IMG/VR virus record: IMGVR_UViG_3300024265_000060
Span: 1-55,716 of that record
Reading direction: 5' to 3' (one strand)
Length of the DNA: 55,716 nt
Origin: a virus
Positions 1 to 55,716 of the stretch are shown here, piece after piece; the first letter of the stretch is position 1, and the number at the start of each line of letters is the position of its first letter. The notes under the pieces were generated by a model. The model searched no databases. It was not told where the DNA came from and saw nothing but the letters and a program-made list of their open reading frames with translations. Both the position numbers and the translations under genes were made by a program.

Positions 1-40
1 CCCCCATCTGCGAACAACGCGTGATTTTCTCAGATGGGGG
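1..40. repeat. Inverted repeat at left end
   Basis: The arms CCCCCATCTG (1-10) and CAGATGGGGG (31-40) form a perfect 10-bp stem around a 20-base loop. The right-end copy of this sequence lacks the left arm, so the first seven bases may come from a fold-back or strand switch rather than from the genome itself. Confidence 0.8.
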
Positions 41-60
41 TGATGCTAATAAACCTCGAA
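8..60. repeat. Terminal direct repeat, left copy
   Basis: These 53 bases recur exactly at 55647-55699. They show that the window is either a circular genome cut open or a linear genome with short terminal redundancy. Identity ends at 60, inside a hairpin whose loop is inverted in the other copy, and at 8, where the left flank (CCCCCAT) differs from that of the right copy. Confidence 0.95.
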
Positions 61-77
61 CGACTTAAACTTCGAGG
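54..77. repeat. 7-bp hairpin with 10-base loop (left)
   Basis: CCTCGAA and TTCGAGG flank the loop CGACTTAAAC. At 55693-55716 the same stem carries the reverse complement of this loop, so the two 24-base units are exact reverse complements of each other. A second hairpin (GGCCCG/CGGGCC, 76-99) follows directly. Positions 1-238 hold no convincing gene; apart from these hairpins I see nothing in them. Confidence 0.85.
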
Positions 78-238
78 CCCGATACAAGAGTTGCGGGCCG
101 CCTACAATCTTTTGACCTTCGGGTTTTTGGCTGCGGCGGGCAGGTGGGGCGTTGGTAGTAGATGATGGGGTAGACGGGAGCCAACCTCGCAATTTTTTTC
201 TGGGTAGATTTTTTGGCTAGAATTTCTGGAGCAGCAAA

Positions 239-499
239 ATGGACGATGAGGTTCAAGCTGAGCCGTTGCCGGTTATTGAACCGGAGGTGGTCGAGCCGGA
301 GGTGGGGGCGATCTTTTCGATTCTTGCTGGGGTTGTAGATGGCTGGACGAGGCTGGCGGTGAGGGTGAAGCAGGATGGGAAGATGGAGTTTTTGCCGCTG
401 GACAAGGTTAAGGATCAGAGGTTGCTGTTGAAGTATGCTATTGATCTTATTAAGCAGGCTGCGAAGGAGGAGGGGATTGTTTTGAGGAGGGTGGTGTAA
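239..499 (+). CDS. Hypothetical acidic small protein
   Basis: This 86-residue protein is not one I recognise. Its first 22 residues are rich in Glu, Pro and Val. The middle is hydrophobic with beta-strand character, and the C-terminal third is basic and helical. The ATG has a GGAG-type ribosome site (CTGGAGCAGCAAA). It is the first gene after the terminal repeat and opens the run of small rightward genes that ends at the replication genes. Confidence 0.75.
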   Translation: MDDEVQAEPLPVIEPEVVEPEVGAIFSILAGVVDGWTRLAVRVKQDGKMEFLPLDKVKDQRLLLKYAIDLIKQAAKEEGIVLRRVV

Positions 500-501
500 C
501 G

Positions 502-663
502 ATGCCAGATACAGGCAAATACACACGGTGTCAGTGCGGGAAGCTTTATCTTGTTGCGGCATATTACGTTGGTGATCAGTCGGTTTGTTATGCGTGCCGG
601 AGTGCGCTTGATGCTGAGTATGCACGCCAACAGAAAGAAGATGGTCGTGACTTCTCTCGCTGA
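502..663 (+). CDS. Small zinc-ribbon protein
   Basis: The product has 53 residues, too short for most gene finders. Two pairs of cysteines (CQC near residue 10 and CYAC near residue 32) suggest one zinc ribbon, followed by a charged C-terminus. It starts two bases after the previous stop, with the ribosome site GGAGGG inside the end of that gene. It is the first of many Cys-rich mini-proteins up to 3997. The function is unknown. Confidence 0.7.
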   Translation: MPDTGKYTRCQCGKLYLVAAYYVGDQSVCYACRSALDAEYARQQKEDGRDFSR

Positions 664-1051
664 CGAGGTGGAGGCACTGTGTCCATGCGATACGGGACGC
701 GATGAGTGGTGTGGGATTGTAGACTGTTCATGTATGTGGCCAAGAAAGAAGAGTGCTCCGCAGTGTGCAGACGAACATCACGATCTCGCCCGGCGAGTGG
801 GGGAGATGGACCACAAGGCCACGTTTCTTGTACCAAAGAGATTGCTGGATTGCAGCTACACGCTGAGGGAATGCTTCATGACTAGCCCCACGCCCTGCTC
901 GCGATGCGGGGGAATGGGTAGCATAGAAGTTGAGCGCGTCCGCATTCTTGGTGATGGTGTCTACGGTGAGCCGACATATGACTACCTCACTTGTATCGTT
1001 TGCAACGGCACCGGCCAGCAGCCGCAGAGGAAGGAGGCGGAGACGAGATGA
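641..1051 (+). CDS. DnaJ-type CxxCxGxG zinc-finger protein
   Basis: I start this protein at ATG 641 (136 residues) because it has an AAGAAG-type ribosome site and only a short overlap with the gene before. Near the C-terminus are CSRCGGMG and CIVCNGTG, the CxxCxGxG form seen in the DnaJ zinc centre. The N-terminal half has a further Cys cluster (CPC, CGIVDCSC). There is no J domain, so this is a free-standing zinc protein rather than a DnaJ. Binding to protein or nucleic acid is plausible, but the role is not known. Confidence 0.7.
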   Translation: MVVTSLADEVEALCPCDTGRDEWCGIVDCSCMWPRKKSAPQCADEHHDLARRVGEMDHKATFLVPKRLLDCSYTLRECFMTSPTPCSRCGGMGSIEVERVRILGDGVYGEPTYDYLTCIVCNGTGQQPQRKEAETR

Positions 1052-1218
1052 GCGAGTTGACGACCTGTAACTACTGTTCGTACCGCGAAATAAAGGAGCG
1101 AGATAAGGGTAAGAAAGTTGAGTTGAGGCGCGACGAACACGGATGGCAGGAGGTGTTTGTCGCTGGAGAATCGGCTGGCGTAATCTTTATGGAAATCACG
1201 GACCGCTGTGTCTGCTGA
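1048..1218 (+). CDS. Small Cys-containing hypothetical protein
   Basis: The product has 56 residues. Its ATG overlaps the previous stop as ATGA, which implies translational coupling. The start carries CNYC and the end carries CVC, so one metal site could form between the termini. The middle is highly charged. I recognise no family. Confidence 0.65.
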   Translation: MSELTTCNYCSYREIKERDKGKKVELRRDEHGWQEVFVAGESAGVIFMEITDRCVC

Positions 1219-1224
1219 TACGAA

Positions 1225-1476
1225 GTGATCGACCGTGCCAGCGACGGCTCTCAGTCAAGGAGTCGGGGACGTGCGAACGGCAGGCGGAAAGCATGCGCTT
1301 CGTGCCTCTGCAACCCATACCGAGCGATGCACGGGCCGCTCTCGCTGGCTCCGAACAATCTGCTTCGTGCGTTACGGCACGACTTCTTCGGATCACACAG
1401 CTTCCGTAACGGCTCTGATGATCACGACGCAAGTAGCTGGCCCGGCTGGCAGAAGGGCACCAAACTTCATAGATAG
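1225..1476 (+). CDS. Hypothetical protein, GTG start
   Basis: The product has 83 residues. Three overlapping frames are open here. I chose this one because its second half reads like a protein (CASCLCNPY early, then an Asn/His/Trp-rich C-terminus) and because it ends just before the strong ribosome site of the next gene. The ribosome site before its own GTG is weak, so the call is uncertain. If it is wrong, 1219-1485 is a non-coding gap. Confidence 0.4.
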   Translation: MIDRASDGSQSRSRGRANGRRKACASCLCNPYRAMHGPLSLAPNNLLRALRHDFFGSHSFRNGSDDHDASSWPGWQKGTKLHR

Positions 1477-1485
1477 GAGGCGGGG

Positions 1486-1665
1486 ATGAGTGAGATTCGA
1501 GGAAGCATGGGTCGCCAGCCTGCGCCAAGCGCTGCCCGCGAAAGAGCGGACAGATTGCGCTCGGAAGCAGACCAACTAGAGGCGTTGGCGGACGAAGCAG
1601 ATGCGTGGGACGTAAGCAGTAAGGCGGAAGTGGCGTTGTGGCATCTACTGATGAGGCAGCGATGA
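1486..1665 (+). CDS. Small helical hypothetical protein
   Basis: The product has 59 residues and starts after a clear AGGAGG site. After a short N-terminal tail the sequence is an amphipathic helix rich in Ala, Arg, Glu and Leu (about residues 14-45), probably a coiled coil. It overlaps the next gene by ATGA. The function is unknown. Confidence 0.7.
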   Translation: MSEIRGSMGRQPAPSAARERADRLRSEADQLEALADEADAWDVSSKAEVALWHLLMRQR

Positions 1666-1862
1666 CTAACCCACGAAGCGGAACGGGTGACACGTACACA
1701 CCCACCAACCTAATGAAACGTGATGAGTTGGCTGCACGGTTGCTGAGCTATCTGGACTGTTGCCTCTACATGACTGACCGAGGCAAACTTCGGAATATGC
1801 AGGCGCTCATGCTGCGGCTAAACGAAGCAATCATGCTTCATGTGGAGTGGAATGATGACTGA
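1662..1862 (+). CDS. Small helical hypothetical protein
   Basis: The product has 66 residues. I placed the start at the ATG that overlaps the previous stop (ATGA), although the frame is open slightly further upstream. The last 45 residues are mostly helical, with regularly spaced Leu and Met. It has no recognisable domain. Confidence 0.65.
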   Translation: MTNPRSGTGDTYTPTNLMKRDELAARLLSYLDCCLYMTDRGKLRNMQALMLRLNEAIMLHVEWNDD

Positions 1863-2628
1863 CGACACCCTCCGGCGGGAGATCGAGCGGATGATGCGGC
1901 CATTCCTGTGGCCGTGGAACGATACGGCGAGAAGTGTGCACCCAAAAGAATGGCGGTTGTTCCAGAAAGCCGTCGCCGTCGCGCTGGAGGTGGCGAAGAA
2001 ACACAAAGCGCCCGGAGGTGTGTGGTATAGCGCAGCGACGCTTAAGAAGGCGGTTCTGGCCGAACGGGGGGGGAACAAATCGGTGGTACGGTCATGGGCC
2101 TGCTTGGATTGCAAGAACGCAGACAAGCCTAAGATCGGTCACGCTACCTGCAAGCTGATATTCAAGGTCTTAGCCGACTTCGACCTGCTGGCCGACGCCG
2201 TCCGCAACGAAAGCGGCGGGGAGTCGCGAGCCGAGAATCCCGGCGTCCGCACCGACACCACATTCTGTGATGCGAAACGAGAGTCGCCGACCGAGCCGCC
2301 ACGAAGGCTGCGAGACGAGTCTACGCCCGAAGGCCGAAAGGCATGGGCAGCGGTTGATAAAGCAGCAGACAGAGCACCACAACAGTTCAAAGAATGCGGC
2401 TGCGGCACGACGGGGTGTACGGAGCATTTGTCGGATCTACCAAAAGGGAAACAGTGCCGGACGTGTGGTGACTTTGGAACCATCAACATTGTCTGTCCTG
2501 ACTGCAATAACGGCGACCCAGTCCCCAACTGCCAGCCGAGAGAGGAGCGGTGTCTGTGCCCACTCTGCGGTAAGGAACATATTCCTCAACCTCTGCACTC
2601 CCAGCCGAAGGAGCCAACCGATGTGTGA
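1855..2628 (+). CDS. Protein with C-terminal zinc ribbons
   Basis: The product has about 257 residues (ATG 1855; 1852 is also possible). The N-terminal 110 residues look globular and mixed in character. A charged linker follows, then a Cys-rich C-terminus with CGCG, CRTCG, CPDCN and CLCPLCG, enough for two zinc sites, and a Pro/Gln-rich tail. It is the largest protein in the mini-gene chain and overlaps both neighbours by a few bases. Nucleic-acid binding is possible but unproven. Confidence 0.65.
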   Translation: MTDDTLRREIERMMRPFLWPWNDTARSVHPKEWRLFQKAVAVALEVAKKHKAPGGVWYSAATLKKAVLAERGGNKSVVRSWACLDCKNADKPKIGHATCKLIFKVLADFDLLADAVRNESGGESRAENPGVRTDTTFCDAKRESPTEPPRRLRDESTPEGRKAWAAVDKAADRAPQQFKECGCGTTGCTEHLSDLPKGKQCRTCGDFGTINIVCPDCNNGDPVPNCQPREERCLCPLCGKEHIPQPLHSQPKEPTDV

Positions 2629-2821
2629 TTGTGGTCCTGAGTTTGAATGCCTCACATGTCACTGGTGTATGTGTTGTTCAGGCCACGCAACTGGGTGCAG
2701 TGAGCCGCTGAAGGAGCCAACCAACGCGCAGAAAGATTTGTGTCGTGATGATGATGCACCACGTCGGGACTTTGAGCGTGAGACGTATCAGCAAGCAGAC
2801 GAGGAGCCAGCCGATGGCTGA
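2621..2821 (+). CDS. Cys-rich mini-protein
   Basis: The product has 66 residues. The first 27 contain eight cysteines (CDCG, CLTCHWCMCC, GC), a dense metal-binding pattern. The rest is acidic and disordered. AAGGAG lies upstream of the ATG, which overlaps the end of the previous gene by eight bases. The function is unknown. Confidence 0.65.
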   Translation: MCDCGPEFECLTCHWCMCCSGHATGCSEPLKEPTNAQKDLCRDDDAPRRDFERETYQQADEEPADG

Positions 2822-3002
2822 GCGTCCAAAAGTAGTCACCGATGATCACCTCAAATACCTCGACAACCTCCGAGAATCCGGCGTCACAAATATGTGGGGA
2901 GCCGGCACCTTTATTCTGAAAGAGTTTCCTGCGCTCACAGAGCCAGAGTCCAGGGCTGTCTGTAGCTATTGGATGAAGACATTTGGAGAAACCAGCCGAT
3001 GA
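2814..3002 (+). CDS. Conserved-looking small phage protein
   Basis: The product has 62 residues. It contains HLKYLDNLRESG followed by TNMWGAG and ends with a YWMKTF motif. This resembles a small protein I recall as common in phages and metagenomes (YLDELRESG...NMFGA), but I know no function for it. The ATG overlaps the previous stop, and it overlaps the next gene as ATGA. Confidence 0.75.
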   Translation: MAERPKVVTDDHLKYLDNLRESGVTNMWGAGTFILKEFPALTEPESRAVCSYWMKTFGETSR

Positions 3003-3220
3003 CACCTAAAGAATCCTTTGCGAAGGCGTGCAGGGAGGCGGAGGAATTGCGAATCCGCTGCCTTGATAATTTCGTAAGCGACGAAATGAAGGCCGCCCAC
3101 CGTGCGATGGCGGTAGCGTTCCTAAAGGGCATTGACCTTCATTGCGAAGAGTGTTTCGGCTGTAGGGGTGAAATTGTTTTGTTTATGTGCGACTGCGGAC
3201 TGGAGGATGCGACAGCATGA
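2999..3220 (+). CDS. Hypothetical protein with C-terminal Cys cluster
   Basis: The product has 73 residues and a start coupled to the previous stop (ATGA). A helical first half rich in Ala, Arg and Glu is followed by CEECFGC and CDC near the C-terminus, a likely single zinc site. It belongs to the coupled chain. Confidence 0.65.
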   Translation: MTPKESFAKACREAEELRIRCLDNFVSDEMKAAHRAMAVAFLKGIDLHCEECFGCRGEIVLFMCDCGLEDATA

Positions 3221-3387
3221 ACAAGCCAACGGTAGAAGTTGAAAAGGTAAAAGTGCGGTGCTGGTTCAACGGGCAACCCCCAGTTATCGCAGGTGGAGAA
3301 ATCAAGTGGTGCAATGGTATTCGCATACTGATAATTCACGGCTGTATTGGCATGTCAGCATACCAAGTGACGGGCACGACACCATGA
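3217..3387 (+). CDS. Small hypothetical protein
   Basis: The product has 56 residues with an ATGA overlap at the start. It is beta-rich, with alternating Val, Lys and Ile, and contains two cysteines. I recognise no family. Confidence 0.55.
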   Translation: MNKPTVEVEKVKVRCWFNGQPPVIAGGEIKWCNGIRILIIHGCIGMSAYQVTGTTP

Positions 3388-3476
3388 CGAATGTGGAGGA
3401 GGCGCGGGAATCCTGTCTCTACTTTGACGATGAATCGATAGGCTCATCGCCAGCGTCCGGGCCGAGCAGCCGATGA
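3384..3476 (+). CDS. Very short coupled reading frame
   Basis: The product has 30 residues. It is included because both ends use ATGA overlaps with its neighbours (3384-3387 and 3473-3476), the same spacing as the genes on either side. It may serve mainly to carry ribosomes from one gene to the next. There is no domain. Confidence 0.4.
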   Translation: MTNVEEARESCLYFDDESIGSSPASGPSSR

Positions 3477-3997
3477 AGCAATGGACATGCGGCCACCACT
3501 TCCATGATCGGCGGGTCTACTTCGAGTCGAAAGCCGACTTCAAGCACCACATGGATGGCCATGCCGAGCAGCAAGGCCGATTGAAAGGCTGCCTCTGTAA
3601 CTGTCATACCGATACCGAGCATGTGATGTTCACCGGAGAGCATGATAACTGTCGAATGTGCATGGAAGAACTCGTCATAGAGGCAGAGGCAATGGGGAAG
3701 GCAGCGGCCGAGCAGCAGCCCCGGGGGCATGTGGCGGATTGTCGGTGCTGCAAGAAGCTGCGCGAGGCGGAAGCAGGATTAAAGGCACTGAATGAGGCGC
3801 ACGAATCGAGAATGAAAGAGCCGGGAGAAGTGCCCTGCCTCTGCTCGGAGTCATGCGGAGAGTTCCGCTGCTGGTTAGCTACATTTCGTGACGAAGCCCG
3901 CGCCGAGGTCGAGCGATTGAGACCAAACGGGAAATTGCCCACTAAGAGGTGCAGGAAAGCTACGAACAAAAGTGGAATGACGGGTGATGGTGGATAA
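3473..3997 (+). CDS. Cys/His-rich zinc-binding protein
   Basis: The product has 174 residues. CGHHFHD near the N-terminus, then CLCNCH, CRMC, CRCC and CLCSESC, are spread over about 130 residues and suggest three or more metal sites joined by Ala/Glu-rich helices. The C-terminus is basic. It ends inside the start of the glycosylase-like gene. The function is unknown. Confidence 0.65.
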   Translation: MKQWTCGHHFHDRRVYFESKADFKHHMDGHAEQQGRLKGCLCNCHTDTEHVMFTGEHDNCRMCMEELVIEAEAMGKAAAEQQPRGHVADCRCCKKLREAEAGLKALNEAHESRMKEPGEVPCLCSESCGEFRCWLATFRDEARAEVERLRPNGKLPTKRCRKATNKSGMTGDGG

Positions 3998-4436
3998 GCC
4001 ACAGCAATGTAAAGGTTGCCCATACTTCAGCCAACCTGGCCCAGTGTGGCCAGATGGGCCGAAAGATGCTAAGATAATGCTCATTGGCGAAGGGCCAGGC
4101 AGAGATGAGATTGCTGAAGGAAGAGGTTTTGTTGGGAGTGCTGGGCACGAACTCTGGGCTATTGGTAAGGCCGTTGGGTTGTTGCGTAGCATGTGTTGGG
4201 TTACGAACTTAGTTAAATGCTTGCCAATGGGGGCAGCAAGGGGAAATTATGCGTTGGACCCGGCGGCGATTAGACATTGCGGGCAGTTTTTGCTGAAGGA
4301 GATAGCTGGGTGCAAACCAAATGTGACCGTCCCAGTGGGGGGGATTCCGCTGCGGGCGTTGATATCGAAGGAACCGATAAGAAAATTTCGGGGGGCAACG
4401 ATGACGTCAAGCGAGAAGAAGTTATTGCTGACGTGA
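3987..4436 (+). CDS. Uracil-DNA glycosylase-like protein, short
   Basis: About 149 residues resemble the N-terminal three quarters of a family 4/5-type uracil-DNA glycosylase. CKGCPYF at the start would hold part of an iron-sulfur cluster. GEGPGRDE followed by FVGSAG is the active-site loop region, and TNLVKCLP matches the conserved strand. The usual C-terminal block with a His-Pro-Ser-type motif is missing: the frame stops soon after KFRGATM. It may be a natural truncation or a decayed gene. In a phage such a protein would process uracil in DNA or bind repair intermediates. ATG 3987 or GTG 3984 could start it. Confidence 0.7.
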   Translation: MVDKPQQCKGCPYFSQPGPVWPDGPKDAKIMLIGEGPGRDEIAEGRGFVGSAGHELWAIGKAVGLLRSMCWVTNLVKCLPMGAARGNYALDPAAIRHCGQFLLKEIAGCKPNVTVPVGGIPLRALISKEPIRKFRGATMTSSEKKLLLT

Positions 4437-4627
4437 ATAAGTTGCTGGATGAGTTGATAGAGGGGGAAGGGGATAAGGTTTTGTTGCTGGCTTTTATGAA
4501 TAGCCAAGGGCAGACGAAGGGTATGATTTGGAACTCAGGAAAGATGTTGGACTTGCAGGCGGTTGGGGATATGTTGAAGAAGGTTTTTTCTCAAGAGACG
4601 TTTGCTGAGGAAGGGAGTTTGAATTGA
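4433..4627 (+). CDS. Small hypothetical protein, GTG start
   Basis: The product has 64 residues. The GTG overlaps the glycosylase-like stop (GTGA). The frame is open further upstream, inside the glycosylase gene, so a longer form is possible. It is acidic and helical with hydrophobic repeats and has no known domain. It ends in a TTGA overlap with the next gene. Confidence 0.6.
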   Translation: MNKLLDELIEGEGDKVLLLAFMNSQGQTKGMIWNSGKMLDLQAVGDMLKKVFSQETFAEEGSLN

Positions 4628-4917
4628 GCTTGAAGACGAGAGTTGTAGAGTTGGAGCGGCAGGTACGGATGCAGTCTGAGATGGGTGGTGGTATCCAAAA
4701 TCGAATAACAAGCTTAGAAGCAAAGATTTTGGGTGCATATGTTGGTAATCCATACACGACCCTCTTCACCTTTGGTACTGCTGCAGCCCGAACAGGTGGC
4801 CTTGAAGAGCGCCTTGTTCGAGTTGAGACGGCTTTCAATAGGCTGCTTGATGAGAAAGCTGGCAAGTGTAAGGCTTGCAAACAACAAAAGCCAGTTGATG
4901 AAACGATGAAACTCTAA
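4624..4917 (+). CDS. Coiled-coil protein with C-terminal CxxC
   Basis: The product has 97 residues and starts at TTG with AAGGGAG upstream. Heptad-like Leu/Val positions occur at residues 3-35 and again at 59-77, flanking a Gly/Thr-rich middle. CKAC sits near the end. Oligomerisation is likely. The role is unknown. Confidence 0.6.
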   Translation: MSLKTRVVELERQVRMQSEMGGGIQNRITSLEAKILGAYVGNPYTTLFTFGTAAARTGGLEERLVRVETAFNRLLDEKAGKCKACKQQKPVDETMKL

Positions 4918-5159
4918 TGTGGAGAATTGAATGGGACACGGACTGCACGGGGGCCGTGTATAATGGGGAGAGTTTGGCGTTCATGTTTGAATTGACTGAT
5001 TGTGGTGGGGATTCTAGGCATGAGGGCCATGAGAACATGAATGATTGTAAGGATTATGAGGGGCAGTTTGAGCAGTTGGAAAGCTTAATGATGTTCTTGA
5101 ATAGATATGGGTGGAGGAATAGTGAAGACGTTCAAGCTAACAAGCAAGTCAAAGGTTAA
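4917..5159 (+). CDS. Small acidic hypothetical protein
   Basis: The product has 80 residues, and its start overlaps the previous stop by one base (TAATG). It is rich in Asp, Glu and Gly. Its last 38 bases overlap the GroES-like gene. I recognise no family. Confidence 0.65.
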   Translation: MWRIEWDTDCTGAVYNGESLAFMFELTDCGGDSRHEGHENMNDCKDYEGQFEQLESLMMFLNRYGWRNSEDVQANKQVKG

Positions 5160-5457
5160 GCCGATTGGGGCGAGGGTGTTAGTGGTGCCGATACCCGTAC
5201 CGGATGAGACGACCAAGGGGGGTTTGTTGATTCCAGACACGGCTAAGGATAAGCCGCTCGTTGGGAAGATCGTTGCTTATGGGGATCCGAGTGAGACAGG
5301 AGCGGAGTTTGATGGGAAGTGGCCGCCGTTTCCAATCGGAACTGTGGTATTATATGGAAGGTTCGCGGGCGAGGACTTGAAGCTTGAGGATGCTAGGGAG
5401 GAATCGTGGCCGAAGATCATGACGATGCACGACCTTCTTGGCGTACTAGAGGGTTAG
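5122..5457 (+). CDS. groES: GroES-like co-chaperonin
   Basis: About 111 residues match the 10-kDa chaperonin fold. KPIGARVLV starts the barrel, ETTKGGLLIPDTA is the mobile loop that binds the GroEL rim, and IGTVVLYGRFAG and the C-terminal DLLGVLEG complete it. Such a protein would cap the host GroEL ring, as T4 gp31 and other phage co-chaperonins do, perhaps to fold capsid proteins. No GroEL gene is present, so host GroEL is the expected partner. I chose GTG 5122 because GGAGG lies four bases upstream; ATG 5107 is in frame but has no such site. Confidence 0.9.
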   Translation: MKTFKLTSKSKVKPIGARVLVVPIPVPDETTKGGLLIPDTAKDKPLVGKIVAYGDPSETGAEFDGKWPPFPIGTVVLYGRFAGEDLKLEDAREESWPKIMTMHDLLGVLEG

Positions 5458-5993
5458 TTAGTCCTTATGAGGTAAGTCCGCCGGAATGGTTGAGATATTC
5501 GGGACTTGAGTGTCCGGAGTGTCACAATTCTGGACGCTTTGTTATTCACGCATATGCGGAGCAGCTTTTTGATCAAAACAAGCGCAAAAGAAGTGCGATC
5601 AGGTTCACGGACCTTGCTGAAGGTTGGACCGCGAGATTTGAATGTGCGAGGTGCTCGATCTTCTTCAAGGTTGGTGAAGATCGTGCCGATACTCCATCCG
5701 AGCTTCTTGTTGAGAGGGGGGTGGGCGTGGCGTGGCACGATGGCGAGAGATTTGCTAAAGATAAAGAACGAGGCGGAATTTCCGGAGGTTCGAAGACGTT
5801 CGGTGAGTTATTGCGGGGATTGGTTGCCAAAGCGGGTGAGAATTCCGGGAGAGGTTCCGGTGGCGGTCGATCTGGAGACGGTCAGAGGAAGACCGGGCGT
5901 GATAACGCAGGTGAACTGGGCGACAGAGGAAGGCTTAGCCTTCGCCGCTGGTTGGAACAAAGAGGTGGAGGCGGAGACAAAGAAAGCAGTTGA
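5406..5993 (+). CDS. Zinc-ribbon protein, tail overlaps polymerase gene
   Basis: The product has 195 residues and a GTG start with a strong GGGAGG site four bases upstream. Residues 36-85 carry CPECHNSG and CARC, a zinc ribbon. The first 16 codons overlap the co-chaperonin gene. The last 84 codons run through the start of the polymerase gene in another frame and encode only a Gly/Arg/Ser-rich tail. The tail may be disordered and tolerated because the polymerase frame fixes the sequence. Confidence 0.65.
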   Translation: MAEDHDDARPSWRTRGLVSPYEVSPPEWLRYSGLECPECHNSGRFVIHAYAEQLFDQNKRKRSAIRFTDLAEGWTARFECARCSIFFKVGEDRADTPSELLVERGVGVAWHDGERFAKDKERGGISGGSKTFGELLRGLVAKAGENSGRGSGGGRSGDGQRKTGRDNAGELGDRGRLSLRRWLEQRGGGGDKESS

Positions 5994-7659
5994 GGCAACT
6001 AGGACTATTGTCTTGCATAATGCTCAGTTTGACGAGGGAGAGTTTTGGCTGAATGGGATTGAGGTGGCGGGTCCGATCTGGGATACGATGATTGGGGCTG
6101 CGATTCTTGATCCGGACATGCCGAATAATCTTGAGCATGTTGCGAAGGATTGCACAGACTTGCCGCTTTGGAAACACCTTTCAGGTGTGGACTTAAGGGA
6201 ATATGGTTGTTTTGATGCGGATGCTACGATCCGTATTTTTAATTATCAAAAGCAGCAGCTAGGTGTCGAAAATGTGCGGGCGGTATTTGATACTAGTATG
6301 GAAGTGCTGCCGTTGCTGATTGATATCAGGCGGAAAGGGTTAAAGATTGATGTTGGAAAAATGCGCGCAATGGCTGGAGATTGTAAGGGAAAAGAGGAAG
6401 AGGCTGCGGGTGAGCTTAATCAAGAAGTTGCGAAGATTGAGAAGAGGGCGGAAGCGAAGGAAAGTCTTTTTTGTGAAGCAGCGAGGTTGGCAGACGAAGC
6501 CGCAAAGCTCAGAGAAGAGAGTAAAAAAGGCGCGGCGCTCAAACTGGAACGAGAAGCTAAGAGGCTGGTGAAGGCGGGGGAGTTACTGGTGAATGTGAAC
6601 TGGAATTCACCGAAGCAATTGACGGAGGTGCTGGATGACCTTGGGTTGCCAAGGAAGTATAGTAAGCACGGACGGCAGACGACGGATGCTGCGACGATGC
6701 AGGAGCTTGCGAGGGTTAGCGGGAACCCGATCTTGCTTAAGCTGCTTAGTTATAGACAAGCTAACAAGCTGCGGACGACATTCCTCCAACAGAAGTTCGG
6801 CGGGGATGAACGGGTTCATCCCACCTTTCTTCTTCACAGGGACTATGATATCGAAGGAGGGCTGGAAGGAGCTTGTACAGGCAGACTTGCTTGTAAAGAT
6901 CCCAACATGCAGAACTGGCCGAAGTCGGTGCGCGGGATTGTGGTGCCGGATGAGGATGGTTGGGAAATGGCTGCGGCGGACTATTCGCAGATAGAGTTTC
7001 GCATTATGGCTTGGAAGACTGGGGGGGAACTGTGGAAGAAGGTGAACGAGAATGGGTTTGACGTTCATACTATGGTCGCTGCGGAGGTTTTTAAGAAGCG
7101 GACGGACAACGTTACGCAGGATGAGAGATATCTAGGGAAGACCTCAGTCTATGCAGGGATTTATGGAGTGGGACCAATCACGCTTAGTCGGCAGCTGATG
7201 AAGAAGGGTATTTTTCTTCCGGTTGCCGAGTGCAGAAAGTTTCTCAATGCTTTCAAGAAGATGTTTCCGGATATTAAGAGGGTTCATAAGGCTGTTGTTG
7301 CGGAGGCTTATGCAACCAACAAGGTGACGAACCCGTTTGGGAGGTTTCGGCGGTTCTATAAGCCGTTCGCTGAGGCGACGGCGATTTATAATATCTTTCC
7401 GCAATCAACTGCAGGGGATGTTATCTTGAAGGCGATGGCGAGGCTTTATAAGGAGCTGCCAAAGCCCGCGAGAGTTGCGATCCAGATTCATGATGAGTTG
7501 GTTTTTTGTTATCCGAAGGAATTAAGAAAGGTTGTACATGAATGTGTTATAGATGTTATGACGGCGAAGCACCCGGAGCTGCCGGGGATGGCGTTCCCCA
7601 TATCCCTGAAGGCTGGAGACTCTTGGGGATCGATGAGTGGCAAGCGGGTGATAGGTTGA
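5740..7659 (+). CDS. Family A DNA polymerase with 3'-5' exonuclease
   Basis: The product has 639 residues. The exonuclease domain shows D44/E46 in VAVDLETVRG, N94 to D98 in HNAQFDEGEF, and Y155 to D159. Polymerase motif A is DYSQIEFR (D414), motif B has R463, K467, Y471 and Y475, and motif C is IHDELVF (H584, D585). There is no 5'-3' exonuclease domain, as in T7 polymerase. The E. coli Phe762 position is Tyr471, also as in T7. A charged helical insertion of roughly 45 residues sits in the thumb (about 235-282). It should be the main replicative polymerase. I chose ATG 5740 since the upstream extension has no homology. Confidence 0.95.
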   Translation: MARDLLKIKNEAEFPEVRRRSVSYCGDWLPKRVRIPGEVPVAVDLETVRGRPGVITQVNWATEEGLAFAAGWNKEVEAETKKAVEATRTIVLHNAQFDEGEFWLNGIEVAGPIWDTMIGAAILDPDMPNNLEHVAKDCTDLPLWKHLSGVDLREYGCFDADATIRIFNYQKQQLGVENVRAVFDTSMEVLPLLIDIRRKGLKIDVGKMRAMAGDCKGKEEEAAGELNQEVAKIEKRAEAKESLFCEAARLADEAAKLREESKKGAALKLEREAKRLVKAGELLVNVNWNSPKQLTEVLDDLGLPRKYSKHGRQTTDAATMQELARVSGNPILLKLLSYRQANKLRTTFLQQKFGGDERVHPTFLLHRDYDIEGGLEGACTGRLACKDPNMQNWPKSVRGIVVPDEDGWEMAAADYSQIEFRIMAWKTGGELWKKVNENGFDVHTMVAAEVFKKRTDNVTQDERYLGKTSVYAGIYGVGPITLSRQLMKKGIFLPVAECRKFLNAFKKMFPDIKRVHKAVVAEAYATNKVTNPFGRFRRFYKPFAEATAIYNIFPQSTAGDVILKAMARLYKELPKPARVAIQIHDELVFCYPKELRKVVHECVIDVMTAKHPELPGMAFPISLKAGDSWGSMSGKRVIG

Positions 7660-7820
7660 CGAAGGGAGATGGGAGGTTGTACAGAATTGAGAAAATGAAC
7701 CGGGAGCATAGTTTTGTGATAATATCTATACCGGACATTACGACAGGAAGGATTCCATTAGTCAAGGCCGAGTTGTTGCAGGTGATGAAGGCAGGGTATG
7801 TGGGGGTGAGGAAGGTATGA
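7542..7820 (+). CDS. Small protein overlapping polymerase 3' end
   Basis: The product has 92 residues. The last 118 bases of the polymerase gene also encode the N-terminal 39 residues of this protein in another frame. AAAGG precedes ATG 7542. The segment EGWRLLGIDEWQAGDR resembles a motif I recall from small phage proteins of unknown role and lies partly inside the overlap, which argues against a start after 7659. A TTG at 7656 is the alternative start. Confidence 0.6.
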   Translation: MCYRCYDGEAPGAAGDGVPHIPEGWRLLGIDEWQAGDRLTKGDGRLYRIEKMNREHSFVIISIPDITTGRIPLVKAELLQVMKAGYVGVRKV

Positions 7821-8005
7821 ATTGGAAGGCGTTGTGGCAAGCGATTGGGGTTGTGGTGGGCGGGGGAATGGGGGTGGCCGGATTTTGGCTAGGGATCGCT
7901 TTCTATCCGAAAGTTCTTATGGTTGTTGTCGTTGCTATTCTAGCGTTTCTTGGAGTTTGTGTGGTGTATGTTATGATTGACGGCCCTGACAAGTGGCGTC
8001 TTTAG
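7817..8005 (+). CDS. Small membrane protein, two helices
   Basis: The product has 62 residues, coupled by ATGA to the previous gene. Two hydrophobic segments (about 8-28 and 33-54) are separated by a Pro/Lys turn. There is no signal peptidase site and no family I know. Its position among replication genes makes a lysis role less likely. Confidence 0.65.
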   Translation: MNWKALWQAIGVVVGGGMGVAGFWLGIAFYPKVLMVVVVAILAFLGVCVVYVMIDGPDKWRL

Positions 8006-8227
8006 ATGGATCTTAGCTGGATCGCAGCAATCTTCACGCTGCTTGGGCGACACCTTCTGGGCAAGAAGAGGATTGCTGGGTGGTGGGTAGAGATTATTGC
8101 GGGGTTGTTCTGGCATTGGATCGCCTTTAATCATGAAATTTGGGGCCAGTTGACGATGAGCGTTATTATACAGGTTATGAATGTTAGGGGACTAATTTTG
8201 TGGAGTCGCAATGCCAAGGGGCGGTGA
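8006..8227 (+). CDS. Small membrane protein, PnuC-like in character
   Basis: The product has 73 residues and starts directly after the previous stop. Three hydrophobic stretches with conserved-looking Trp, Asn and Gly (WWVEIIAGLFWHWIAF) recall half-length PnuC-type vitamin transporter-like proteins common in phages. This is a resemblance only. Its end overlaps the DUF3987 gene by 17 bases. Confidence 0.55.
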   Translation: MDLSWIAAIFTLLGRHLLGKKRIAGWWVEIIAGLFWHWIAFNHEIWGQLTMSVIIQVMNVRGLILWSRNAKGR

Positions 8228-9626
8228 CGCACATGGATTTTATTATGAACACATAAAGTCTTGGCTGAGCAATACAAAGCTGAAGGGAGACAGGGGGAAG
8301 CTGCTTGATACGCTCGGGTTGATTAAGAGACTTGAGCTGAAGGTTAGTGAGGCTGAGCGGAGCGAGCTGAGGAACCTGCTGAAGGAAGCATTTGGGGCGA
8401 CTGATGCAGAGCTTCTTCATCTAATCCCCGCAGAACGTGCGGCGGAAGTGGACCGGCCAAAAGTGGAGCCGAGGCCGTTGCCGAGTGGGCTTGGATATGT
8501 TAATGATTATGTGGAGATGACGGCGGGACAGGAGAGTCCGGAGAGTTTTCATGCGTTTGCGTTGTTGACTTGTGTTGGGGCGGCGCTGGGCAGGAAGGTT
8601 TGGTTGGATCAGGTTTGGTTTAAGGTTTGGCCGAATTTGAGTGTTGTGTTGACGGGGCCAGCTGGTGGGCCAAGAAAGACGACCGCTTGGGATATGGCGA
8701 TGGCGACTGTGGAGGCAGCTTTTCGGGAGTGGAAACCGAAACAGATTTCAGATGCGAGTCCACAGGCGTTGGTGGAGGAGTTGGGGAAGGGTGGTGGAGA
8801 TGCGCAAGGGTTTATCTATGCACCGGAGTTTCGGCAGTTTTTTCCCAGTCAAAACTATATGGAAGGAGCAGTTCCACTTATTACTAGATTGTTGGATAAC
8901 CCAGATACATACCCCGTTTCTAGAATCACGAGGAAAGCTACGAACCTGAAAAATGTTACGCTTAGTATGGCTGGTGGGTCTACGCTGGACTGGATGAGCA
9001 AGCTGCCGCAGGACGCACAAGGGGGCGGGTTCTTGACGAGGGTTTTGCTTGTGCATGAGGAAGAGCCGAAGAGCCCGAAGCCCATACCGAAACGGCAGAA
9101 GTCTGGTGTGGAAGCGAAGGTGAAGGCGGCGTTGACTGCGATTGATCAGTATGGCAAGGGTGAGGTGAGGCTGGATGCGAAGGCTAGGAGATGGTATGAT
9201 GGGTGGTATAAAGAAATCCGGAAGACCAGGGCAAAGACGCCGAGGTTGACGCTTTATTTTAATCGGAAGCCGATGCACCTTTTGAGACTTGCTATGCTGA
9301 CGACCTTGCCGATGAAGGTGCTCAAGGAGGCGGATCTGGAGGCGACGGCAACCTTGATGGACTGGATGGAGCAGCCGCTTGGGGATGTTTACAAGATGAT
9401 TGGGATGAGCAAGGCGGGGGAAATGACGAGGTCGGTGCTGGATACTATCAAGGCGCTCGGGGGTGTTTGTGAGTATAAGACCTTGGCGAGGGAGATTAAG
9501 GGGCTGCTTAATAAGCGGGACTTGAGGATGGCGGTTGATACGCTCAAGGATGCTGGGCAGCTTGTGGAGGTGAGTGATGCGATGGAGCATACGGTTTATA
9601 TTAAGGAGTTGGGGGTGGTGGAATGA
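8211..9626 (+). CDS. DUF3987-like ATPase, probable helicase/primase-type
   Basis: The product has 471 residues. A helical N-terminal 85 residues precede an ATPase core with Walker A GPAGGPRKTT (149-158) and a following acidic strand (IYAPEFRQFF). This matches the DUF3987 (YfjI-like) proteins that phages often carry beside polymerases. The C-terminus (about 410-471) looks like a winged helix. It is likely a replication or helicase-loading ATPase. No other replicative helicase is present, so it may be the phage helicase. The start overlaps the previous gene. Confidence 0.8.
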   Translation: MPRGGDAHGFYYEHIKSWLSNTKLKGDRGKLLDTLGLIKRLELKVSEAERSELRNLLKEAFGATDAELLHLIPAERAAEVDRPKVEPRPLPSGLGYVNDYVEMTAGQESPESFHAFALLTCVGAALGRKVWLDQVWFKVWPNLSVVLTGPAGGPRKTTAWDMAMATVEAAFREWKPKQISDASPQALVEELGKGGGDAQGFIYAPEFRQFFPSQNYMEGAVPLITRLLDNPDTYPVSRITRKATNLKNVTLSMAGGSTLDWMSKLPQDAQGGGFLTRVLLVHEEEPKSPKPIPKRQKSGVEAKVKAALTAIDQYGKGEVRLDAKARRWYDGWYKEIRKTRAKTPRLTLYFNRKPMHLLRLAMLTTLPMKVLKEADLEATATLMDWMEQPLGDVYKMIGMSKAGEMTRSVLDTIKALGGVCEYKTLAREIKGLLNKRDLRMAVDTLKDAGQLVEVSDAMEHTVYIKELGVVE

Positions 9627-9787
9627 AGCACGTTCCGCATTATCATAGTCATGTAGAATGCCCAAGATGCAATAGAGAATATGCTTGTACGAGAGTTGAT
9701 TGTGTGGGCAAGCGAATCCAAATGTGTGAGCAATGTGAAGCCGAAGAGGCTGAAGATAAGGAGACCACGTGGCGATTAAGAAGCTGA
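9623..9787 (+). CDS. Small zinc-ribbon protein
   Basis: The product has 54 residues. The ATG overlaps the previous stop (ATGA). CPRC (residues 13-16) and CEQC (35-38) form a standard zinc ribbon, preceded by a His-rich start. The role is unknown. Confidence 0.75.
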   Translation: MKHVPHYHSHVECPRCNREYACTRVDCVGKRIQMCEQCEAEEAEDKETTWRLRS

Positions 9788-10167
9788 TCATTGATGATGA
9801 GATGAGGGGGCAGGACCAGAATGTTGTGGGGATTTCGGAGAAGCTAAATGAAGTGATTGATGGTTTGACTATTGTTGAAGGGGTGATAAGGACTCAGTTG
9901 AACTTGTTGCTTATGTTGAATCGCAGAATTGACTTAGGGCTTTTTGCGTCTGTCGATGCTGAAACTAAGGCCGCCATAGACACGGAATGTGTCAGAGAGT
10001 TCGGCAGCAGCGAAGGTGTGGAGGGGGAAGTGGCGGGTGACGCGGCCAAAGAAGCCGGAATCCTCACTGTCAGCGAAGAGGCCGCCCTCGATGGTCCAAG
10101 TTCGGACCCGAGCGGGGGGAGTCCAGCTGGTGAAGTCCATGACGACGGGAATGACTCGGAGAACTGA
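9769..10167 (+). CDS. Hypothetical protein ending the rightward unit
   Basis: The product has 132 residues. GTG 9769 has AAGGAG five bases upstream. The first 65 residues are helical and ordered. The rest is Gly/Ser/Asp/Glu-rich and lies opposite the end of a leftward gene (9934-10617). Two convergent genes thus share 234 bases. No terminator is visible between them. The function is unknown. Confidence 0.6.
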   Translation: MAIKKLIIDDEMRGQDQNVVGISEKLNEVIDGLTIVEGVIRTQLNLLLMLNRRIDLGLFASVDAETKAAIDTECVREFGSSEGVEGEVAGDAAKEAGILTVSEEAALDGPSSDPSGGSPAGEVHDDGNDSEN

Positions 10168-10617
10168 TGAATCTTTTGGAGAAATTTCGGTCAGCTCGCC
10201 GTCGAACTCGACCTTTCCTGAATGGGTTTGTCGGATGGAAGTTTTGAACTTAAATTTCTGGTTAACGTCTAAGGAGCGGAGGTCTTGATGAAAGAAAAAC
10301 CGTCCGTGCTCATCTGCCCAATCTGTGCATTTGAAATCACGGCAGGCGGCATCATCGCTACTGATGGCCCCACTATCGCCCTCGTGAACCGTATCCCGAA
10401 TGTCGAATCGACCAACGGATACAACGGCGAGACGATCCCGAACGTGTGCCGCATCGTTGAGAGCGTCCTTCAGCTCGCCAGAGAGGGATTCAATCTTAGC
10501 TTCAAGATCCGCCTTGGCGATGAGGTAGTCGTTGAGCTTGAAGCCACCCCAGAGAAGGAGACCGAGAAGCCCAAAGCTAATGGCTCCGGCGAGCTTTGAT
10601 TTTAGTGATGAGAGCAC
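9934..10617 (-). CDS. Membrane-anchored protein, spanin-like layout
   Basis: The product has 227 residues and a GTG start. One transmembrane helix (about 9-30) is followed by a short coiled coil (33-60) and a large extracytoplasmic, beta-rich domain with two cysteines. This is the layout of an inner-membrane spanin or another periplasmic phage protein, but I see no matching lipoprotein. It starts inside the small membrane gene 10577-10684 and ends opposite the rightward gene 9769-10167. Confidence 0.65.
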   Translation of the reverse strand: MLSSLKSKLAGAISFGLLGLLLWGGFKLNDYLIAKADLEAKIESLSGELKDALNDAAHVRDRLAVVSVGRFDIRDTVHEGDSGAISSDDAACRDFKCTDWADEHGRFFFHQDLRSLDVNQKFKFKTSIRQTHSGKVEFDGELTEISPKDSSVLRVIPVVMDFTSWTPPARVRTWTIEGGLFADSEDSGFFGRVTRHFPLHTFAAAELSDTFRVYGGLSFSIDRRKKP

Positions 10618-10684
10618 GAACGCCTCGTCTGATTGCTTCGTTGGCTAGGACGCCGACGATTAGTCCGAAGATGAAGTTGAGCAT
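10577..10684 (-). CDS. Tiny membrane protein
   Basis: The product has 35 residues. A single hydrophobic helix (residues 3-14) is followed by a strongly basic tail. AGGAGAG lies six bases before the ATG. The gene overlaps the start of the spanin-like gene by 41 bases in another frame. It may be a holin-type or regulatory membrane peptide. Confidence 0.65.
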   Translation of the reverse strand: MLNFIFGLIVGVLANEAIRRGVRALITKIKARRSH

Positions 10685-10695
10685 TTTTCTCTCTC

Positions 10696-11253
10696 CTAGA
10701 GTGTGATGTCTGTGATCAGATGTTTGGTCCGCTCATACAGGCCTTGAAGTCCGTTCACATCGCTTTCACAACGAGCCACCATAGTTGGCTTGATGCGTTT
10801 CCACTCAGCTGCGGCCTGTGCCCAGTCGTCGGCGGAGACGCTCATTTTTTGCTCGTCTAGTTGCAGCCAGCTGCAATAGTGGCCTTGAGAGCGCCGAGAC
10901 ATGATGGTCTTGGCTTTGAGCTGATAGTACATGTCGATGTGAGGACGCTTTTCGATCGGATCAATCTTGTGAATGAGCAGCCGTGTGTTGAGCATCTTGA
11001 TGTCGAAACCTCGACCGTAATATGTTACCCAGCAATCGAGGCCCTCTAGAGATGCTTTCGTTTTGATCAGCGTGGCGCGGTCTTTGCCAACCTTACTGAC
11101 TGAATGCGTGGTGGGCTCGGTTTGGAACTGTTTAATGCTGGCGCACAGCATGGTGTTGTAATCACCACGCAGGCCGCTTGCTTCTATGTCAATAAAGCCT
11201 AATGTGTTAGCTGACTCAACCAGTCGTAAAAAGCGTTGCGTGTCAATTTGCAC
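10696..11253 (-). CDS. DnaQ/RNase H-fold 3'-5' exonuclease-like protein
   Basis: The product has 185 residues. FIDIEASGLRGDY gives the first catalytic Asp-x-Glu, YYGRGFDIKML the second Asp, and a C-terminal ARCESDVNGL block the last Asp, a DEDD-type exonuclease layout. I chose GTG 11253, which shares one base with the previous stop and has GGGAG upstream. The frame is open to 11469 but that part is unlike the family. It lies far from the replication genes, in the late unit, so a role in late DNA processing is possible. Confidence 0.75.
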   Translation of the reverse strand: MQIDTQRFLRLVESANTLGFIDIEASGLRGDYNTMLCASIKQFQTEPTTHSVSKVGKDRATLIKTKASLEGLDCWVTYYGRGFDIKMLNTRLLIHKIDPIEKRPHIDMYYQLKAKTIMSRRSQGHYCSWLQLDEQKMSVSADDWAQAAAEWKRIKPTMVARCESDVNGLQGLYERTKHLITDITL

Positions 11254-11567
11254 TAGTCTCCCTTTTTGAAACTTTCGCGGCCGATTGCAATGACTTTCGC
11301 AAAGGCGTTCGAAGCTCCGACGGCGATGCAACCGGCAAAGGCAGCGCCTCCGTAACCTTTCCAACCTTCTGTAAGCGGTAAGGTTGTAAGGAAACCGAAG
11401 GCGAATGCAGCCATACCGAAGAGAGGTCCGAGGAGCAGGGCGAAGATGGGCTTGGAGTACCAGGTCCAATTTCGGCGCTTTGCCACGGATGCCATAGCTT
11501 CGGTCAGGCCCCAGACTGCGGCGATGACGGTTGCAAGTTGAATTGTGACTGTTGCTAGAATGTCCAT
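11253..11567 (-). CDS. Holin-like membrane protein
   Basis: The product has 104 residues with three hydrophobic segments (about 5-25, 41-62 and 73-93), a short positively charged C-terminus and AGGAG before the ATG. Size and topology fit a class I holin. It stands next to the spanin-like gene, while the endolysin is 17 kb upstream in the same unit. A different small phage membrane protein is the alternative. Confidence 0.6.
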   Translation of the reverse strand: MDILATVTIQLATVIAAVWGLTEAMASVAKRRNWTWYSKPIFALLLGPLFGMAAFAFGFLTTLPLTEGWKGYGGAAFAGCIAVGASNAFAKVIAIGRESFKKGD

Positions 11568-11577
11568 AACGGCTCCT

Positions 11578-11590
11578 ATTATAGCATACT
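11578..11590 (-). promoter_or_regulatory. Candidate extended -10 promoter or AT-rich spacer
   Basis: On the minus strand GTATGCTATAATAG contains TATAAT with TG one base upstream. Almost the same 14-mer (GTATGCTATACTAG) sits before the ribbon-helix-helix genes at 48660-48673. The start would fall inside or after the ribosome site of the holin-like gene, so the leader would be nearly absent. That weakens the promoter reading. Confidence 0.4.
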
Positions 11591-14500
11591 ATCCGAGTGT
11601 GAAGAATCCGCGTTTCTTGGCCTTTTTGCCGCCAATTCGTTCGATGATGCCACGGCCACCACGGGGGAGGGAACCTTCTTTTTTGCCGAAGAGAGGTCTG
11701 GTCACGTGGCGCATGATTTCGCGCCCAGCAGAGCGGTGAATTTGGACGCCAAATGGGATGTTATCGACGACGAGTTGGGCGGTTGATGGGGTGACTGGTG
11801 CGCCCCGAATCTTGTTTACTATGTCAACAGCGACGCCGAAGGCTGGGCCGGTTATTTCGAGATTCATCATGAGGCTGATTGGGTTGATGCGGTGGCCGAG
11901 TTCGAAGGGTTTGCCTTGGACGCCTTTGCCGATGAGGTAGTCGGCGGACAACCTGTCAACGGCGGCAACAGCCCCACCTACTAGACCCTTGCCGCTGAAC
12001 TCTGGTTCATCTTCGCCGAGTAACATGCGTAAGAAGGGACCAGTTATGTTTGCGTCTACGCCACCTACCATGTGGGTTACCATCATGTAGAGCGAGACGA
12101 ACTTGAAACTCTTGAAACGGGCTGCCTTGTCTGGAGAAAGAAACATGTTGCGAACTTCGCCGCCGAGAAGTTGCAGCATTTCGATGCGGTAGGGTGAAAA
12201 TTGGAACAAGACGGAGCCGAGGCCGGAGCGGACCAAGGGGAGGCGGCCGGTACGGGTCATGTTGAACTGGGTGAGGTCACTCTCAAGGATGCCTGCCACG
12301 AGCGACATGTTTTCGTCAATGCCTGCTTCGCGGGCGGTTTTGTTCATAGCTGCGAAAGCGAGCTTTCGGTTGCGGTTCTCGATGCCGGTGAAAGAGCGCC
12401 GACCGAGGGTACGCCAACGGATGAGGAAGCCTTTGATTTGGCGCTGAGCCTGGATGCCAATGTCGGAGCGCAAGGTTTGATCGGCGAGGCCGGAGGCATT
12501 GAAGAGCTTTTCGATTTCTGGGTTGCTGGAGATTTCTCTTGCTGCCTTTAGGTAGCCATCTATGCCACCCGCTTTGAAGGAACCGAAGCGAGCAGAGGTG
12601 GTGAATGGGCCTTGGGTTGCGTTGATGGCATTTGTAATGGCTGAGAATTCGATCTTGGCTGCAAAGACCGCGCCACGGATGGCGTTGGCGGTGCGAGTAA
12701 AGGGGCGGCTGTCGGAAACTGCGAGACGGCGAATCCAACGACTTAGCCCTTCGCCGAACGCACCACGGCCGGAGGTTTGAATGCCGAGGTCACGGAGTTT
12801 GCGGCTCAAGACGGTATCCATGGGGTCTGGTTCGCCAACTGAGTAGCGCATCCAACGTTTGAACCAGGCTGCTTGTTCGTTACCGAGGGCTTGGAAGACT
12901 TCGGGACGGTTGAATTCGGCTAGGAACGGGTCCCAAGCAATCTTGCGGGCAGCTCCGCGCAGATAAATGTCCATGGACTGGAGCGGAGCAATCTCGAAGT
13001 CGAGCGTTTCGGTCTTGCGCTTTTGGAAGTTGCCAAAGAAGACTTCCCGGCCTGGGTTCATGTCGGTGGGGATTTCGAGATTGCCGAGGGCGTTTTTGGT
13101 GTAGAGTTTTGGGAAGTAGTCTTCCGTTCGGGCGCTCGGAGGGAGGTGGGCAAGGTCGGCGACAGAGTCGTGGAGATCGGCTAGCATGGCGGCGCGACGT
13201 TCGAGTTCGGCGAAGCGGGCTGGGTTTTGTTCGCGAGTGGGTAAGAGGAGTTCGGTGGTGGCGGGCTTGCCCCCTCTCATGATGGTGGACATGTTTTGGA
13301 GGAGCTTGCGGGTTTCTGAGAAGGCAGAGCTGTCGTCGATCAAGGAACGGCGCGCGACTTTGCGGGCTGGGTCGGCTAAGACCTCGTCAAGGCGGCCTTC
13401 GCGAATGAGGCGGACGGCAATTTGTTCTTGAGGGGAAAGGTCAGCGAAGACGGGCGCAAGGGCGTTGTTCCAGTTTTTGAGCAGCTCCGTTTCCATGGCT
13501 TGAATGCCGCGACCTTTGGTGTATGCGTCGAGCATGACGGGGTGGGACCAGAAAACCATACGGCGGACGACAGATTGCAGGCGTTGGACGCCACCCGGAC
13601 CACCGCCCCACGCGACTTGGCCGGATGTTGGATCCATGACGGTGTCGTCGGTTGAGAGCTTAGGATTAAATCTAAGATCTTCGAGGGCAGCTTTGAAGGC
13701 TTCGATCTCGCGAGAGCGCTCTGCTGAGAAAGCTTTACCGGTGCCTTTAGCGGATGTGGGGAAGAAGTCTGCGGTTTCGCTAAGCATCGCACCGAGTTCA
13801 GTCTTCCGGAACTCTTTAAGGCGTTCGATTGCTTCGAGAACGTCGCCGCCGGTTACCTTGAGGCGGTCGGGGAGGCCGAACTTCTTGGCCATCTCGCCCT
13901 GCAAAGTTGCGTAGTCGTTGATAGCACCAGCATAGCCTTTGGCTTGGTTGGTTAGCTCACCCCAAAGCTTCCAAGCTGTGATGCCTTTGGTTGGTTTGAG
14001 CTTGCCGATCATTTCTGAGATATGGCGCATTTGTTCTGGACCTTCGAGCGCAGCAAACTCGGTGTTGTCGAGGCTCTCGCGCCACATCTTGGAACGGAGG
14101 TCGTTGCGAGTTGCACCTGCTACGTCGGAGCCGGATGGGGTGGCTTCGCCAGTTAAGATGTTGTAACTGTTGCCGGGGGTGTAATCGGTTTTGAGGATTT
14201 GCAGGACGCCGGAGCGGGTGAAGAGACCGAGGTCTGAGCCATCTCTTAGGTCTGTAACTTGGAAGCGAAGGAGGCCACCATCTTTTGCGGTTGAAGGCTC
14301 AGCGGCTTCGTTAACGATGCCGACAGGTTCAATGCCGAAGCGGACATTTGTGCGGACTGGGTCATAGTCGGGGTGAAGCGCGTGACTCCGGAAGGTGCCG
14401 ATGATTTCGGCGGATTGACGGTCGCGGATGGTGACGAGACGGGGACGAAGGTCGCCGAACTTGGTGGCGAGATTCTGGCCTGCAAGGGTGGTGTCGGGCG

Positions 14501-17500
14501 TGATTTCGAAGACGAAGTCGGTTGCTTTGCTGTTGGGCGCAGTTGGCTTGTTGCCTCCGCCGGGCGGGCCAGTTGGGGATGCTTGTTTGGGAGGTTTCTT
14601 GGAACCTGTGCCGCCAGTGCCGAGGGACGGAAAGGTGATGTCTGGGTATTCGATTCCGCGCCGATTTAGCTCGGCCGAGAGCTGGGCGACGGTTTCGTTG
14701 TTCTTTGTGGCTTCGGGGTTTTTTAGCTGAGAAAGGCGAGCCTTCCTGAAGCGTTCCAATAATAGGGGGTCACCTACCCCTTGGAGGCGACGATTTACGG
14801 CCTTAGCGGGCGGCTCAGAGCCTCCGATTAGACGGTCGGCCAGTTTTAATTGGCCTTGGGCTGGATCTGGGTCGATTGCAAGTTGAGCGTCCACGTCTTT
14901 GACGGCTGAGGCAAGTTCGTTTTCGCGGGTGAGGGCGGCACGGAATTGCCGCTGGAGGGTCTTGTTTTTTGGGTTGCGGACTAGGCGGTTGCCAAGTTGT
15001 TCGCGGGCTTGGGTCAGTTGGCCAAGGGTTTTGCGGCGCATGTTGTTGAAGTGTTCGCCGAAAGCTTTTCCGGCAAGCAGGTCTTCCTGGGGGCCTCTAG
15101 CGACGCCGCCTTTTGTTGAAGCTCCTGCTGGGAGGGTTCTAAGGATGAGCTGCTTGGGGCCTTGGGGGTCGCCGAAGTCAACCGACTTCGGATCGGTTCC
15201 TTTCTTGCCACCAAAGACACGTTCGAGCTTGCCGGTCCGGCGGCGGATGAAGCCTCGGAACTGGGCTCCGACTTCGGTCTCGGTCATGTTGAAGCGAGCG
15301 CCGACTTCAGCTAGGTCTACGAAGTCTACGCCTGCGGTGGATCGGCCGTGCTCGTCGATGCCAAGATGAAGCTGGAGGATGTCACGCTGGAGCTTGTTGA
15401 GCGAGGCCATTTCCTCAACGAGCTGAGCCTGGGCGGCCGGGTCCGGGTTGCCAATGAAGTCTTTGAAGAGCTTAAAGGGCTTGGAGCGGGGGCCTCGGGT
15501 GCGAGGCGCTGCCGCTAACGGAGCTGGTACGACGGTTGGTGTTCCAGCGATAGCTGTACCTTCACCTGTGCCTGCTTCGACGAAGTCAGCGAGGTCAACG
15601 GTTTCACCCTTCTTGTTGACGGCTGTGATGGACTGGCCTTCGGGGGTGACGCCGCCGAAAACTTTGAACTGAAGGTCTGCTATAATGCCTTTGATGCGGG
15701 CGTTTGTGATTTTGCCGGTTCGAGCAGCTTCAGCGAGGGCGGTTTCGCGCACAAAGCTGCCAAGAGTTTCGCCTGTTCCTTCAACGCCGAGTTCCAAGTT
15801 GATGCCCTTGAAGGATTTGCGGGCAACGGATTCGACGAGACGGTCGATGGGGGGCGTGCCAGTTTGGCTGACGTTACCTTTTTCGTCAGTTACTTTACCA
15901 GGAGTGATGAGGCGGGTGAGGAGCTTTTTGGTTTTCTCGGGTGTCTTCGGGTCTTCGAGGGTGGTGAAGGTTATTTTGCGGACGCGGTCGATGGAGGATT
16001 CAGGAGGTGTTGCGTCTTCAAGACCAACTGTTTTTGGCCTCACTTCACCAAGAAGATTTTCGATAGCTTGGTTGGCACGTTGGACTTGAGATCGGCGTTC
16101 GTTTTCAACTGCAATACGCTGTTTGGCTACAAAAAGACGTTCGCCACCGGGCTCGGGTCTGGGGCCGGAGGAACCGAACAAGGAAGTTTGGCCAGCAAAG
16201 CTCTTGCCGAACGGCAATGAGCCTTCGACGGTAAGGCCAGCGATGGAATATGGAGTGGCGGTCAGGCTGTCGTTGATGGCTCTAAAGCGTTCTGGCTCGC
16301 GGACGAAGACAGCGTCTGGGTCGATGAGCATTTGGTCGAAGCCGTGGGCGAGGTCTTCGACTGGGCTGCGGCGGTCGAAACGGATGCGGCCGTTTTTGGC
16401 TTCTTCGGGAAGGACTGAGCGAATCCACTTTCCGCCGAGTGGGCCAATATCAAAGGAGGAAATGGCGTTGATAGTTTCGCCAGAGGCAGTTAGGAATGTG
16501 CGACGACGGGCATCGAAGACGTTGTTTGGGACGGAGTCGTTGGGGAAAGCTTCGTCTTTGGCGGATGCGACACGGTTTCTTTCGATGAACTCGGCTTCTG
16601 GGACCCAGCCCAGGCTACGAATGTCACGTTCGTAGCCTTTTGGGTTTGCGGTCGCGAGGGAATGTTGGCCTTCGTGCGCTAGGGTCTTGATGAGCATATC
16701 GAAGCCGGGGATACGGAGGGTGTTGATGTTTGTGGTGGTGCGAGGGAGGCGACCTGCATTGACCGTGACTGCGCCAGTATTTTTGTTGAAGCGGCCGAAG
16801 GTGTTGTCAGGGAGCTGGTCAGAAATGTGGACTCGGGTTACGTTGGCAAGAGCCTCTGCAGGCAAGACGCTGAGGGCTGATTTTACTTGCTGAACGCCAA
16901 GTTTTGACTGGCCGGTTGTGACGGTGACAGGAATCTTGATGCCATTTATGTTGAGGTCATTGACGGCTCCAACGAAGCTACGAAGTAGGGGCGGTTCGGC
17001 AGAAACCAGGTCGGCTGCACGGTCTTCGAGTTCTGGCTTAGCGGTCAGCTTACCAAGCAACCCCTCAAGCCTATTGATCTTAGCTCGGTTGGCCGTTGGC
17101 AACATTTCTTCGAGGCCCTTCTTGTCAAGGACAAGAAGCTCGCCAGCCTTTCCGCGTTCAAGCGTAACGATGTCATGGACGACGGGCAGTTCGCCACGTC
17201 GGGCGACGATGCCAACTCGCATTGACTTGCCATCTTTGGACCGCTCAAGGAACTGAACAAGCCGCCTCGTTTTGCCTCGGACCTGCGCGACCAAGTCTCC
17301 TTCTTTGATGATGGCCGGACGGTCGGCTAAGATTTTGCCTTCGGAGATTCGCCGCGCCTTCATCTCTCGAACACCTTCAGGAATGTCTGCGTTCACGCCA
17401 CCTTGTGGATCGCCGGGGCGGTAGTCTCTAATCAGTCCATCGTCGGTGCGGATGGTGAAGGTTCGGCGACCTGTGTTGTCGAGCTGGGTGCGCATCAAGG

Positions 17501-18716
17501 TAACAGGTTCGAGGGATTTTTGGCCAGCTCGGTTGATCCAGGCTGGGAGTTTCATGCCGGGCCGCGCCTTGCCCCCTCCTAGGACAGCAAACAGACCGAA
17601 GTCGAAGAGAAGCTGGTCGATGTATGGGTTGCCGGTTGGGCGGGCGGGGGAGGTGGAATCGCCAGTAAGGGCAACGAGTGGGAGGCCAAGGGCTGCTCCG
17701 CGAGCACCTAAACTAAGCCTTGAAAAGGCTAGTTTGCCTTGGAGTTGGCCGCCAAACAAACCTGGCAGCTTCTCGCTCAGTTTGCGGAGTCCAGGGATGC
17801 CGCTGAAGGTTCCCTTTGCGGTGGGGACCAAGAGGCTACCGAGTGCTGCACCATGGGCAATCGAAACGGCGGTTTGGGTTGGACTGAAGCCTTCTTGATT
17901 CTCGGGGGCGTCGCCGAGGATGCCTGAGACTTGGTTGACTACGTCTGCTGCGCCGGTTGCAATGCCGAGTTGGACTGCGTGGGCGAGGCGGGGCGCGAAC
18001 TTGCCACTTGCGAAGCCTTCAGCGAGACGAGTAAAGAAGGGGGAGACGCGGCCGACCTGACCAAAGGCTTTCTTGACTAGACCAACCGCCCCACTAATGG
18101 CCTTTAGGCCGGTGGCAAGGCCGATTGATTCTTCAACGAAGCGTTCGGTGGGGGAAAGTTCGCCTCCGGGTAACAGACGTTCTTTGATTTGAGCCGAGCC
18201 AAAGAGTTTCGGAAGGCCAAAGGTAAGCCCTTCAACGGCTGTGGTTATGCCACGCTGTGCTCTTGCGAGTTCGCGTTCGCTACCGAAGTCTTTTCTAAGG
18301 ATGTTTGGAGACTCGTCTGGGCCAAGGATTCTATTGCCACCGACAGTTGCTTCCGGGGAGGGGGCAATCCTGGTGGGGTCTTGCAGAAATGGTTCTTCGA
18401 CGCTTTCTGAAGGAATGATGCCTGGGTCGAAGCGGCCAGTTGGTGCGGTTACGCGAGGCAGTCCAGGCGAGACGCGGCGCTCTAATGGATCGCCAGTAGC
18501 TGTTCCACCTGGTGGAACAGGGTCTGGAGCTATTCCGAGTTGGTTTAGGATGGATGCTTGGTCCTGGGGTTTGTCAACGGAGTCTGCGAAGAGGGTGTCG
18601 AGGCGAGACTTGCGTTCTGGAGTTTCTTCGTCTTCAATGCCAAGGAGAGCGTTTAGGCGGCTACGTTGCTTGTCAACTCCGAAGAGTTTATCAAGGCGTT
18701 CGCGAGGCTCTGCCAT
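11589..18716 (-). CDS. Giant ejection-type virion protein with HExxH motif
   Basis: The 2375-residue protein comes last in the structural run, after two smaller ejection-type genes. This matches the position of T7-like internal virion proteins that leave the capsid with the DNA. The N-terminus holds repeated LDxLF-type segments. HEGQH at 681-685 is a zinc-metallopeptidase motif. Residues 1106-1168 resemble sigma-70 region 4. Long helical regions follow, and the C-terminus is basic and Gly-rich. Multidomain phage proteins of this size are known as polyvalent proteins. Likely roles are wall or membrane passage and acting on the host at entry. It starts three bases from the previous stop (TAAATG). 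Confidence 0.8.
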   Translation of the reverse strand: MAEPRERLDKLFGVDKQRSRLNALLGIEDEETPERKSRLDTLFADSVDKPQDQASILNQLGIAPDPVPPGGTATGDPLERRVSPGLPRVTAPTGRFDPGIIPSESVEEPFLQDPTRIAPSPEATVGGNRILGPDESPNILRKDFGSERELARAQRGITTAVEGLTFGLPKLFGSAQIKERLLPGGELSPTERFVEESIGLATGLKAISGAVGLVKKAFGQVGRVSPFFTRLAEGFASGKFAPRLAHAVQLGIATGAADVVNQVSGILGDAPENQEGFSPTQTAVSIAHGAALGSLLVPTAKGTFSGIPGLRKLSEKLPGLFGGQLQGKLAFSRLSLGARGAALGLPLVALTGDSTSPARPTGNPYIDQLLFDFGLFAVLGGGKARPGMKLPAWINRAGQKSLEPVTLMRTQLDNTGRRTFTIRTDDGLIRDYRPGDPQGGVNADIPEGVREMKARRISEGKILADRPAIIKEGDLVAQVRGKTRRLVQFLERSKDGKSMRVGIVARRGELPVVHDIVTLERGKAGELLVLDKKGLEEMLPTANRAKINRLEGLLGKLTAKPELEDRAADLVSAEPPLLRSFVGAVNDLNINGIKIPVTVTTGQSKLGVQQVKSALSVLPAEALANVTRVHISDQLPDNTFGRFNKNTGAVTVNAGRLPRTTTNINTLRIPGFDMLIKTLAHEGQHSLATANPKGYERDIRSLGWVPEAEFIERNRVASAKDEAFPNDSVPNNVFDARRRTFLTASGETINAISSFDIGPLGGKWIRSVLPEEAKNGRIRFDRRSPVEDLAHGFDQMLIDPDAVFVREPERFRAINDSLTATPYSIAGLTVEGSLPFGKSFAGQTSLFGSSGPRPEPGGERLFVAKQRIAVENERRSQVQRANQAIENLLGEVRPKTVGLEDATPPESSIDRVRKITFTTLEDPKTPEKTKKLLTRLITPGKVTDEKGNVSQTGTPPIDRLVESVARKSFKGINLELGVEGTGETLGSFVRETALAEAARTGKITNARIKGIIADLQFKVFGGVTPEGQSITAVNKKGETVDLADFVEAGTGEGTAIAGTPTVVPAPLAAAPRTRGPRSKPFKLFKDFIGNPDPAAQAQLVEEMASLNKLQRDILQLHLGIDEHGRSTAGVDFVDLAEVGARFNMTETEVGAQFRGFIRRRTGKLERVFGGKKGTDPKSVDFGDPQGPKQLILRTLPAGASTKGGVARGPQEDLLAGKAFGEHFNNMRRKTLGQLTQAREQLGNRLVRNPKNKTLQRQFRAALTRENELASAVKDVDAQLAIDPDPAQGQLKLADRLIGGSEPPAKAVNRRLQGVGDPLLLERFRKARLSQLKNPEATKNNETVAQLSAELNRRGIEYPDITFPSLGTGGTGSKKPPKQASPTGPPGGGNKPTAPNSKATDFVFEITPDTTLAGQNLATKFGDLRPRLVTIRDRQSAEIIGTFRSHALHPDYDPVRTNVRFGIEPVGIVNEAAEPSTAKDGGLLRFQVTDLRDGSDLGLFTRSGVLQILKTDYTPGNSYNILTGEATPSGSDVAGATRNDLRSKMWRESLDNTEFAALEGPEQMRHISEMIGKLKPTKGITAWKLWGELTNQAKGYAGAINDYATLQGEMAKKFGLPDRLKVTGGDVLEAIERLKEFRKTELGAMLSETADFFPTSAKGTGKAFSAERSREIEAFKAALEDLRFNPKLSTDDTVMDPTSGQVAWGGGPGGVQRLQSVVRRMVFWSHPVMLDAYTKGRGIQAMETELLKNWNNALAPVFADLSPQEQIAVRLIREGRLDEVLADPARKVARRSLIDDSSAFSETRKLLQNMSTIMRGGKPATTELLLPTREQNPARFAELERRAAMLADLHDSVADLAHLPPSARTEDYFPKLYTKNALGNLEIPTDMNPGREVFFGNFQKRKTETLDFEIAPLQSMDIYLRGAARKIAWDPFLAEFNRPEVFQALGNEQAAWFKRWMRYSVGEPDPMDTVLSRKLRDLGIQTSGRGAFGEGLSRWIRRLAVSDSRPFTRTANAIRGAVFAAKIEFSAITNAINATQGPFTTSARFGSFKAGGIDGYLKAAREISSNPEIEKLFNASGLADQTLRSDIGIQAQRQIKGFLIRWRTLGRRSFTGIENRNRKLAFAAMNKTAREAGIDENMSLVAGILESDLTQFNMTRTGRLPLVRSGLGSVLFQFSPYRIEMLQLLGGEVRNMFLSPDKAARFKSFKFVSLYMMVTHMVGGVDANITGPFLRMLLGEDEPEFSGKGLVGGAVAAVDRLSADYLIGKGVQGKPFELGHRINPISLMMNLEITGPAFGVAVDIVNKIRGAPVTPSTAQLVVDNIPFGVQIHRSAGREIMRHVTRPLFGKKEGSLPRGGRGIIERIGGKKAKKRGFFTLG

Positions 18717-20123
18717 TTACTGAGCCGCTTCGAGGCGCTTGAACTCTTCCTCGGTTAGGTCGGTGTCAACGAGGTCTTCTGGGTTTTTGTTGAGGCGCGC
18801 TGCGATTTCGTTTCGGATTTCATCTCGGGTCAAAGTTGGTTCAGCTGCCTCTTGGCGCTGGGCTTCCTGAACAACTTCTCCGGCAGCTTTGAAAACGTTG
18901 CTGGTGATGCCACTGAAGAGTGTTCCCATGAGCTTGAGAAATGCTCCCGGTTCTGCAGAGGCGTCTAGAAGACTTTCGAGTTCCGAAAGTTTGTCAACGA
19001 CATCCTGGTCCTGACCTGCGCGAGCTAAGACGCCAGGAAAACCGAGTTGGCCGATGAGGATATCGACACGGTTTGGAATAGCTTCTTCGCTACCAAACAC
19101 TTTGGTTGCTAGTTTTCTTGTTCTTTCAACAAAAACATTTTCTGTGTTTAAGATCCTGTCACGTTGGATCTTCAGAGTTTCTTGAGGGATTCTAGTGAGA
19201 CCAGCGACTAGTTGGCGATCTGCTGGGGTTGCGTCAGAAGCGATACCAAGAATCTCGTCTACTACGTTTTGGATTGCAAGGCCGGTTGCTTCAGGGTCAG
19301 GAGAATCATTGACAATCTGACCAACTGCCCCAATGGCCGCAACACGGCGGCGTAGATCGAGTTCTTCGCCAAGGAGAGAGTTTCGTTCAGCTTGGTTAGA
19401 GGCTTGCTGACGAGCGACGCCAATTCGCTCGATCTCGGCTTGAGCTTCGACGAGCCGGGCTTCTTGGCTTTTGACGGCAGCCTCAGCTTGGACACCTGCG
19501 GCGGCGGCTTGGGGCTGTTGGACTGTTTCAAGAAGGTCGCGTTCAAGGCCAGTTCTTGCTTCCCCAGCTGCGATGTCTGCGGCTTCTTTTGGTGTAGGCA
19601 CTAAGGGGCCAGCTTTGATAACGTCTCCAGCTTCTTTTGTGCCAAGAACAGCGGGGTCTTGGAAACCTGGCTGGTCGCCTGGCTGGAGGCCGAGTCGAAG
19701 AGCCGTTTGCTGTTCAGCTGTCAAAGCTGTCCCAGATGAAATGGCATCAATGCCGCCTGTAAAGGCTGGGCTGTTACGGATGCTGGCGATGGCTCTAGAG
19801 TTACGGTCCTGCTCGATGGCTTCACGACCTCCTACGAAGCTTTGGCCGCCCGCAGCGAGTCCTTGCAAAATGCCACCTAGGCTGGAAACAGGCGAGTCGG
19901 TGCCAAACTGGGGAAGCTGAGTGGCGCTTAGGGCTGGGCCTAGGCGGCGCAAGAATTGGAGGAGCTTTCCTGGACCGTCTTCTTTGTCTGAGGCTTCGGG
20001 AGCTAGGCCGGTTGGGCTTGGTTCGGATTCGGCTACGCTGGTGGGGCCTGTCTTTGGGCGTCGCTTGATGCGTTGGATGCGGATTTCATCTTGTTCCTCG
20101 TCTTGATCCTCGCGAGGGGGCAT
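18717..20123 (-). CDS. Internal virion (ejection) protein candidate
   Basis: The product has 468 residues. A charged, disordered first 50 residues is followed by Gly/Ala-rich and long helical segments (about 205-300), with many Gln and Arg. Low-complexity, helix-rich and free of enzymatic motifs, it fits a podoviral ejection protein between the tail genes and the giant protein. Its start shares one base with the upstream stop (TAATG). Confidence 0.6.
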   Translation of the reverse strand: MPPREDQDEEQDEIRIQRIKRRPKTGPTSVAESEPSPTGLAPEASDKEDGPGKLLQFLRRLGPALSATQLPQFGTDSPVSSLGGILQGLAAGGQSFVGGREAIEQDRNSRAIASIRNSPAFTGGIDAISSGTALTAEQQTALRLGLQPGDQPGFQDPAVLGTKEAGDVIKAGPLVPTPKEAADIAAGEARTGLERDLLETVQQPQAAAAGVQAEAAVKSQEARLVEAQAEIERIGVARQQASNQAERNSLLGEELDLRRRVAAIGAVGQIVNDSPDPEATGLAIQNVVDEILGIASDATPADRQLVAGLTRIPQETLKIQRDRILNTENVFVERTRKLATKVFGSEEAIPNRVDILIGQLGFPGVLARAGQDQDVVDKLSELESLLDASAEPGAFLKLMGTLFSGITSNVFKAAGEVVQEAQRQEAAEPTLTRDEIRNEIAARLNKNPEDLVDTDLTEEEFKRLEAAQ

Positions 20124-20926
20124 TAGGCTACCGCCTGCCCAACCGCAGCACCTGCCGCGCCTCCTGCTGCTGACCCTGCAGGGCCGCCAAGGGAGCCAAT
20201 AATGGTGCCAAGTAGACTAATAAGAGCTGCTTGGTTTTGCGCTCCGGAGTTGTCGAACTGTGCTCGTGATGTGGAACCGCTGGCCGCACTTAGACCGTTG
20301 ATGATGGAATTGAAGAAGGCTTGAGTAGAGTTGAGCTGATTTTGGGCAGCTCGGCCTGTCCTAGCTTCGCGCAGACTGCCTCGCTGAGCGCCCAGCTGGC
20401 CTGCTTGTCCAATGATATCGCTGAGGAGATTTGTAGACTGAAGACGCCGGTTTGCAGCAGAGTCAAGGAATGGCAACACCTGTTCGTTGACGCCAAGAGC
20501 TGTGTCTCTTGCTGCTCTAGCACCAGCCTCTGCTTGGGGGGTGCCAAAGCGGATGCCGAACTGTGCACCCAAGTTTTCGTTGGTGGCTGGGAGCAGTTCG
20601 TTCTGCAAAAAGTTCTGAGACCGTTGAAAGATGGGATCTAGGTCAGGTCTGAAGCCTGTCTCAATGCCTTCTTGGAGGGTTCGGCCAGCTACCCCCGCCG
20701 TCCCTTGGCCTGTGCCCCCTAGAAAGTCTCCAAGCGCACCCTGGGCGATGCCGAAGAAAGGATCATCCTCGCCGATCTGTGTGAATTGGGGTCGGGTGAA
20801 TCCTGCACCTTGGGGGCTGTTGGTACTGAGTCCGGCAAGACGGCCGAAGCCAAGCTGCCGGAACTGACTTGCAAAAGGGTCTGCAGTGAAGGTGGGCTGA
20901 ATTGGTTCGCTGCCGCCGAGGGACAT
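20123..20926 (-). CDS. Internal virion protein candidate, glycine zipper
   Basis: The product has 267 residues. The middle is helical and rich in Gln and Asn. The C-terminus (about 235-267) is a glycine-zipper-like hydrophobic segment (GGPAGSAAGGAAGAAVG), of the kind that inserts into membranes. Position and composition fit a small ejection protein comparable to T7 gp14 or P22 gp7/gp20. Specific homology was not tested. Confidence 0.6.
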   Translation of the reverse strand: MSLGGSEPIQPTFTADPFASQFRQLGFGRLAGLSTNSPQGAGFTRPQFTQIGEDDPFFGIAQGALGDFLGGTGQGTAGVAGRTLQEGIETGFRPDLDPIFQRSQNFLQNELLPATNENLGAQFGIRFGTPQAEAGARAARDTALGVNEQVLPFLDSAANRRLQSTNLLSDIIGQAGQLGAQRGSLREARTGRAAQNQLNSTQAFFNSIINGLSAASGSTSRAQFDNSGAQNQAALISLLGTIIGSLGGPAGSAAGGAAGAAVGQAVA

Positions 20927-21507
20927 TAGATTGGTTCCTTAGACATAACTATGGCGTCTGTTGCTTCACCATTATACACGAATTGGGCGCGTAAAATGCC
21001 TTCTTCAACGAACCCTAGGCGAGTTGCAAGGTTTAGTGCGGGGGTATTGAAAGCCGGAATCCAGGCATTTATATACTTCAACTTAAAGGTCCTGAAGGCC
21101 CAGTTGAGGGCGTCAGTGAGGGCATTTTCGAGTTCAGGAAAGCGTCGTCTTGAGAACACAACGATGTGCGTGAAGGCTGCGTGGCCGGGACGGATGGAGT
21201 CCAGCTCCATGATAACGGCGCGGTTTCCAAGTTCAAGGAAAACGGTGTTTGGGTTTGCGAGATTTCGTGCCAAAGCATTAAGGTTCCGCGCAGTGTCATC
21301 GAAGAGTCTAGGGACAGAAAGCAGGCGATTGGCAAAATTCTTGAGATCATCTAAGTCCTTGAACTCTAAAGGCTTAGCCCCGTCGGGCAAACCTAGAAAG
21401 TTTGCGGACCCGGCAGGTAATGAAGAACCACTTCCGATATCCCCGGCAGGCCCTGGTTTGTCTGGTCGTTTTCGAACCGTACTCGAAATTTCGTTGCTGT
21501 TGTCCAT
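20926..21507 (-). CDS. GNAT-type acetyltransferase-like protein
   Basis: The product has 193 residues. The C-terminal 100 residues follow the GNAT pattern: a strand with IVVFSRRRFPE, a helix, then INAWIPAFNTPALNLATRLGF, the usual end of the acetyl-CoA fold, and a closing strand. The clear pyrophosphate-binding loop (Q/RxxGxG/A) is not obvious, so activity is uncertain. The first 39 residues overlap the tail-protein gene in another frame and are Gly/Pro/Ser-rich. Phage GNAT-like proteins between tail genes can be structural or modify tail proteins. No ribosome site precedes ATG 21507. Confidence 0.65.
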   Translation of the reverse strand: MDNSNEISSTVRKRPDKPGPAGDIGSGSSLPAGSANFLGLPDGAKPLEFKDLDDLKNFANRLLSVPRLFDDTARNLNALARNLANPNTVFLELGNRAVIMELDSIRPGHAAFTHIVVFSRRRFPELENALTDALNWAFRTFKLKYINAWIPAFNTPALNLATRLGFVEEGILRAQFVYNGEATDAIVMSKEPI

Positions 21508-23033
21508 ATATCGAAGTTTACCACACCACCGTCAGATGTCAAGGAGGCTGGGGTTGGGGTGGCGCTTTGGAAAGTGTTGCCACCGTCGCCAGAGACGAGA
21601 CACTTGAGGTTGTTGGTGGTGCCGGTTCCTTTGAACCTCAGCTGGACTCTAGCGAGGGTCTTAAGGTGGCCAGTTGTCAAGACGGTTCCTCGGTCTCGGC
21701 TCGGTTGGCCTGCCATATCAATGTCGGCGCTTTCCCAGCTGGAAACGATAGCAAGTGAATTGTCGTTTGGAAAGCGTTCAGCCATCTCATCGACTGAGCG
21801 GTCTTTGTTCGCAACGATGGTAGCGGGTGAGCCGGTTGTGATTAAGTCTCCCCAACTCACGTCTCCTACCTGAGACCAGAGTTCGCCGGTTGTGTCAATG
21901 TCGCCCCAGGTTTGGCCCGTGCCACCAATGACGCGAGCGCCAGAGGTCAGGAAAGGCAGTTCCCATCGATTCCAATGGTTCTCTCGCCAATTGAAGACCC
22001 AGCAGACCTTCGGATGAGGGTCGGTTCCTTCGGGTACGAAGAGTCGATATTCGGTGTTTTTCGGATCAACCGTTGCAAAGACTTGACGGAGGGCGGCACG
22101 GTTTATGTTTCTTAGGTCTCGTTTGATTGCGTCGCCAATGGGAGTTAAGGTGTTGCCATCGAACGCATATACGTTGTCGTCGCCAAGGAAGAAGTGGTTA
22201 CCTTCGCCAGCTGCGGCTACCGAGAAGCCAGCGATGGCCCCCACGTTGCGGTTATGGAGAGCGAATCCGATTGGGACGATGAAGTTGCCGGTTTCGCGAC
22301 CAAGGAAGATCGAGTTTTCTTTGTAGATGACCAGGGAGCCTCTGATCGGAAGGAGCCTTGTGATGAAGTCTGGGGTGTCGATTAGTTCAGTCTGGCCTGA
22401 ATTTGCTGAAGTCCAATTTTCTGCATCTCCGAAAGCTGACCAACCAACTCGGAGGCCGCGAATAGCGGTGCCGTCGAAGATGTGGCCAATAACGAGACGG
22501 TTGGCAAAGGTGGTGATTGTCTTAGCTGGGCCCGGTGCGCCGTTGAAGGCTGTGATGTTGCCGGTGCCGGTCCACTTGATGAATTCTGTGGTGAGGTCTG
22601 AAACACCATTGGATGCATAGAAAACGTCTGTTTGGCTGGGGGTTGGTGCGATGGTTGCGTCGTAAGGTTCGGTAGAAATACCTTTCAAGACGATGGCTGC
22701 GGTCTTGTCGTTCCAGACACTCGCGGCGGACTGGAAGAATTTTCGATCTGCGTCGGTTGGGCCGCCCGTAATGGCAATAATTTCGGAGCCGCCGACCTCA
22801 GTTCGATACAAGAATGTGTTGACAATGGTCATGTTGGCGGTATCTACGCCGTCAGCGTCGCCGATTGGAGCGTCGTTGAAGTCGCCAAGGCCAGGGCGCT
22901 GTTCGGTGAAGCCATCACGAATCCGGACGTTTGGGGAGCGGGGACTGAAACCTGGACCGAGCCGATGTGGTGGGGCTCCGACGAAGAGCCCTCGGTTTGT
23001 AGGTGTGATGGTGACGGTTCGGAATTCGGGCAT
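21393..23033 (-). CDS. Podovirus tail protein (P22 gp10/T7 gp12-like role)
   Basis: The product has 546 residues and is beta-rich throughout, with repeated strand-turn units, a Trp-rich middle and a well-formed C-terminus. The start with NRGLFVGAPPHRLGPGFSPR, followed by a statement-like NVRIRDGF, recalls packaged-DNA stabilisation or tail nozzle proteins of short-tailed phages. Location next to ejection proteins supports a tail nozzle or hub. The last 115 bases overlap the GNAT-like gene. Confidence 0.6.
   Translation of the reverse strand: MPEFRTVTITPTNRGLFVGAPPHRLGPGFSPRSPNVRIRDGFTEQRPGLGDFNDAPIGDADGVDTANMTIVNTFLYRTEVGGSEIIAITGGPTDADRKFFQSAASVWNDKTAAIVLKGISTEPYDATIAPTPSQTDVFYASNGVSDLTTEFIKWTGTGNITAFNGAPGPAKTITTFANRLVIGHIFDGTAIRGLRVGWSAFGDAENWTSANSGQTELIDTPDFITRLLPIRGSLVIYKENSIFLGRETGNFIVPIGFALHNRNVGAIAGFSVAAAGEGNHFFLGDDNVYAFDGNTLTPIGDAIKRDLRNINRAALRQVFATVDPKNTEYRLFVPEGTDPHPKVCWVFNWRENHWNRWELPFLTSGARVIGGTGQTWGDIDTTGELWSQVGDVSWGDLITTGSPATIVANKDRSVDEMAERFPNDNSLAIVSSWESADIDMAGQPSRDRGTVLTTGHLKTLARVQLRFKGTGTTNNLKCLVSGDGGNTFQSATPTPASLTSDGGVVNFDIWTTATKFRVRFENDQTNQGLPGISEVVLHYLPGPQTF
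21515..21542 (-). promoter_or_regulatory. Candidate sigma-70 promoter within tail genes
   Basis: On the minus strand TTGACA (21542-21537) lies 16 bases before TAAACT (21520-21515). Transcription would begin at about 21508, right at the ATG of the GNAT-like gene, which lacks a ribosome site. That points to a leaderless message. The site overlaps the coding region of the upstream tail gene. Confidence 0.45.
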
Positions 23034-23407
23034 TAACCGGAAACCTCCACACCCCAGACAGTGAAGTTCACGTCGCCGGTGTCGGATTCAACTGCCATGT
23101 TACCAAGAACGTTGTTTATTGGCATGTAGACTGTCAAAATGGTTGAGGATCCAGCAGCGAGAGCGGGGTCGTTGTAGACCATTGTTGTGTTGTCGTAAGT
23201 TGTGCCGGTGTCGTGGACATAGATTTCTATTTTTGCTGCTCCGGTACCAGTGTTGCAGATGGAGATGGTACTGATGATACCGGAAAGGTTTGGGTTTGGG
23301 CTATAGATACTCGTGGGCGTTGCGGCAGATGGTTTGAGTTGGCCAAATAGTCGCTCCTCGCCTGAGATGTCACCTGTTGTTGGGGTGATTCTAAGTATCT
23401 TGCTCAT
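23033..23407 (-). CDS. Small tail-region structural protein
   Basis: The product has 124 residues and is all-beta in character, with many Thr, Ile and Val and no cysteine-rich or enzymatic motif. It sits between two large virion genes and overlaps the next start by TAATG, so co-translation is likely. It is probably a virion component. The exact role is unknown. Confidence 0.6.
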   Translation of the reverse strand: MSKILRITPTTGDISGEERLFGQLKPSAATPTSIYSPNPNLSGIISTISICNTGTGAAKIEIYVHDTGTTYDNTTMVYNDPALAAGSSTILTVYMPINNVLGNMAVESDTGDVNFTVWGVEVSG

Positions 23408-23410
23408 GGG

Positions 23411-24919
23411 CTAAAACTCTTCTTCCCAGACAACTGACATGGTAACGTCGTGGCCTGTTCCGGAAGTGGCTTCGGCGGTTAGGCTACGAATCTCTCCAGG
23501 TTCAACTCCTGCATCGAGTGTGGTCAAGTCTAGTGTGGTCGAAGCTACTTTGCCGAGAACAAGAGTAAAGGTCTCAGTGCCGCCTGTTATCCCCGTAGCG
23601 GCAATGTCTTTGCATGCAACTGACGTGTTGAGGTTGATGGGTTGGAATGCAACAGGGCCGGTCAAGGTTGGACCAGCGCGGGCGCGTATGATGATTGACT
23701 TTGTTCCATCTGTGGATATGGTAAGGAACTTTGGTGACATTCGCACACGGTTTAGTTTGCCACCATGGGTGAGGGCGTTACGGATAGAAAGGATGGGTAT
23801 TTCCGTTGTGCCTACACTCAAATTAGTGTTGCTGGCGGCGTTGGTGACGCCCAATTGAAGGTGTACGTCGCCTTCAACGAATGCCGCCATTGAACCAGTC
23901 TTGAGTGTGATGTTGGTAGCGTTCGATGTGTTGGTTACAGCTGCGAATAGATGAAGAGTCGGGTTTTGGATAGATGGGACCGTTGCAGAGTTGGCATATT
24001 TTAGTATGTGGACAAGCTGAAAATTTCCGCTGTCGGAGTCTTCAACAAAGTATCGAATAGCACCGAAGCCGAGAAACTGGAATGACACCTTGAATACGTT
24101 TCCTTTTGTGGTGTCGAGGGTCATGCCTGATAGGCCGGTGCCATCCATCTTGTCTATGTTCCAGTCAGCTTGTGCTGTCCAATCGTCGGTGACGGCTGTT
24201 CCGGCTATGGTTTCTACAAATGCGCCCACAACACCCGTTGTGTCTGTGTCAACTAGCGAGAATGTGTCGGTTTTGTTCCCAGAGGACCAAGCTATGAAAA
24301 TGACCGTGCTGCTGTCTATGCCGGGTGTCCAGCCTAGACCAACGTCGTCAAAAACTGCGTTGCTGATCTTGACTGCTACTTCTCGGGCTGAGTCGCCAGC
24401 GACGACAGCGACCGTTTTGGCTACTCCGTCTAGATTAATGGTAATGTTACCTGTAGCTGTGACAGCACCTGTGGTGACGGTGAGGGTTTGAACTTCGGGC
24501 GTGCCGAGGTGTTTGTGTAGGATACCAAAAGCTGTGCCATCGAAGCCAAAGAAGAAACCCTCACCAGTTTCTCCAACGCCTATGATTTGCTCAGAGTTTG
24601 CAGCGCCAGCAGTAAAGACACCAGTGAACATAGAAGAGACCCCCTGGCCGGGATCGTATTTCACAGGAACGCGACTTACCAGGGCTACAGACGAGTTTGC
24701 TGATGCGCCTGTTTGCAGAACTGCCATGCTGTCGGCTTGGGTTAATGTACCAGCGTTATTGGCGCGTGTTTGGATGAAACGAGAATTGATGTTGTAAGGA
24801 AAGACGAGTTGGACTGCGGCGGTTGGTTCGACAACGACAAGTTCGCCGAAGGCAGACTTGACTACTGGCGGCGGGACAACAAACGAAGACGTGATACCGC
24901 TACTGATTACGTCGGGCAT
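23411..24919 (-). CDS. Large beta-rich tail or fibre protein
   Basis: The product has 502 residues and a strongly Thr/Val/Ala/Gly-rich beta composition. A segment around residues 140-215 (VTGNITINLDGVAKTV type) resembles an immunoglobulin-like or adhesin repeat. There is no signal peptide. It is likely exposed on the virion, as a tail fibre or spike-associated protein. Its start shares a base with the previous stop. Confidence 0.55.
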   Translation of the reverse strand: MPDVISSGITSSFVVPPPVVKSAFGELVVVEPTAAVQLVFPYNINSRFIQTRANNAGTLTQADSMAVLQTGASANSSVALVSRVPVKYDPGQGVSSMFTGVFTAGAANSEQIIGVGETGEGFFFGFDGTAFGILHKHLGTPEVQTLTVTTGAVTATGNITINLDGVAKTVAVVAGDSAREVAVKISNAVFDDVGLGWTPGIDSSTVIFIAWSSGNKTDTFSLVDTDTTGVVGAFVETIAGTAVTDDWTAQADWNIDKMDGTGLSGMTLDTTKGNVFKVSFQFLGFGAIRYFVEDSDSGNFQLVHILKYANSATVPSIQNPTLHLFAAVTNTSNATNITLKTGSMAAFVEGDVHLQLGVTNAASNTNLSVGTTEIPILSIRNALTHGGKLNRVRMSPKFLTISTDGTKSIIIRARAGPTLTGPVAFQPINLNTSVACKDIAATGITGGTETFTLVLGKVASTTLDLTTLDAGVEPGEIRSLTAEATSGTGHDVTMSVVWEEEF

Positions 24920-25077
24920 TATTTTTCTACTTTGCCCTTTAGCTCATAGACAGTCTTTATCAAGTCTTTAATGTCTTTACTCATGTGCGGCAGGTCGTTG
25001 TATTTAATCATTACAAATAGGATACACGTGACAATAGAAGCAACCTTCCCGCCGTAAGTTAGAATTAGATCTATCAT
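24919..25077 (-). CDS. Small one-helix membrane protein
   Basis: The product has 52 residues. A hydrophobic N-terminal helix (about 3-25) is followed by a charged amphipathic helix. It lies in the 159 bases between two virion genes and overlaps the downstream start by TAATG, which supports expression. Size and layout fit a pinholin-like or anchor peptide. The function is unknown. Confidence 0.7.
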   Translation of the reverse strand: MIDLILTYGGKVASIVTCILFVMIKYNDLPHMSKDIKDLIKTVYELKGKVEK

Positions 25078-25078
25078 A

Positions 25079-27508
25079 TCAATTCCTCGTTGAGCCGCTG
25101 CTGGTTGAGCCGGAGCTGGTAGACATTGTTCCGGCTGATTCGTCGATGGGAAGGGTTATGAAGGACGTGCCTGCTTTGAACTTGACTGTACTGTTACCAC
25201 CTATGTCTGTATCGCGGGTAAACATTATGCCGAAGCGGAGGCGGTCAGTTGTTGCGCCAGTTTTTGGAGCCGTAATGGTACCTGCTATACTCTTGAGGCC
25301 GGTGGTTGAGAGGTCTTTTGGGAGGCCGCTTGGTAAAGTGCCATATGCGCTGACAAACGTTCCGTCTGCTTCAATGCGCTGGATATTAAGGTCTGTGATA
25401 GTGATGTTGTCGGCTGCCTTAGTGATGTCGAGGGTGACAGTCCAGGTTCCTTTCCACCAGTTTTTCCAATCTGGGAACGCTGCGGTGGTGAAGAAATAAC
25501 CTTGTTCGGCCGTGTCGAAGTCAACATCGACTGTGAACTCTTCATTGTCGATTGCTGAGGTACCAACATTGAGATTGTATTCAGGAGAACCAGGTCCAAC
25601 TAGGTCGGAGCTTCCATTTAATAAATAGAAATTGCGCAAGTGGATAGAAGTGATCTCGTCTGCACCGATGTCAGAAATGCCATCCTGAGCGTCTGGTCTC
25701 GTGTCTTCGTCAAAGTCGTCGGAGGCTGAAGTGGCATTGCCTCTGTCACGGTTTATTTGGTCTAGGACAGGAAGATGAAGGTTCCAATTAGCTACGTCTG
25801 CGTCGCTGGTATTGATAAAGGTTGATACCTCACAGATGTTGCCAGTGCCAAGGGTGGTAACAGTTGGGCATGTGAAAGTCCCTGAAGCTCCCACGATTAC
25901 TTCTGTCTCGGCTGTAGAAAGGAAGTTGTTGTTCTGGATAGTTGGTGCGCCGGAGGCAACGTTGAGCGCAAACGCTCCTGAGCGGTCTGTAATGACAATA
26001 TTATTACGAAACGTTGCTAGATCACCACCCTCAATCCAGATGCCCGTCTTGTGGGCATTATAGATTGTGTTGTTTTGTATTGTGCAAGCTGAACCATCGA
26101 GGCTTTTGAATCCAATGGCAACGTTTCGAGGGTCAAATCCGCCCCGGGCGCGGGTGTTATAGATAATGTTGTTTTCTACAAGGCAACTTGTTTCACCACC
26201 GCTGTCTGTACGAGGAGTGACATAGATTCCTTGGTCGAACGCGGCTGACCCTTCGGCGTTGCTTCCGCCTGAGACGTTTGTACCATAGATCAAGTTGCGC
26301 CGAATAATGACACTTCCCCAATCACAGAGTGGAGCGTCGCAGGCCCAGTTTGCTGTTGAGTTGCTGTCTCCGTTGACGACTTTGATTGCAGAATAACATA
26401 CCCAGTCACCGAAATTGAAATCTGCGTTTTCAACCCCCAAACATTTGAAAATGTTATCTTGAATCAGGATATTGTCAATGCTGCCTTCCTGGAATATGAG
26501 ACTAGTAGCATCGATTGTGGTGTTGTTCTGAAATGTCCAAGATCCAAGCATCACGCCGTCTGAGGTATGGGGGCCGTGTGGGTTGGCAATGCCTATGTCT
26601 TCATAGATATTGTTTTCATACAGCGCGTCTGCGTCAGCGTGTGCAAACGAGCGAAGCTCTCGGTGGGCTTTTCCGCAAGAGTCGTGAAGATAAGATCGTC
26701 TGACCGTAAGGGGGCCGACAAGTTTACCTATCTTAAAGATGTGGCCTCGTGCGTTGCCTGCGCAGCTGAGGCGAGTAAATGCGCCGAAACTTTCATCAGG
26801 GCAGCCATAGCCTGGCAATCCTGTCATCTTGCTGCCTGTTGTATGACTAGCATCTATGTAGTCGAATACCCATCCGCCGAATCCACATGTTGCACAATCC
26901 TGGTTGGCGTCCAAGTTAAACATGTGGTTTCCAACGTCTTCGAAGATAAGAAGGTCGTCGGGGGCTCCTTGGATTGTCCAATCGTCAGCGTCTTTGCTTC
27001 CTGCGCAACCCGCACCCGCGTCTTCGAGATCGATGAAGTGGTGAACTTCGTTAGTTTGCCAGATACAATCGTCGTTGATGTCGCCTGTGATTTCGACTGA
27101 AGCACAATTGTCGCCGTCTGTACGGTCTGGGGTGCAGAACGTTTGGACAGTGATGTCATCTACCTTGGGAGCGAGCCAGACCGCCTTACCATCACAAGTC
27201 GTTGAAGCTACAATTGGGTAAGTGCAGGTTGCGTCGGTGCCGAAACCTGAATTGTCGCAGTCTGACCCGCAACAAAGATGAATCGTGTCTGTTGGGCTTG
27301 CGTCGTCTGCGTTTGCTCCGTCAACGAGATAAGCGAAGCTAGTTGACAAGCCACTGCTACCGTCGTTAATTAGGCCGCATGGATTGTCTTTGCTTGTGCA
27401 AACCTGTCCTAGTGTGCTTGCTTCGTCGGAGAAGTAGAAGTCAGCTGCAGATGTGACCGAAGTTGCAGCAAGGAAGCAAAAGGCTAGGAGAAGCTTTCTT
27501 ATGTACAT
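25079..27508 (-). CDS. Secreted-type beta-helix protein (tailspike/adhesin-like)
   Basis: The product has 809 residues. I use ATG 27508, since the next residues form a signal peptide (KLLLAFCFLAATSVTSA) and the frame upstream does not. The body has many short repeats with Asn/Ile ladders (ENNIIYNTR, IQNNTIYNA), typical of right-handed parallel beta-helix pectate-lyase folds, and many cysteines in the first 300 residues. It may be a receptor-binding or polysaccharide-acting spike. A true signal peptide on a phage virion protein is unusual and would send it to the periplasm or outside. It overlaps the upstream gene by ten bases. Confidence 0.7.
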   Translation of the reverse strand: MYIRKLLLAFCFLAATSVTSAADFYFSDEASTLGQVCTSKDNPCGLINDGSSGLSTSFAYLVDGANADDASPTDTIHLCCGSDCDNSGFGTDATCTYPIVASTTCDGKAVWLAPKVDDITVQTFCTPDRTDGDNCASVEITGDINDDCIWQTNEVHHFIDLEDAGAGCAGSKDADDWTIQGAPDDLLIFEDVGNHMFNLDANQDCATCGFGGWVFDYIDASHTTGSKMTGLPGYGCPDESFGAFTRLSCAGNARGHIFKIGKLVGPLTVRRSYLHDSCGKAHRELRSFAHADADALYENNIYEDIGIANPHGPHTSDGVMLGSWTFQNNTTIDATSLIFQEGSIDNILIQDNIFKCLGVENADFNFGDWVCYSAIKVVNGDSNSTANWACDAPLCDWGSVIIRRNLIYGTNVSGGSNAEGSAAFDQGIYVTPRTDSGGETSCLVENNIIYNTRARGGFDPRNVAIGFKSLDGSACTIQNNTIYNAHKTGIWIEGGDLATFRNNIVITDRSGAFALNVASGAPTIQNNNFLSTAETEVIVGASGTFTCPTVTTLGTGNICEVSTFINTSDADVANWNLHLPVLDQINRDRGNATSASDDFDEDTRPDAQDGISDIGADEITSIHLRNFYLLNGSSDLVGPGSPEYNLNVGTSAIDNEEFTVDVDFDTAEQGYFFTTAAFPDWKNWWKGTWTVTLDITKAADNITITDLNIQRIEADGTFVSAYGTLPSGLPKDLSTTGLKSIAGTITAPKTGATTDRLRFGIMFTRDTDIGGNSTVKFKAGTSFITLPIDESAGTMSTSSGSTSSGSTRN

Positions 27509-28077
27509 GCACCAACCGCGTGAGCGTTCGTCCAGGTATTGGTTGAGGTGCACCAGCAGGTGCCGCCGGAGGTGTCGATGTAGAAGTCACCTATGGCACA
27601 GGCGGCTGGCGCGGCTGCGTGGGTGATGAATTGAAGGACGGTTTCACCTGAGTCGTTCGTGTCGAATTTCAAGACTGCAACCTCTGTGTCTGAGCCACTG
27701 TCGAGCGAGATGGTCATATCGCAGTCGTTGGTAGTGGGACAATTGACGATGATGCTGCCATCGACTGTTCCAGCATCATCTGAGTCGTCGAAGCTGTCAG
27801 TGGGCGCGGCGGAGGGAGTCAAAACAATGCTGTCTGTTTTAACCTGAGCCACACCTGCGCCGCTATTTGTGAAGTCATAGATGATGGTAGAAGCTGATGG
27901 GCTATCGATAGTAATGGTTGTACTAGCTGTTGAGATTGTGGTGTCTTGGGTGCCGCTCAGGACCATGTTGCCTGTAAGGGTCTGTACACCTGACCAAGTA
28001 TTTGCCATGTCCCAGTTGGCTGCATAGGCAAATGTGGCTAGAACGAGGATGAAGAAGATAGCTAGAAAGCTTTTCAT
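27499..28077 (-). CDS. Secreted-type small beta protein with Cys module
   Basis: The product has 192 residues. It starts with a typical signal peptide (FLAIFFILVLATFAYAA), then a Ser/Thr-rich beta region. The C-terminus IGDFYIDTSGGTCWCTS matches the C-terminal block of the beta-helix protein 28527-29951. It is coupled by ATGA to the amidase. It may be a short relative of the neighbouring spike proteins. Confidence 0.65.
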   Translation of the reverse strand: MKSFLAIFFILVLATFAYAANWDMANTWSGVQTLTGNMVLSGTQDTTISTASTTITIDSPSASTIIYDFTNSGAGVAQVKTDSIVLTPSAAPTDSFDDSDDAGTVDGSIIVNCPTTNDCDMTISLDSGSDTEVAVLKFDTNDSGETVLQFITHAAAPAACAIGDFYIDTSGGTCWCTSTNTWTNAHAVGACT

Positions 28078-28514
28078 TTGTCGGCCTCCGGGAGACTGTT
28101 GAGAGTGTCGATTAGTTGCTGGATGTGAAACTTCCTACCTGGGCAGGACTTTGAAGCAAAGTCTCGGTGGCCGAAGATTCGGTTTGCGGGGATGTTGAAG
28201 ATTTTCATCCAAGGTCTGATGACGCGTTCTGCGGCGACTTTTAGCATTTCGGATGGCGGGTCGGTTTCGTCGTAGTTGCCGATAAAGACGAAGCCGAGGC
28301 TAGTCTGATTCTTACCTTTTGTGTGCGATCCGCCCCAATCGAGTGGACGTCCTAGCAATACTTCATAGGTTTTGCCGACCTTCTCAATGCCTGCATGGTA
28401 GCCGATTTCTCGCCAACCCTTTGCTTTGTGAAAGCGTCTAATGGCGTCCCAGCTGACTGTGGCTGAGTCCTTGGTTAGACTATGATGAATAACGATTGAT
28501 TGCCAGTTTAACAC
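28074..28514 (-). CDS. N-acetylmuramoyl-L-alanine amidase (endolysin)
   Basis: The product has 146 residues and a GTG start. It is a type 2 (T7 lysozyme/PGRP) amidase that cuts the bond between muramic acid and the stem peptide. Zinc ligands H10 (in VIHHS), H116 (in FGHRDF) and C124 (in KSCPG) are present, with Tyr39 and Lys122 at the catalytic positions known from T7 lysozyme. There is no cell-wall-binding domain and no signal, so a holin would be needed for release. It sits between signal-peptide proteins rather than in a lysis cluster. Confidence 0.9.
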   Translation of the reverse strand: MLNWQSIVIHHSLTKDSATVSWDAIRRFHKAKGWREIGYHAGIEKVGKTYEVLLGRPLDWGGSHTKGKNQTSLGFVFIGNYDETDPPSEMLKVAAERVIRPWMKIFNIPANRIFGHRDFASKSCPGRKFHIQQLIDTLNSLPEADK

Positions 28515-28526
28515 AGTCAGCCTATC

Positions 28527-29951
28527 TTAATCTGCTGGTCCGGGCGTGCCTAGCGCAACAATATCCAAGCATTCCCACGTATCTGCTGTATGACAAACAC
28601 AAAGTTCGACTGTTCCGCCTGTTGTGTCAAGAAATATTTCACCAACAATACAGGTCGCTGCGCAACAGTTTCCTACATCTGGTGAAAAATGCTCTGTACG
28701 AATGTCTGGAAGTTGCGAAGTGGTAGATGTGACATAGTTGGTTCCAATCAGTCGAAATGCGTTATTTGCAGAAACACTAACATCGAGAGCACTAGAATCG
28801 CTATTCGAAGCTCTAAAGTGTCCGCCGCGTGCGCCTATAGTATAGGTTCCGGAGGCGTGCACGTTATTACTTTTCATTGCATGCGTGTTCCCAGTTGAAT
28901 TGGGACGATTAACTTTAATAGTACAGTTGATGCACCAATCTTCTGCAGTAGACTCTCCTACACCAGTATGATCAAAACCAGCAGTATCGTTGCTTGTTCC
29001 AGTTCCTCGATCTGTAACATTAATCGTTGCGTCATAGAAATATGCGTGTGCCGCTAGAGCAGGATTTGTGTCAATTCCAATAGTATCAACACCGGCTCCA
29101 GTCGTTGTACGATCTACCCAAATATATTCTCCAACAGCATGTAGCTCCCAAACTCCAACTGTTGCGCCATTTGGGCTCCACCAAATTGCCCACGACTGAA
29201 CAGCAAGCCCTGCGGTACAGTTGTCGTTTGTGTAGCGGTTGTTGGCGAGGAGGTCATATCCCCCACCTTGAAGCTGAAGACCAACAGTACAATATTGAAC
29301 TTCATTATTGATAAATGTAAACTTTGGATCATTCGCTGCATTTTCAGTCGTCCAGTGTACACAACCAGGGGCGGGGACAATCGCGTGTGAAAGACATTGA
29401 AACCGTGCGTCATGAATATAGGCTTCATTGCGCTGAGTGGTTGTCCATTCGATCCCCGCCGACCCGTCAACAATACCTGTTTCTGTGTCAATAACAGTGA
29501 CGCCAGCAAGTTCGAACTTTCCGCCACTAACTTCAATAGTAACACCACCGTCTGTTGCGTTTGTAATAATAACTTGATCACGCCCAGCGCCTATGAGTCT
29601 AAGATGCGCGCTGTCATCGAAGGTCGCCGTTCCAATAGTAAGCGCTTCATCATATGTTCCAGGGCCGACATGAATAGTCCACGGAACAAAAACGTCACAA
29701 TCAGCATCAGCGGTACACGCCAAACCAATATCCCCAGCTGAACAAGTTCCAGCACTAGTGTCGCATGTTCCGGCTGTGAATAGGGTTGATGCGGCGTCGA
29801 TGGCTGCTTGGATGGTATTAAAGGTGCACCCAGTTTTGCAAACTTCTGCAAAGTCTTTAGGCTTACGGACGCGCCCCCAAAATCCTTGTGCTTCTATGGA
29901 CGCTGGAAACAGAAACATAGCAATTATAGCAGCAAGAAAGAGTTTCTTCAT
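28527..29951 (-). CDS. Secreted-type beta-helix protein
   Basis: The product has 474 residues. A signal peptide (KLFLAAIIAMFLFPASIEA) is followed by a pectin-lyase-like start (FNTIQAAIDAA), as in phage and bacterial spike proteins, and beta-helix turns with Asn and Gly. Cysteines occur in pairs. The C-terminal block (IVGEIFLDTTGGTVELCVCH) matches that of 27499-28077. It is likely a spike, depolymerase or adhesin. No catalytic residues can be assigned. The start overlaps the previous stop (ATGA). Confidence 0.7.
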   Translation of the reverse strand: MKKLFLAAIIAMFLFPASIEAQGFWGRVRKPKDFAEVCKTGCTFNTIQAAIDAASTLFTAGTCDTSAGTCSAGDIGLACTADADCDVFVPWTIHVGPGTYDEALTIGTATFDDSAHLRLIGAGRDQVIITNATDGGVTIEVSGGKFELAGVTVIDTETGIVDGSAGIEWTTTQRNEAYIHDARFQCLSHAIVPAPGCVHWTTENAANDPKFTFINNEVQYCTVGLQLQGGGYDLLANNRYTNDNCTAGLAVQSWAIWWSPNGATVGVWELHAVGEYIWVDRTTTGAGVDTIGIDTNPALAAHAYFYDATINVTDRGTGTSNDTAGFDHTGVGESTAEDWCINCTIKVNRPNSTGNTHAMKSNNVHASGTYTIGARGGHFRASNSDSSALDVSVSANNAFRLIGTNYVTSTTSQLPDIRTEHFSPDVGNCCAATCIVGEIFLDTTGGTVELCVCHTADTWECLDIVALGTPGPAD

Positions 29952-30262
29952 CGGAATACGACGACCTCTACGTCGGTTGTGGATCCGGTGGCTTGTCCAA
30001 AGATTCTGCCAATATTGATTGGGCCGTCAATCGTCTTGATTGCGCCTGCAGGGATAGTAAAGTATCGACCAGCAGCAATTTCGCCTGCCGCATAAGCAAC
30101 TTTTAGATCCGCCGCAACAGCCTGAATATCGATTCTTGATGCTGGTCGAATTGCCTCGGTTCCGCCAGATTGAACCACAGCATCAAGATCAATTAACGTA
30201 GTCTCTCCTGTGGTAGCAACTGCAGTATTTCGTTTAGCGACCCCACCACTTATTAATGTCAT
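29948..30262 (-). CDS. Small beta-rich virion protein
   Basis: The product has 104 residues and is rich in Ala, Thr, Ile and Val, with predicted beta strands and no cysteine. It belongs to the same tail-side block and overlaps the next gene by ATGA. It is probably a structural component of unknown position. Confidence 0.55.
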   Translation of the reverse strand: MTLISGGVAKRNTAVATTGETTLIDLDAVVQSGGTEAIRPASRIDIQAVAADLKVAYAAGEIAAGRYFTIPAGAIKTIDGPINIGRIFGQATGSTTDVEVVVFR

Positions 30263-30994
30263 CTAATTCTCCTTTGTCCAAGTCGTTGCTGGAGCCGCCC
30301 CGCCAACGCCCCAAGATGTAGTAGGTTTTGATCCAACGGTCCAAGATCCTGTAGCTGCGGCGGCTGCATTCCAACTTCCAACCCCCGCTGCCCCAATTGT
30401 CCAACCTGTAGCTGGCGCGCTTGCACCTGGCTGAAAGTCGCTCGTCGTATAGTGTACCTCAACGAAGACATTTGTGCAAGTGGGGCGGGAGGGGCCAGCT
30501 GCCTTGTAATAGCCCATTTCGAAGAGCTGTTCGGTAAAATCCGTTGCAACCCAAGCTTTGCCCGTAATCGGATTGACAGGCATCGAATGGCCCGCTTGTA
30601 CAAAAGCCGGACTAGCGAGATTGAGGAAAAACCGCTCGCCTACGTTTGAAACGGCTCCATCATGTCCAACCGCAATCCCTGCCCAAGCCCCACCGCCGAC
30701 CGAAAGACGACTGACGGCTGTCCAAATCTGCACCTCATCGATTGAAACTACGCCTGGAGGAAAGTCTGGAATCGCTGCCTTAAAGGTCCAATTAACACCA
30801 TCTGGATCGCTAAGAGCAAACCGAATATAGGTAGTATCCGTGTCGTTTTGAGACCTATTAGTTCCATCATCTACCATCTTGAAAGCGTTCGCAAGATTGC
30901 CGCTGATGATGTCACCATTATCCACATATTGCGCGTTAGTTGGCGTTGCGGAACCTTGTGCAACTGGGCTGAGTTTGACTAATCCTTTACCCAT
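30263..30994 (-). CDS. Virion protein with C-terminal Trp repeats
   Basis: The product has 243 residues with an ordinary beta-rich body. The last 50 residues hold five Trp at 10-11 residue spacing (GWTIG, GSWNA, GSWTVG, TSWGVG, TTWTK), a short tandem repeat. Such repeats often bind a partner subunit or glycans. The stop is directly followed by the start of the next gene. Confidence 0.6.
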   Translation of the reverse strand: MGKGLVKLSPVAQGSATPTNAQYVDNGDIISGNLANAFKMVDDGTNRSQNDTDTTYIRFALSDPDGVNWTFKAAIPDFPPGVVSIDEVQIWTAVSRLSVGGGAWAGIAVGHDGAVSNVGERFFLNLASPAFVQAGHSMPVNPITGKAWVATDFTEQLFEMGYYKAAGPSRPTCTNVFVEVHYTTSDFQPGASAPATGWTIGAAGVGSWNAAAAATGSWTVGSKPTTSWGVGGAAPATTWTKEN

Positions 30995-31611
30995 TAGTCA
31001 CCAAACATCCAAACATATGGAGCAACGGCAGACTCTGGGACCGAAATGAAGCTTTCAAAGATGTCCCAGGTTATTGTTCCGTTCGAATAAGTGTGTCCGC
31101 CGCCAGCTGTCCAATCGATTGTAAAGTTAAAGCCCATGACAAGATCCGTGGTGATGGTAGTTGCTGTTAACGGGATGTCGAATGTAAGTTCAAGTGATTC
31201 CCCTGGGACAACAATGTTTCTTGACCTAATATCAACGCCCGACCAATCACTGGTGCCCGCTGTGAAGTCACTGGTGAAGTCTGTGGCCCAAGGATTCGTG
31301 CCGTCCCACCTGATCAAGACCTGAGCTTTGGGACGAAATGGTGCTGAAACTACATCCCAGGCTGAGTTTGAAGCTGCATACGCACCTTTGACAGAAGCGA
31401 AACGGTCTGGAAATGTTGCCACGTCAACGGACGGAAACTGGTCTATATAACCCCTATAAAAATAAACACCTGGAACCGGGAACTGTGTAAAGTTATCTGT
31501 TGCAATGACTGTGGCTTTTGAAGAAATGTCTGAGTCGCGCACATTAGCTAAGTTTGTCCAATCTGGACTCTTGATCAAAAACACATGGTTCGATGGTGTA
31601 AAGACAGCCAT
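30994..31611 (-). CDS. Hypothetical virion protein
   Basis: The product has 205 residues and is beta-rich with several Trp and Asp, without known motifs. It lies between the adaptor and the tail-side genes, with one-base overlaps on both sides. It may belong to the tail or head vertex. Confidence 0.55.
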   Translation of the reverse strand: MAVFTPSNHVFLIKSPDWTNLANVRDSDISSKATVIATDNFTQFPVPGVYFYRGYIDQFPSVDVATFPDRFASVKGAYAASNSAWDVVSAPFRPKAQVLIRWDGTNPWATDFTSDFTAGTSDWSGVDIRSRNIVVPGESLELTFDIPLTATTITTDLVMGFNFTIDWTAGGGHTYSNGTITWDIFESFISVPESAVAPYVWMFGD

Positions 31612-32300
31612 TAGTGGACACGAAGCGTCAACATGAGATCGGCTGCGCCCCCTGCGGCTGTAATGTCAGGAATGAGCCAGTCGCCAGCAGAGAGTGCTGT
31701 AGTTGCAAGGCTAGTTGTAGCGTTAAAAAAACTTCCGATCGGAATAGTTGGTCTAGTGAGAAAGACGGTGGCGTCTGAAATGGAGTTTGGATTGGTTGCT
31801 GCTCCGGGTGCTTGAGCTATATGAAGCTGTACTACCGTTGACGCCGAAGTTGGAGCTGTGAAGACAATTAGCTCGCCACCAAGAACTGTAACAGCTCTAG
31901 GGACTCTAAAAGCAATCTTGACTCGACCCACAACGGCGGTTCCACTCAAAATAAACGAGATTGCTTTCGTATGTGTGTGGCCGGGGTCTTTGCTACTCGT
32001 GACATTTGGGCCAAAGATTCCGATTCCACCAATAGCGTCTGGATCAACGGTCATTCCTGAATCTTCAAAAGCAACAAGTCTACTTGTACCGTTTGATCTA
32101 TAAATGTCTGGACTTAGTCTGGAACCTGACGCGACCGCATGACGGCCATCGATGACGACTGAAACGCCGTTTGCGATGCCCGCAACTTGAAGTCTCTCGT
32201 CAAGATCAACCCTCAGGTTGCGAATCTCGTCATCGCCTTTACCAACCTTGTCTGAATCTGCTGGAGTAGTATTAACCCAAGCTCTAGTTCTGTCTGCCAT
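31611..32300 (-). CDS. Hypothetical virion protein
   Basis: The product has 229 residues. The N-terminus (TRAWVNTTPADSDKVGKGDD) is the type seen at the start of phage tail fibre or hub proteins. The body is beta-rich and ends in a Leu/Arg/Val strand. A tail role is likely, but no specific family was recognised. Confidence 0.55.
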   Translation of the reverse strand: MADRTRAWVNTTPADSDKVGKGDDEIRNLRVDLDERLQVAGIANGVSVVIDGRHAVASGSRLSPDIYRSNGTSRLVAFEDSGMTVDPDAIGGIGIFGPNVTSSKDPGHTHTKAISFILSGTAVVGRVKIAFRVPRAVTVLGGELIVFTAPTSASTVVQLHIAQAPGAATNPNSISDATVFLTRPTIPIGSFFNATTSLATTALSAGDWLIPDITAAGGAADLMLTLRVH

Positions 32301-32959
32301 TATTCACCACTCCCAAGGTTTTCTGTTTTTTCAACCAAATGCGGCTTGGCTGTGTCTTCACGGTCGAAGTCGGTTTCTGAAATCCTATCAATGCGTCTTG
32401 TGATCATCTGGAGGTATTCGGCCTTTTCGGTTTGGGCTGCTTGTTTGTCACCAAGCCAACTGAGAAGCCGAAAAACCGCCCCTTGAACAATGATCTCGTC
32501 CCATTCTCTGGGCAACGCACTGAGAGTTGCGGCGGTTGAGAGGGCATCAAGCCGCTTGATGTATCGCATCCGCAACGCTCTAGTTGTGGCGTTGTTTGCA
32601 GGTAACAAGAGCAACTCGTTCTTCCACCACATGTAGCGTTTTGGTTCGCCATTTTGAACAATGGCTGCACGATCAAAGCTTCTCGCGCTCATTGGTGTCA
32701 GTCGCTTACCATCGTCTATATTGCGGATTGAGACGATTGCGAACAAATCCAATGGAACTGCATAGTTCGACTGACCCTCAACCAAATCAACTGAAGCAGT
32801 TTCTTGATTCTCTGGAACTCGAATGCTCGTCGTTAGTTCATCATAAGCAAAAGTAACAGCGTCTGTAATTTGTGGGTCAATATTTGTCAAGTTCATCATG
32901 CGAAACTTGACAAGGGCTTCCATACTTGTGCGTGAGAGGCTACCCATTTTCAGACTCAA
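32300..32959 (-). CDS. Head-tail adaptor (P22 gp4/T7 gp11-type)
   Basis: The product has 219 residues. Helical ends frame a beta-rich middle with SNYAVPLDLFAI and YMWWKNELLLLPA. The late segment WDEIIVQGAVFRLLSWLGD is typical of podoviral adaptor proteins that ring the portal. Position after the capsid genes fits. It overlaps the upstream gene by 20 bases. Confidence 0.7.
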   Translation of the reverse strand: MSLKMGSLSRTSMEALVKFRMMNLTNIDPQITDAVTFAYDELTTSIRVPENQETASVDLVEGQSNYAVPLDLFAIVSIRNIDDGKRLTPMSARSFDRAAIVQNGEPKRYMWWKNELLLLPANNATTRALRMRYIKRLDALSTAATLSALPREWDEIIVQGAVFRLLSWLGDKQAAQTEKAEYLQMITRRIDRISETDFDREDTAKPHLVEKTENLGSGE

Positions 32960-33248
32960 AGATCCCGTCAGACGGGATTGTTATGTCGTCTTGGACGGGT
33001 TCGGGAACTTGATCTGCGAATTTAGCCCAGACTCTAGACCCCGAAATGGGGTCTATGACTGTCTCTGAGAAGGGAACTTCGAAACCGGAACGCGCACAAA
33101 CAACCATCTTGCCGGATTCAAGACCAACCGTGCCAGATGCGTTGTCGTTTGCTGCAGTGGAATTGACTTCTGCGTCTAGAAGGTTTGCTGTACCTGCGCC
33201 CGGAGCAGTTGTCGGCCACCAGACACGGGTTGTTTTCGTGAATGGCAA
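32940..33248 (-). CDS. Small head-completion or capsid accessory protein
   Basis: The product has 102 residues with a basic start and an acidic, beta-rich rest. It lies between capsid accessory genes and the adaptor. It may be a connector or decoration subunit. No motif allows more. Confidence 0.5.
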   Translation of the reverse strand: MPFTKTTRVWWPTTAPGAGTANLLDAEVNSTAANDNASGTVGLESGKMVVCARSGFEVPFSETVIDPISGSRVWAKFADQVPEPVQDDITIPSDGIFESENG

Positions 33249-33260
33249 AGGCCGCTCCTA

Positions 33261-33698
33261 TTAGTCGTTTGCTTCGTCGCTGGTTGCGCCGTCAGTCTGC
33301 GGAAAGCTTCGGACCCAAAGAACGATACAAACACAAAGGTCGTCAACTGTAGCAGAACCGCCGACATCGGTCCAAGTAATAGTGATCTGTTCCCCAGCCG
33401 CAACATCACGATTGGCGCTAGTTGCGCCAGAGATGTCTGCCTGCACACCCGCTGTATTAATAAGAGACCCAGCAAGAACCGCACCTGTGGTGGTATCTAC
33501 TTCAAGAGTGGAAGCTCCACCTTCGGCTGAGGCCGTATGTGTGATGGCCATGATACGACAATCAAACGGTGCTTCCCAATCGATCACCTGCGTAGCGGCA
33601 AGTTGAGCGCCGCCGAAAAAGATGTTCATGGGAACGACCTGCCCTGTCATCGGTCCTCGAACTGCGCTCCGCTGAAGGTGTCTATCTCCAAAAGCCAT
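33261..33698 (-). CDS. Small capsid accessory protein
   Basis: The product has 145 residues and is beta-rich, with alternating Val, Ala and Thr and two cysteines near the end. The layout suggests a jelly-roll-like decoration or fibre-base subunit. It follows the gene 33711-34319, and the role is inferred only from position. Confidence 0.5.
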   Translation of the reverse strand: MAFGDRHLQRSAVRGPMTGQVVPMNIFFGGAQLAATQVIDWEAPFDCRIMAITHTASAEGGASTLEVDTTTGAVLAGSLINTAGVQADISGATSANRDVAAGEQITITWTDVGGSATVDDLCVCIVLWVRSFPQTDGATSDEAND

Positions 33699-33710
33699 TA
33701 GATACCTCCC

Positions 33711-34319
33711 TTATACCCGGAAGTGAAGTTCGCCAGCTTCAAGGACGCTCTGCGAAACGATGAAGCGGACGCGGACGTTCGTGTCGCCGACGATACCGTG
33801 GCCAGCTTCAAGGGTTTCGCCAGCGAAACCGTAGCCGCCCTTGAACAGGTAAGCGACTCTTTCTGTGCCTTCCTTGTCGGTGACGACATAGTTGCCGGTT
33901 GTTTCGTCAAGCATGATGGCAAGCTCCGCACCAATATCGGTGGTTGCAAATACCTGGGTATTGGTTTCGCCATCATCATCCGTGTCGGTAAAGTTCGCTT
34001 CAAAGATGTTGGTCGGGCAGAAGAGTGCGACTGGGATGACGTTACGAGTTCCGGAGGCGGTCGCTGAACCAAGAGCGAGGCCACAAATCGGACCCTCGTT
34101 CCCAGCTGTGGTCATGTCGGAAAGGTCAATAAGATCAACGGAACCGCTCGTGACGAGAGCCGTCCCGTCACAACTATAAACCTTTCCGTCACCATCCTCA
34201 AAGAAAACAACATCGCCAGCCTCAAGAGCTTCACCGGCAGGAAACGTTTCAACAAAAGGCGGCGCGTTTGTAGTCGTTCCTACAACTCGCATCGGGCGCT
34301 GTGCAATAGTCTGAGCCAT
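33711..34319 (-). CDS. Capsid decoration or stabilising protein candidate
   Basis: The product has 202 residues directly downstream of the capsid gene and its terminator. It is acidic and beta-rich, with PAGEALEAGDVVFFEDGDGKV, a pattern common to small capsid-associated phage proteins. It probably binds the capsid surface. Confidence 0.55.
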   Translation of the reverse strand: MAQTIAQRPMRVVGTTTNAPPFVETFPAGEALEAGDVVFFEDGDGKVYSCDGTALVTSGSVDLIDLSDMTTAGNEGPICGLALGSATASGTRNVIPVALFCPTNIFEANFTDTDDDGETNTQVFATTDIGAELAIMLDETTGNYVVTDKEGTERVAYLFKGGYGFAGETLEAGHGIVGDTNVRVRFIVSQSVLEAGELHFRV

Positions 34320-34350
34320 TCAAAAACCTCACTGCTTCAGCTCATCGCTG

Positions 34351-34384
34351 AAACTGAAAATCTGGGGCAGTCATCCCGCCCCAG
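34351..34384 (-). terminator. Intrinsic terminator after capsid gene
   Basis: On the minus strand CTGGGGC and GCCCCAG (7 bp, loop of nine) are followed by ATTTTCAGTTT. It lies directly after the major capsid stop at 34391. Partial termination here would give more capsid than downstream transcript. Confidence 0.6.
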
Positions 34385-34390
34385 TGAGCG

Positions 34391-35287
34391 TTATCCGCCC
34401 GAAGAACCGTCGATTCCGCGCCAATCTCCGAACTGAGATTCGGCGAACCGGAGGTAAACCTTGTGCTTGGAGTCGCCAGTGTCGAAATCGTCGCCACTGG
34501 AGAATTCTGGCTTGTCGCGCCAGAAGGCATTGATGTCCGTGCTGGAACCCTGGAGATACCAACTATCCGTATCAGTGATGAAGTGCCAGACCTTGAACCC
34601 GAACTCGCCGCTCAAAGCATTGATGGTGTTTTCGTTCGTGAAGGGGAGCAACGGAGTCTTCAAGATCTCCGCAGCGATGTATCTCGAATCCTGCGGAATG
34701 ATCAAGATCTTCGGCACGATAGGAGTCTGGAAGCCGCGCTCCGAGACCGTCTTTTCCATACGGATCGAAGCTGCCTGCAAAACTGCAATCGAAATATCCG
34801 CATCGGTTGCGGGCCGGTTTGCAAAGGTTCCGCCACCCAACAACGCATGACTTGTGCTGATCAAAGATTCACCAGCATTATAGCCAACGAAACTTGTGCT
34901 GAAGGCGTTGTTGTGGGCAGCCGCACCAAGAACGTTCACGGACTGTCGAACCGAACGCTGCAAATGCCTAGGCGCTCTCGCAACCTGACGATATCTGTCG
35001 TCACGAAGCATAATCTTCGTCACGCGAAAACCGAGTCCATAAGCGGTCGGGTCATAACGCTTCGTGGTGCCCGCGATCGGATCGTCATACGTGACTGGCT
35101 GGCCTTCAGGAAGCTCAGGAATGAGACCGAAAAATGCCATCTTGTAGTCCGTAATAAACGGCTCGTTCATGGTCTGAACGTTTACGAACTGATTAAATTC
35201 GTCCGAAAGGATCGCAGCCTCATCATTGAAAATGCTGCGAAGCCCAGGATCAAGGAGTTTTGCCTGACTGGTTGAGGCGGTTGTCAT
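34391..35287 (-). CDS. Major capsid protein (HK97-fold candidate)
   Basis: The product has 298 residues. Order (portal, scaffold, small gene, this gene, terminator) and size fit the capsid protein. An N-arm with MTTASTSQAKLLDPGLR, then ALLGGGTFANRPATDADI and a late KILIIPQDSRYIAAEIL strand-helix pair, resembles Mu gpT-like and other HK97-fold proteins. No protease gene is evident. The AUG shares a base with the previous stop. Confidence 0.8.
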   Translation of the reverse strand: MTTASTSQAKLLDPGLRSIFNDEAAILSDEFNQFVNVQTMNEPFITDYKMAFFGLIPELPEGQPVTYDDPIAGTTKRYDPTAYGLGFRVTKIMLRDDRYRQVARAPRHLQRSVRQSVNVLGAAAHNNAFSTSFVGYNAGESLISTSHALLGGGTFANRPATDADISIAVLQAASIRMEKTVSERGFQTPIVPKILIIPQDSRYIAAEILKTPLLPFTNENTINALSGEFGFKVWHFITDTDSWYLQGSSTDINAFWRDKPEFSSGDDFDTGDSKHKVYLRFAESQFGDWRGIDGSSGG

Positions 35288-35676
35288 TACTTAGAATCTC
35301 CAGGGGTCGGGTCTTCGAAGGTTGCAATGCCGAGGCTAGCACCTTCTGAGTGGAAGTCTTCAGCGATTTGCCGAACGACTCGTTTGTGATCGGAGCGGAG
35401 TTTTACTGCTTTTCTACGTTTATTGAATTCATCGATGGGACATTTCATCAAGATGGAATCACCGACACGAATGGTACCATCAGCTGCGATGCGAGGATCT
35501 TTGTCAAGCTTTTTACCATCGGTGTCAGAAACTTTGACAGGTTTGTAATGTTGCACTACCTGGCGTTTGGTAAGATTCTTAGAACCAAACTTGTTGTCGT
35601 CAAGGACCCAACGGTAATTGAACTTTGGGTCCTTGAAACCAAGTGGTAAGGTGTATTCTGCGTCGAAGTCAGTCAT
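35287..35676 (-). CDS. Small head-region protein
   Basis: The product has 129 residues and is basic and mixed in character, without cysteine. It lies between scaffold and capsid genes with one-base overlaps at both ends. It may be a capsid accessory or assembly factor. I do not recognise it. Confidence 0.6.
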   Translation of the reverse strand: MTDFDAEYTLPLGFKDPKFNYRWVLDDNKFGSKNLTKRQVVQHYKPVKVSDTDGKKLDKDPRIAADGTIRVGDSILMKCPIDEFNKRRKAVKLRSDHKRVVRQIAEDFHSEGASLGIATFEDPTPGDSK

Positions 35677-36377
35677 TAATGGTTCACCGCCCCTATGATT
35701 CGGACACCATCGAAAGTTGTTGACTTGGCTTGCTCAGCATACTTGTCTTCAGTTACACCAAGCTTGCCTGCCATGGTTTTTTCTTCTGCAGTCATCTCAT
35801 ACTTGTTGTCGGCTGGGTCAACAACCTCAGTTTTGCTTGCAACACCCGGACCAGACATAGCGTTTTTGGACTGATACTCAGAAATCTGGGCCTCAACCTG
35901 TTTTGCAACAATCACATCGATGTTCTTTGACTTTGCTAAGTCCAAAAGATGGTCGTAAGCGCCCGGCTGGGAAAGAACCTCGTTGCTAATCTTTCCATTG
36001 GCCACAAGAGTCGCCACATGATCCTTGTATTCGTCCCAGTCTTCCTTTCGCTTAACCGACACCAATTCTTTCTGAGTATTCGCGTTGATTACAGCGTTCT
36101 GGGCCAGAATCGGCGCGGTCCGTTTGTTGAAAAGCTTCGTCATGGCCCCCTCGGGGTCGCCGACGATGTCTAGCTCTTCAGTTACCTCCTGAACAGGCTG
36201 AACTGAACCTGCCGCGTCTGCAATTACAGAAAGCTGGCCGGAAAGCTTGTCAAACTGGCTCCTGGACTGCTTTAGTTCCTCTGAAAGCAAGTCTGTGGTC
36301 TTCGAAAGCTCATCAATCCTTGGATCTGGCGTGGGTTCGACTGGTTCTGCGCCTTCTTTAGGATCTTTTTCGGTCAT
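35676..36377 (-). CDS. Scaffolding protein candidate
   Basis: The product has 233 residues, highly charged. Residues 20-55 form a coiled coil, followed by further helices rich in Lys, Glu, Asn and Gln, with almost no cysteine or tryptophan. This composition and the place just before the capsid gene fit a phage scaffold. AGGAG precedes the ATG, inside the last codons of 36378-36644. Confidence 0.7.
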   Translation of the reverse strand: MTEKDPKEGAEPVEPTPDPRIDELSKTTDLLSEELKQSRSQFDKLSGQLSVIADAAGSVQPVQEVTEELDIVGDPEGAMTKLFNKRTAPILAQNAVINANTQKELVSVKRKEDWDEYKDHVATLVANGKISNEVLSQPGAYDHLLDLAKSKNIDVIVAKQVEAQISEYQSKNAMSGPGVASKTEVVDPADNKYEMTAEEKTMAGKLGVTEDKYAEQAKSTTFDGVRIIGAVNH

Positions 36378-36644
36378 TTAATAGCTCCTATTTGTGTCAT
36401 CTTGGATTATATCATGGCTGTCAAGGAGATCGTCCACAATATGTTGTGCCTTCTCCCAAGCAAGCCTACTGCCCCTGTGAATTGCCGTCTTTGACTGAAA
36501 TATTGAGGCTTCTAGATCCAGCGGGACCGTTTGCTCCAGGTCTAGACTGATTGCCTTCTGCTCCTTGAACACCTCCATCAGCGCCTGGAACCCCGGCTGC
36601 CTGCGCAGCTCCCGCAGCAGCGCCACCACGTGCGAGTTCGGCAT
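36378..36644 (-). CDS. Small gene overprinted on portal 3' end
   Basis: The product has 88 residues. ATG 36644 has an excellent site (GGAGGATATTT), and the stop touches the scaffold start, whose ribosome site lies inside this frame. The first 179 bases share DNA with the end of the portal gene in another frame. There the portal tail is low-complexity, while this product reads as an ordered, helical protein (VVALLRELRRQPGFQALM). That suggests it is the conserved partner. The function is unknown. Confidence 0.75.
   Translation of the reverse strand: MPNSHVVALLRELRRQPGFQALMEVFKEQKAISLDLEQTVPLDLEASIFQSKTAIHRGSRLAWEKAQHIVDDLLDSHDIIQDDTNRSY
36406..36424 (-). promoter_or_regulatory. Candidate extended -10 promoter before scaffold
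   Basis: On the minus strand TTGACA (36424-36419) stands seven bases before TATAAT (36411-36406), with TG one base upstream of the -10. The spacing is too short for a normal -35/-10 pair, so the TGnTATAAT element is the part that matters. The same arrangement occurs at 40974-40992. Confidence 0.4.
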
Positions 36645-38403
36645 AAATATCCTCCAAAGTGGGTAAGATTTCGTCTTGGCGGCGGTTTTCAAAGGCCGTC
36701 AAGACGTCTTTGACTAGAACTTCAGCGCCCCGAGCAAGCTGAATGCCAAGTTTGCTAAGGGCTGGCGGTATTCCAGGCGTCGCTAGAACCTGACCAAACT
36801 GGAAAACCTGTTGGTAAACGCTCATCATGAGCTGAAAGAGTGTCATGGCGTCTTGTCTGGCTACAGAAGCGTTCATGGTTGCCGAAGATGCCATAACTTC
36901 AACATCTATATCAGTTGGGATGTCTAGTTCTTCGTCGAAAGCGACACGGATTTCGCCAAATGGTTGGCCTTTCTTGCCGAGGATGCGAATGGCTAGTCCC
37001 TCAGCGTTGTTTTGCTGAAGCATGGAAAGAATCATAAGGCCAAGCTTCCCAAGAGGATGCCGCATATCCCTAACTTGGTAATCAAACTTCTTGTTGCCTT
37101 CTTGGATAATCGCCAGCGTCCCAGTCGCTGTGTCTCGGCCCGATGCACTCGGTTTGCGGCCAAGACCAAAGTCCGAGATTCCAGTGCGCCGTTCCGAATA
37201 GTCTCTAGCAAGAGCTTCTAATGGAATAGAATTTGCTTTGAGTGGTCCCAACCCAATTTCTTGAATGTCATCTGGATTTGCAAACCTGACCTTCTTACCC
37301 GGCCAAATCTTAGTCATCCCATCATCAGCCGGACTTCCAGCCCTCACGCCAAACATCTGAACAATAGAAACTGTAGTCGCATCAACAGTCTGATTATGCA
37401 CCGTGTTGATCTCGTCGTTCAGGTCACCGATCTGATCCGAGATGCCACTTCCAGAAATCATGTGTTCTCTTGCTTCAAGTCTGCCAACAACGAAAGGACG
37501 CATTCTGTGGAAGAACGGGTTAAGGTTGTATCTAAGTAGCTTTCCCCGGACCGGATCAATAATGATCTGAACCTCGACCTCGTCACCACCCTTTACTTCC
37601 CAGCGGCCCCAAATTTCGTAAAGCTCGATCGACAACTTATTTGACGGAATTATCCCCGCCACTTCGTGTCGCCTATCGGTCACATCTGAGCTGTCAAACT
37701 TTTCGACTAAACTATCTGTGTCACCAAACAAAAACTTACTCGACTTCAAACCCTTAATCTGCCCCTGCGTGAAGTTCAAGATGTGACAAAGCCAAGGGCA
37801 GGTTTGAATGTCATCATAGCCTGAAGACCAGACAAACTTCTCCGGCTTGACTGCTTCAACATTTGGTCTATCCTCAAGAACCTTCGTGTCCTTGACGACC
37901 TTAAAGGTTCCATCTTTTTGCTTCTTGTGCTTATAAATGGTTCCTTCGCGTTTCAACCAAGTTGCCTTCAGAACCCCCATACCCAGCTTGATCGAGTCCC
38001 ATGCGAAGTCTCTCGTGGCATCATACAAATCAAACTGATTCGTTCTTGACCAATCAAGGAGATCTGTAGCTGATTTTGAAAAGTCTTGGAAGTCTGGATT
38101 CCTTGCCTTCACGAGCCAAAACGGCCCCGGCGGATTAAACAGAGTCGTAACAAACCTTGCATGAATAGCTGAAGCATGAATAGCTACAAGCGGAATACTT
38201 GTGTTACTTGCACCCTTCCAAGGAAAGTTCTTGTCTGTCCTTGTGCCTTCATAAAGCGCGTGGGCGCGTTTCCAACGCTTTTCCAGTCTAGACCTATCAG
38301 CGATCCCCCGTCTCACCTGGTTCGTAAAATGGCTAACGATCGCCGCCGCCTCTTCTTCAGTCGTCTCAATCTGCTCGTAGAGTCCTTCGGCAAACTTTGG
38401 CAT
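36466..38403 (-). CDS. Portal protein
   Basis: The product has 645 residues. Location between terminase and scaffold, length, and mixed helical and beta features match a podoviral portal (P22 gp1 or T7 gp8 type). NPGG-like WSSGYDDIQTCPW and FVVGRLEAREHMISGSG segments are typical of the clip and stem region. The C-terminal 60 residues are Ala/Gly/Gln-rich and overlap the small gene 36378-36644. It forms the DNA channel and docking site for the terminase. Confidence 0.85.
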   Translation of the reverse strand: MPKFAEGLYEQIETTEEEAAAIVSHFTNQVRRGIADRSRLEKRWKRAHALYEGTRTDKNFPWKGASNTSIPLVAIHASAIHARFVTTLFNPPGPFWLVKARNPDFQDFSKSATDLLDWSRTNQFDLYDATRDFAWDSIKLGMGVLKATWLKREGTIYKHKKQKDGTFKVVKDTKVLEDRPNVEAVKPEKFVWSSGYDDIQTCPWLCHILNFTQGQIKGLKSSKFLFGDTDSLVEKFDSSDVTDRRHEVAGIIPSNKLSIELYEIWGRWEVKGGDEVEVQIIIDPVRGKLLRYNLNPFFHRMRPFVVGRLEAREHMISGSGISDQIGDLNDEINTVHNQTVDATTVSIVQMFGVRAGSPADDGMTKIWPGKKVRFANPDDIQEIGLGPLKANSIPLEALARDYSERRTGISDFGLGRKPSASGRDTATGTLAIIQEGNKKFDYQVRDMRHPLGKLGLMILSMLQQNNAEGLAIRILGKKGQPFGEIRVAFDEELDIPTDIDVEVMASSATMNASVARQDAMTLFQLMMSVYQQVFQFGQVLATPGIPPALSKLGIQLARGAEVLVKDVLTAFENRRQDEILPTLEDIYAELARGGAAAGAAQAAGVPGADGGVQGAEGNQSRPGANGPAGSRSLNISVKDGNSQGQ

Positions 38404-38409
38404 GGTTAT

Positions 38410-38721
38410 CTATTTTCGTTTTGCTGATCGGCCTGTTTTAGTTTTGTTTCGAACTCTTTTTGACTTACTGGTTTTGGTTCGGCCTGTTTTGCAGACTGTT
38501 GCTTTTCTTTTTTTGACATTCTTTGTCTCCTGATCCTGTAATTGCATCGAGGACAAAAATCCAATCGTCTTCTTCTTCGAGATCCTCATTATTCCAGCAT
38601 AAAGGTCTGTGATGCAACCAACACCTAATTCGATTTCTTCGACTTCTTGGCAATCTGGACACCATGCCCTCAATATCCAGTGTTCGGGCTCATTCCCGCT
38701 GTTCTTGCATTTTTTAGCCAC
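38410..38721 (-). CDS. Small basic Cys protein
   Basis: The product has 103 residues and starts at GTG 38721 inside the end of the terminase gene. CPDCQEVEEIELGVGC gives at least three metal-binding cysteines. The last 35 residues are almost all Lys, Arg, Thr and Ser, which suggests DNA or RNA binding. A small protein between terminase and portal might aid packaging. This is an inference. Confidence 0.6.
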   Translation of the reverse strand: MAKKCKNSGNEPEHWILRAWCPDCQEVEEIELGVGCITDLYAGIMRISKKKTIGFLSSMQLQDQETKNVKKRKATVCKTGRTKTSKSKRVRNKTKTGRSAKRK

Positions 38722-40247
38722 GTCGTCGCATCCTCTTCTTTATCCGAGGGGGCTTTTCCACTAAAGACCCACATCTGGTCAGACAATGAATACGCGTCTA
38801 GTATATCACGAGTTGTGGTTTTGTCTGGAAACCAACTATATTCATCGATTAAATCTGTCATCTCCTTACGAATAAAGGTCCTGCCGCTTGCAAAGGTCTC
38901 GCCGACGACCTGGTTGATCCTTGCTTCTTTGGCTCCGGCGGCGTTTCCGCCTGAAATTGCCCTAACCGGCATCCACTTGCCTTTGCGCCTTGCCATTCTC
39001 TCTAATGGATGTTGCAAAAGACGACTGAAAAGGACCGCTTCAATCCCAACCTGACAAGGATGCCACTTGTCCCAGGCCGCATACACATCGTTCAAGGCTT
39101 CATACGGATCCTTTCGAATAGCAATGGCGTCGAGGACAAAAATCCTGCCAATCGGATCAATCCCAGTCACAACAATCGCGGTTCTATCAGCCCTGTTGCC
39201 TGGACTTTGGGCTGGATCTACCATTTGATAAACCCAAAGCGTTTCCAGCAACACAATAGAACCGTCATCGAGAATCAGGCATTTCTTGCCGTTCTCTGGA
39301 TGAATGCCCAGCTCATAATACCGTATCCAAGGCATTTGGAAGGCACTAGCTTCTGGATTCTTGGGATCATTCATATACTGACAGCTAAACTTATAAGGTC
39401 CCAGCTTGATCCTAGCCCTCGCCAGCTCATCAAGACTAAACCTCTCCGGCCAAAGCGGCGTCCCATCAGGCTTAATAGCTGCATCGCTCATGATCTCGCA
39501 ACCTGGCTCATGCTCTCGGATCCATCCATTGATGTCCTGCCGACTCCACCGATTCCCGACCGTATCCATCCAATCCCGTTCCGGATGCTCAAGCAACGGA
39601 AACGCATACTGGTGCCAGTTTATTCTTCGTTGAATTTCCAACTGGCTATCCGCAATGGTCTCGTCCACAAGATCATCTTCAATAATCCCAGTAAAATGCC
39701 GCCCCGTCACCTTTGAGCCCACCCCGACCGTAGAAATGCTTGGCTCAGATGTGCTCGTCCCCGCGATCCTCATGGCCTCTGTATTCCAAATCGTCTTCTG
39801 AAAGTCTGCCGGAATAATTTCCCCAAAAAGCCACTGAAAAAACACGTTCGTCTCAAACTGGTGTTCAATGGCCTGAATCTGAACAGACGCAACCTCGCCG
39901 CCGCTCATAACAAGCAACATGCGCTCGTCCGGCCCCCAAACCGGATACTTAGGGTCGCTCAGATCCTGCGCCTGGATCAACTTGTGGATCGTCTTTGACC
40001 TTGTGTAAACGGTCGTCTTGAGATGCCCCCTCGGCTCCTCCCCCAACCGTCTCTTGATCATCGTGTTCTGCGCGAACTGGCACATCACTCGATGAAACTT
40101 CGGCGTCAGGTCCACATACCCCAACACGGCTTTTGCCAAGAAGTATAAGCTCTTCCTTGACTTCATCCGTAAGACTTCTCTGATCATTTCCGGATCCGAG
40201 TGTGTCTCTTTCCCCAGTTGCTTCGCAAAATTCGACGTCTGTAGCAT
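38670..40247 (-). CDS. terL: Terminase large subunit
   Basis: The product has 525 residues. The ATPase has Walker A PRGHLKTT (72-79) and Walker B TGIIEDD (around 186-192). The nuclease domain has acidic residues D344 (VDPAQ), E403 (GIEAV) and D484 (ILDAY). This is the DNA-packaging motor that docks on the portal and cuts concatemers. The first 299 bases overlap the gene upstream in another frame. The start has GAGGAA close by. The last 52 bases overlap the basic Cys protein. Confidence 0.95.
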   Translation of the reverse strand: MLQTSNFAKQLGKETHSDPEMIREVLRMKSRKSLYFLAKAVLGYVDLTPKFHRVMCQFAQNTMIKRRLGEEPRGHLKTTVYTRSKTIHKLIQAQDLSDPKYPVWGPDERMLLVMSGGEVASVQIQAIEHQFETNVFFQWLFGEIIPADFQKTIWNTEAMRIAGTSTSEPSISTVGVGSKVTGRHFTGIIEDDLVDETIADSQLEIQRRINWHQYAFPLLEHPERDWMDTVGNRWSRQDINGWIREHEPGCEIMSDAAIKPDGTPLWPERFSLDELARARIKLGPYKFSCQYMNDPKNPEASAFQMPWIRYYELGIHPENGKKCLILDDGSIVLLETLWVYQMVDPAQSPGNRADRTAIVVTGIDPIGRIFVLDAIAIRKDPYEALNDVYAAWDKWHPCQVGIEAVLFSRLLQHPLERMARRKGKWMPVRAISGGNAAGAKEARINQVVGETFASGRTFIRKEMTDLIDEYSWFPDKTTTRDILDAYSLSDQMWVFSGKAPSDKEEDATTWLKNARTAGMSPNTGY

Positions 40248-40554
40248 CTTCCTCTGAAATAGCTTCTAGCGCCTTAATGGTCCGCTCATCGAGCGAAAAA
40301 ACCTTCTTCTCAATCGACCTCTGAACCGGACTATACCCTGCCCTGTCTGCCCAATCCTTTGCCACCCAAGCTCTGGTCCGTTCAGATTCGCCCCCAAGCA
40401 TGATGTCAAGATGGGTCTTGAGCGCGATTGGCAGGCCATTCTGCAAAATCGCGTCTACCTCAACCTCTTCCATAGCTGGAAGGTCGTCCCGACCCATCAG
40501 ATCCAGCAGGTCCTTAAGAATGTTATTCTTCGAGATTGATGAGTCCATGGTCAT
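39949..40554 (-). CDS. Small terminase subunit candidate
   Basis: The product has 201 residues. The first 110 are helical, with DWADRAGYSPVQRSIEKK, which resembles small terminase-like proteins that recognise phage DNA. The final 99 codons run inside the terminase gene and encode an acidic, low-complexity tail. Location directly before terL supports the call, but a clear helix-turn-helix is not visible. ATG 40554 or 40548. Confidence 0.55.
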   Translation of the reverse strand: MTMDSSISKNNILKDLLDLMGRDDLPAMEEVEVDAILQNGLPIALKTHLDIMLGGESERTRAWVAKDWADRAGYSPVQRSIEKKVFSLDERTIKALEAISEEDATDVEFCEATGERDTLGSGNDQRSLTDEVKEELILLGKSRVGVCGPDAEVSSSDVPVRAEHDDQETVGGGAEGASQDDRLHKVKDDPQVDPGAGSERP

Positions 40555-40690
40555 CCAAGTATTCTAGCACCACGCCAACTGCCCCCTCAGCGATCTTATC
40601 TTCGTTTCCACTGAATTCGTCCATCCACAACGTGCCAGAAATGGCTTCTTCCAAATCGTTCTTGAGCGCCTCTAGGTCTTCCAACGTCAT
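40523..40690 (-). CDS. Small acidic protein before terminase
   Basis: The product has 55 residues, too short for most finders. It overlaps the previous stop by ATGA and its own end overlaps the terminase-small gene by 32 bases. Acidic with one helix, it has no known domain. Three coupled starts in a row support it. Confidence 0.65.
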   Translation of the reverse strand: MTLEDLEALKNDLEEAISGTLWMDEFSGNEDKIAEGAVGVVLEYLDDHGLINLEE

Positions 40691-40887
40691 TCCCAGACCC
40701 CCAAGCCCACCAGGTCCTCCGGAAGCTCTGATCTTTTCCCAGAACCAACTATATATCCCAAATCCACAAGCTTCTCAGCCATCTCCATATGTTCTTTCAA
40801 AACACGTTCTGTGCCAGACAGTGGACTGGGAAACGTCTTCAGAATCTGTTGTTTCATCTCCGGTGCGAGTTTCTTTCCTGTTAACAT
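40687..40887 (-). CDS. Small hypothetical protein
   Basis: The product has 66 residues. I use ATG 40887, which has GAGAGG nine bases upstream; the frame is open to 40992 without a good site. It is helical, with KEHMEMAEKLVDLGY, a short repeat-like helix. The 5' part overlaps the gene 40775-41161. Confidence 0.6.
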   Translation of the reverse strand: MLTGKKLAPEMKQQILKTFPSPLSGTERVLKEHMEMAEKLVDLGYIVGSGKRSELPEDLVGLGVWE

Positions 40888-41161
40888 CGTCAAATCCTCT
40901 CGCATTGGGGGGATCAGACCAGGACGGCCCAATCCCCCCTTTGCTGACCGAAGGGAGGTGCCACGCACCAGATATTGTATCACGCTTGTCAAGGCTTACC
41001 GTATATCGCGCCCATCGAACCTCTGGCTCCATTTTGTCCAGCGCCCGCTGCATCATGCCCGCCAGTCTCGCATCGACATCAGCTTGCCGCCTGTATCGTC
41101 TGCTCACTCCAACCACCACAGCAAGCCCCAATCCCAATCGTCCCAAAACTCCTTCAACCAT
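40775..41161 (-). CDS. First gene of leftward unit, hypothetical
   Basis: The product has 128 residues. An N-terminal hydrophobic stretch (3-18) precedes a basic helical region and a disordered acidic C-terminus that overlaps the next gene. A strong -10 element lies directly upstream and no ribosome site is visible. The message could be nearly leaderless (ATG 41161 or GTG 41167). The function is unknown. Confidence 0.5.
   Translation of the reverse strand: MVEGVLGRLGLGLAVVVGVSRRYRRQADVDARLAGMMQRALDKMEPEVRWARYTVSLDKRDTISGAWHLPSVSKGGIGPSWSDPPNARGFDDVNRKETRTGDETTDSEDVSQSTVWHRTCFERTYGDG
40974..40992 (-). promoter_or_regulatory. Candidate TTGACA-N7-TACAAT element
   Basis: TTGACA (40992-40987), seven bases, then TACAAT (40979-40974) with TG before it. 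It has the same layout as 36406-36424 and lies inside the first leftward gene. The unusual spacing makes it a weak promoter candidate or a protein-binding site. Confidence 0.3.
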
Positions 41162-41175
41162 TTCCACATACTTGC

Positions 41176-41184
41176 ATTATACCA
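41176..41184 (-). promoter_or_regulatory. Candidate main leftward promoter
   Basis: On the minus strand TGGTATAAT is a full extended -10 box (-10 at 41181-41176). No good -35 is seen at 17 bases. It stands at the head of the 31-kb leftward unit in the divergent region, where a late promoter would be expected. Confidence 0.55.
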
Positions 41185-41563
41185 CACCCCCAACGTCCCC
41201 GTAACTCCTTTGGTTGCAACTTTTTGGGCAAAAATTTGTAGCTCGAACGGCTTGCAGGTCCCTCACTCATCCACGCACAGCCATGGGGGGGTCCGACCAC
41301 TTCATTTTGCTGCCCACCACCCCACCTCGTCAAGCTGGGAGGGAGGGGGCCGAGGCAGCGGATTCGAGTTCTACTCAATCCAAACCCTCAACATATAACC
41401 AGAACAGGCCGCCCAGCCTGAGACGAGCTTGGGCATAGCGAGAAAGCTGGGGTTGCTCACCAGATACGAGTAAGAGCAGGCAGATGACTTGGCTTTGACT
41501 CTGGAGTAGCAGAGTAACAGTGTAGAGTCTACTCATACTCTACCAACCTATCGAGGTGCTCCA
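41185..41563. other. Divergent intergenic region, possible origin/control
   Basis: These 379 bases contain no convincing gene. They include a hairpin at 41522-41543 (GTAGAGT and ACTCTAC) just before the rightward genes, and a second, bulged hairpin at about 41361-41382 (GGATTCGAGT and ACTCAATCC). Several AGTAG/AGAGTA-type short repeats lie at 41505-41545. The base skew of the + strand changes here from C-rich to G-rich. Rightward promoter boxes were not convincing. Confidence 0.5.
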
Positions 41564-41866
41564 ATGGAGCCGAAAGCTGATGTTGTGGCGGAGGCTCCGG
41601 CCTCCCAAGTTCCTTGTCCCTACCAGTTCGACATCAAGGAATGGACTTCCAAGGCGAACAACAAGAGCCTTTGGTTGGTCCTGAGCAAGAATGGGACGGA
41701 AGTCATGCGGCTGAAGCGGGCCGACGTGGCGGAACTGGGTCCGATTCTCACCAATAAGTTGTACGGTGAGAAGGCGTTGGAATTGCTGCGGAAGGCCAGC
41801 ATTGCGCTGGTTGCTTCGGGTGGCAATGCTAAGGCGGCGGAAAAGGTGGTTGCGACGATCACCTAA
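41564..41866 (+). CDS. First rightward gene, hypothetical
   Basis: The product has 100 residues. A Pro/Ala-rich start is followed by a mixed fold with FDIKEWTSKANNK and a helical, Ala/Lys-rich C-terminus. GAGGTG precedes the ATG. As the first gene after the control region it is probably expressed early. No family was recognised. Confidence 0.7.
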   Translation: MEPKADVVAEAPASQVPCPYQFDIKEWTSKANNKSLWLVLSKNGTEVMRLKRADVAELGPILTNKLYGEKALELLRKASIALVASGGNAKAAEKVVATIT

Positions 41867-41876
41867 GCCGGAGTTT

Positions 41877-41956
41877 GAGATGGGTGGGGAAACCTGCCCA
41901 TCTCTTCCGGGGCCAGTAGCTTGAGAAAGCTATTGACTCGGGGAGAGATAACCCCG
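41877..41956 (+). ncRNA. Three-hairpin RNA element
   Basis: Three perfect hairpins follow each other: GAGATGGG/CCCATCTC (41877-41904), AGTAGCTT/AAGCTATT closed by a GAGA tetraloop with a G-U pair (41915-41934), and CGGGG/CCCCG (41939-41956). They fill the gap between two genes, and the last ends just before the ribosome site of 41970. A leader or attenuator or a small RNA is possible. No long T run follows. Confidence 0.5.
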
Positions 41957-41969
41957 CAAGGGAGCGTGT

Positions 41970-42311
41970 ATGCACATCTGCAAGGGTGGCAAGCACGTCT
42001 CTGGTTGTTTGGAACGGCACTCTACGCCTCGCGTTAGGGCTTCGTGTAATCCTGTCTCGCAAGGGCGTGTTTGTAAGCGTCATGAAGCGCAGAAGGGGAT
42101 TGCGGAGCGGAACTCTAGGCGGGGGAATCCGCAGCGGTTTATGCGGGTAGAGCAGGCGAGCTATTACTGGTGGAATTGGAGGCGTACAACGATTTTCTCC
42201 GGTGATAAGGCAAACCGTGTCGTGACGATTGATCAGGTTGACGTGGCAAGAGCAGCGAAGGCCAGTGACAGGCGGCGAAGCTTTGAACGGGTGGTGTTGA
42301 CGATCAAGTAG
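41970..42311 (+). CDS. Basic hypothetical protein
   Basis: The product has 113 residues with GGGAG before the ATG. The first half contains CKGG, CLER, SCNPV and CKRH, a possible zinc site, with many Arg. The second half is Trp/Tyr-rich (YYWWNWRR) and then helical. Nucleic-acid binding is possible. Confidence 0.65.
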   Translation: MHICKGGKHVSGCLERHSTPRVRASCNPVSQGRVCKRHEAQKGIAERNSRRGNPQRFMRVEQASYYWWNWRRTTIFSGDKANRVVTIDQVDVARAAKASDRRRSFERVVLTIK

Positions 42312-42317
42312 TGTAGG

Positions 42318-42390
42318 AAAAGACAGAGCGTGTCGAGCTAGGGTGGCTTATTGAGAATCTGAACCCTAGTAGGCATTGCTCTGTCTTTTT
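42318..42390 (+). terminator. Nested-stem terminator
   Basis: AAAAGACAGAGC (42318-42329) pairs with GCTCTGTCTTTT (42378-42389), 12 bp, enclosing a second 7-bp stem (CTAGGGT/ACCCTAG). The 3' arm ends in five T. It follows the stop of 41970-42311. A terminator with a branched top, or a processed small RNA, fits. Confidence 0.75.
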
Positions 42391-42411
42391 GTGTGCTTAG
42401 GAGGTACTACG

Positions 42412-42546
42412 ATGCGGAAGGTTTCGCAAAAGCAACCAAGGAATTACTGTGCAGTTTGCAAGGTGCTTCGAAAGTGGAAGCACGGAGTCTGTAAGGTTTG
42501 CGAAAGTTGGAGAGACTTCAAAGGAACACTTCGATTCAAGAAGTGA
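42412..42546 (+). CDS. Mini zinc-ribbon protein
   Basis: The product has 44 residues with AGGAGG seven bases before the ATG. CAVC (13-16) and CKVC (27-30) form one ribbon inside a basic, Lys/Arg-rich peptide. It overlaps the next start by GTGA. Confidence 0.75.
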   Translation: MRKVSQKQPRNYCAVCKVLRKWKHGVCKVCESWRDFKGTLRFKK

Positions 42547-42668
42547 AGAGGTTTCGCAATGAAAGTTTCATGTACATTGCGGTAGTAGTTGTCCTTGTGG
42601 CGTGTGCAGGGCGTTTCATCGAGAAGTTTCGCAGGAGGCATGATGCTAACAATGAACCAGAAGCTTAG
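42543..42668 (+). CDS. Tiny membrane protein
   Basis: The product has 41 residues and starts at GTG overlapping the previous stop. A single hydrophobic helix (about 9-23, MYIAVVVVLVACA) lies between basic flanks. The coupled start supports it. The role is unknown. Confidence 0.6.
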   Translation: MKRFRNESFMYIAVVVVLVACAGRFIEKFRRRHDANNEPEA

Positions 42669-42819
42669 AGGAGTGGGATCGTTGCTCCATAAGCTCACGA
42701 TGGAGAATGAAAGGTTGAAGGCTACCAAAGTTAGGTTGTTGGTAGCAATAACAATCATGCAGAAGGAACGGACTTATGATCAATTACAAAGTCGCAAAGT
42801 TCATTCACGAAGAGGTTGA
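42640..42819 (+). CDS. Small leucine-zipper-like protein
   Basis: The product has about 59 residues. AGGAGG precedes two adjacent ATGs (42640 and 42643); the second has better spacing. Leu/Met occur in heptads over residues 10-40. It overlaps the Fic gene by 44 bases in another frame. Confidence 0.6.
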   Translation: MMLTMNQKLRGVGSLLHKLTMENERLKATKVRLLVAITIMQKERTYDQLQSRKVHSRRG

Positions 42820-43240
42820 AAGACAGGGGTTTCGGGTTGGGACTGCTATTCATACGCAAAGGTGTATTTGGATGGCTGATGCTTGGGAGTTTGGTGAGTC
42901 TATGCGTGCTATCTCAGGTTCGATTATCACAAGTGATATCGTAACGATAGGACATTATGTAGAGCCAGAAATCAACGCACGAGGATTCAGAAAAGTTGGC
43001 GTGTGTGTTGGTGATTGGACTGCACCGCATCAAGATGCTGTTCCGAGGTTGATTGAGGCTTGGTGTGAAGCGGTTAATGACGGAAGATTTACGCCGGATG
43101 AGGCTTATAAAGAGTTTGAGCTAATTCATCCGTTTGCAGATGGGAATGGTAGGACTGGGAAGATCATTCACAATATGCTTGGGAACACGATGGATGAGCC
43201 GGTGTTGGTGCAAGATTTCTTTGGTTGTGGTGTTCCTTAA
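42776..43240 (+). CDS. Fic-domain protein (AMP-transferase type)
   Basis: The product has 154 residues. The hallmark HPFADGNGRTGK (118-129) is nearly the Fic consensus HPFx(D/E)GNGRxxR. H118 is the base, D122 binds Mg and R126 binds phosphate. The final Arg is Lys129. Fic enzymes transfer AMP, or other phosphate-linked groups, from nucleotides to Ser, Thr or Tyr of target proteins. No (S/T)xxxE inhibitory helix was seen and no antitoxin gene is adjacent. A phage early protein of this kind could modify a host target. AAGGA precedes the ATG. Confidence 0.85.
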   Translation: MINYKVAKFIHEEVERQGFRVGTAIHTQRCIWMADAWEFGESMRAISGSIITSDIVTIGHYVEPEINARGFRKVGVCVGDWTAPHQDAVPRLIEAWCEAVNDGRFTPDEAYKEFELIHPFADGNGRTGKIIHNMLGNTMDEPVLVQDFFGCGVP

Positions 43241-43252
43241 GGAGAGTTCTCG

Positions 43253-43507
43253 ATGCTACTGAGAAGGTTTGATGTAGTGATGAGGTGCAGTAGACAATGT
43301 GAGTTGAAGCGGGCTGGGAGCGCGTCTGAGATGCGGCTTAGGTTGTTGGAGAAGGATGCGGAGAAACACGCGAAGAAGACGGGGCATGTTACGACTATGG
43401 AGTTTGATAGTCATGACATGGTAGTGAAGGGGTCTGTGGAGTTTTCGTGTGGTTGGGCGAGTAGGCCGCATGTTATGATGGGTTGTAGCGAGCAGCTTGC
43501 TTGTTGA
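43253..43507 (+). CDS. Hypothetical protein
   Basis: The product has 84 residues with AAGGAGAG upstream. A basic helical first half (RLRLLEKDAEKHAKK) precedes a His/Met/Cys-containing C-terminus. It may be a small regulator. No family was recognised. Confidence 0.6.
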   Translation: MLLRRFDVVMRCSRQCELKRAGSASEMRLRLLEKDAEKHAKKTGHVTTMEFDSHDMVVKGSVEFSCGWASRPHVMMGCSEQLAC

Positions 43508-43867
43508 AGGCATAGCCGTTCCTGCGGCTATTGAGCAGATGCGGTTCGTCGCGTAAGGATCGCCGAGTTGGACTAACTAGGGTGCTGTGCGTGAGATCGT
43601 ACAGGTGACGGCACTGAGGCTTAGTCAGCCTACCCTCAATCTAACCTTTCGGCGCAGATGACAACGCAGTCTGTTCACAACTGAGGACAGGAGAGAAGCG
43701 AGGATTACTCCAGCTTTATGATGGCTGCTGTAAGTGCTTCGCTTCTCTCCGCTCTTGAGTTGAGTTTGGTCGTGGTTTCACGACTGAAAGCTGAAGAATG
43801 TGAGGCTTGAGGGGGCAACTTGCGTTCTTCAGTCTTGAGTTGTGAGCTTTAAAAGAAGGGGAAAAGT
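43508..43867 (+). ncRNA. 360-base gap with multiple hairpins
   Basis: This stretch holds no convincing gene but many stems: ATAGCCG/CGGCTAT (43512-43531), GGAGAGAAGCGA/TCGCTTCTCTCC (12 bp, 43690-43750), GTCGTG/CACGAC (43769-43784) and CTGAAGAA/TTCTTCAG (43791-43832). It shares the 11-mer GGATCGCCGAG with the folded gap at 47315-47493. A structured small RNA or long leader for the next gene is likely. Confidence 0.5.
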
Positions 43868-44047
43868 ATGAAATTTGAAGAAATTTGCGCTGAAACGCTA
43901 TGTATTGTTGGAGAAGAAGACTACAAATGCACACTCTTCGAGGGGCATGTAAGAACACATGTGTATCAAGGTGATGGCCGAGCTTATATAAAAGGTAAGC
44001 TAATGGCGATTAACTATACAATACTTTGGGAAAGCAAAGAGGTTTGA
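43868..44047 (+). CDS. Small hypothetical protein
   Basis: The product has 59 residues with AAGGGG before the ATG. Mixed, with two early cysteines and a beta-rich rest, it is isolated between two folded gaps. No family was recognised. Confidence 0.65.
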   Translation: MKFEEICAETLCIVGEEDYKCTLFEGHVRTHVYQGDGRAYIKGKLMAINYTILWESKEV

Positions 44048-44305
44048 GCTTAAGGCTTCGCAAGTAACAAGGCTCGGCCATGGTGTTATCCGTGTAAGTC
44101 CGAGATGATTGCTTGCCGCCTTGAGGCTGCAATGGTGAGGCCACGTGGCTGTTGCAGACGAATACGTGGTTCGGTGGCGGTGAAGTTATTGTGTGAGGAC
44201 TCGCGGGTTCTCTTAGTAGCGTTACGGCGCTGCGCTTCGCCAGCGACACACTGGAGCCGAAGGTGTTCGGGCCGCCACTGATTCTTTTTCTTTGAGGAGG
44301 TTGGG
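44048..44305 (+). ncRNA. Folded leader with terminator-like end
   Basis: TCGGTGGCGG (44171-44180) pairs with CCGCCACTGA (44272-44281), 10 bp with one G-U, enclosing GTGTG/CACAC and CGCTG/CAGCG stems. TTCTTTTTCTTT follows, then the ribosome site of 44306. This is the layout of a transcription attenuator or 3' end of a small RNA. A 58-codon frame (44106-44281) is also open, so coding cannot be excluded. Confidence 0.5.
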
Positions 44306-44572
44306 ATGGCGCAGAGTGTGAAGGTTACAGGCACAGAAGTATCGAAGACGGTAAGCTGGACCGCTATCTGTACACATGGCGGCTTGACTGCGGCGAATGA
44401 CAAGCTTGGGCGCGAAGGATGCAGAAGAGTTCTGGCTACGTCAGACTATGCCCATTGCCTGGCAGAAGCTGTTCTCCACACCAAGAGCTACGAACACGAT
44501 ACGGCAGTTGCGGTTCAAGAGGTTACGGTCCACTGTATCGTGACTCCTTTGGAGAAATATAATGGAAAGTAA
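44306..44572 (+). CDS. Small hypothetical protein
   Basis: The product has 88 residues with GAGGAGG before the ATG. Beta-rich start, then several Cys and His (CTHGG, CRRV, HCLAEA, HCIV). It is the only ordinary gene after the attenuator-like leader and may be the controlled product. Unknown family. Confidence 0.65.
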   Translation: MAQSVKVTGTEVSKTVSWTAICTHGGLTAANDKLGREGCRRVLATSDYAHCLAEAVLHTKSYEHDTAVAVQEVTVHCIVTPLEKYNGK

Positions 44573-44666
44573 CATCAAAGAGTTCGTCAAGGAGTTGTTG
44601 GCTGGAGCTTTGTTGGTGTTGCTTGGGTGGGTTTGGTATTGGGTGTTGGTTACTGTGGGAGGTTGA
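44562..44666 (+). CDS. Tiny membrane protein
   Basis: The product has 34 residues and overlaps the end of the previous gene. After a charged start the rest is one helix rich in Leu, Val and Trp (LLAGALLVLLGWVWYWVLV). Its position just before another membrane gene suggests a small envelope group. Confidence 0.6.
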   Translation: MESNIKEFVKELLAGALLVLLGWVWYWVLVTVGG

Positions 44667-44667
44667 G

Positions 44668-44820
44668 ATGGCAGAGTCATTAATTATATTTGGAAGGTTA
44701 TTGCTATTTATCATTATCGTCTTAGGCATGAGTCTCGCTGAGCGCGGTAGTGTGCAACAGGTGCTGTGGGTTATAGCAATAATCTTAGTGTTGTTTCTTC
44801 CAGGAGGAGAGAAGAAATGA
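44668..44820 (+). CDS. Small membrane protein, two helices
   Basis: The product has 50 residues. Two hydrophobic helices (4-20 and 31-45) are joined by a charged turn. GGGAGG precedes the ATG. It overlaps the next start by ATGA. Confidence 0.65.
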   Translation: MAESLIIFGRLLLFIIIVLGMSLAERGSVQQVLWVIAIILVLFLPGGEKK

Positions 44821-44948
44821 GTAGAAAGAAAAAGCGCGGTGTTCCGTTGCCAAAGGGTTGGGCAAGGTTGTTGACGACGAAGTTGGCAATGGTGAGAGCG
44901 AAGCCGAAGAAGGCTGGGGCTGTGGTGATGGTTGCGAGGGTAAGATAA
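44817..44948 (+). CDS. Small basic peptide
   Basis: The product has 43 residues. Very rich in Lys and Arg (SRKKKRGV, RAKPKKAG), it could bind nucleic acid. The start overlaps the previous stop (ATGA) and GGAGG lies upstream. Role unknown. Confidence 0.65.
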   Translation: MSRKKKRGVPLPKGWARLLTTKLAMVRAKPKKAGAVVMVARVR

Positions 44949-45394
44949 TGGTTGCGAAACAACTGTGTGCGCTTTGCTGCTGCGCCTTTCACCGAACGGT
45001 GGTTTCAGGAGTTTGTAGCTGCGGAAATGAGGGTGATTTAGGGGTGTGCTTTCATACGTCCCCCCTTAGAAAGGTGAAGGAGGCTGTCGAAATGCGTCGA
45101 TGCGGAGATGGCACTAGGTGTTGTTGCGATACGCTGCACACGTGTCCTCCAAAACCGAAACCAACACGGGAACATTATATTCTTGTGAAGAGGGATGACC
45201 CGCGAAGGGTGCTACACAAGTATTATAGTGCGAAGTGTTTAGATTGCAGCCAAGTACATACTTATACCTACGACTTCGTTACGCCAACTGCGTCAGAAGA
45301 GTGGGGTGTGAAGCATCTAGAGGCGTCTTCGCGGTGCAAGTTGGTTACAGTGAATGTGTCAACTGATGAATCGTTTTCTAAGGTGATAAAATGA
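44948..45394 (+). CDS. Cys-rich hypothetical protein
   Basis: The product has 148 residues. The first 60 hold many cysteines (CALCCCAF, CSCG, CCCD), and CLDC lies further on. The rest is mixed. The start overlaps the previous stop (TAATG). Several zinc sites are possible. The frame is open upstream, and I chose the coupled start. Confidence 0.6.
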   Translation: MVAKQLCALCCCAFHRTVVSGVCSCGNEGDLGVCFHTSPLRKVKEAVEMRRCGDGTRCCCDTLHTCPPKPKPTREHYILVKRDDPRRVLHKYYSAKCLDCSQVHTYTYDFVTPTASEEWGVKHLEASSRCKLVTVNVSTDESFSKVIK

Positions 45395-45486
45395 AGCTCA
45401 TGTGCGGAGTTGAAGTCTTGCTGGTCGTTGGTCTGTTTGGGCTTTGCAAGAAGGCGTATTGTTATGCTTGTAGAGTTTTTAGATAG
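45391..45486 (+). CDS. Tiny Cys-containing membrane peptide
   Basis: The product has 31 residues with an ATGA-coupled start. Hydrophobic (VEVLLVVGLFGLC) with a basic, Cys-containing end (CKKAYCYAC). A short membrane peptide is likely. Confidence 0.5.
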   Translation: MKLMCGVEVLLVVGLFGLCKKAYCYACRVFR

Positions 45487-45655
45487 CAAGATATCTGTTC
45501 GAGCAAGCTTTGTTCCAAGGGATATCAGGCTAGGAGTCTGGTGGTTTGGGACAGTGGAGAAGATTTTCGTTACGGTGAACTTCCCATTTTGGGAAGCTTT
45601 ATTTGTTTGGAGGAGACGTGCGAAGTTACCCGAAGATTTTCGCGCTTGGACATAA
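45464..45655 (+). CDS. Small hypothetical protein
   Basis: The product has 63 residues. ATG 45464 was chosen; the frame is open further upstream. It is a Trp/Phe/Arg-rich, beta-type sequence (LGVWWFGTVEKIFVTV). Its end overlaps the RNA-ligase gene by 38 bases. Unknown function. Confidence 0.6.
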   Translation: MLVEFLDSKISVRASFVPRDIRLGVWWFGTVEKIFVTVNFPFWEALFVWRRRAKLPEDFRAWT

Positions 45656-46499
45656 AGCTGTCAAGGAGTTGCTTGATGGTGAGGTTGTTGTTCAAGAGAA
45701 GATTGATGGTAGTCAGTTTAGCTTTTGTTTGAAGAGTGGCAAGTTGGAGATGAGGAGCAAGGGGGCTGTTATTGATCCTGATGCGCCTCCAAGCTTGTTT
45801 AGCTCGGTGGTTGCAGGGATTAAAGAGATTCAGGATAAGCTGCATCCTGGTTGGAGTTATCGCGGGGAGCAGCTGAGTAAGCTGAAGCATAATACGATTG
45901 AGTATAAGAGGCTGCCAAAGCGGCATTTTGTGTTGTTTGACGTGGATACAGGAATGGAGGATTTCTTGACTCCACGAGAAATGCATGTTGAAGCGGAGCG
46001 GCTTGGGGTGTCGAGGGTTGCTTTGCTTGGGCAGTTTCCGGGGAAGATGTTGACGGAGAAGTTGATTGGAGAAATGATTGATGGGCCAAGTACGCTTGGT
46101 GGAGTTATTGAAGGGATTGTCATTAAGGCTTATGGGCGGTTTGGGGAAGATAAGAAAACGCTCATGGGGAAGTTTGTGAAGGAAGAGTTTAAGGAGGCTC
46201 ATAGGGCTGCTTGGAGTAAGACGAACCCGAGTGGGAAAGATGTTGTTCAGAAGTTGATTGAGGGGTTGAGGACTGAAGCTAGGTGGGAAAAGGCTGTTCA
46301 GCATCTTAGGGATGGTGGGTTCCTAGTAGATGAGCCAAAAGACATAGGGTTGCTGTTCAAAGAGGTCAATAGGGACGTTCTTGAGGAAGAAAAGAGCGAG
46401 ATCGAGGTGGTCTTGTTTAAGTGGGCTTGGAAAGATGTTTCAAGGGGGATTACGGCTGGGCTTGCTGAGTGGTATAAACGAGAGTTGATGAAGAGGTAA
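45618..46499 (+). CDS. RNA ligase, Rnl2-like
   Basis: The product has 293 residues. Motif I EKIDGSQFSF has the AMP-accepting Lys28. RSKG (motif Ia region), VIEGIVIKAYG (motif IV) and LMGKFVKEEFKE (motif V) follow in order, as in T4 Rnl2-type ligases that seal nicks in RNA. I chose GTG 45618 with GGAGG four bases upstream over the TTG at 45603. No polynucleotide kinase gene is present. Phage RNA ligases usually repair tRNA cut by host defences or process RNA. Several folded RNA gaps lie in the same unit. Confidence 0.9.
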   Translation: MRSYPKIFALGHKAVKELLDGEVVVQEKIDGSQFSFCLKSGKLEMRSKGAVIDPDAPPSLFSSVVAGIKEIQDKLHPGWSYRGEQLSKLKHNTIEYKRLPKRHFVLFDVDTGMEDFLTPREMHVEAERLGVSRVALLGQFPGKMLTEKLIGEMIDGPSTLGGVIEGIVIKAYGRFGEDKKTLMGKFVKEEFKEAHRAAWSKTNPSGKDVVQKLIEGLRTEARWEKAVQHLRDGGFLVDEPKDIGLLFKEVNRDVLEEEKSEIEVVLFKWAWKDVSRGITAGLAEWYKRELMKR

Positions 46500-46503
46500 G
46501 TTG

Positions 46504-46788
46504 ATGAGGGTTTTCTGCAAAAAGCCTCCGAAGATTGGGGAAACAGTGGTTTGGTTTGATTATGGACAGTCTTCCCAGGACGATTTTAAGCCTACTATGG
46601 AAACCAGAAAACTGCTTCTTGGCGTAGCCATGGATGTAGAAGGGCCTGAGAAATATGTAAAGATTATGGTAACAGAAGGATCGCCAAATATTGACAATGC
46701 ATACGTACCTGGAAGTGTTGTGTACTTATTCTGGGATGTATCGCTTCGAACAATCAAGGAGGTGGAAGATGCTAACGATGCCACATGA
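46504..46788 (+). CDS. Small 'FCK-PPK-GE' family protein
   Basis: The product has 94 residues. RVFCKKPPKIGETVVW at the start matches three further small proteins of this window (46978, 47494 and 52878). The C-terminus LRTIKEVED also matches the ends of two of them. A small beta barrel with a start-site Cys is likely. No function is known. Confidence 0.7.
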   Translation: MRVFCKKPPKIGETVVWFDYGQSSQDDFKPTMETRKLLLGVAMDVEGPEKYVKIMVTEGSPNIDNAYVPGSVVYLFWDVSLRTIKEVEDANDAT

Positions 46789-46978
46789 AGTAAAGTTGGA
46801 AAGAGGTTGTTCGAAGATGGAAAAGATGGGAAGTGGGAAGACGGCTAGGAAGCGGGCTTCGAAGCATAAAAAGCCCGCTAGGTGTCTTTGTGGGAGAGTT
46901 TTAGAGTGTTGCCAAGTGGCAATAGGAAATAGTATGTGTCAGTGCGGAGAGTTTAAGGGGCATTGCGGGGTGAATTGA
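46769..46978 (+). CDS. Basic Cys-rich mini-protein
   Basis: The product has 69 residues. A very basic first half (KTARKRASKHKK) precedes CLCG, CCQV and CQCG, one or two zinc sites. It overlaps both neighbours and has GGAGG upstream. Nucleic-acid binding is possible. Confidence 0.6.
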   Translation: MLTMPHEVKLERGCSKMEKMGSGKTARKRASKHKKPARCLCGRVLECCQVAIGNSMCQCGEFKGHCGVN

Positions 46979-47181
46979 TGAGAGAGGTTTTTTGTAGAAA
47001 GTTTCCAAAGGTTGGTGACACGGTTGTTTTGGACTGTGATGACCTTTACTTTAGGAGAACTGTAAGAGAGGTGGATGGAGCTAGGAGAAATTTATTGCTT
47101 AGTGGCCTGCTTATGTGGTCCAGTTGGAATGATACTTGGAATGGTGTGCGAATGCAGAAAGTTGTCTTGGTCAAAGATTAG
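46978..47181 (+). CDS. Small 'FCRKFPKVGD' family protein
   Basis: The product has 67 residues. The start REVFCRKFPKVGDTVV is nearly identical to that of 47494-47733. The end differs and appears shorter than in the relatives. It overlaps another open frame (47075-47314). A gene-duplication product. Confidence 0.7.
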   Translation: MREVFCRKFPKVGDTVVLDCDDLYFRRTVREVDGARRNLLLSGLLMWSSWNDTWNGVRMQKVVLVKD

Positions 47182-47314
47182 TCCATCTAGGATAATACAG
47201 TGGCCCGTAAGTGAGCTAGTAGAGGCTCAAATGGTTCTTATGTCGGCCCATAGATGGGCAAGGCAACAGGTAATTAAGGAAGCAGCTTGCGGGTTGAGGC
47301 GAGCGGACTTTTAG
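47075..47314 (+). CDS. Overlapping membrane-type small protein
   Basis: The product has 79 residues in a frame overlapping the previous gene by 107 bases. A hydrophobic start (IYCLVACLCGPVGMILGMV) is followed by a helical Ala/Arg/Glu part. AGAGAGG lies upstream of ATG 47075. Real expression is uncertain. Confidence 0.45.
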   Translation: MELGEIYCLVACLCGPVGMILGMVCECRKLSWSKISPSRIIQWPVSELVEAQMVLMSAHRWARQQVIKEAACGLRRADF

Positions 47315-47493
47315 ACTTCCGAAACGAGTCTCTCGGCCTGTTGCCGACTGAATGAGTGGCCGGGATATCGGCCTTTTGGCGAACCTAGTCCGTCTCGGAT
47401 CGCCGAGGATCTTCGGATCTGGAGTTTTCATGAGCGGTAACGTCTTTGCTGAAAGCACCGGCCCGGCCACTCTAAGTTTTCTTTGGAGGAAAG
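47315..47493 (+). ncRNA. Folded gap with 11-bp closing stem
   Basis: GAGTGGCCGGG (47354-47364) and CCCGGCCACTC (47462-47472) pair perfectly around about 97 bases with inner stems (CCGA/TCGG). TAAGTTTTCTTT follows, then the ribosome site of 47494. Two short hairpins (GACT/AGTC and TCGGC/GCCGA) precede it. Attenuator or small RNA. A 53-codon frame (47352-47513) is also open. Confidence 0.55.
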
Positions 47494-47733
47494 ATGCGAG
47501 AAGTTTTTTGTAAGAGATTTCCAAAGGTCGGTGATGAAGTTGTTTCGTTGGTGTGGCGGCTAGGTAGAGAGCGAGTTTGGTCGAGGGCGAGGGTTGTTGA
47601 GGTTGCGCCTCTAACGTCGCTACTGGTACGGTTGACACCAAACGGTTCTGAACTGTACGCAGTAGACCACGGACAACAGGTTTTCTGGTGGCGTTGGGGA
47701 GCCACTATGAGAATCGTGAAGAGGGTGGAATAA
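47494..47733 (+). CDS. Small 'FCKRFPKVGD' family protein
   Basis: The product has 79 residues. REVFCKRFPKVGDEVV at the start and TMRIVKRVE at the end are shared with the relatives at 46504, 46978 and 52878. A Trp/Arg-rich middle is present. TTTGGAGG precedes the ATG. Function unknown. Confidence 0.75.
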   Translation: MREVFCKRFPKVGDEVVSLVWRLGRERVWSRARVVEVAPLTSLLVRLTPNGSELYAVDHGQQVFWWRWGATMRIVKRVE

Positions 47734-47972
47734 TGGCGAAGAAGCTTATTCTTTGCAGGTCGGAGAAGCGGTGGAAAGCGTTGAAAGCTGGAGACTTGGT
47801 TGGGTGCTCAAGACAAGGAATGTCGATATCAACGCTTTCTGGTCAACAACATGATGGGTTTATCTCTTTTAGAATTTCTGATATTCACGGTAATGTTTAT
47901 GATATTGAAGGCAGAGCAATGTTGAGATGTCCTCTATGTGGCGTTCCAGTAGAGATAGATGTGGCTGAGTAA
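47733..47972 (+). CDS. Small protein with C-terminal CPLC
   Basis: The product has 79 residues. The start overlaps the previous stop (TAATG). It begins KKLILCRSEKRWKALKAGD, perhaps a distant relative of the FCK-FPK-GD family, and ends with CPLCGVPVEID, half a zinc ribbon. It ends two bases before the convergent regulator gene. Confidence 0.6.
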   Translation: MAKKLILCRSEKRWKALKAGDLVGCSRQGMSISTLSGQQHDGFISFRISDIHGNVYDIEGRAMLRCPLCGVPVEIDVAE

Positions 47973-47973
47973 G

Positions 47974-48492
47974 TTACATGCAAATAGCGTTCCAATGAGG
48001 AGCATTAGGGGGTCGAAGTTTTTCGCCGCAACAACCAATAAACGTTGTGGTTATGGTTGCCCAGTCTTTTTCTGAGATGGAAGAGAATTTGGACGGAAAG
48101 CGGCGACCGGCGAGTTCTGAAAGGTGATCGTTTACTGAGCGAAAGTCTCCACCGTTGCTGTGGCAGCGACGTTCGTGTCTAGAGACTTGGAGTGGCCAGT
48201 GGCGAGGCAATAGGACCATATGGTGATGTTGCCAGGATGGTTCGGAGCGGAGAAGCCAGTTCAAGAACCAGCGACCACCATTGTCGATAGCTGCAGGACG
48301 CGCTGGGTGCCCTTCTAAGAGCAGGAAATCGACAATGGATAGGTCAGTAGGCTCAAGAGGAGTTTTATCGACGTAGGCGGCTACAGCGTCGTTCAGGATG
48401 GCATTCATAGGACGGCCTTGGACCTCTGATAGGCGCTTGACGATGTTGGCCAAATCTGCGTTGACCATTAGGAGCATACGGACTTTAGCCAT
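47974..48492 (-). CDS. Ribbon-helix-helix regulator, extended
   Basis: The product has 172 residues. The first 45 (MAKVRMLLMVNADLANIVKR, then RPMNAILNDAVAAYVD) fit a ribbon-helix-helix DNA-binding domain. The rest is His/Trp/Arg-rich and unassigned. I chose ATG 48492, eight bases into the end of the upstream gene. It likely binds DNA as a dimer and could control its own promoter and the rightward early genes. Confidence 0.65.
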   Translation of the reverse strand: MAKVRMLLMVNADLANIVKRLSEVQGRPMNAILNDAVAAYVDKTPLEPTDLSIVDFLLLEGHPARPAAIDNGGRWFLNWLLRSEPSWQHHHMVLLPRHWPLQVSRHERRCHSNGGDFRSVNDHLSELAGRRFPSKFSSISEKDWATITTTFIGCCGEKLRPPNAPHWNAICM

Positions 48493-48637
48493 TTTGGGCT
48501 TTTTCCCGTTCAATTCCTTCGTTTATGTAACGACGGACAAGGGCTGAACGGGTGACGTGTTGCTCTTCGGCGATCTTGTCGAGGAGCTGAATGGTGAACT
48601 GTTCGAAGTTGACTAGAATGCCCGCTGTGAATCTCAT
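48485..48637 (-). CDS. Small ribbon-helix-helix (CopG-like) protein
   Basis: The product has 50 residues. RFTAGILVNFEQFTIQLLDK as a strand and helix, then HVTRSALVRRYINEGIE as the second helix, give the ribbon-helix-helix pattern. AAAAAGGAG precedes the ATG. The gene forms an operon with 47974-48492, transcribed against its surroundings. Confidence 0.75.
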   Translation of the reverse strand: MRFTAGILVNFEQFTIQLLDKIAEEQHVTRSALVRRYINEGIEREKAQNG

Positions 48638-48659
48638 TGGGTTTTCTCCTTTTTAGGGG

Positions 48660-48673
48660 GCTAGTATAGCATA
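48660..48673 (-). promoter_or_regulatory. Promoter of regulator pair
   Basis: GTATGCTATACTAG on the minus strand contains an extended -10 (TG C TATACT, -10 at 48668-48663). The -35 is weak. It would give a leader of about 20 bases with the ribosome site AAGGAG. Confidence 0.6.
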
Positions 48674-49136
48674 CAAAGTTTTATGACTATCTCGAAATTG
48701 TGTGTGACCACAACATTCTCAAATCGAAAAAAACTGGCCTTAAAGTGTTGCTATAAAGAGGGTTAGTGTGAAAAATGGTGCTAGTTGTAAAAACTTCTCT
48801 CTCTATAGGCCACAGTGAACCCCCCCACTCTTTTAACATATATAGAAATGGGGGTTGAGGAAGACTTGGTTTTGGGGGCTGTTTTTAGGGGTGATTATAT
48901 GTTATTGTCTTATACATAATAAAGGTGGGTGGGTTACAAGTGGCAGTATAGTCTAGGTAAAAAGGAGAAATGATTAAGAATTCGAGATAAGTTAAGTTTT
49001 CGCAATGGTTTAGATCCGGTTTTGCGTAGTAGCATGAATTGTGTGTCTACACGACGTTTCGGTATAGATGTAAGGGTTAATATGTGTTAAATGTCTAATG
49101 TAACCTATTCAAAACAGAAAGGAGGTGATAGGCTAA
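48674..49136. other. Intergenic region between divergent genes
   Basis: These 463 bases contain no convincing gene. They include a hairpin AACCCCC/GGGGGTT (48818-48856), a six-codon frame at 48970-48990 with a strong AAAAAGGAG site, and a possible rightward promoter TTGTGT-N18-TATAGA (49039-49068). The ribosome site of 49137 (AAAGGAGGTGAT) matches the 16S tail almost fully. Confidence 0.5.
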
Positions 49137-49568
49137 ATGAAAGAAGGCAACATTCTCGTCGTGAAGAACGACGGGTCAGTTCCTTCGAGATTCCGGAATC
49201 TCTTGGCGGGAACGCTTTGGAAGATGAAGGAAGATCGGGGAGGTGGAAGGATTACCGTGATGGACAAGAATTTCGCAGGCATTCGCACCAATTCGCGGTA
49301 CTTCGATGTGGTTGATGAACGGACGTTCGATCAGCTAACGGTCAATGGCGGTGAGACGGATATGTTTTTCCGGCTGATTGCTATTGAAGATGTTGGACCG
49401 GACACTGAGTTTCCGACTCCGCCTGGGTTTACCACGATCCAGGTGAATGGAGATTCGGTGGACGTTGCGACGGGGCTTGTGGGGAGCTTGAGTGCTCATA
49501 AGCCGGAGAAGTTGGTTCAGCGGAAGTTGGCAGGGGCTAACCACAGTTCTGCCAGTTGTTGCGGGTAG
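49137..49568 (+). CDS. Strongly translated hypothetical protein
   Basis: The product has 143 residues. The ribosome site AAAGGAGGTGAT is close to a perfect match to the anti-Shine-Dalgarno, so strong expression is expected. It is beta-rich in the first half, and the C-terminus ends SSASCCG. It stands before the amidoligase and amidotransferase genes. It could be a substrate of that pair, but this is a guess from location and a Cys-Cys-Gly end. Confidence 0.7.
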   Translation: MKEGNILVVKNDGSVPSRFRNLLAGTLWKMKEDRGGGRITVMDKNFAGIRTNSRYFDVVDERTFDQLTVNGGETDMFFRLIAIEDVGPDTEFPTPPGFTTIQVNGDSVDVATGLVGSLSAHKPEKLVQRKLAGANHSSASCCG

Positions 49569-49580
49569 GTTTTTTCTGGG

Positions 49581-49627
49581 GGGAAAGGGGACAAATTGGG
49601 GACAAGTAATAGTTTGTCCCCTTTCCC
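49581..49627 (+). promoter_or_regulatory. 15-bp perfect hairpin before amidoligase
   Basis: GGGAAAGGGGACAAA (49581-49595) pairs perfectly with TTTGTCCCCTTTCCC (49613-49627), loop of 17. It separates the strongly translated gene from the amidoligase. No T run follows on this strand, so stabilising the upstream message or acting as a partial terminator or protein-binding site are options. Confidence 0.65.
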
Positions 49628-49646
49628 TCTTGGAGGAGGTGAGAGG

Positions 49647-50693
49647 TTGAAAGGCGTTTGTAGCTGTGCACTTTGTAATACGAGGCAAAAGCCGACAGGC
49701 GTGATTACCCCTAGGATTGAACGGATGCGGGGGTATGAGATTGAGCTGACGAGGAGCATTGATGCAGGGATGGGGGACTGTAGCAGCCATTTCAAGTTTT
49801 GTGATAAAGGAGACGGGTGTTCGCTGCTGCAACCGAAGGATAGGGATTTCTGTGGATGCGAGTCGTGCAATGCGGAGAAGAAGGTTAAGGAGGGTGGGGC
49901 TCGAAAGTGTCCTGGACATTCGTGTGCAGAAAGAGGTACTTCGCAGTATTTGACAGAAATTGTCAAGAATAGCGTTGAGTTCCATGAGGTGCAGGGGGAT
50001 TTTTCGCAGCACAGAAGGACGCCGAGAGATAATGAATTCTGGGATCTCAAGACGGACAGTTCTTGTGGGTATGAGATTGCAACTCCGCCACTTACAGGGG
50101 GGGTTGTGGAGAAGGTTGTTGGGCCGGTTGTTAAAGCGTTGCAAGCGGAAGCGGAGTTGCATAAGATCGAGTTTGTTGGAAACGCTTGTGGCTTGCATGT
50201 GACATTTGATGTTCAGGATGTGGGGGCGAGAGGGATTAAGCAGGTTGTGTTTACGATGCTGAGGCATCAGGCGGCATTGGTGGGGACACAAGCGGGCTAT
50301 CGGAGGGGGAACGAAGCGTGCCCGTTTCTTCAGAATGGAAAAGATACGAGAAGAGAAGTAGCGACGGTGCCAAATATCAAGCGGCAGTTGCCGGGGAGGA
50401 TCAATAATCGGGGCGTGATGAACTTGTCGAAAGTTCAGCATGGGAGTGATTTGATTGAGTTCAGGTATGGCGGGGCGAGTCTTGATATTAAGGAGATTGC
50501 CGCGTTTGGGGTGTTGAATGAGTGTTTGATTCAGGCGAGCTTGCATAGGCCGGAAATTTGCATTACGAACAACAGGAAAAGGAGGCTGTTTGAGGAGATT
50601 GTGAAGCCTTATATAGGGGATAAGAGAGTGGAGGAGGCTTGGGAAGCGGTTTTGGAGCCTAGGCTGAAGGAATCAACGTTAGGGAGGGTTTAA
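49647..50693 (+). CDS. Putative amidoligase (Amidoligase_2 type)
   Basis: The product has 348 residues. RGYEIELTR (E31/E33), WDLKTDSSCGYEIATPP (D137, E143), CGLHVTFDV (H184) and LIEFRYGG (E271, R273) follow the order of the COOH-NH2 ligase family known as putative amidoligase. Such enzymes are expected to use ATP to join a carboxylate to an amine, and the family is often found beside glutamine amidotransferase-like genes, as here. Eleven cysteines occupy residues 5-93, an unusual insertion that may hold zinc. TTG start with AGGAGGTGA upstream. Confidence 0.8.
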   Translation: MKGVCSCALCNTRQKPTGVITPRIERMRGYEIELTRSIDAGMGDCSSHFKFCDKGDGCSLLQPKDRDFCGCESCNAEKKVKEGGARKCPGHSCAERGTSQYLTEIVKNSVEFHEVQGDFSQHRRTPRDNEFWDLKTDSSCGYEIATPPLTGGVVEKVVGPVVKALQAEAELHKIEFVGNACGLHVTFDVQDVGARGIKQVVFTMLRHQAALVGTQAGYRRGNEACPFLQNGKDTRREVATVPNIKRQLPGRINNRGVMNLSKVQHGSDLIEFRYGGASLDIKEIAAFGVLNECLIQASLHRPEICITNNRKRRLFEEIVKPYIGDKRVEEAWEAVLEPRLKESTLGRV

Positions 50694-50706
50694 GGAGGGT
50701 TGAGAT

Positions 50707-51447
50707 TTGTGTAGAATTGCATTTTTCCCACCCAGGACGGATGTTAAAGATCCGCTGGTGATGCCACATCTCGGGTATTTAGTGGAGTATCAAGGTGGGG
50801 ACGGGGCGGGGATTGGAACCTGGAGTGGTGATAAGCAGGTGATGATCAAAGGGATGCAGCATGATGGGAAGTCGCTTGGGCGCATCCTGAAGAAAAGAGG
50901 GAATGAGACCGGGTGGTTGTTTCATGCTAGACTTGCAAGTGTTGGGCCGAAGGTGAATGAGTTGACACAGCCGATGAGTGCCGGGGATGAGCTGTTTGTG
51001 CATAACGGGCATTGGAGTGGTTGGGATAACTTGTATTGGCCGATGCTTATGCAAGGAAAGATTGATGTTAAGGAGAATGTTAGCGATTCTTTAATAATGT
51101 CAAGGATGATTGAAGCGACAGGGAGAGAGCTGTTGCAGAGGATGGCGAGTGGGGTTTTTGTGACGTTCCGTAAAGGGGCGGATCATGCGGTTTTGACGTT
51201 GCAAAGTGGAGCGTTTGCGTATAGTAGCTTGCCGGGTGGTGGGTTTGTTTATTCTAGTTCGTTTCCGGAAACTTGGCCGATGAAGGTTTATGAGTTCAAG
51301 TCGGGGACAGTGGCGAAATTGGGGGATATGGGGCCGGAGATTGTCTTTGGTGGGGAACCGTTCGAGACGAAGGGAACGTTTTCGTCTAAGGGTGGGTCAA
51401 GGAGTTGGCAAGGACATGCTGGGGTTCCGGCTCACTACATGCATTAG
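50707..51447 (+). CDS. Class II glutamine amidotransferase-like protein
   Basis: The product has 246 residues. The predicted Cys2 (TTG-Cys start, MCRI) is the N-terminal nucleophile. GGDGAG (30-35), FHARLASVGP (72-81) with N84 and QP (88-89), and VHNGHWSG (98-105) match the GATase II fold that hydrolyses amide bonds, usually of glutamine. The nearby amidoligase suggests a joint pathway of adding and removing, or supplying ammonia. GGAGG lies eight bases before the TTG. Confidence 0.8.
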   Translation: MCRIAFFPPRTDVKDPLVMPHLGYLVEYQGGDGAGIGTWSGDKQVMIKGMQHDGKSLGRILKKRGNETGWLFHARLASVGPKVNELTQPMSAGDELFVHNGHWSGWDNLYWPMLMQGKIDVKENVSDSLIMSRMIEATGRELLQRMASGVFVTFRKGADHAVLTLQSGAFAYSSLPGGGFVYSSSFPETWPMKVYEFKSGTVAKLGDMGPEIVFGGEPFETKGTFSSKGGSRSWQGHAGVPAHYMH

Positions 51448-51456
51448 GAGGAAAAG

Positions 51457-51765
51457 GTGCAAACAGTCGTGCTTGAGGAGCTAGTGTCGGGGAATTTGAG
51501 GCCGAGGCGGATTTACGAGAAAACATGGCGAGCAAGTGGATGTGGGAGGATGTTGACGAATATCAAGGATGACCAGAAAGTAGTGTTTGTTACGCCGGGG
51601 TCTGTGTTGATGACGACCGATGAAGGGATAGGGAAGGCTGCGAAGCAGTTAGGGATTGTTGTGCATAAGATGGAGAAATTGGATAGGAAAACATTGAACA
51701 AGGAGCTGGAATTTGCTCCTTCGATGGGATTACGGCGTGCGATAAGGTGGACAATTGGGAGATAG
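51457..51765 (+). CDS. Hypothetical protein in amidoligase cluster
   Basis: The product has 102 residues and GTG start with AGGAGG five bases upstream. Basic start (RPRRIYEKTWRASG), beta-rich middle (KVVFVTPGSVLMTTD), helical end. Its location ten bases after the amidotransferase supports a common transcript. Function unknown. Confidence 0.6.
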   Translation: MQTVVLEELVSGNLRPRRIYEKTWRASGCGRMLTNIKDDQKVVFVTPGSVLMTTDEGIGKAAKQLGIVVHKMEKLDRKTLNKELEFAPSMGLRRAIRWTIGR

Positions 51766-51767
51766 AG

Positions 51768-52085
51768 GTGAGGGCTGCATTTAGGAAGAAACGAGGAGTA
51801 TCGAGTGTTGAGGTAGTTTTAAGACAGACGGTTGCGGGGTTTTCGGGAAATTGCAGGAAGTGTAAGAGGAATGATAAGAAAGATTTTCGCCTTGATAAAC
51901 CGAAAGCTTTTATAAAGCATTTGAGCAAACATGTTGAGAACGGGGATCATGTGCAACCGGTGGTTATTGGAGCGATTTTGGGTGCGGTGTTGAATGAGGG
52001 GGTTTTTGTGCCTTCCTATCAGTTTGATGTGGGTGAGTTGGAAGACATTATAGAGTTTAGATATGATTCTCTTGATGATGAATAA
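51768..52085 (+). CDS. Small basic hypothetical protein
   Basis: The product has 105 residues. I use GTG 51768, which has GGGAG and begins just after the previous stop; GTG 51747 is an alternative. CRKC and a basic stretch (KRNDKKDF) are followed by a hydrophobic helix and an acidic C-terminus. Unknown family. Confidence 0.6.
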   Translation: MRAAFRKKRGVSSVEVVLRQTVAGFSGNCRKCKRNDKKDFRLDKPKAFIKHLSKHVENGDHVQPVVIGAILGAVLNEGVFVPSYQFDVGELEDIIEFRYDSLDDE

Positions 52086-52482
52086 AAATGAGCAATTTAC
52101 GGCTTGGGCTGCCGGTGTTGCTGATGTGAGGATGTCGGTGCGGCCGGTGAGGTTTGGGAATAAGCAACCTGGGTATTCGATTGCTGTTGTACTTTATGGG
52201 GTGTCGGTAGCGATAGCGAAAGCCTGGGGAACGGTAATGGAGACCAGGTTGACAAGGACAACATGCAAGAGGAATAAGACGTTGGAATGGAGAGTTCCAG
52301 CGAAGGATCATGAAAGGGTTTTGAAGAGGTTGTTGCCGTTTATGCAGAATGATGCGGATGTGAGGAGGGGGCTGGAGTTTAGAAGGTTGAGGAGGGGCGA
52401 TATTGGCAGGAAGGGGGCAATTTTCACACTGTGGCGAGCGGTGAGGAAAAGGAGTAAAGGTGAAGGTTACAAGAAAGTTTAG
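52078..52482 (+). CDS. LAGLIDADG-like protein, degenerate
   Basis: The product has 134 residues. WAAGVADVRMSV aligns with the LAGLIDADG helix (position of the Asp kept, the following Gly-Asp/Glu-Gly changed). The later YSIAVVLYGVSVAIAKAWG, TLEWRVPAKDHERVLKRLLP and LEFRRL blocks resemble the rest of a single-repeat homing endonuclease. If right it is a non-mobile or repurposed DNA-binding protein. The fit is moderate. Confidence 0.45.
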   Translation: MNKNEQFTAWAAGVADVRMSVRPVRFGNKQPGYSIAVVLYGVSVAIAKAWGTVMETRLTRTTCKRNKTLEWRVPAKDHERVLKRLLPFMQNDADVRRGLEFRRLRRGDIGRKGAIFTLWRAVRKRSKGEGYKKV

Positions 52483-52921
52483 CCCAAAGGGGTGTTGGTG
52501 TTGTGGGGTTACGCATGGAGATGTAGATATAGAGGATGTTGATGGTGTGATGTGGTGTTTGTCGTGCTTGATTGGTGAGCATCCGGAGTGGGAGGTTGGG
52601 TATGATGTTTTTGATATCGTGGCGAAGTGTGGAAGTGGGAAGTGTGGACGAGTTTTGTCTATGTACAGGCTTAAGAGGTTTGAGCTTGCGGAGTTGCTGA
52701 CAACAGATGATTGGAAAAAATGTGACGTGTGTGGGGAGGATGCGATGGACTTGGAGGTTTGTCCGGTTTATCCGCACACAGTTGCACAGGAGTCAAGGAT
52801 GGGGAAGCGGAAAGTTACGGGGTATTTGGAGCCTGAGAAAAAGAAACCGGAGCCGATTCCGGTGAAGGAGCTGAGGGATGGCGAAGTGGGTGGAGTGCAA
52901 GAGGTTTCCGAAACAGGGTGA
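52460..52921 (+). CDS. Zinc-ribbon protein
   Basis: The product has 153 residues and a GTG start with AGGAG upstream. CWCC, CLSC, CGSGKC, CDVCG and CPVY give two or three metal sites. A Pro/Lys/Glu-rich tail follows. The gene overlaps both neighbours. Function unknown. Confidence 0.65.
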   Translation: MKVTRKFSPKGCWCCGVTHGDVDIEDVDGVMWCLSCLIGEHPEWEVGYDVFDIVAKCGSGKCGRVLSMYRLKRFELAELLTTDDWKKCDVCGEDAMDLEVCPVYPHTVAQESRMGKRKVTGYLEPEKKKPEPIPVKELRDGEVGGVQEVSETG

Positions 52922-53141
52922 TTTTGTTGTGAAGCGGGCGCTTGGCGGACTGATTGCTGGGGTTGTTGGTGAGGTTGATTTACGTTATAAGGCTGTCTAT
53001 GGGAGGGCCGCAGCTCCACCTGATGATTGGATTTCGGGACAGGAGTTGCATAGATGCCATCGCGACCATAGAGCTATTGAAGAGGGACGACCATTCAGTA
53101 TTGGATGGAATGCCACAGCGAGGATTTTGAAGCAAGTGTGA
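52878..53141 (+). CDS. Small 'CKRFPKQGD' family protein
   Basis: The product has 87 residues. WVECKRFPKQGDFVV at the start and TARILKQV at the end link it to the family at 46504, 46978 and 47494, about 5 kb away. AAGGAG lies seven bases before the ATG. Its first 44 bases overlap the previous gene. Confidence 0.7.
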   Translation: MAKWVECKRFPKQGDFVVKRALGGLIAGVVGEVDLRYKAVYGRAAAPPDDWISGQELHRCHRDHRAIEEGRPFSIGWNATARILKQV

Positions 53142-53169
53142 TATGATGCTCCTCTAGGAGGGTTGAGCG

Positions 53170-54018
53170 TTGAAGACAAGCACGAGCAGGATGGGGGTGC
53201 TGGAAACGTGTCCGAGGAAGTTTTATTGGCGATATGTAGCGAATAGGGGGGAATGGACAGGGGTTAAGCAGGAATTCGGGATTATTATTCATGAAGCTCT
53301 GGCGACCCATTACAGGGGTGGTAACATATTAGAAGCGTTTGACTTAGGGGTTGCGGGTGCGACGAATGCGGAGCATCCGGATTTTGTCAAAATGTTGCCG
53401 GTTTGGAGGCAGAGGGTTGAGGAATATCCGAAGCATTACAAGGTGGAGGAGTGGGATGTCATCCTGACGCCGGAAGCTGAGCTGGAATTGACTTTTGGAA
53501 GCCATAAGATGTATGTGAGGTTGGACCTGATAGTGAGGTCCAAGAGGACGGGGCAGGTTTGGGTAGTTGACCATAAAACTACGGTGAGGACAGGAAGTAG
53601 TTGGTGGGCTCAGTTCTTTGTTGATAAGCAGGGGAGTGGTTATACACTAGCGGCTGAAGAAGCGTTGGGGGAAGAGGTTGCTGGGTGGCTTATTAATGTG
53701 ATTAAGCCGACCAAGACTGGGTGGTTTGAGCGGGAAGCTTTTACCAGAACCAGGGCTCAGTTAGAGTCGTTTAAGAGGCAGATGGTTTTTAGGTTGGATA
53801 GGTTGGTGGAGGAGTTGAAGCAGATTGACAAGGATGATCCGCTAAGTTATGATGCTATGTTAATAGTGGATAGGCTATTTCCACAGCACACTGGAAGCTG
53901 TCATGGGTTTGGGACGTGTCCGTACATTGCAGCTTGTCAGGTGGGTTATGAGCAAGTGAAGACGGTTGTGGAAGCGCAGTTTGAAGTGAGGAAACTGAGT
54001 CCGGTTGACGGGGCTTAG
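53170..54018 (+). CDS. Cas4/RecB-like PD-(D/E)XK nuclease
   Basis: The product has 282 residues. H41, D119 (VRLDLIV), D134-K136 (VVDHKT) and the Q154/Y158 motif form the RecB-family nuclease site. C14 (TCPRKF) with C244, C250 and C256 near the end match the iron-sulfur cluster cysteines of Cas4 and AddB. Probably an exonuclease in recombination, beside the RecA-like ATPase. TTG start with AGGAGG upstream. Confidence 0.85.
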   Translation: MKTSTSRMGVLETCPRKFYWRYVANRGEWTGVKQEFGIIIHEALATHYRGGNILEAFDLGVAGATNAEHPDFVKMLPVWRQRVEEYPKHYKVEEWDVILTPEAELELTFGSHKMYVRLDLIVRSKRTGQVWVVDHKTTVRTGSSWWAQFFVDKQGSGYTLAAEEALGEEVAGWLINVIKPTKTGWFEREAFTRTRAQLESFKRQMVFRLDRLVEELKQIDKDDPLSYDAMLIVDRLFPQHTGSCHGFGTCPYIAACQVGYEQVKTVVEAQFEVRKLSPVDGA

Positions 54019-54020
54019 GG

Positions 54021-54095
54021 GTGGAGTTGTTGGTGGTGGTAGTGATGATTTTTGCTGGATTTTGGATAGTGGATAAGTTGACCGAAAAGAAGTAA
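54021..54095 (+). CDS. Tiny membrane peptide
   Basis: The product has 24 residues, from GTG 54021. One helix (LLVVVVMIFAGFWIV) then a charged tail. The space between two recombination genes and the clean helix are the only support. Confidence 0.35.
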   Translation: MELLVVVVMIFAGFWIVDKLTEKK

Positions 54096-54106
54096 AGTGT
54101 GGTAAG

Positions 54107-54250
54107 ATGGAGGAATTCAGGCCGGGAAGCCGGATAGGTGGGATGTTGGCGAGTGGCACTTGGGTCTATGGCCATAGGCCGCGATTGTTGGTAGAGCGCA
54201 GGGAGCCAAACCTGAATATTTTGGAGGAATCTTGGAAAAGAAACCATTGA
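54107..54250 (+). CDS. Small hypothetical protein
   Basis: The product has 47 residues. It fills the gap before the ATPase gene, overlapping it by 19 bases. A basic, Arg-rich sequence (YGHRPRLLVERREPNL) reads as protein. No strong ribosome site was seen. A 7-bp outer stem in the DNA (54115-54217) gives an alternative reading as a folded leader. Confidence 0.4.
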   Translation: MEEFRPGSRIGGMLASGTWVYGHRPRLLVERREPNLNILEESWKRNH

Positions 54251-54978
54251 GAGAGCTGGAAGTGAGCCATCATCTCTCTGTTCATATAACAGCACCTGCA
54301 AAGTATGGCAAGACGACGTGTGGGATTAGTGCACCGAGGCCGATTTTGTGGGGAGATGTGGACAAGGGGTTGGAGAGTTTGCTGAAGACAGATGTTGTGC
54401 CGAGCGAAATGCTTGATGGGATTGACATTACGGAGATTGAGAGCTATGCGCAGGCACAGGAGTTGTTTCAAAGTGGCTGGAAGGATGGACCAGGTGGGAA
54501 ACCGTATAAGACGGTGATTTTGGATACGTTTTCGACCCTTCTTAACAGGGTTATCAAGAAGAAAGAGATTTTAAAGGGTCGGGAAAAGATGGAGCTTCAG
54601 GATTGGGGCCTTTATTTGGAACGGGGGCTGCATATTGCGTTGACGGCACATGAGTTGGCGATCAAGGAAGATGGTTGCCATACGATTCTGATGTTTCATG
54701 AGGCGGACAAAGGGGGAGAGGATGGAGAGATTGGGAAGCTTGGACCTGCGGTGAGTGGGCAGTTGTTTAATATCTTGCCGGGGATTCCAAACTTTTCTTT
54801 CTTTCTGAGGATTCGGCGCTTGGGGCTTAATGCTAACAAGACGCCGAAGTTGGTGAGGCAGTTGCAGACTGGGGCAGATAATAGGACTCCGGCTGGGTCA
54901 AGGAGTTCTTTGGATATGTATGAAGCGCCGGATATTTCGGCGATTTGGGAAAAGGTTAAGAAGAAAGATGCCAAGTGA
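54232..54978 (+). CDS. RecA-like phage ATPase (Sak4-type role)
   Basis: The product has 248 residues. Walker A TAPAKYGKTT (20-29) and Walker B YKTVILDTFS (D98) define a RecA-fold ATPase, of the AAA_24/Sak4 kind found beside phage nucleases and ssDNA-binding genes. It probably supports strand annealing in recombination. TTG start with GGAGG four bases upstream. Confidence 0.8.
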   Translation: MEKKPLRELEVSHHLSVHITAPAKYGKTTCGISAPRPILWGDVDKGLESLLKTDVVPSEMLDGIDITEIESYAQAQELFQSGWKDGPGGKPYKTVILDTFSTLLNRVIKKKEILKGREKMELQDWGLYLERGLHIALTAHELAIKEDGCHTILMFHEADKGGEDGEIGKLGPAVSGQLFNILPGIPNFSFFLRIRRLGLNANKTPKLVRQLQTGADNRTPAGSRSSLDMYEAPDISAIWEKVKKKDAK

Positions 54979-55144
54979 AGAAGAGATTAGAAACTATTCA
55001 GATTTTGGCGGTAATGGTGAGTGGTTGCAGAGCGTAGAGGATTGGATCGAAACACAGGATGATGGAAAAAATTGGCTTTCGCGGCTTGCGGCAGACGTGG
55101 GAGTTCCGGTTCAATTAAGGCTGCCGTTTGAGGAGAAAGATTAA
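54968..55144 (+). CDS. Small hypothetical protein
   Basis: The product has 58 residues. The ATG lies inside the last codons of the ATPase gene. Acidic first half, Leu-rich end (VPVQLRLPFEEKD). This C-terminal type resembles ssDNA-binding partner tails, but no function is known. Confidence 0.6.
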   Translation: MPSEEEIRNYSDFGGNGEWLQSVEDWIETQDDGKNWLSRLAADVGVPVQLRLPFEEKD

Positions 55145-55145
55145 G

Positions 55146-55604
55146 ATGGCGTTGCCAATTGACATGAGTACGGTGAGTGCTGCGGACAAGTATCCGGAGG
55201 GTAGGTTTCGGGTGAGGGTCTTGTCGGCGGAGGTCAGGCCAAAGGATGCAGAGATTAATGACCAGTGCGAGGTTGTTGGGCAGGTTACGGAGAAAGGGAC
55301 GCAGAAGTATTGTGGATTGTCAGTGGGGTTTCGGTACATCGAGCATCCGAGCAATTACACCGTGGATGAGAATGGGAAAGATCTGAGCATGGTGGGTCGG
55401 ACGCGGTTTCAGTTCTTCTCGATGCATCCAAAGATGATCAAGCATGTGAAGAGGATGTTTGTTGCTGCGGGTATTGAGGGGAGTGATGAGCAGGAGCTGG
55501 TTGGGCAGGAGATTGATATTGTGAGTGAGGATCAGGTGGATAATAGGGAACCTGATGGTCCGAAGGAGAGTAAGGTTACGAGGACTATGGTTGCGATGGG
55601 ATAG
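55146..55604 (+). CDS. Possible single-stranded-DNA-binding protein
   Basis: The product has 152 residues. Beta-rich middle with RFRVRVLSAEVRP and TRFQFFSM, and an acidic to polar end (DREPDGPKESKV type). Position after a Sak4-like ATPase is typical for phage DUF669/ssDNA-binding genes. Assigned by context. GGAG-type site upstream. Confidence 0.5.
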   Translation: MALPIDMSTVSAADKYPEGRFRVRVLSAEVRPKDAEINDQCEVVGQVTEKGTQKYCGLSVGFRYIEHPSNYTVDENGKDLSMVGRTRFQFFSMHPKMIKHVKRMFVAAGIEGSDEQELVGQEIDIVSEDQVDNREPDGPKESKVTRTMVAMG

Positions 55605-55628
55605 TTCACCATAAATCCCACAGGTGAA
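55605..55628 (+). terminator. Hairpin after last gene
   Basis: TTCACC (55605-55610) and GGTGAA (55623-55628) form a 6-bp stem right after the stop of the last gene. No T run follows, so termination is doubtful. Confidence 0.35.
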
Positions 55629-55646
55629 CCAGCAGGGGCGCGTCTG

Positions 55647-55699
55647 CTGCGAACAACGCGTGATTTTCTCAGATGGGGGTGATGCTAATAAACCTCGAA
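55647..55699. repeat. Terminal direct repeat, right copy
   Basis: This is an exact copy of bases 8-60. Its upstream flank (CGCGTCTG) lacks the left arm of the first hairpin, and the downstream bases show the inverted loop. Confidence 0.95.
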
Positions 55700-55716
55700 G
55701 TTTAAGTCGTTCGAGG
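55693..55716. repeat. Hairpin with inverted loop (right)
   Basis: CCTCGAA and TTCGAGG flank GTTTAAGTCG, the reverse complement of the loop at 61-70. The window ends exactly at the end of this hairpin. Confidence 0.85.

Follow-up and report, generated by a model that had tools for sequence, protein, structure and literature searches.

The virus record described here, called the window, is 55,716 bases long. Two of its adjacent genes are, judged from their sequences, a very divergent new member of an already-known phage system in which a predicted ATP-dependent amidoligase is paired with a predicted class II glutamine amidotransferase. The terminase, portal and head proteins of the window match phage families, and the nearest relatives of its terminase are those of the Manatee Spring podovirus and of the PA11/TC6 group; the window is therefore a phage, as the initial annotation had called it.

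The combination of ligase and amidotransferase as such is not new: published descriptions from phages exist (PMC3890496, PMC3517423, PMC10580990). In the accessible portions of the papers concerned, both genes are reported from UFV-P2 and LUZ24-like phages (PMC3890496), phage tf (PMC3517423), TC6 (PMC6209634), the OM43 phages, where they form a two-gene arrangement (PMC10580990), and a planctomycete phage (PMC10945688), and several of these papers refer to Iyer et al. 2009 (Mol Biosyst 5:1636). These portions suggest a role in modifying the envelope against superinfection, in secondary metabolites or in nitrogen metabolism; no test of the chemistry or the product of the isolated enzymes was found in the accessible portions of the literature on the phage pair. 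The pair spans phages of very different hosts, i.e., Pseudomonas, Escherichia, Mycobacterium, Sinorhizobium, marine OM43 bacteria and the hosts of gut phages.

Gene order and flanking features

The region 49137–51765 holds exactly four consecutive plus-strand open reading frames, encoding a 143-aa protein, the amidoligase, the amidotransferase and a 102-aa protein. Its features are the following:

49137..49568, + strand: 143-aa protein, function not assigned; strong ribosome site, with about 500 nt without a clear gene upstream
49581..49627, + strand: perfect inverted repeat of 15 bp, a hairpin that separates the 143-aa gene from the amidoligase gene
49647..50693, + strand: amidoligase (Amidoligase_2-type ATP-dependent carboxylate-amine ligase with a Cys-rich insertion), 348 aa, TTG start; assigned by Pfam, phage-derived HMM and motif alignment
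49731..50054, + strand: stretch with the Cys-rich insertion, beginning with GYEIE (motif I, residue 29) and ending immediately ahead of TDSS (residue 136); defined by inter-motif distance and list of cysteines
50707..51447, + strand: class II glutamine amidotransferase of 246 aa as a stand-alone domain (Ntn type with Cys2 as nucleophile), TTG start; assigned by Pfam, phage-derived HMM and conserved residues
51457..51765, + strand: 102-aa protein, function not assigned; GTG start, from the list of open reading frames

The tight spacing that the initial annotation ascribed to all four genes holds between amidoligase and amidotransferase (13 nt) and between amidotransferase and the 102-aa gene (9 nt). 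The first gene is the exception: 78 nt containing the hairpin separate it from the amidoligase gene. The amidoligase and amidotransferase reading frames both have good ribosome sites, and the 13-nt spacing between them favours co-translation. The 102-aa gene is overlapped by the next gene, and a chain of overlapping small genes lies downstream; from this overlap and spacing, we infer that the pair belongs to an early operon that extends beyond it.

The 102-aa protein gave no Pfam match, a PHROG match at chance level only and an empty tblastn search among phages. Neither it nor the 143-aa protein has detectable relatives in the compared loci or phage records, and neither was found beside other amidoligase–amidotransferase pairs. 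The four-gene cassette of the initial annotation is therefore unsupported, and the small flanking genes, which do not recur, were dropped as part of the system. The PADLOC models matched none of the five proteins of the cassette region.

The arms of the hairpin lie at 49581–49595 and 49613–49627, with a folding energy of about −35 kcal/mol. A mobile repeat shared with a host was considered and rejected, as a 22-base stretch of the hairpin has no exact match in the viral and genome contigs. Nor is the hairpin called a terminator here, because it is absent from the output of the terminator scan and its matches to animal microRNA models are all sub-threshold.

The amidoligase

The reading frame at 49647–50693 matches the Pfam family Amidoligase_2 (PF12224) with E 6.5e-8 and 33.2 bits (cut-off 22), and the whole-record Pfam search gave Amidoligase_2 at 33.1 bits. 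HMMs built from phage relatives (12 amidoligases and 11 amidotransferases, the window sequence being left out) were searched against all open reading frames of the window and of the compared loci; the amidoligase HMM matched 49647–50693 with E 5.9e-10 and found no other reading frame in the window. The gene most likely starts with the TTG at 49647, directly after a GGAGGAGG ribosome site, rather than at 49596, which sits at the hairpin. Numbered from this TTG, the motifs on which the initial annotation had based its assignment lie where it placed them, i.e., GYEIEL at residues 29–34, CGLHVTF at 181–187 and IEFR at 270–273.

The ligase keeps GYEIE, TDSS...GYEIATPP, His184, Arg219, Asn259 and IEFR. 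Motif I of Amidoligase_2 (G-x-E-[ILVM]-E) is thus present as GYEIE at residue 29, although the insertion described below keeps it out of the HMM alignment, and the D-x-S...E...P motif and the Arg, Asn and E-x-R motifs are represented by D137, S139, E143, P148, R219, N259, E271 and R273. With its profile inside the family and most residues of the catalytic motifs in place, the protein belongs to the amidoligases as proposed. The exception is the HxH motif, in which the first His is retained (H184) and the second is Thr (CGLHVT), whereas HxH occurs in every relative with a readable motif. The first His is presumably a metal ligand of the glutamine-synthetase type; as the near-invariant second His is replaced by Thr, full ligase activity is not assured.

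The distance from motif I to D-x-S is about 105 residues in the window ligase, compared to 23–50 in those relatives in which both motifs were located. The inserted stretch contains eight cysteines (residues 45, 52, 58, 69, 71, 74, 88 and 93), and three further cysteines precede motif I; when the stretch is omitted, the ligase aligns along all motifs. We infer that the inserted cysteine cluster binds zinc. It could serve as a zinc-binding docking or substrate-recognition module, and would then stand in for the Cys-rich regions that the Marvin and Manatee Spring relatives carry ahead of motif I. The divergent HxH motif and the cysteine insertion broaden the known sequence range of the family.

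By tblastn and phmmer, the nearest ligase is that of Bacillus phage 055SW001 (22.9% identity, E 1e-4), which is also nearest by tree path, with support that is not firm. In the tree, the branch of the window ligase is very long (3.05 changes per column), and the ligase is nearest by path to the ligases of the Bacillus phage, C75C1 and fecal phages, again with support that is not firm.

Pattern and tblastn searches returned no close relatives of the ligase or the amidotransferase in IMG/VR, and none of the ligase in GTDB genomes; no close relatives of the ligase were found in plasmids either, and the PDB sequence search gave no credible relative. AlphaFold2, run on single sequences without an alignment, gave a pLDDT of 32 for both proteins. 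A relative phage reached through the terminase (58% identity; L042) is represented by a fragment of 25.8 kb that matches the window in the structural half, so that the absence of a hit in it is uninformative on the pair, and scans with the polymerase and the Sak4-like protein found nothing.

The amidotransferase

The reading frame at 50707–51447 matches Pfam GATase_6 with E 1.9e-7 and 31.6 bits (cut-off 27), and the amidotransferase HMM matched it with E 1e-5 and found no other reading frame in the window. Its N-terminus is MCRIAFF, with the Cys directly after the start Met (TTG-TGT at 50707). The earlier description of this protein as a class II glutamine amidotransferase with Cys2 therefore stands, but the Pfam domain is GATase_6, not GATase_2. 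Cys2, Arg75, Asn100-Gly101 and Asp127 are invariant among ten aligned proteins (the window amidotransferase and nine relatives), and by comparison with GlmS and AsnB they correspond to the nucleophile of class II enzymes, the oxyanion hole and the residues that bind glutamine. Gln replaces the usual His of the 'HPF' motif and Ser replaces the Thr of 'RxxT', so that the use of glutamine by this protein is not certain.

The pair in other phages

That the amidoligase neighbours amidotransferase-like genes, as the initial annotation stated, is borne out by the profile searches and by a survey of gene neighbourhoods, in which other phages do carry both genes together: the pair recurs in about ten phage groups. 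The two genes are immediate neighbours in LUZ24 (gp18-gp19), phiEco32 (gp84-gp83), Marvin (gp105-gp106), MEP402 (gp06-gp07), MW202733 and two fecal phage contigs, and also in Bifidobacterium phages, whose ligase scores are weaker; they are separated by a few genes in phiM6, TC6 and C75C1. Among 23 IMG/VR loci recovered with the MEP402 amidotransferase, which are kin and not independent, the ligase lies just upstream in 22, and the sequence of the remaining locus starts inside the amidotransferase. In the available sequence around the ligases of Bacillus phage 055SW001, Clostridioides AR1086-1 and Microcoleus My-WqHQDG, no amidotransferase was found; near the Bacillus phage ligase, a gamma-glutamyl cyclotransferase is found instead. 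In phage C75C1, a class II amidotransferase domain is fused to a gamma-glutamyl cyclotransferase domain (L016:4001-4897), downstream of the amidoligase.

The larger cassette of LUZ24, phiEco32, phiM6 and TC6 comprises the amidoligase, the amidotransferase and an ATP-grasp ligase, often with a COOH-NH2 ligase and a gamma-glutamyl cyclotransferase. It resembles the window in that both genes adjoin each other or lie a few genes apart, beside replication genes; its amidotransferases, however, have 368–676 aa, whereas that of the window is shorter (246 aa). Pfam scans of the window (all three plus-strand frames of 1–9701, 41000–49137 and 51700–55715) and phmmer with the known proteins against all its open reading frames detected neither a COOH-NH2 ligase nor an ATP-grasp peptide ligase nor a cyclotransferase. 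This compact version, with two genes and free of other ligases, makes it convenient to look for the product of the pair, and it is mainly as such a minimal form that the pair is worth biochemical study.

MEP401 and MEP402 (OM43) and the Manatee Spring podovirus MW202733 share the two-gene order, amidoligase followed directly by amidotransferase, but their ligases carry about 270–330 residues ahead of motif I, unlike the window ligase. Marvin gp105-gp106 likewise consists of a Cys-rich amidoligase-like protein followed by a stand-alone class II amidotransferase of about 300 aa; the cysteines lie before motif I in Marvin, whereas those of the window ligase lie mostly after it, and identity between Marvin and the window is below 20% for both proteins. 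Marvin gp105 scores 19.5 bits with Pfam Amidoligase_2, just under the cut-off of 22, and is an amidoligase by the phage-derived HMM. This protein (L007:41627-42988) is annotated as 'glutamine amidotransferase domain protein', although the profile that its sequence matches is that of the amidoligases and not that of the amidotransferases, and near-identical gp105-like proteins of Marvin-like phages carry the same amidotransferase label.

Proposed chemistry and alternatives

Our favoured, though tentative, reading is that the genes at 49647–50693 and 50707–51447 form a divergent phage pair for the glutamine-fed amidation of a carboxylate. The amidotransferase would free ammonia from glutamine via its N-terminal Cys, and the GS-like ligase would activate the carboxylate with ATP and join ammonia (or another amine) to it; early in infection, the phage could in this way amidate a small molecule, a peptide or a component of the cell envelope. 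GS-like enzymes classically take free ammonia. The Thr in place of the second His of HxH, together with the Gln and Ser substitutions in the amidotransferase, speaks against glutamine-fed amidation. For the Bacillus phage relative, with its cyclotransferase and no amidotransferase nearby, gamma-glutamyl removal would fit better than ammonia supply. The main rival, which we consider somewhat unlikely, is a pair that adds and removes a group: the ligase would attach a glutamyl or similar group through an amide bond, and the protein with the amidotransferase fold would hydrolyse this bond. Such a pair could resemble EgtA and EgtC, which act in this way on either side of gamma-glutamylcysteine when ergothioneine is made, or could handle a reversible tag. 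EgtC, an amidohydrolase akin to the class II amidotransferases, takes off a glutamyl residue (PMC9103826), and the window amidotransferase is, like EgtC, a stand-alone domain; cyclotransferases also occur repeatedly near such ligases, as in Bacillus phage 055SW001 and in the amidotransferase fusion of C75C1. However, the EgtC model (TIGR03442) gives the window protein 13.7 bits against an NCBIfam cut-off of 218.65, which is noise, and neither a cyclotransferase nor a third enzyme was found in the early regions scanned. The sequence does not settle whether the pair hydrolyses an installed bond or carries out glutamine-fed amidation.

Either chemistry could act on the host envelope, i.e., on peptidoglycan or a surface polymer, and block superinfection, a proposal that concerns the target only. 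It was put forward in the literature for phiEco32 and is credited to Iyer et al. 2009 in the accessible text of PMC10580990 and PMC11318856, where it comes without experimental backing; no envelope-synthesis enzymes were found near the pair, and we regard this target as improbable. A catalytically crippled ligase, the pair being a relic or having a binding role, would account for the replacement of HVH by HVT, the long branch and the large insertion; yet both frames are intact and have strong ribosome sites, the first His of HxH is retained and so are the remaining motif residues, which makes this explanation quite unlikely. Still further down in probability, and very unlikely, is a protein-tagging system in which the Cys (zinc) module would steer the amidoligase to join or amidate either a protein of the host or the 143-aa neighbour, which is highly translated; the amidotransferase would then undo the reaction or feed it. 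The 143-aa protein ends in ...SASCCG.

Other features of the window

Several further genes were identified in the early region. A 154-aa Fic/DOC protein (42776–43240, +) with an intact HPFADGNGRTGK motif matches both Pfam Fic and PADLOC SoFic, and is possibly an AMP-transfer enzyme or toxin. There are also Pfam matches to a uracil-DNA glycosylase (4053–4367, +), a GroES-type chaperonin (Cpn10; about 5152–5442, +) and a partial nicotinamide mononucleotide transporter (8012–8224, +). An RNA ligase (45603–46499, +; Pfam RNA_ligase, PHROG 548) possibly repairs cleaved tRNA; the window contains no tRNA genes. Four small proteins (46501–46788, 46963–47181, 47494–47733 and 52878–53141, all +) have similar N-termini (e.g. 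MREVFCKRFPKVGDEVV) and apparently form a paralogous family.

The early-gene coding strand shows a strong excess of G over C at 42000–54000 and 4000–10000, with a skew of 0.28–0.47. A 53-bp direct repeat is present at both window ends (8–60 and 55647–55699). After it comes a palindrome-like piece of 24 nt, which stands at one end as the reverse complement of its form at the other. These end repeats suggest that the genome is complete or has terminal repeats, and that the assembly broke at a hairpin.
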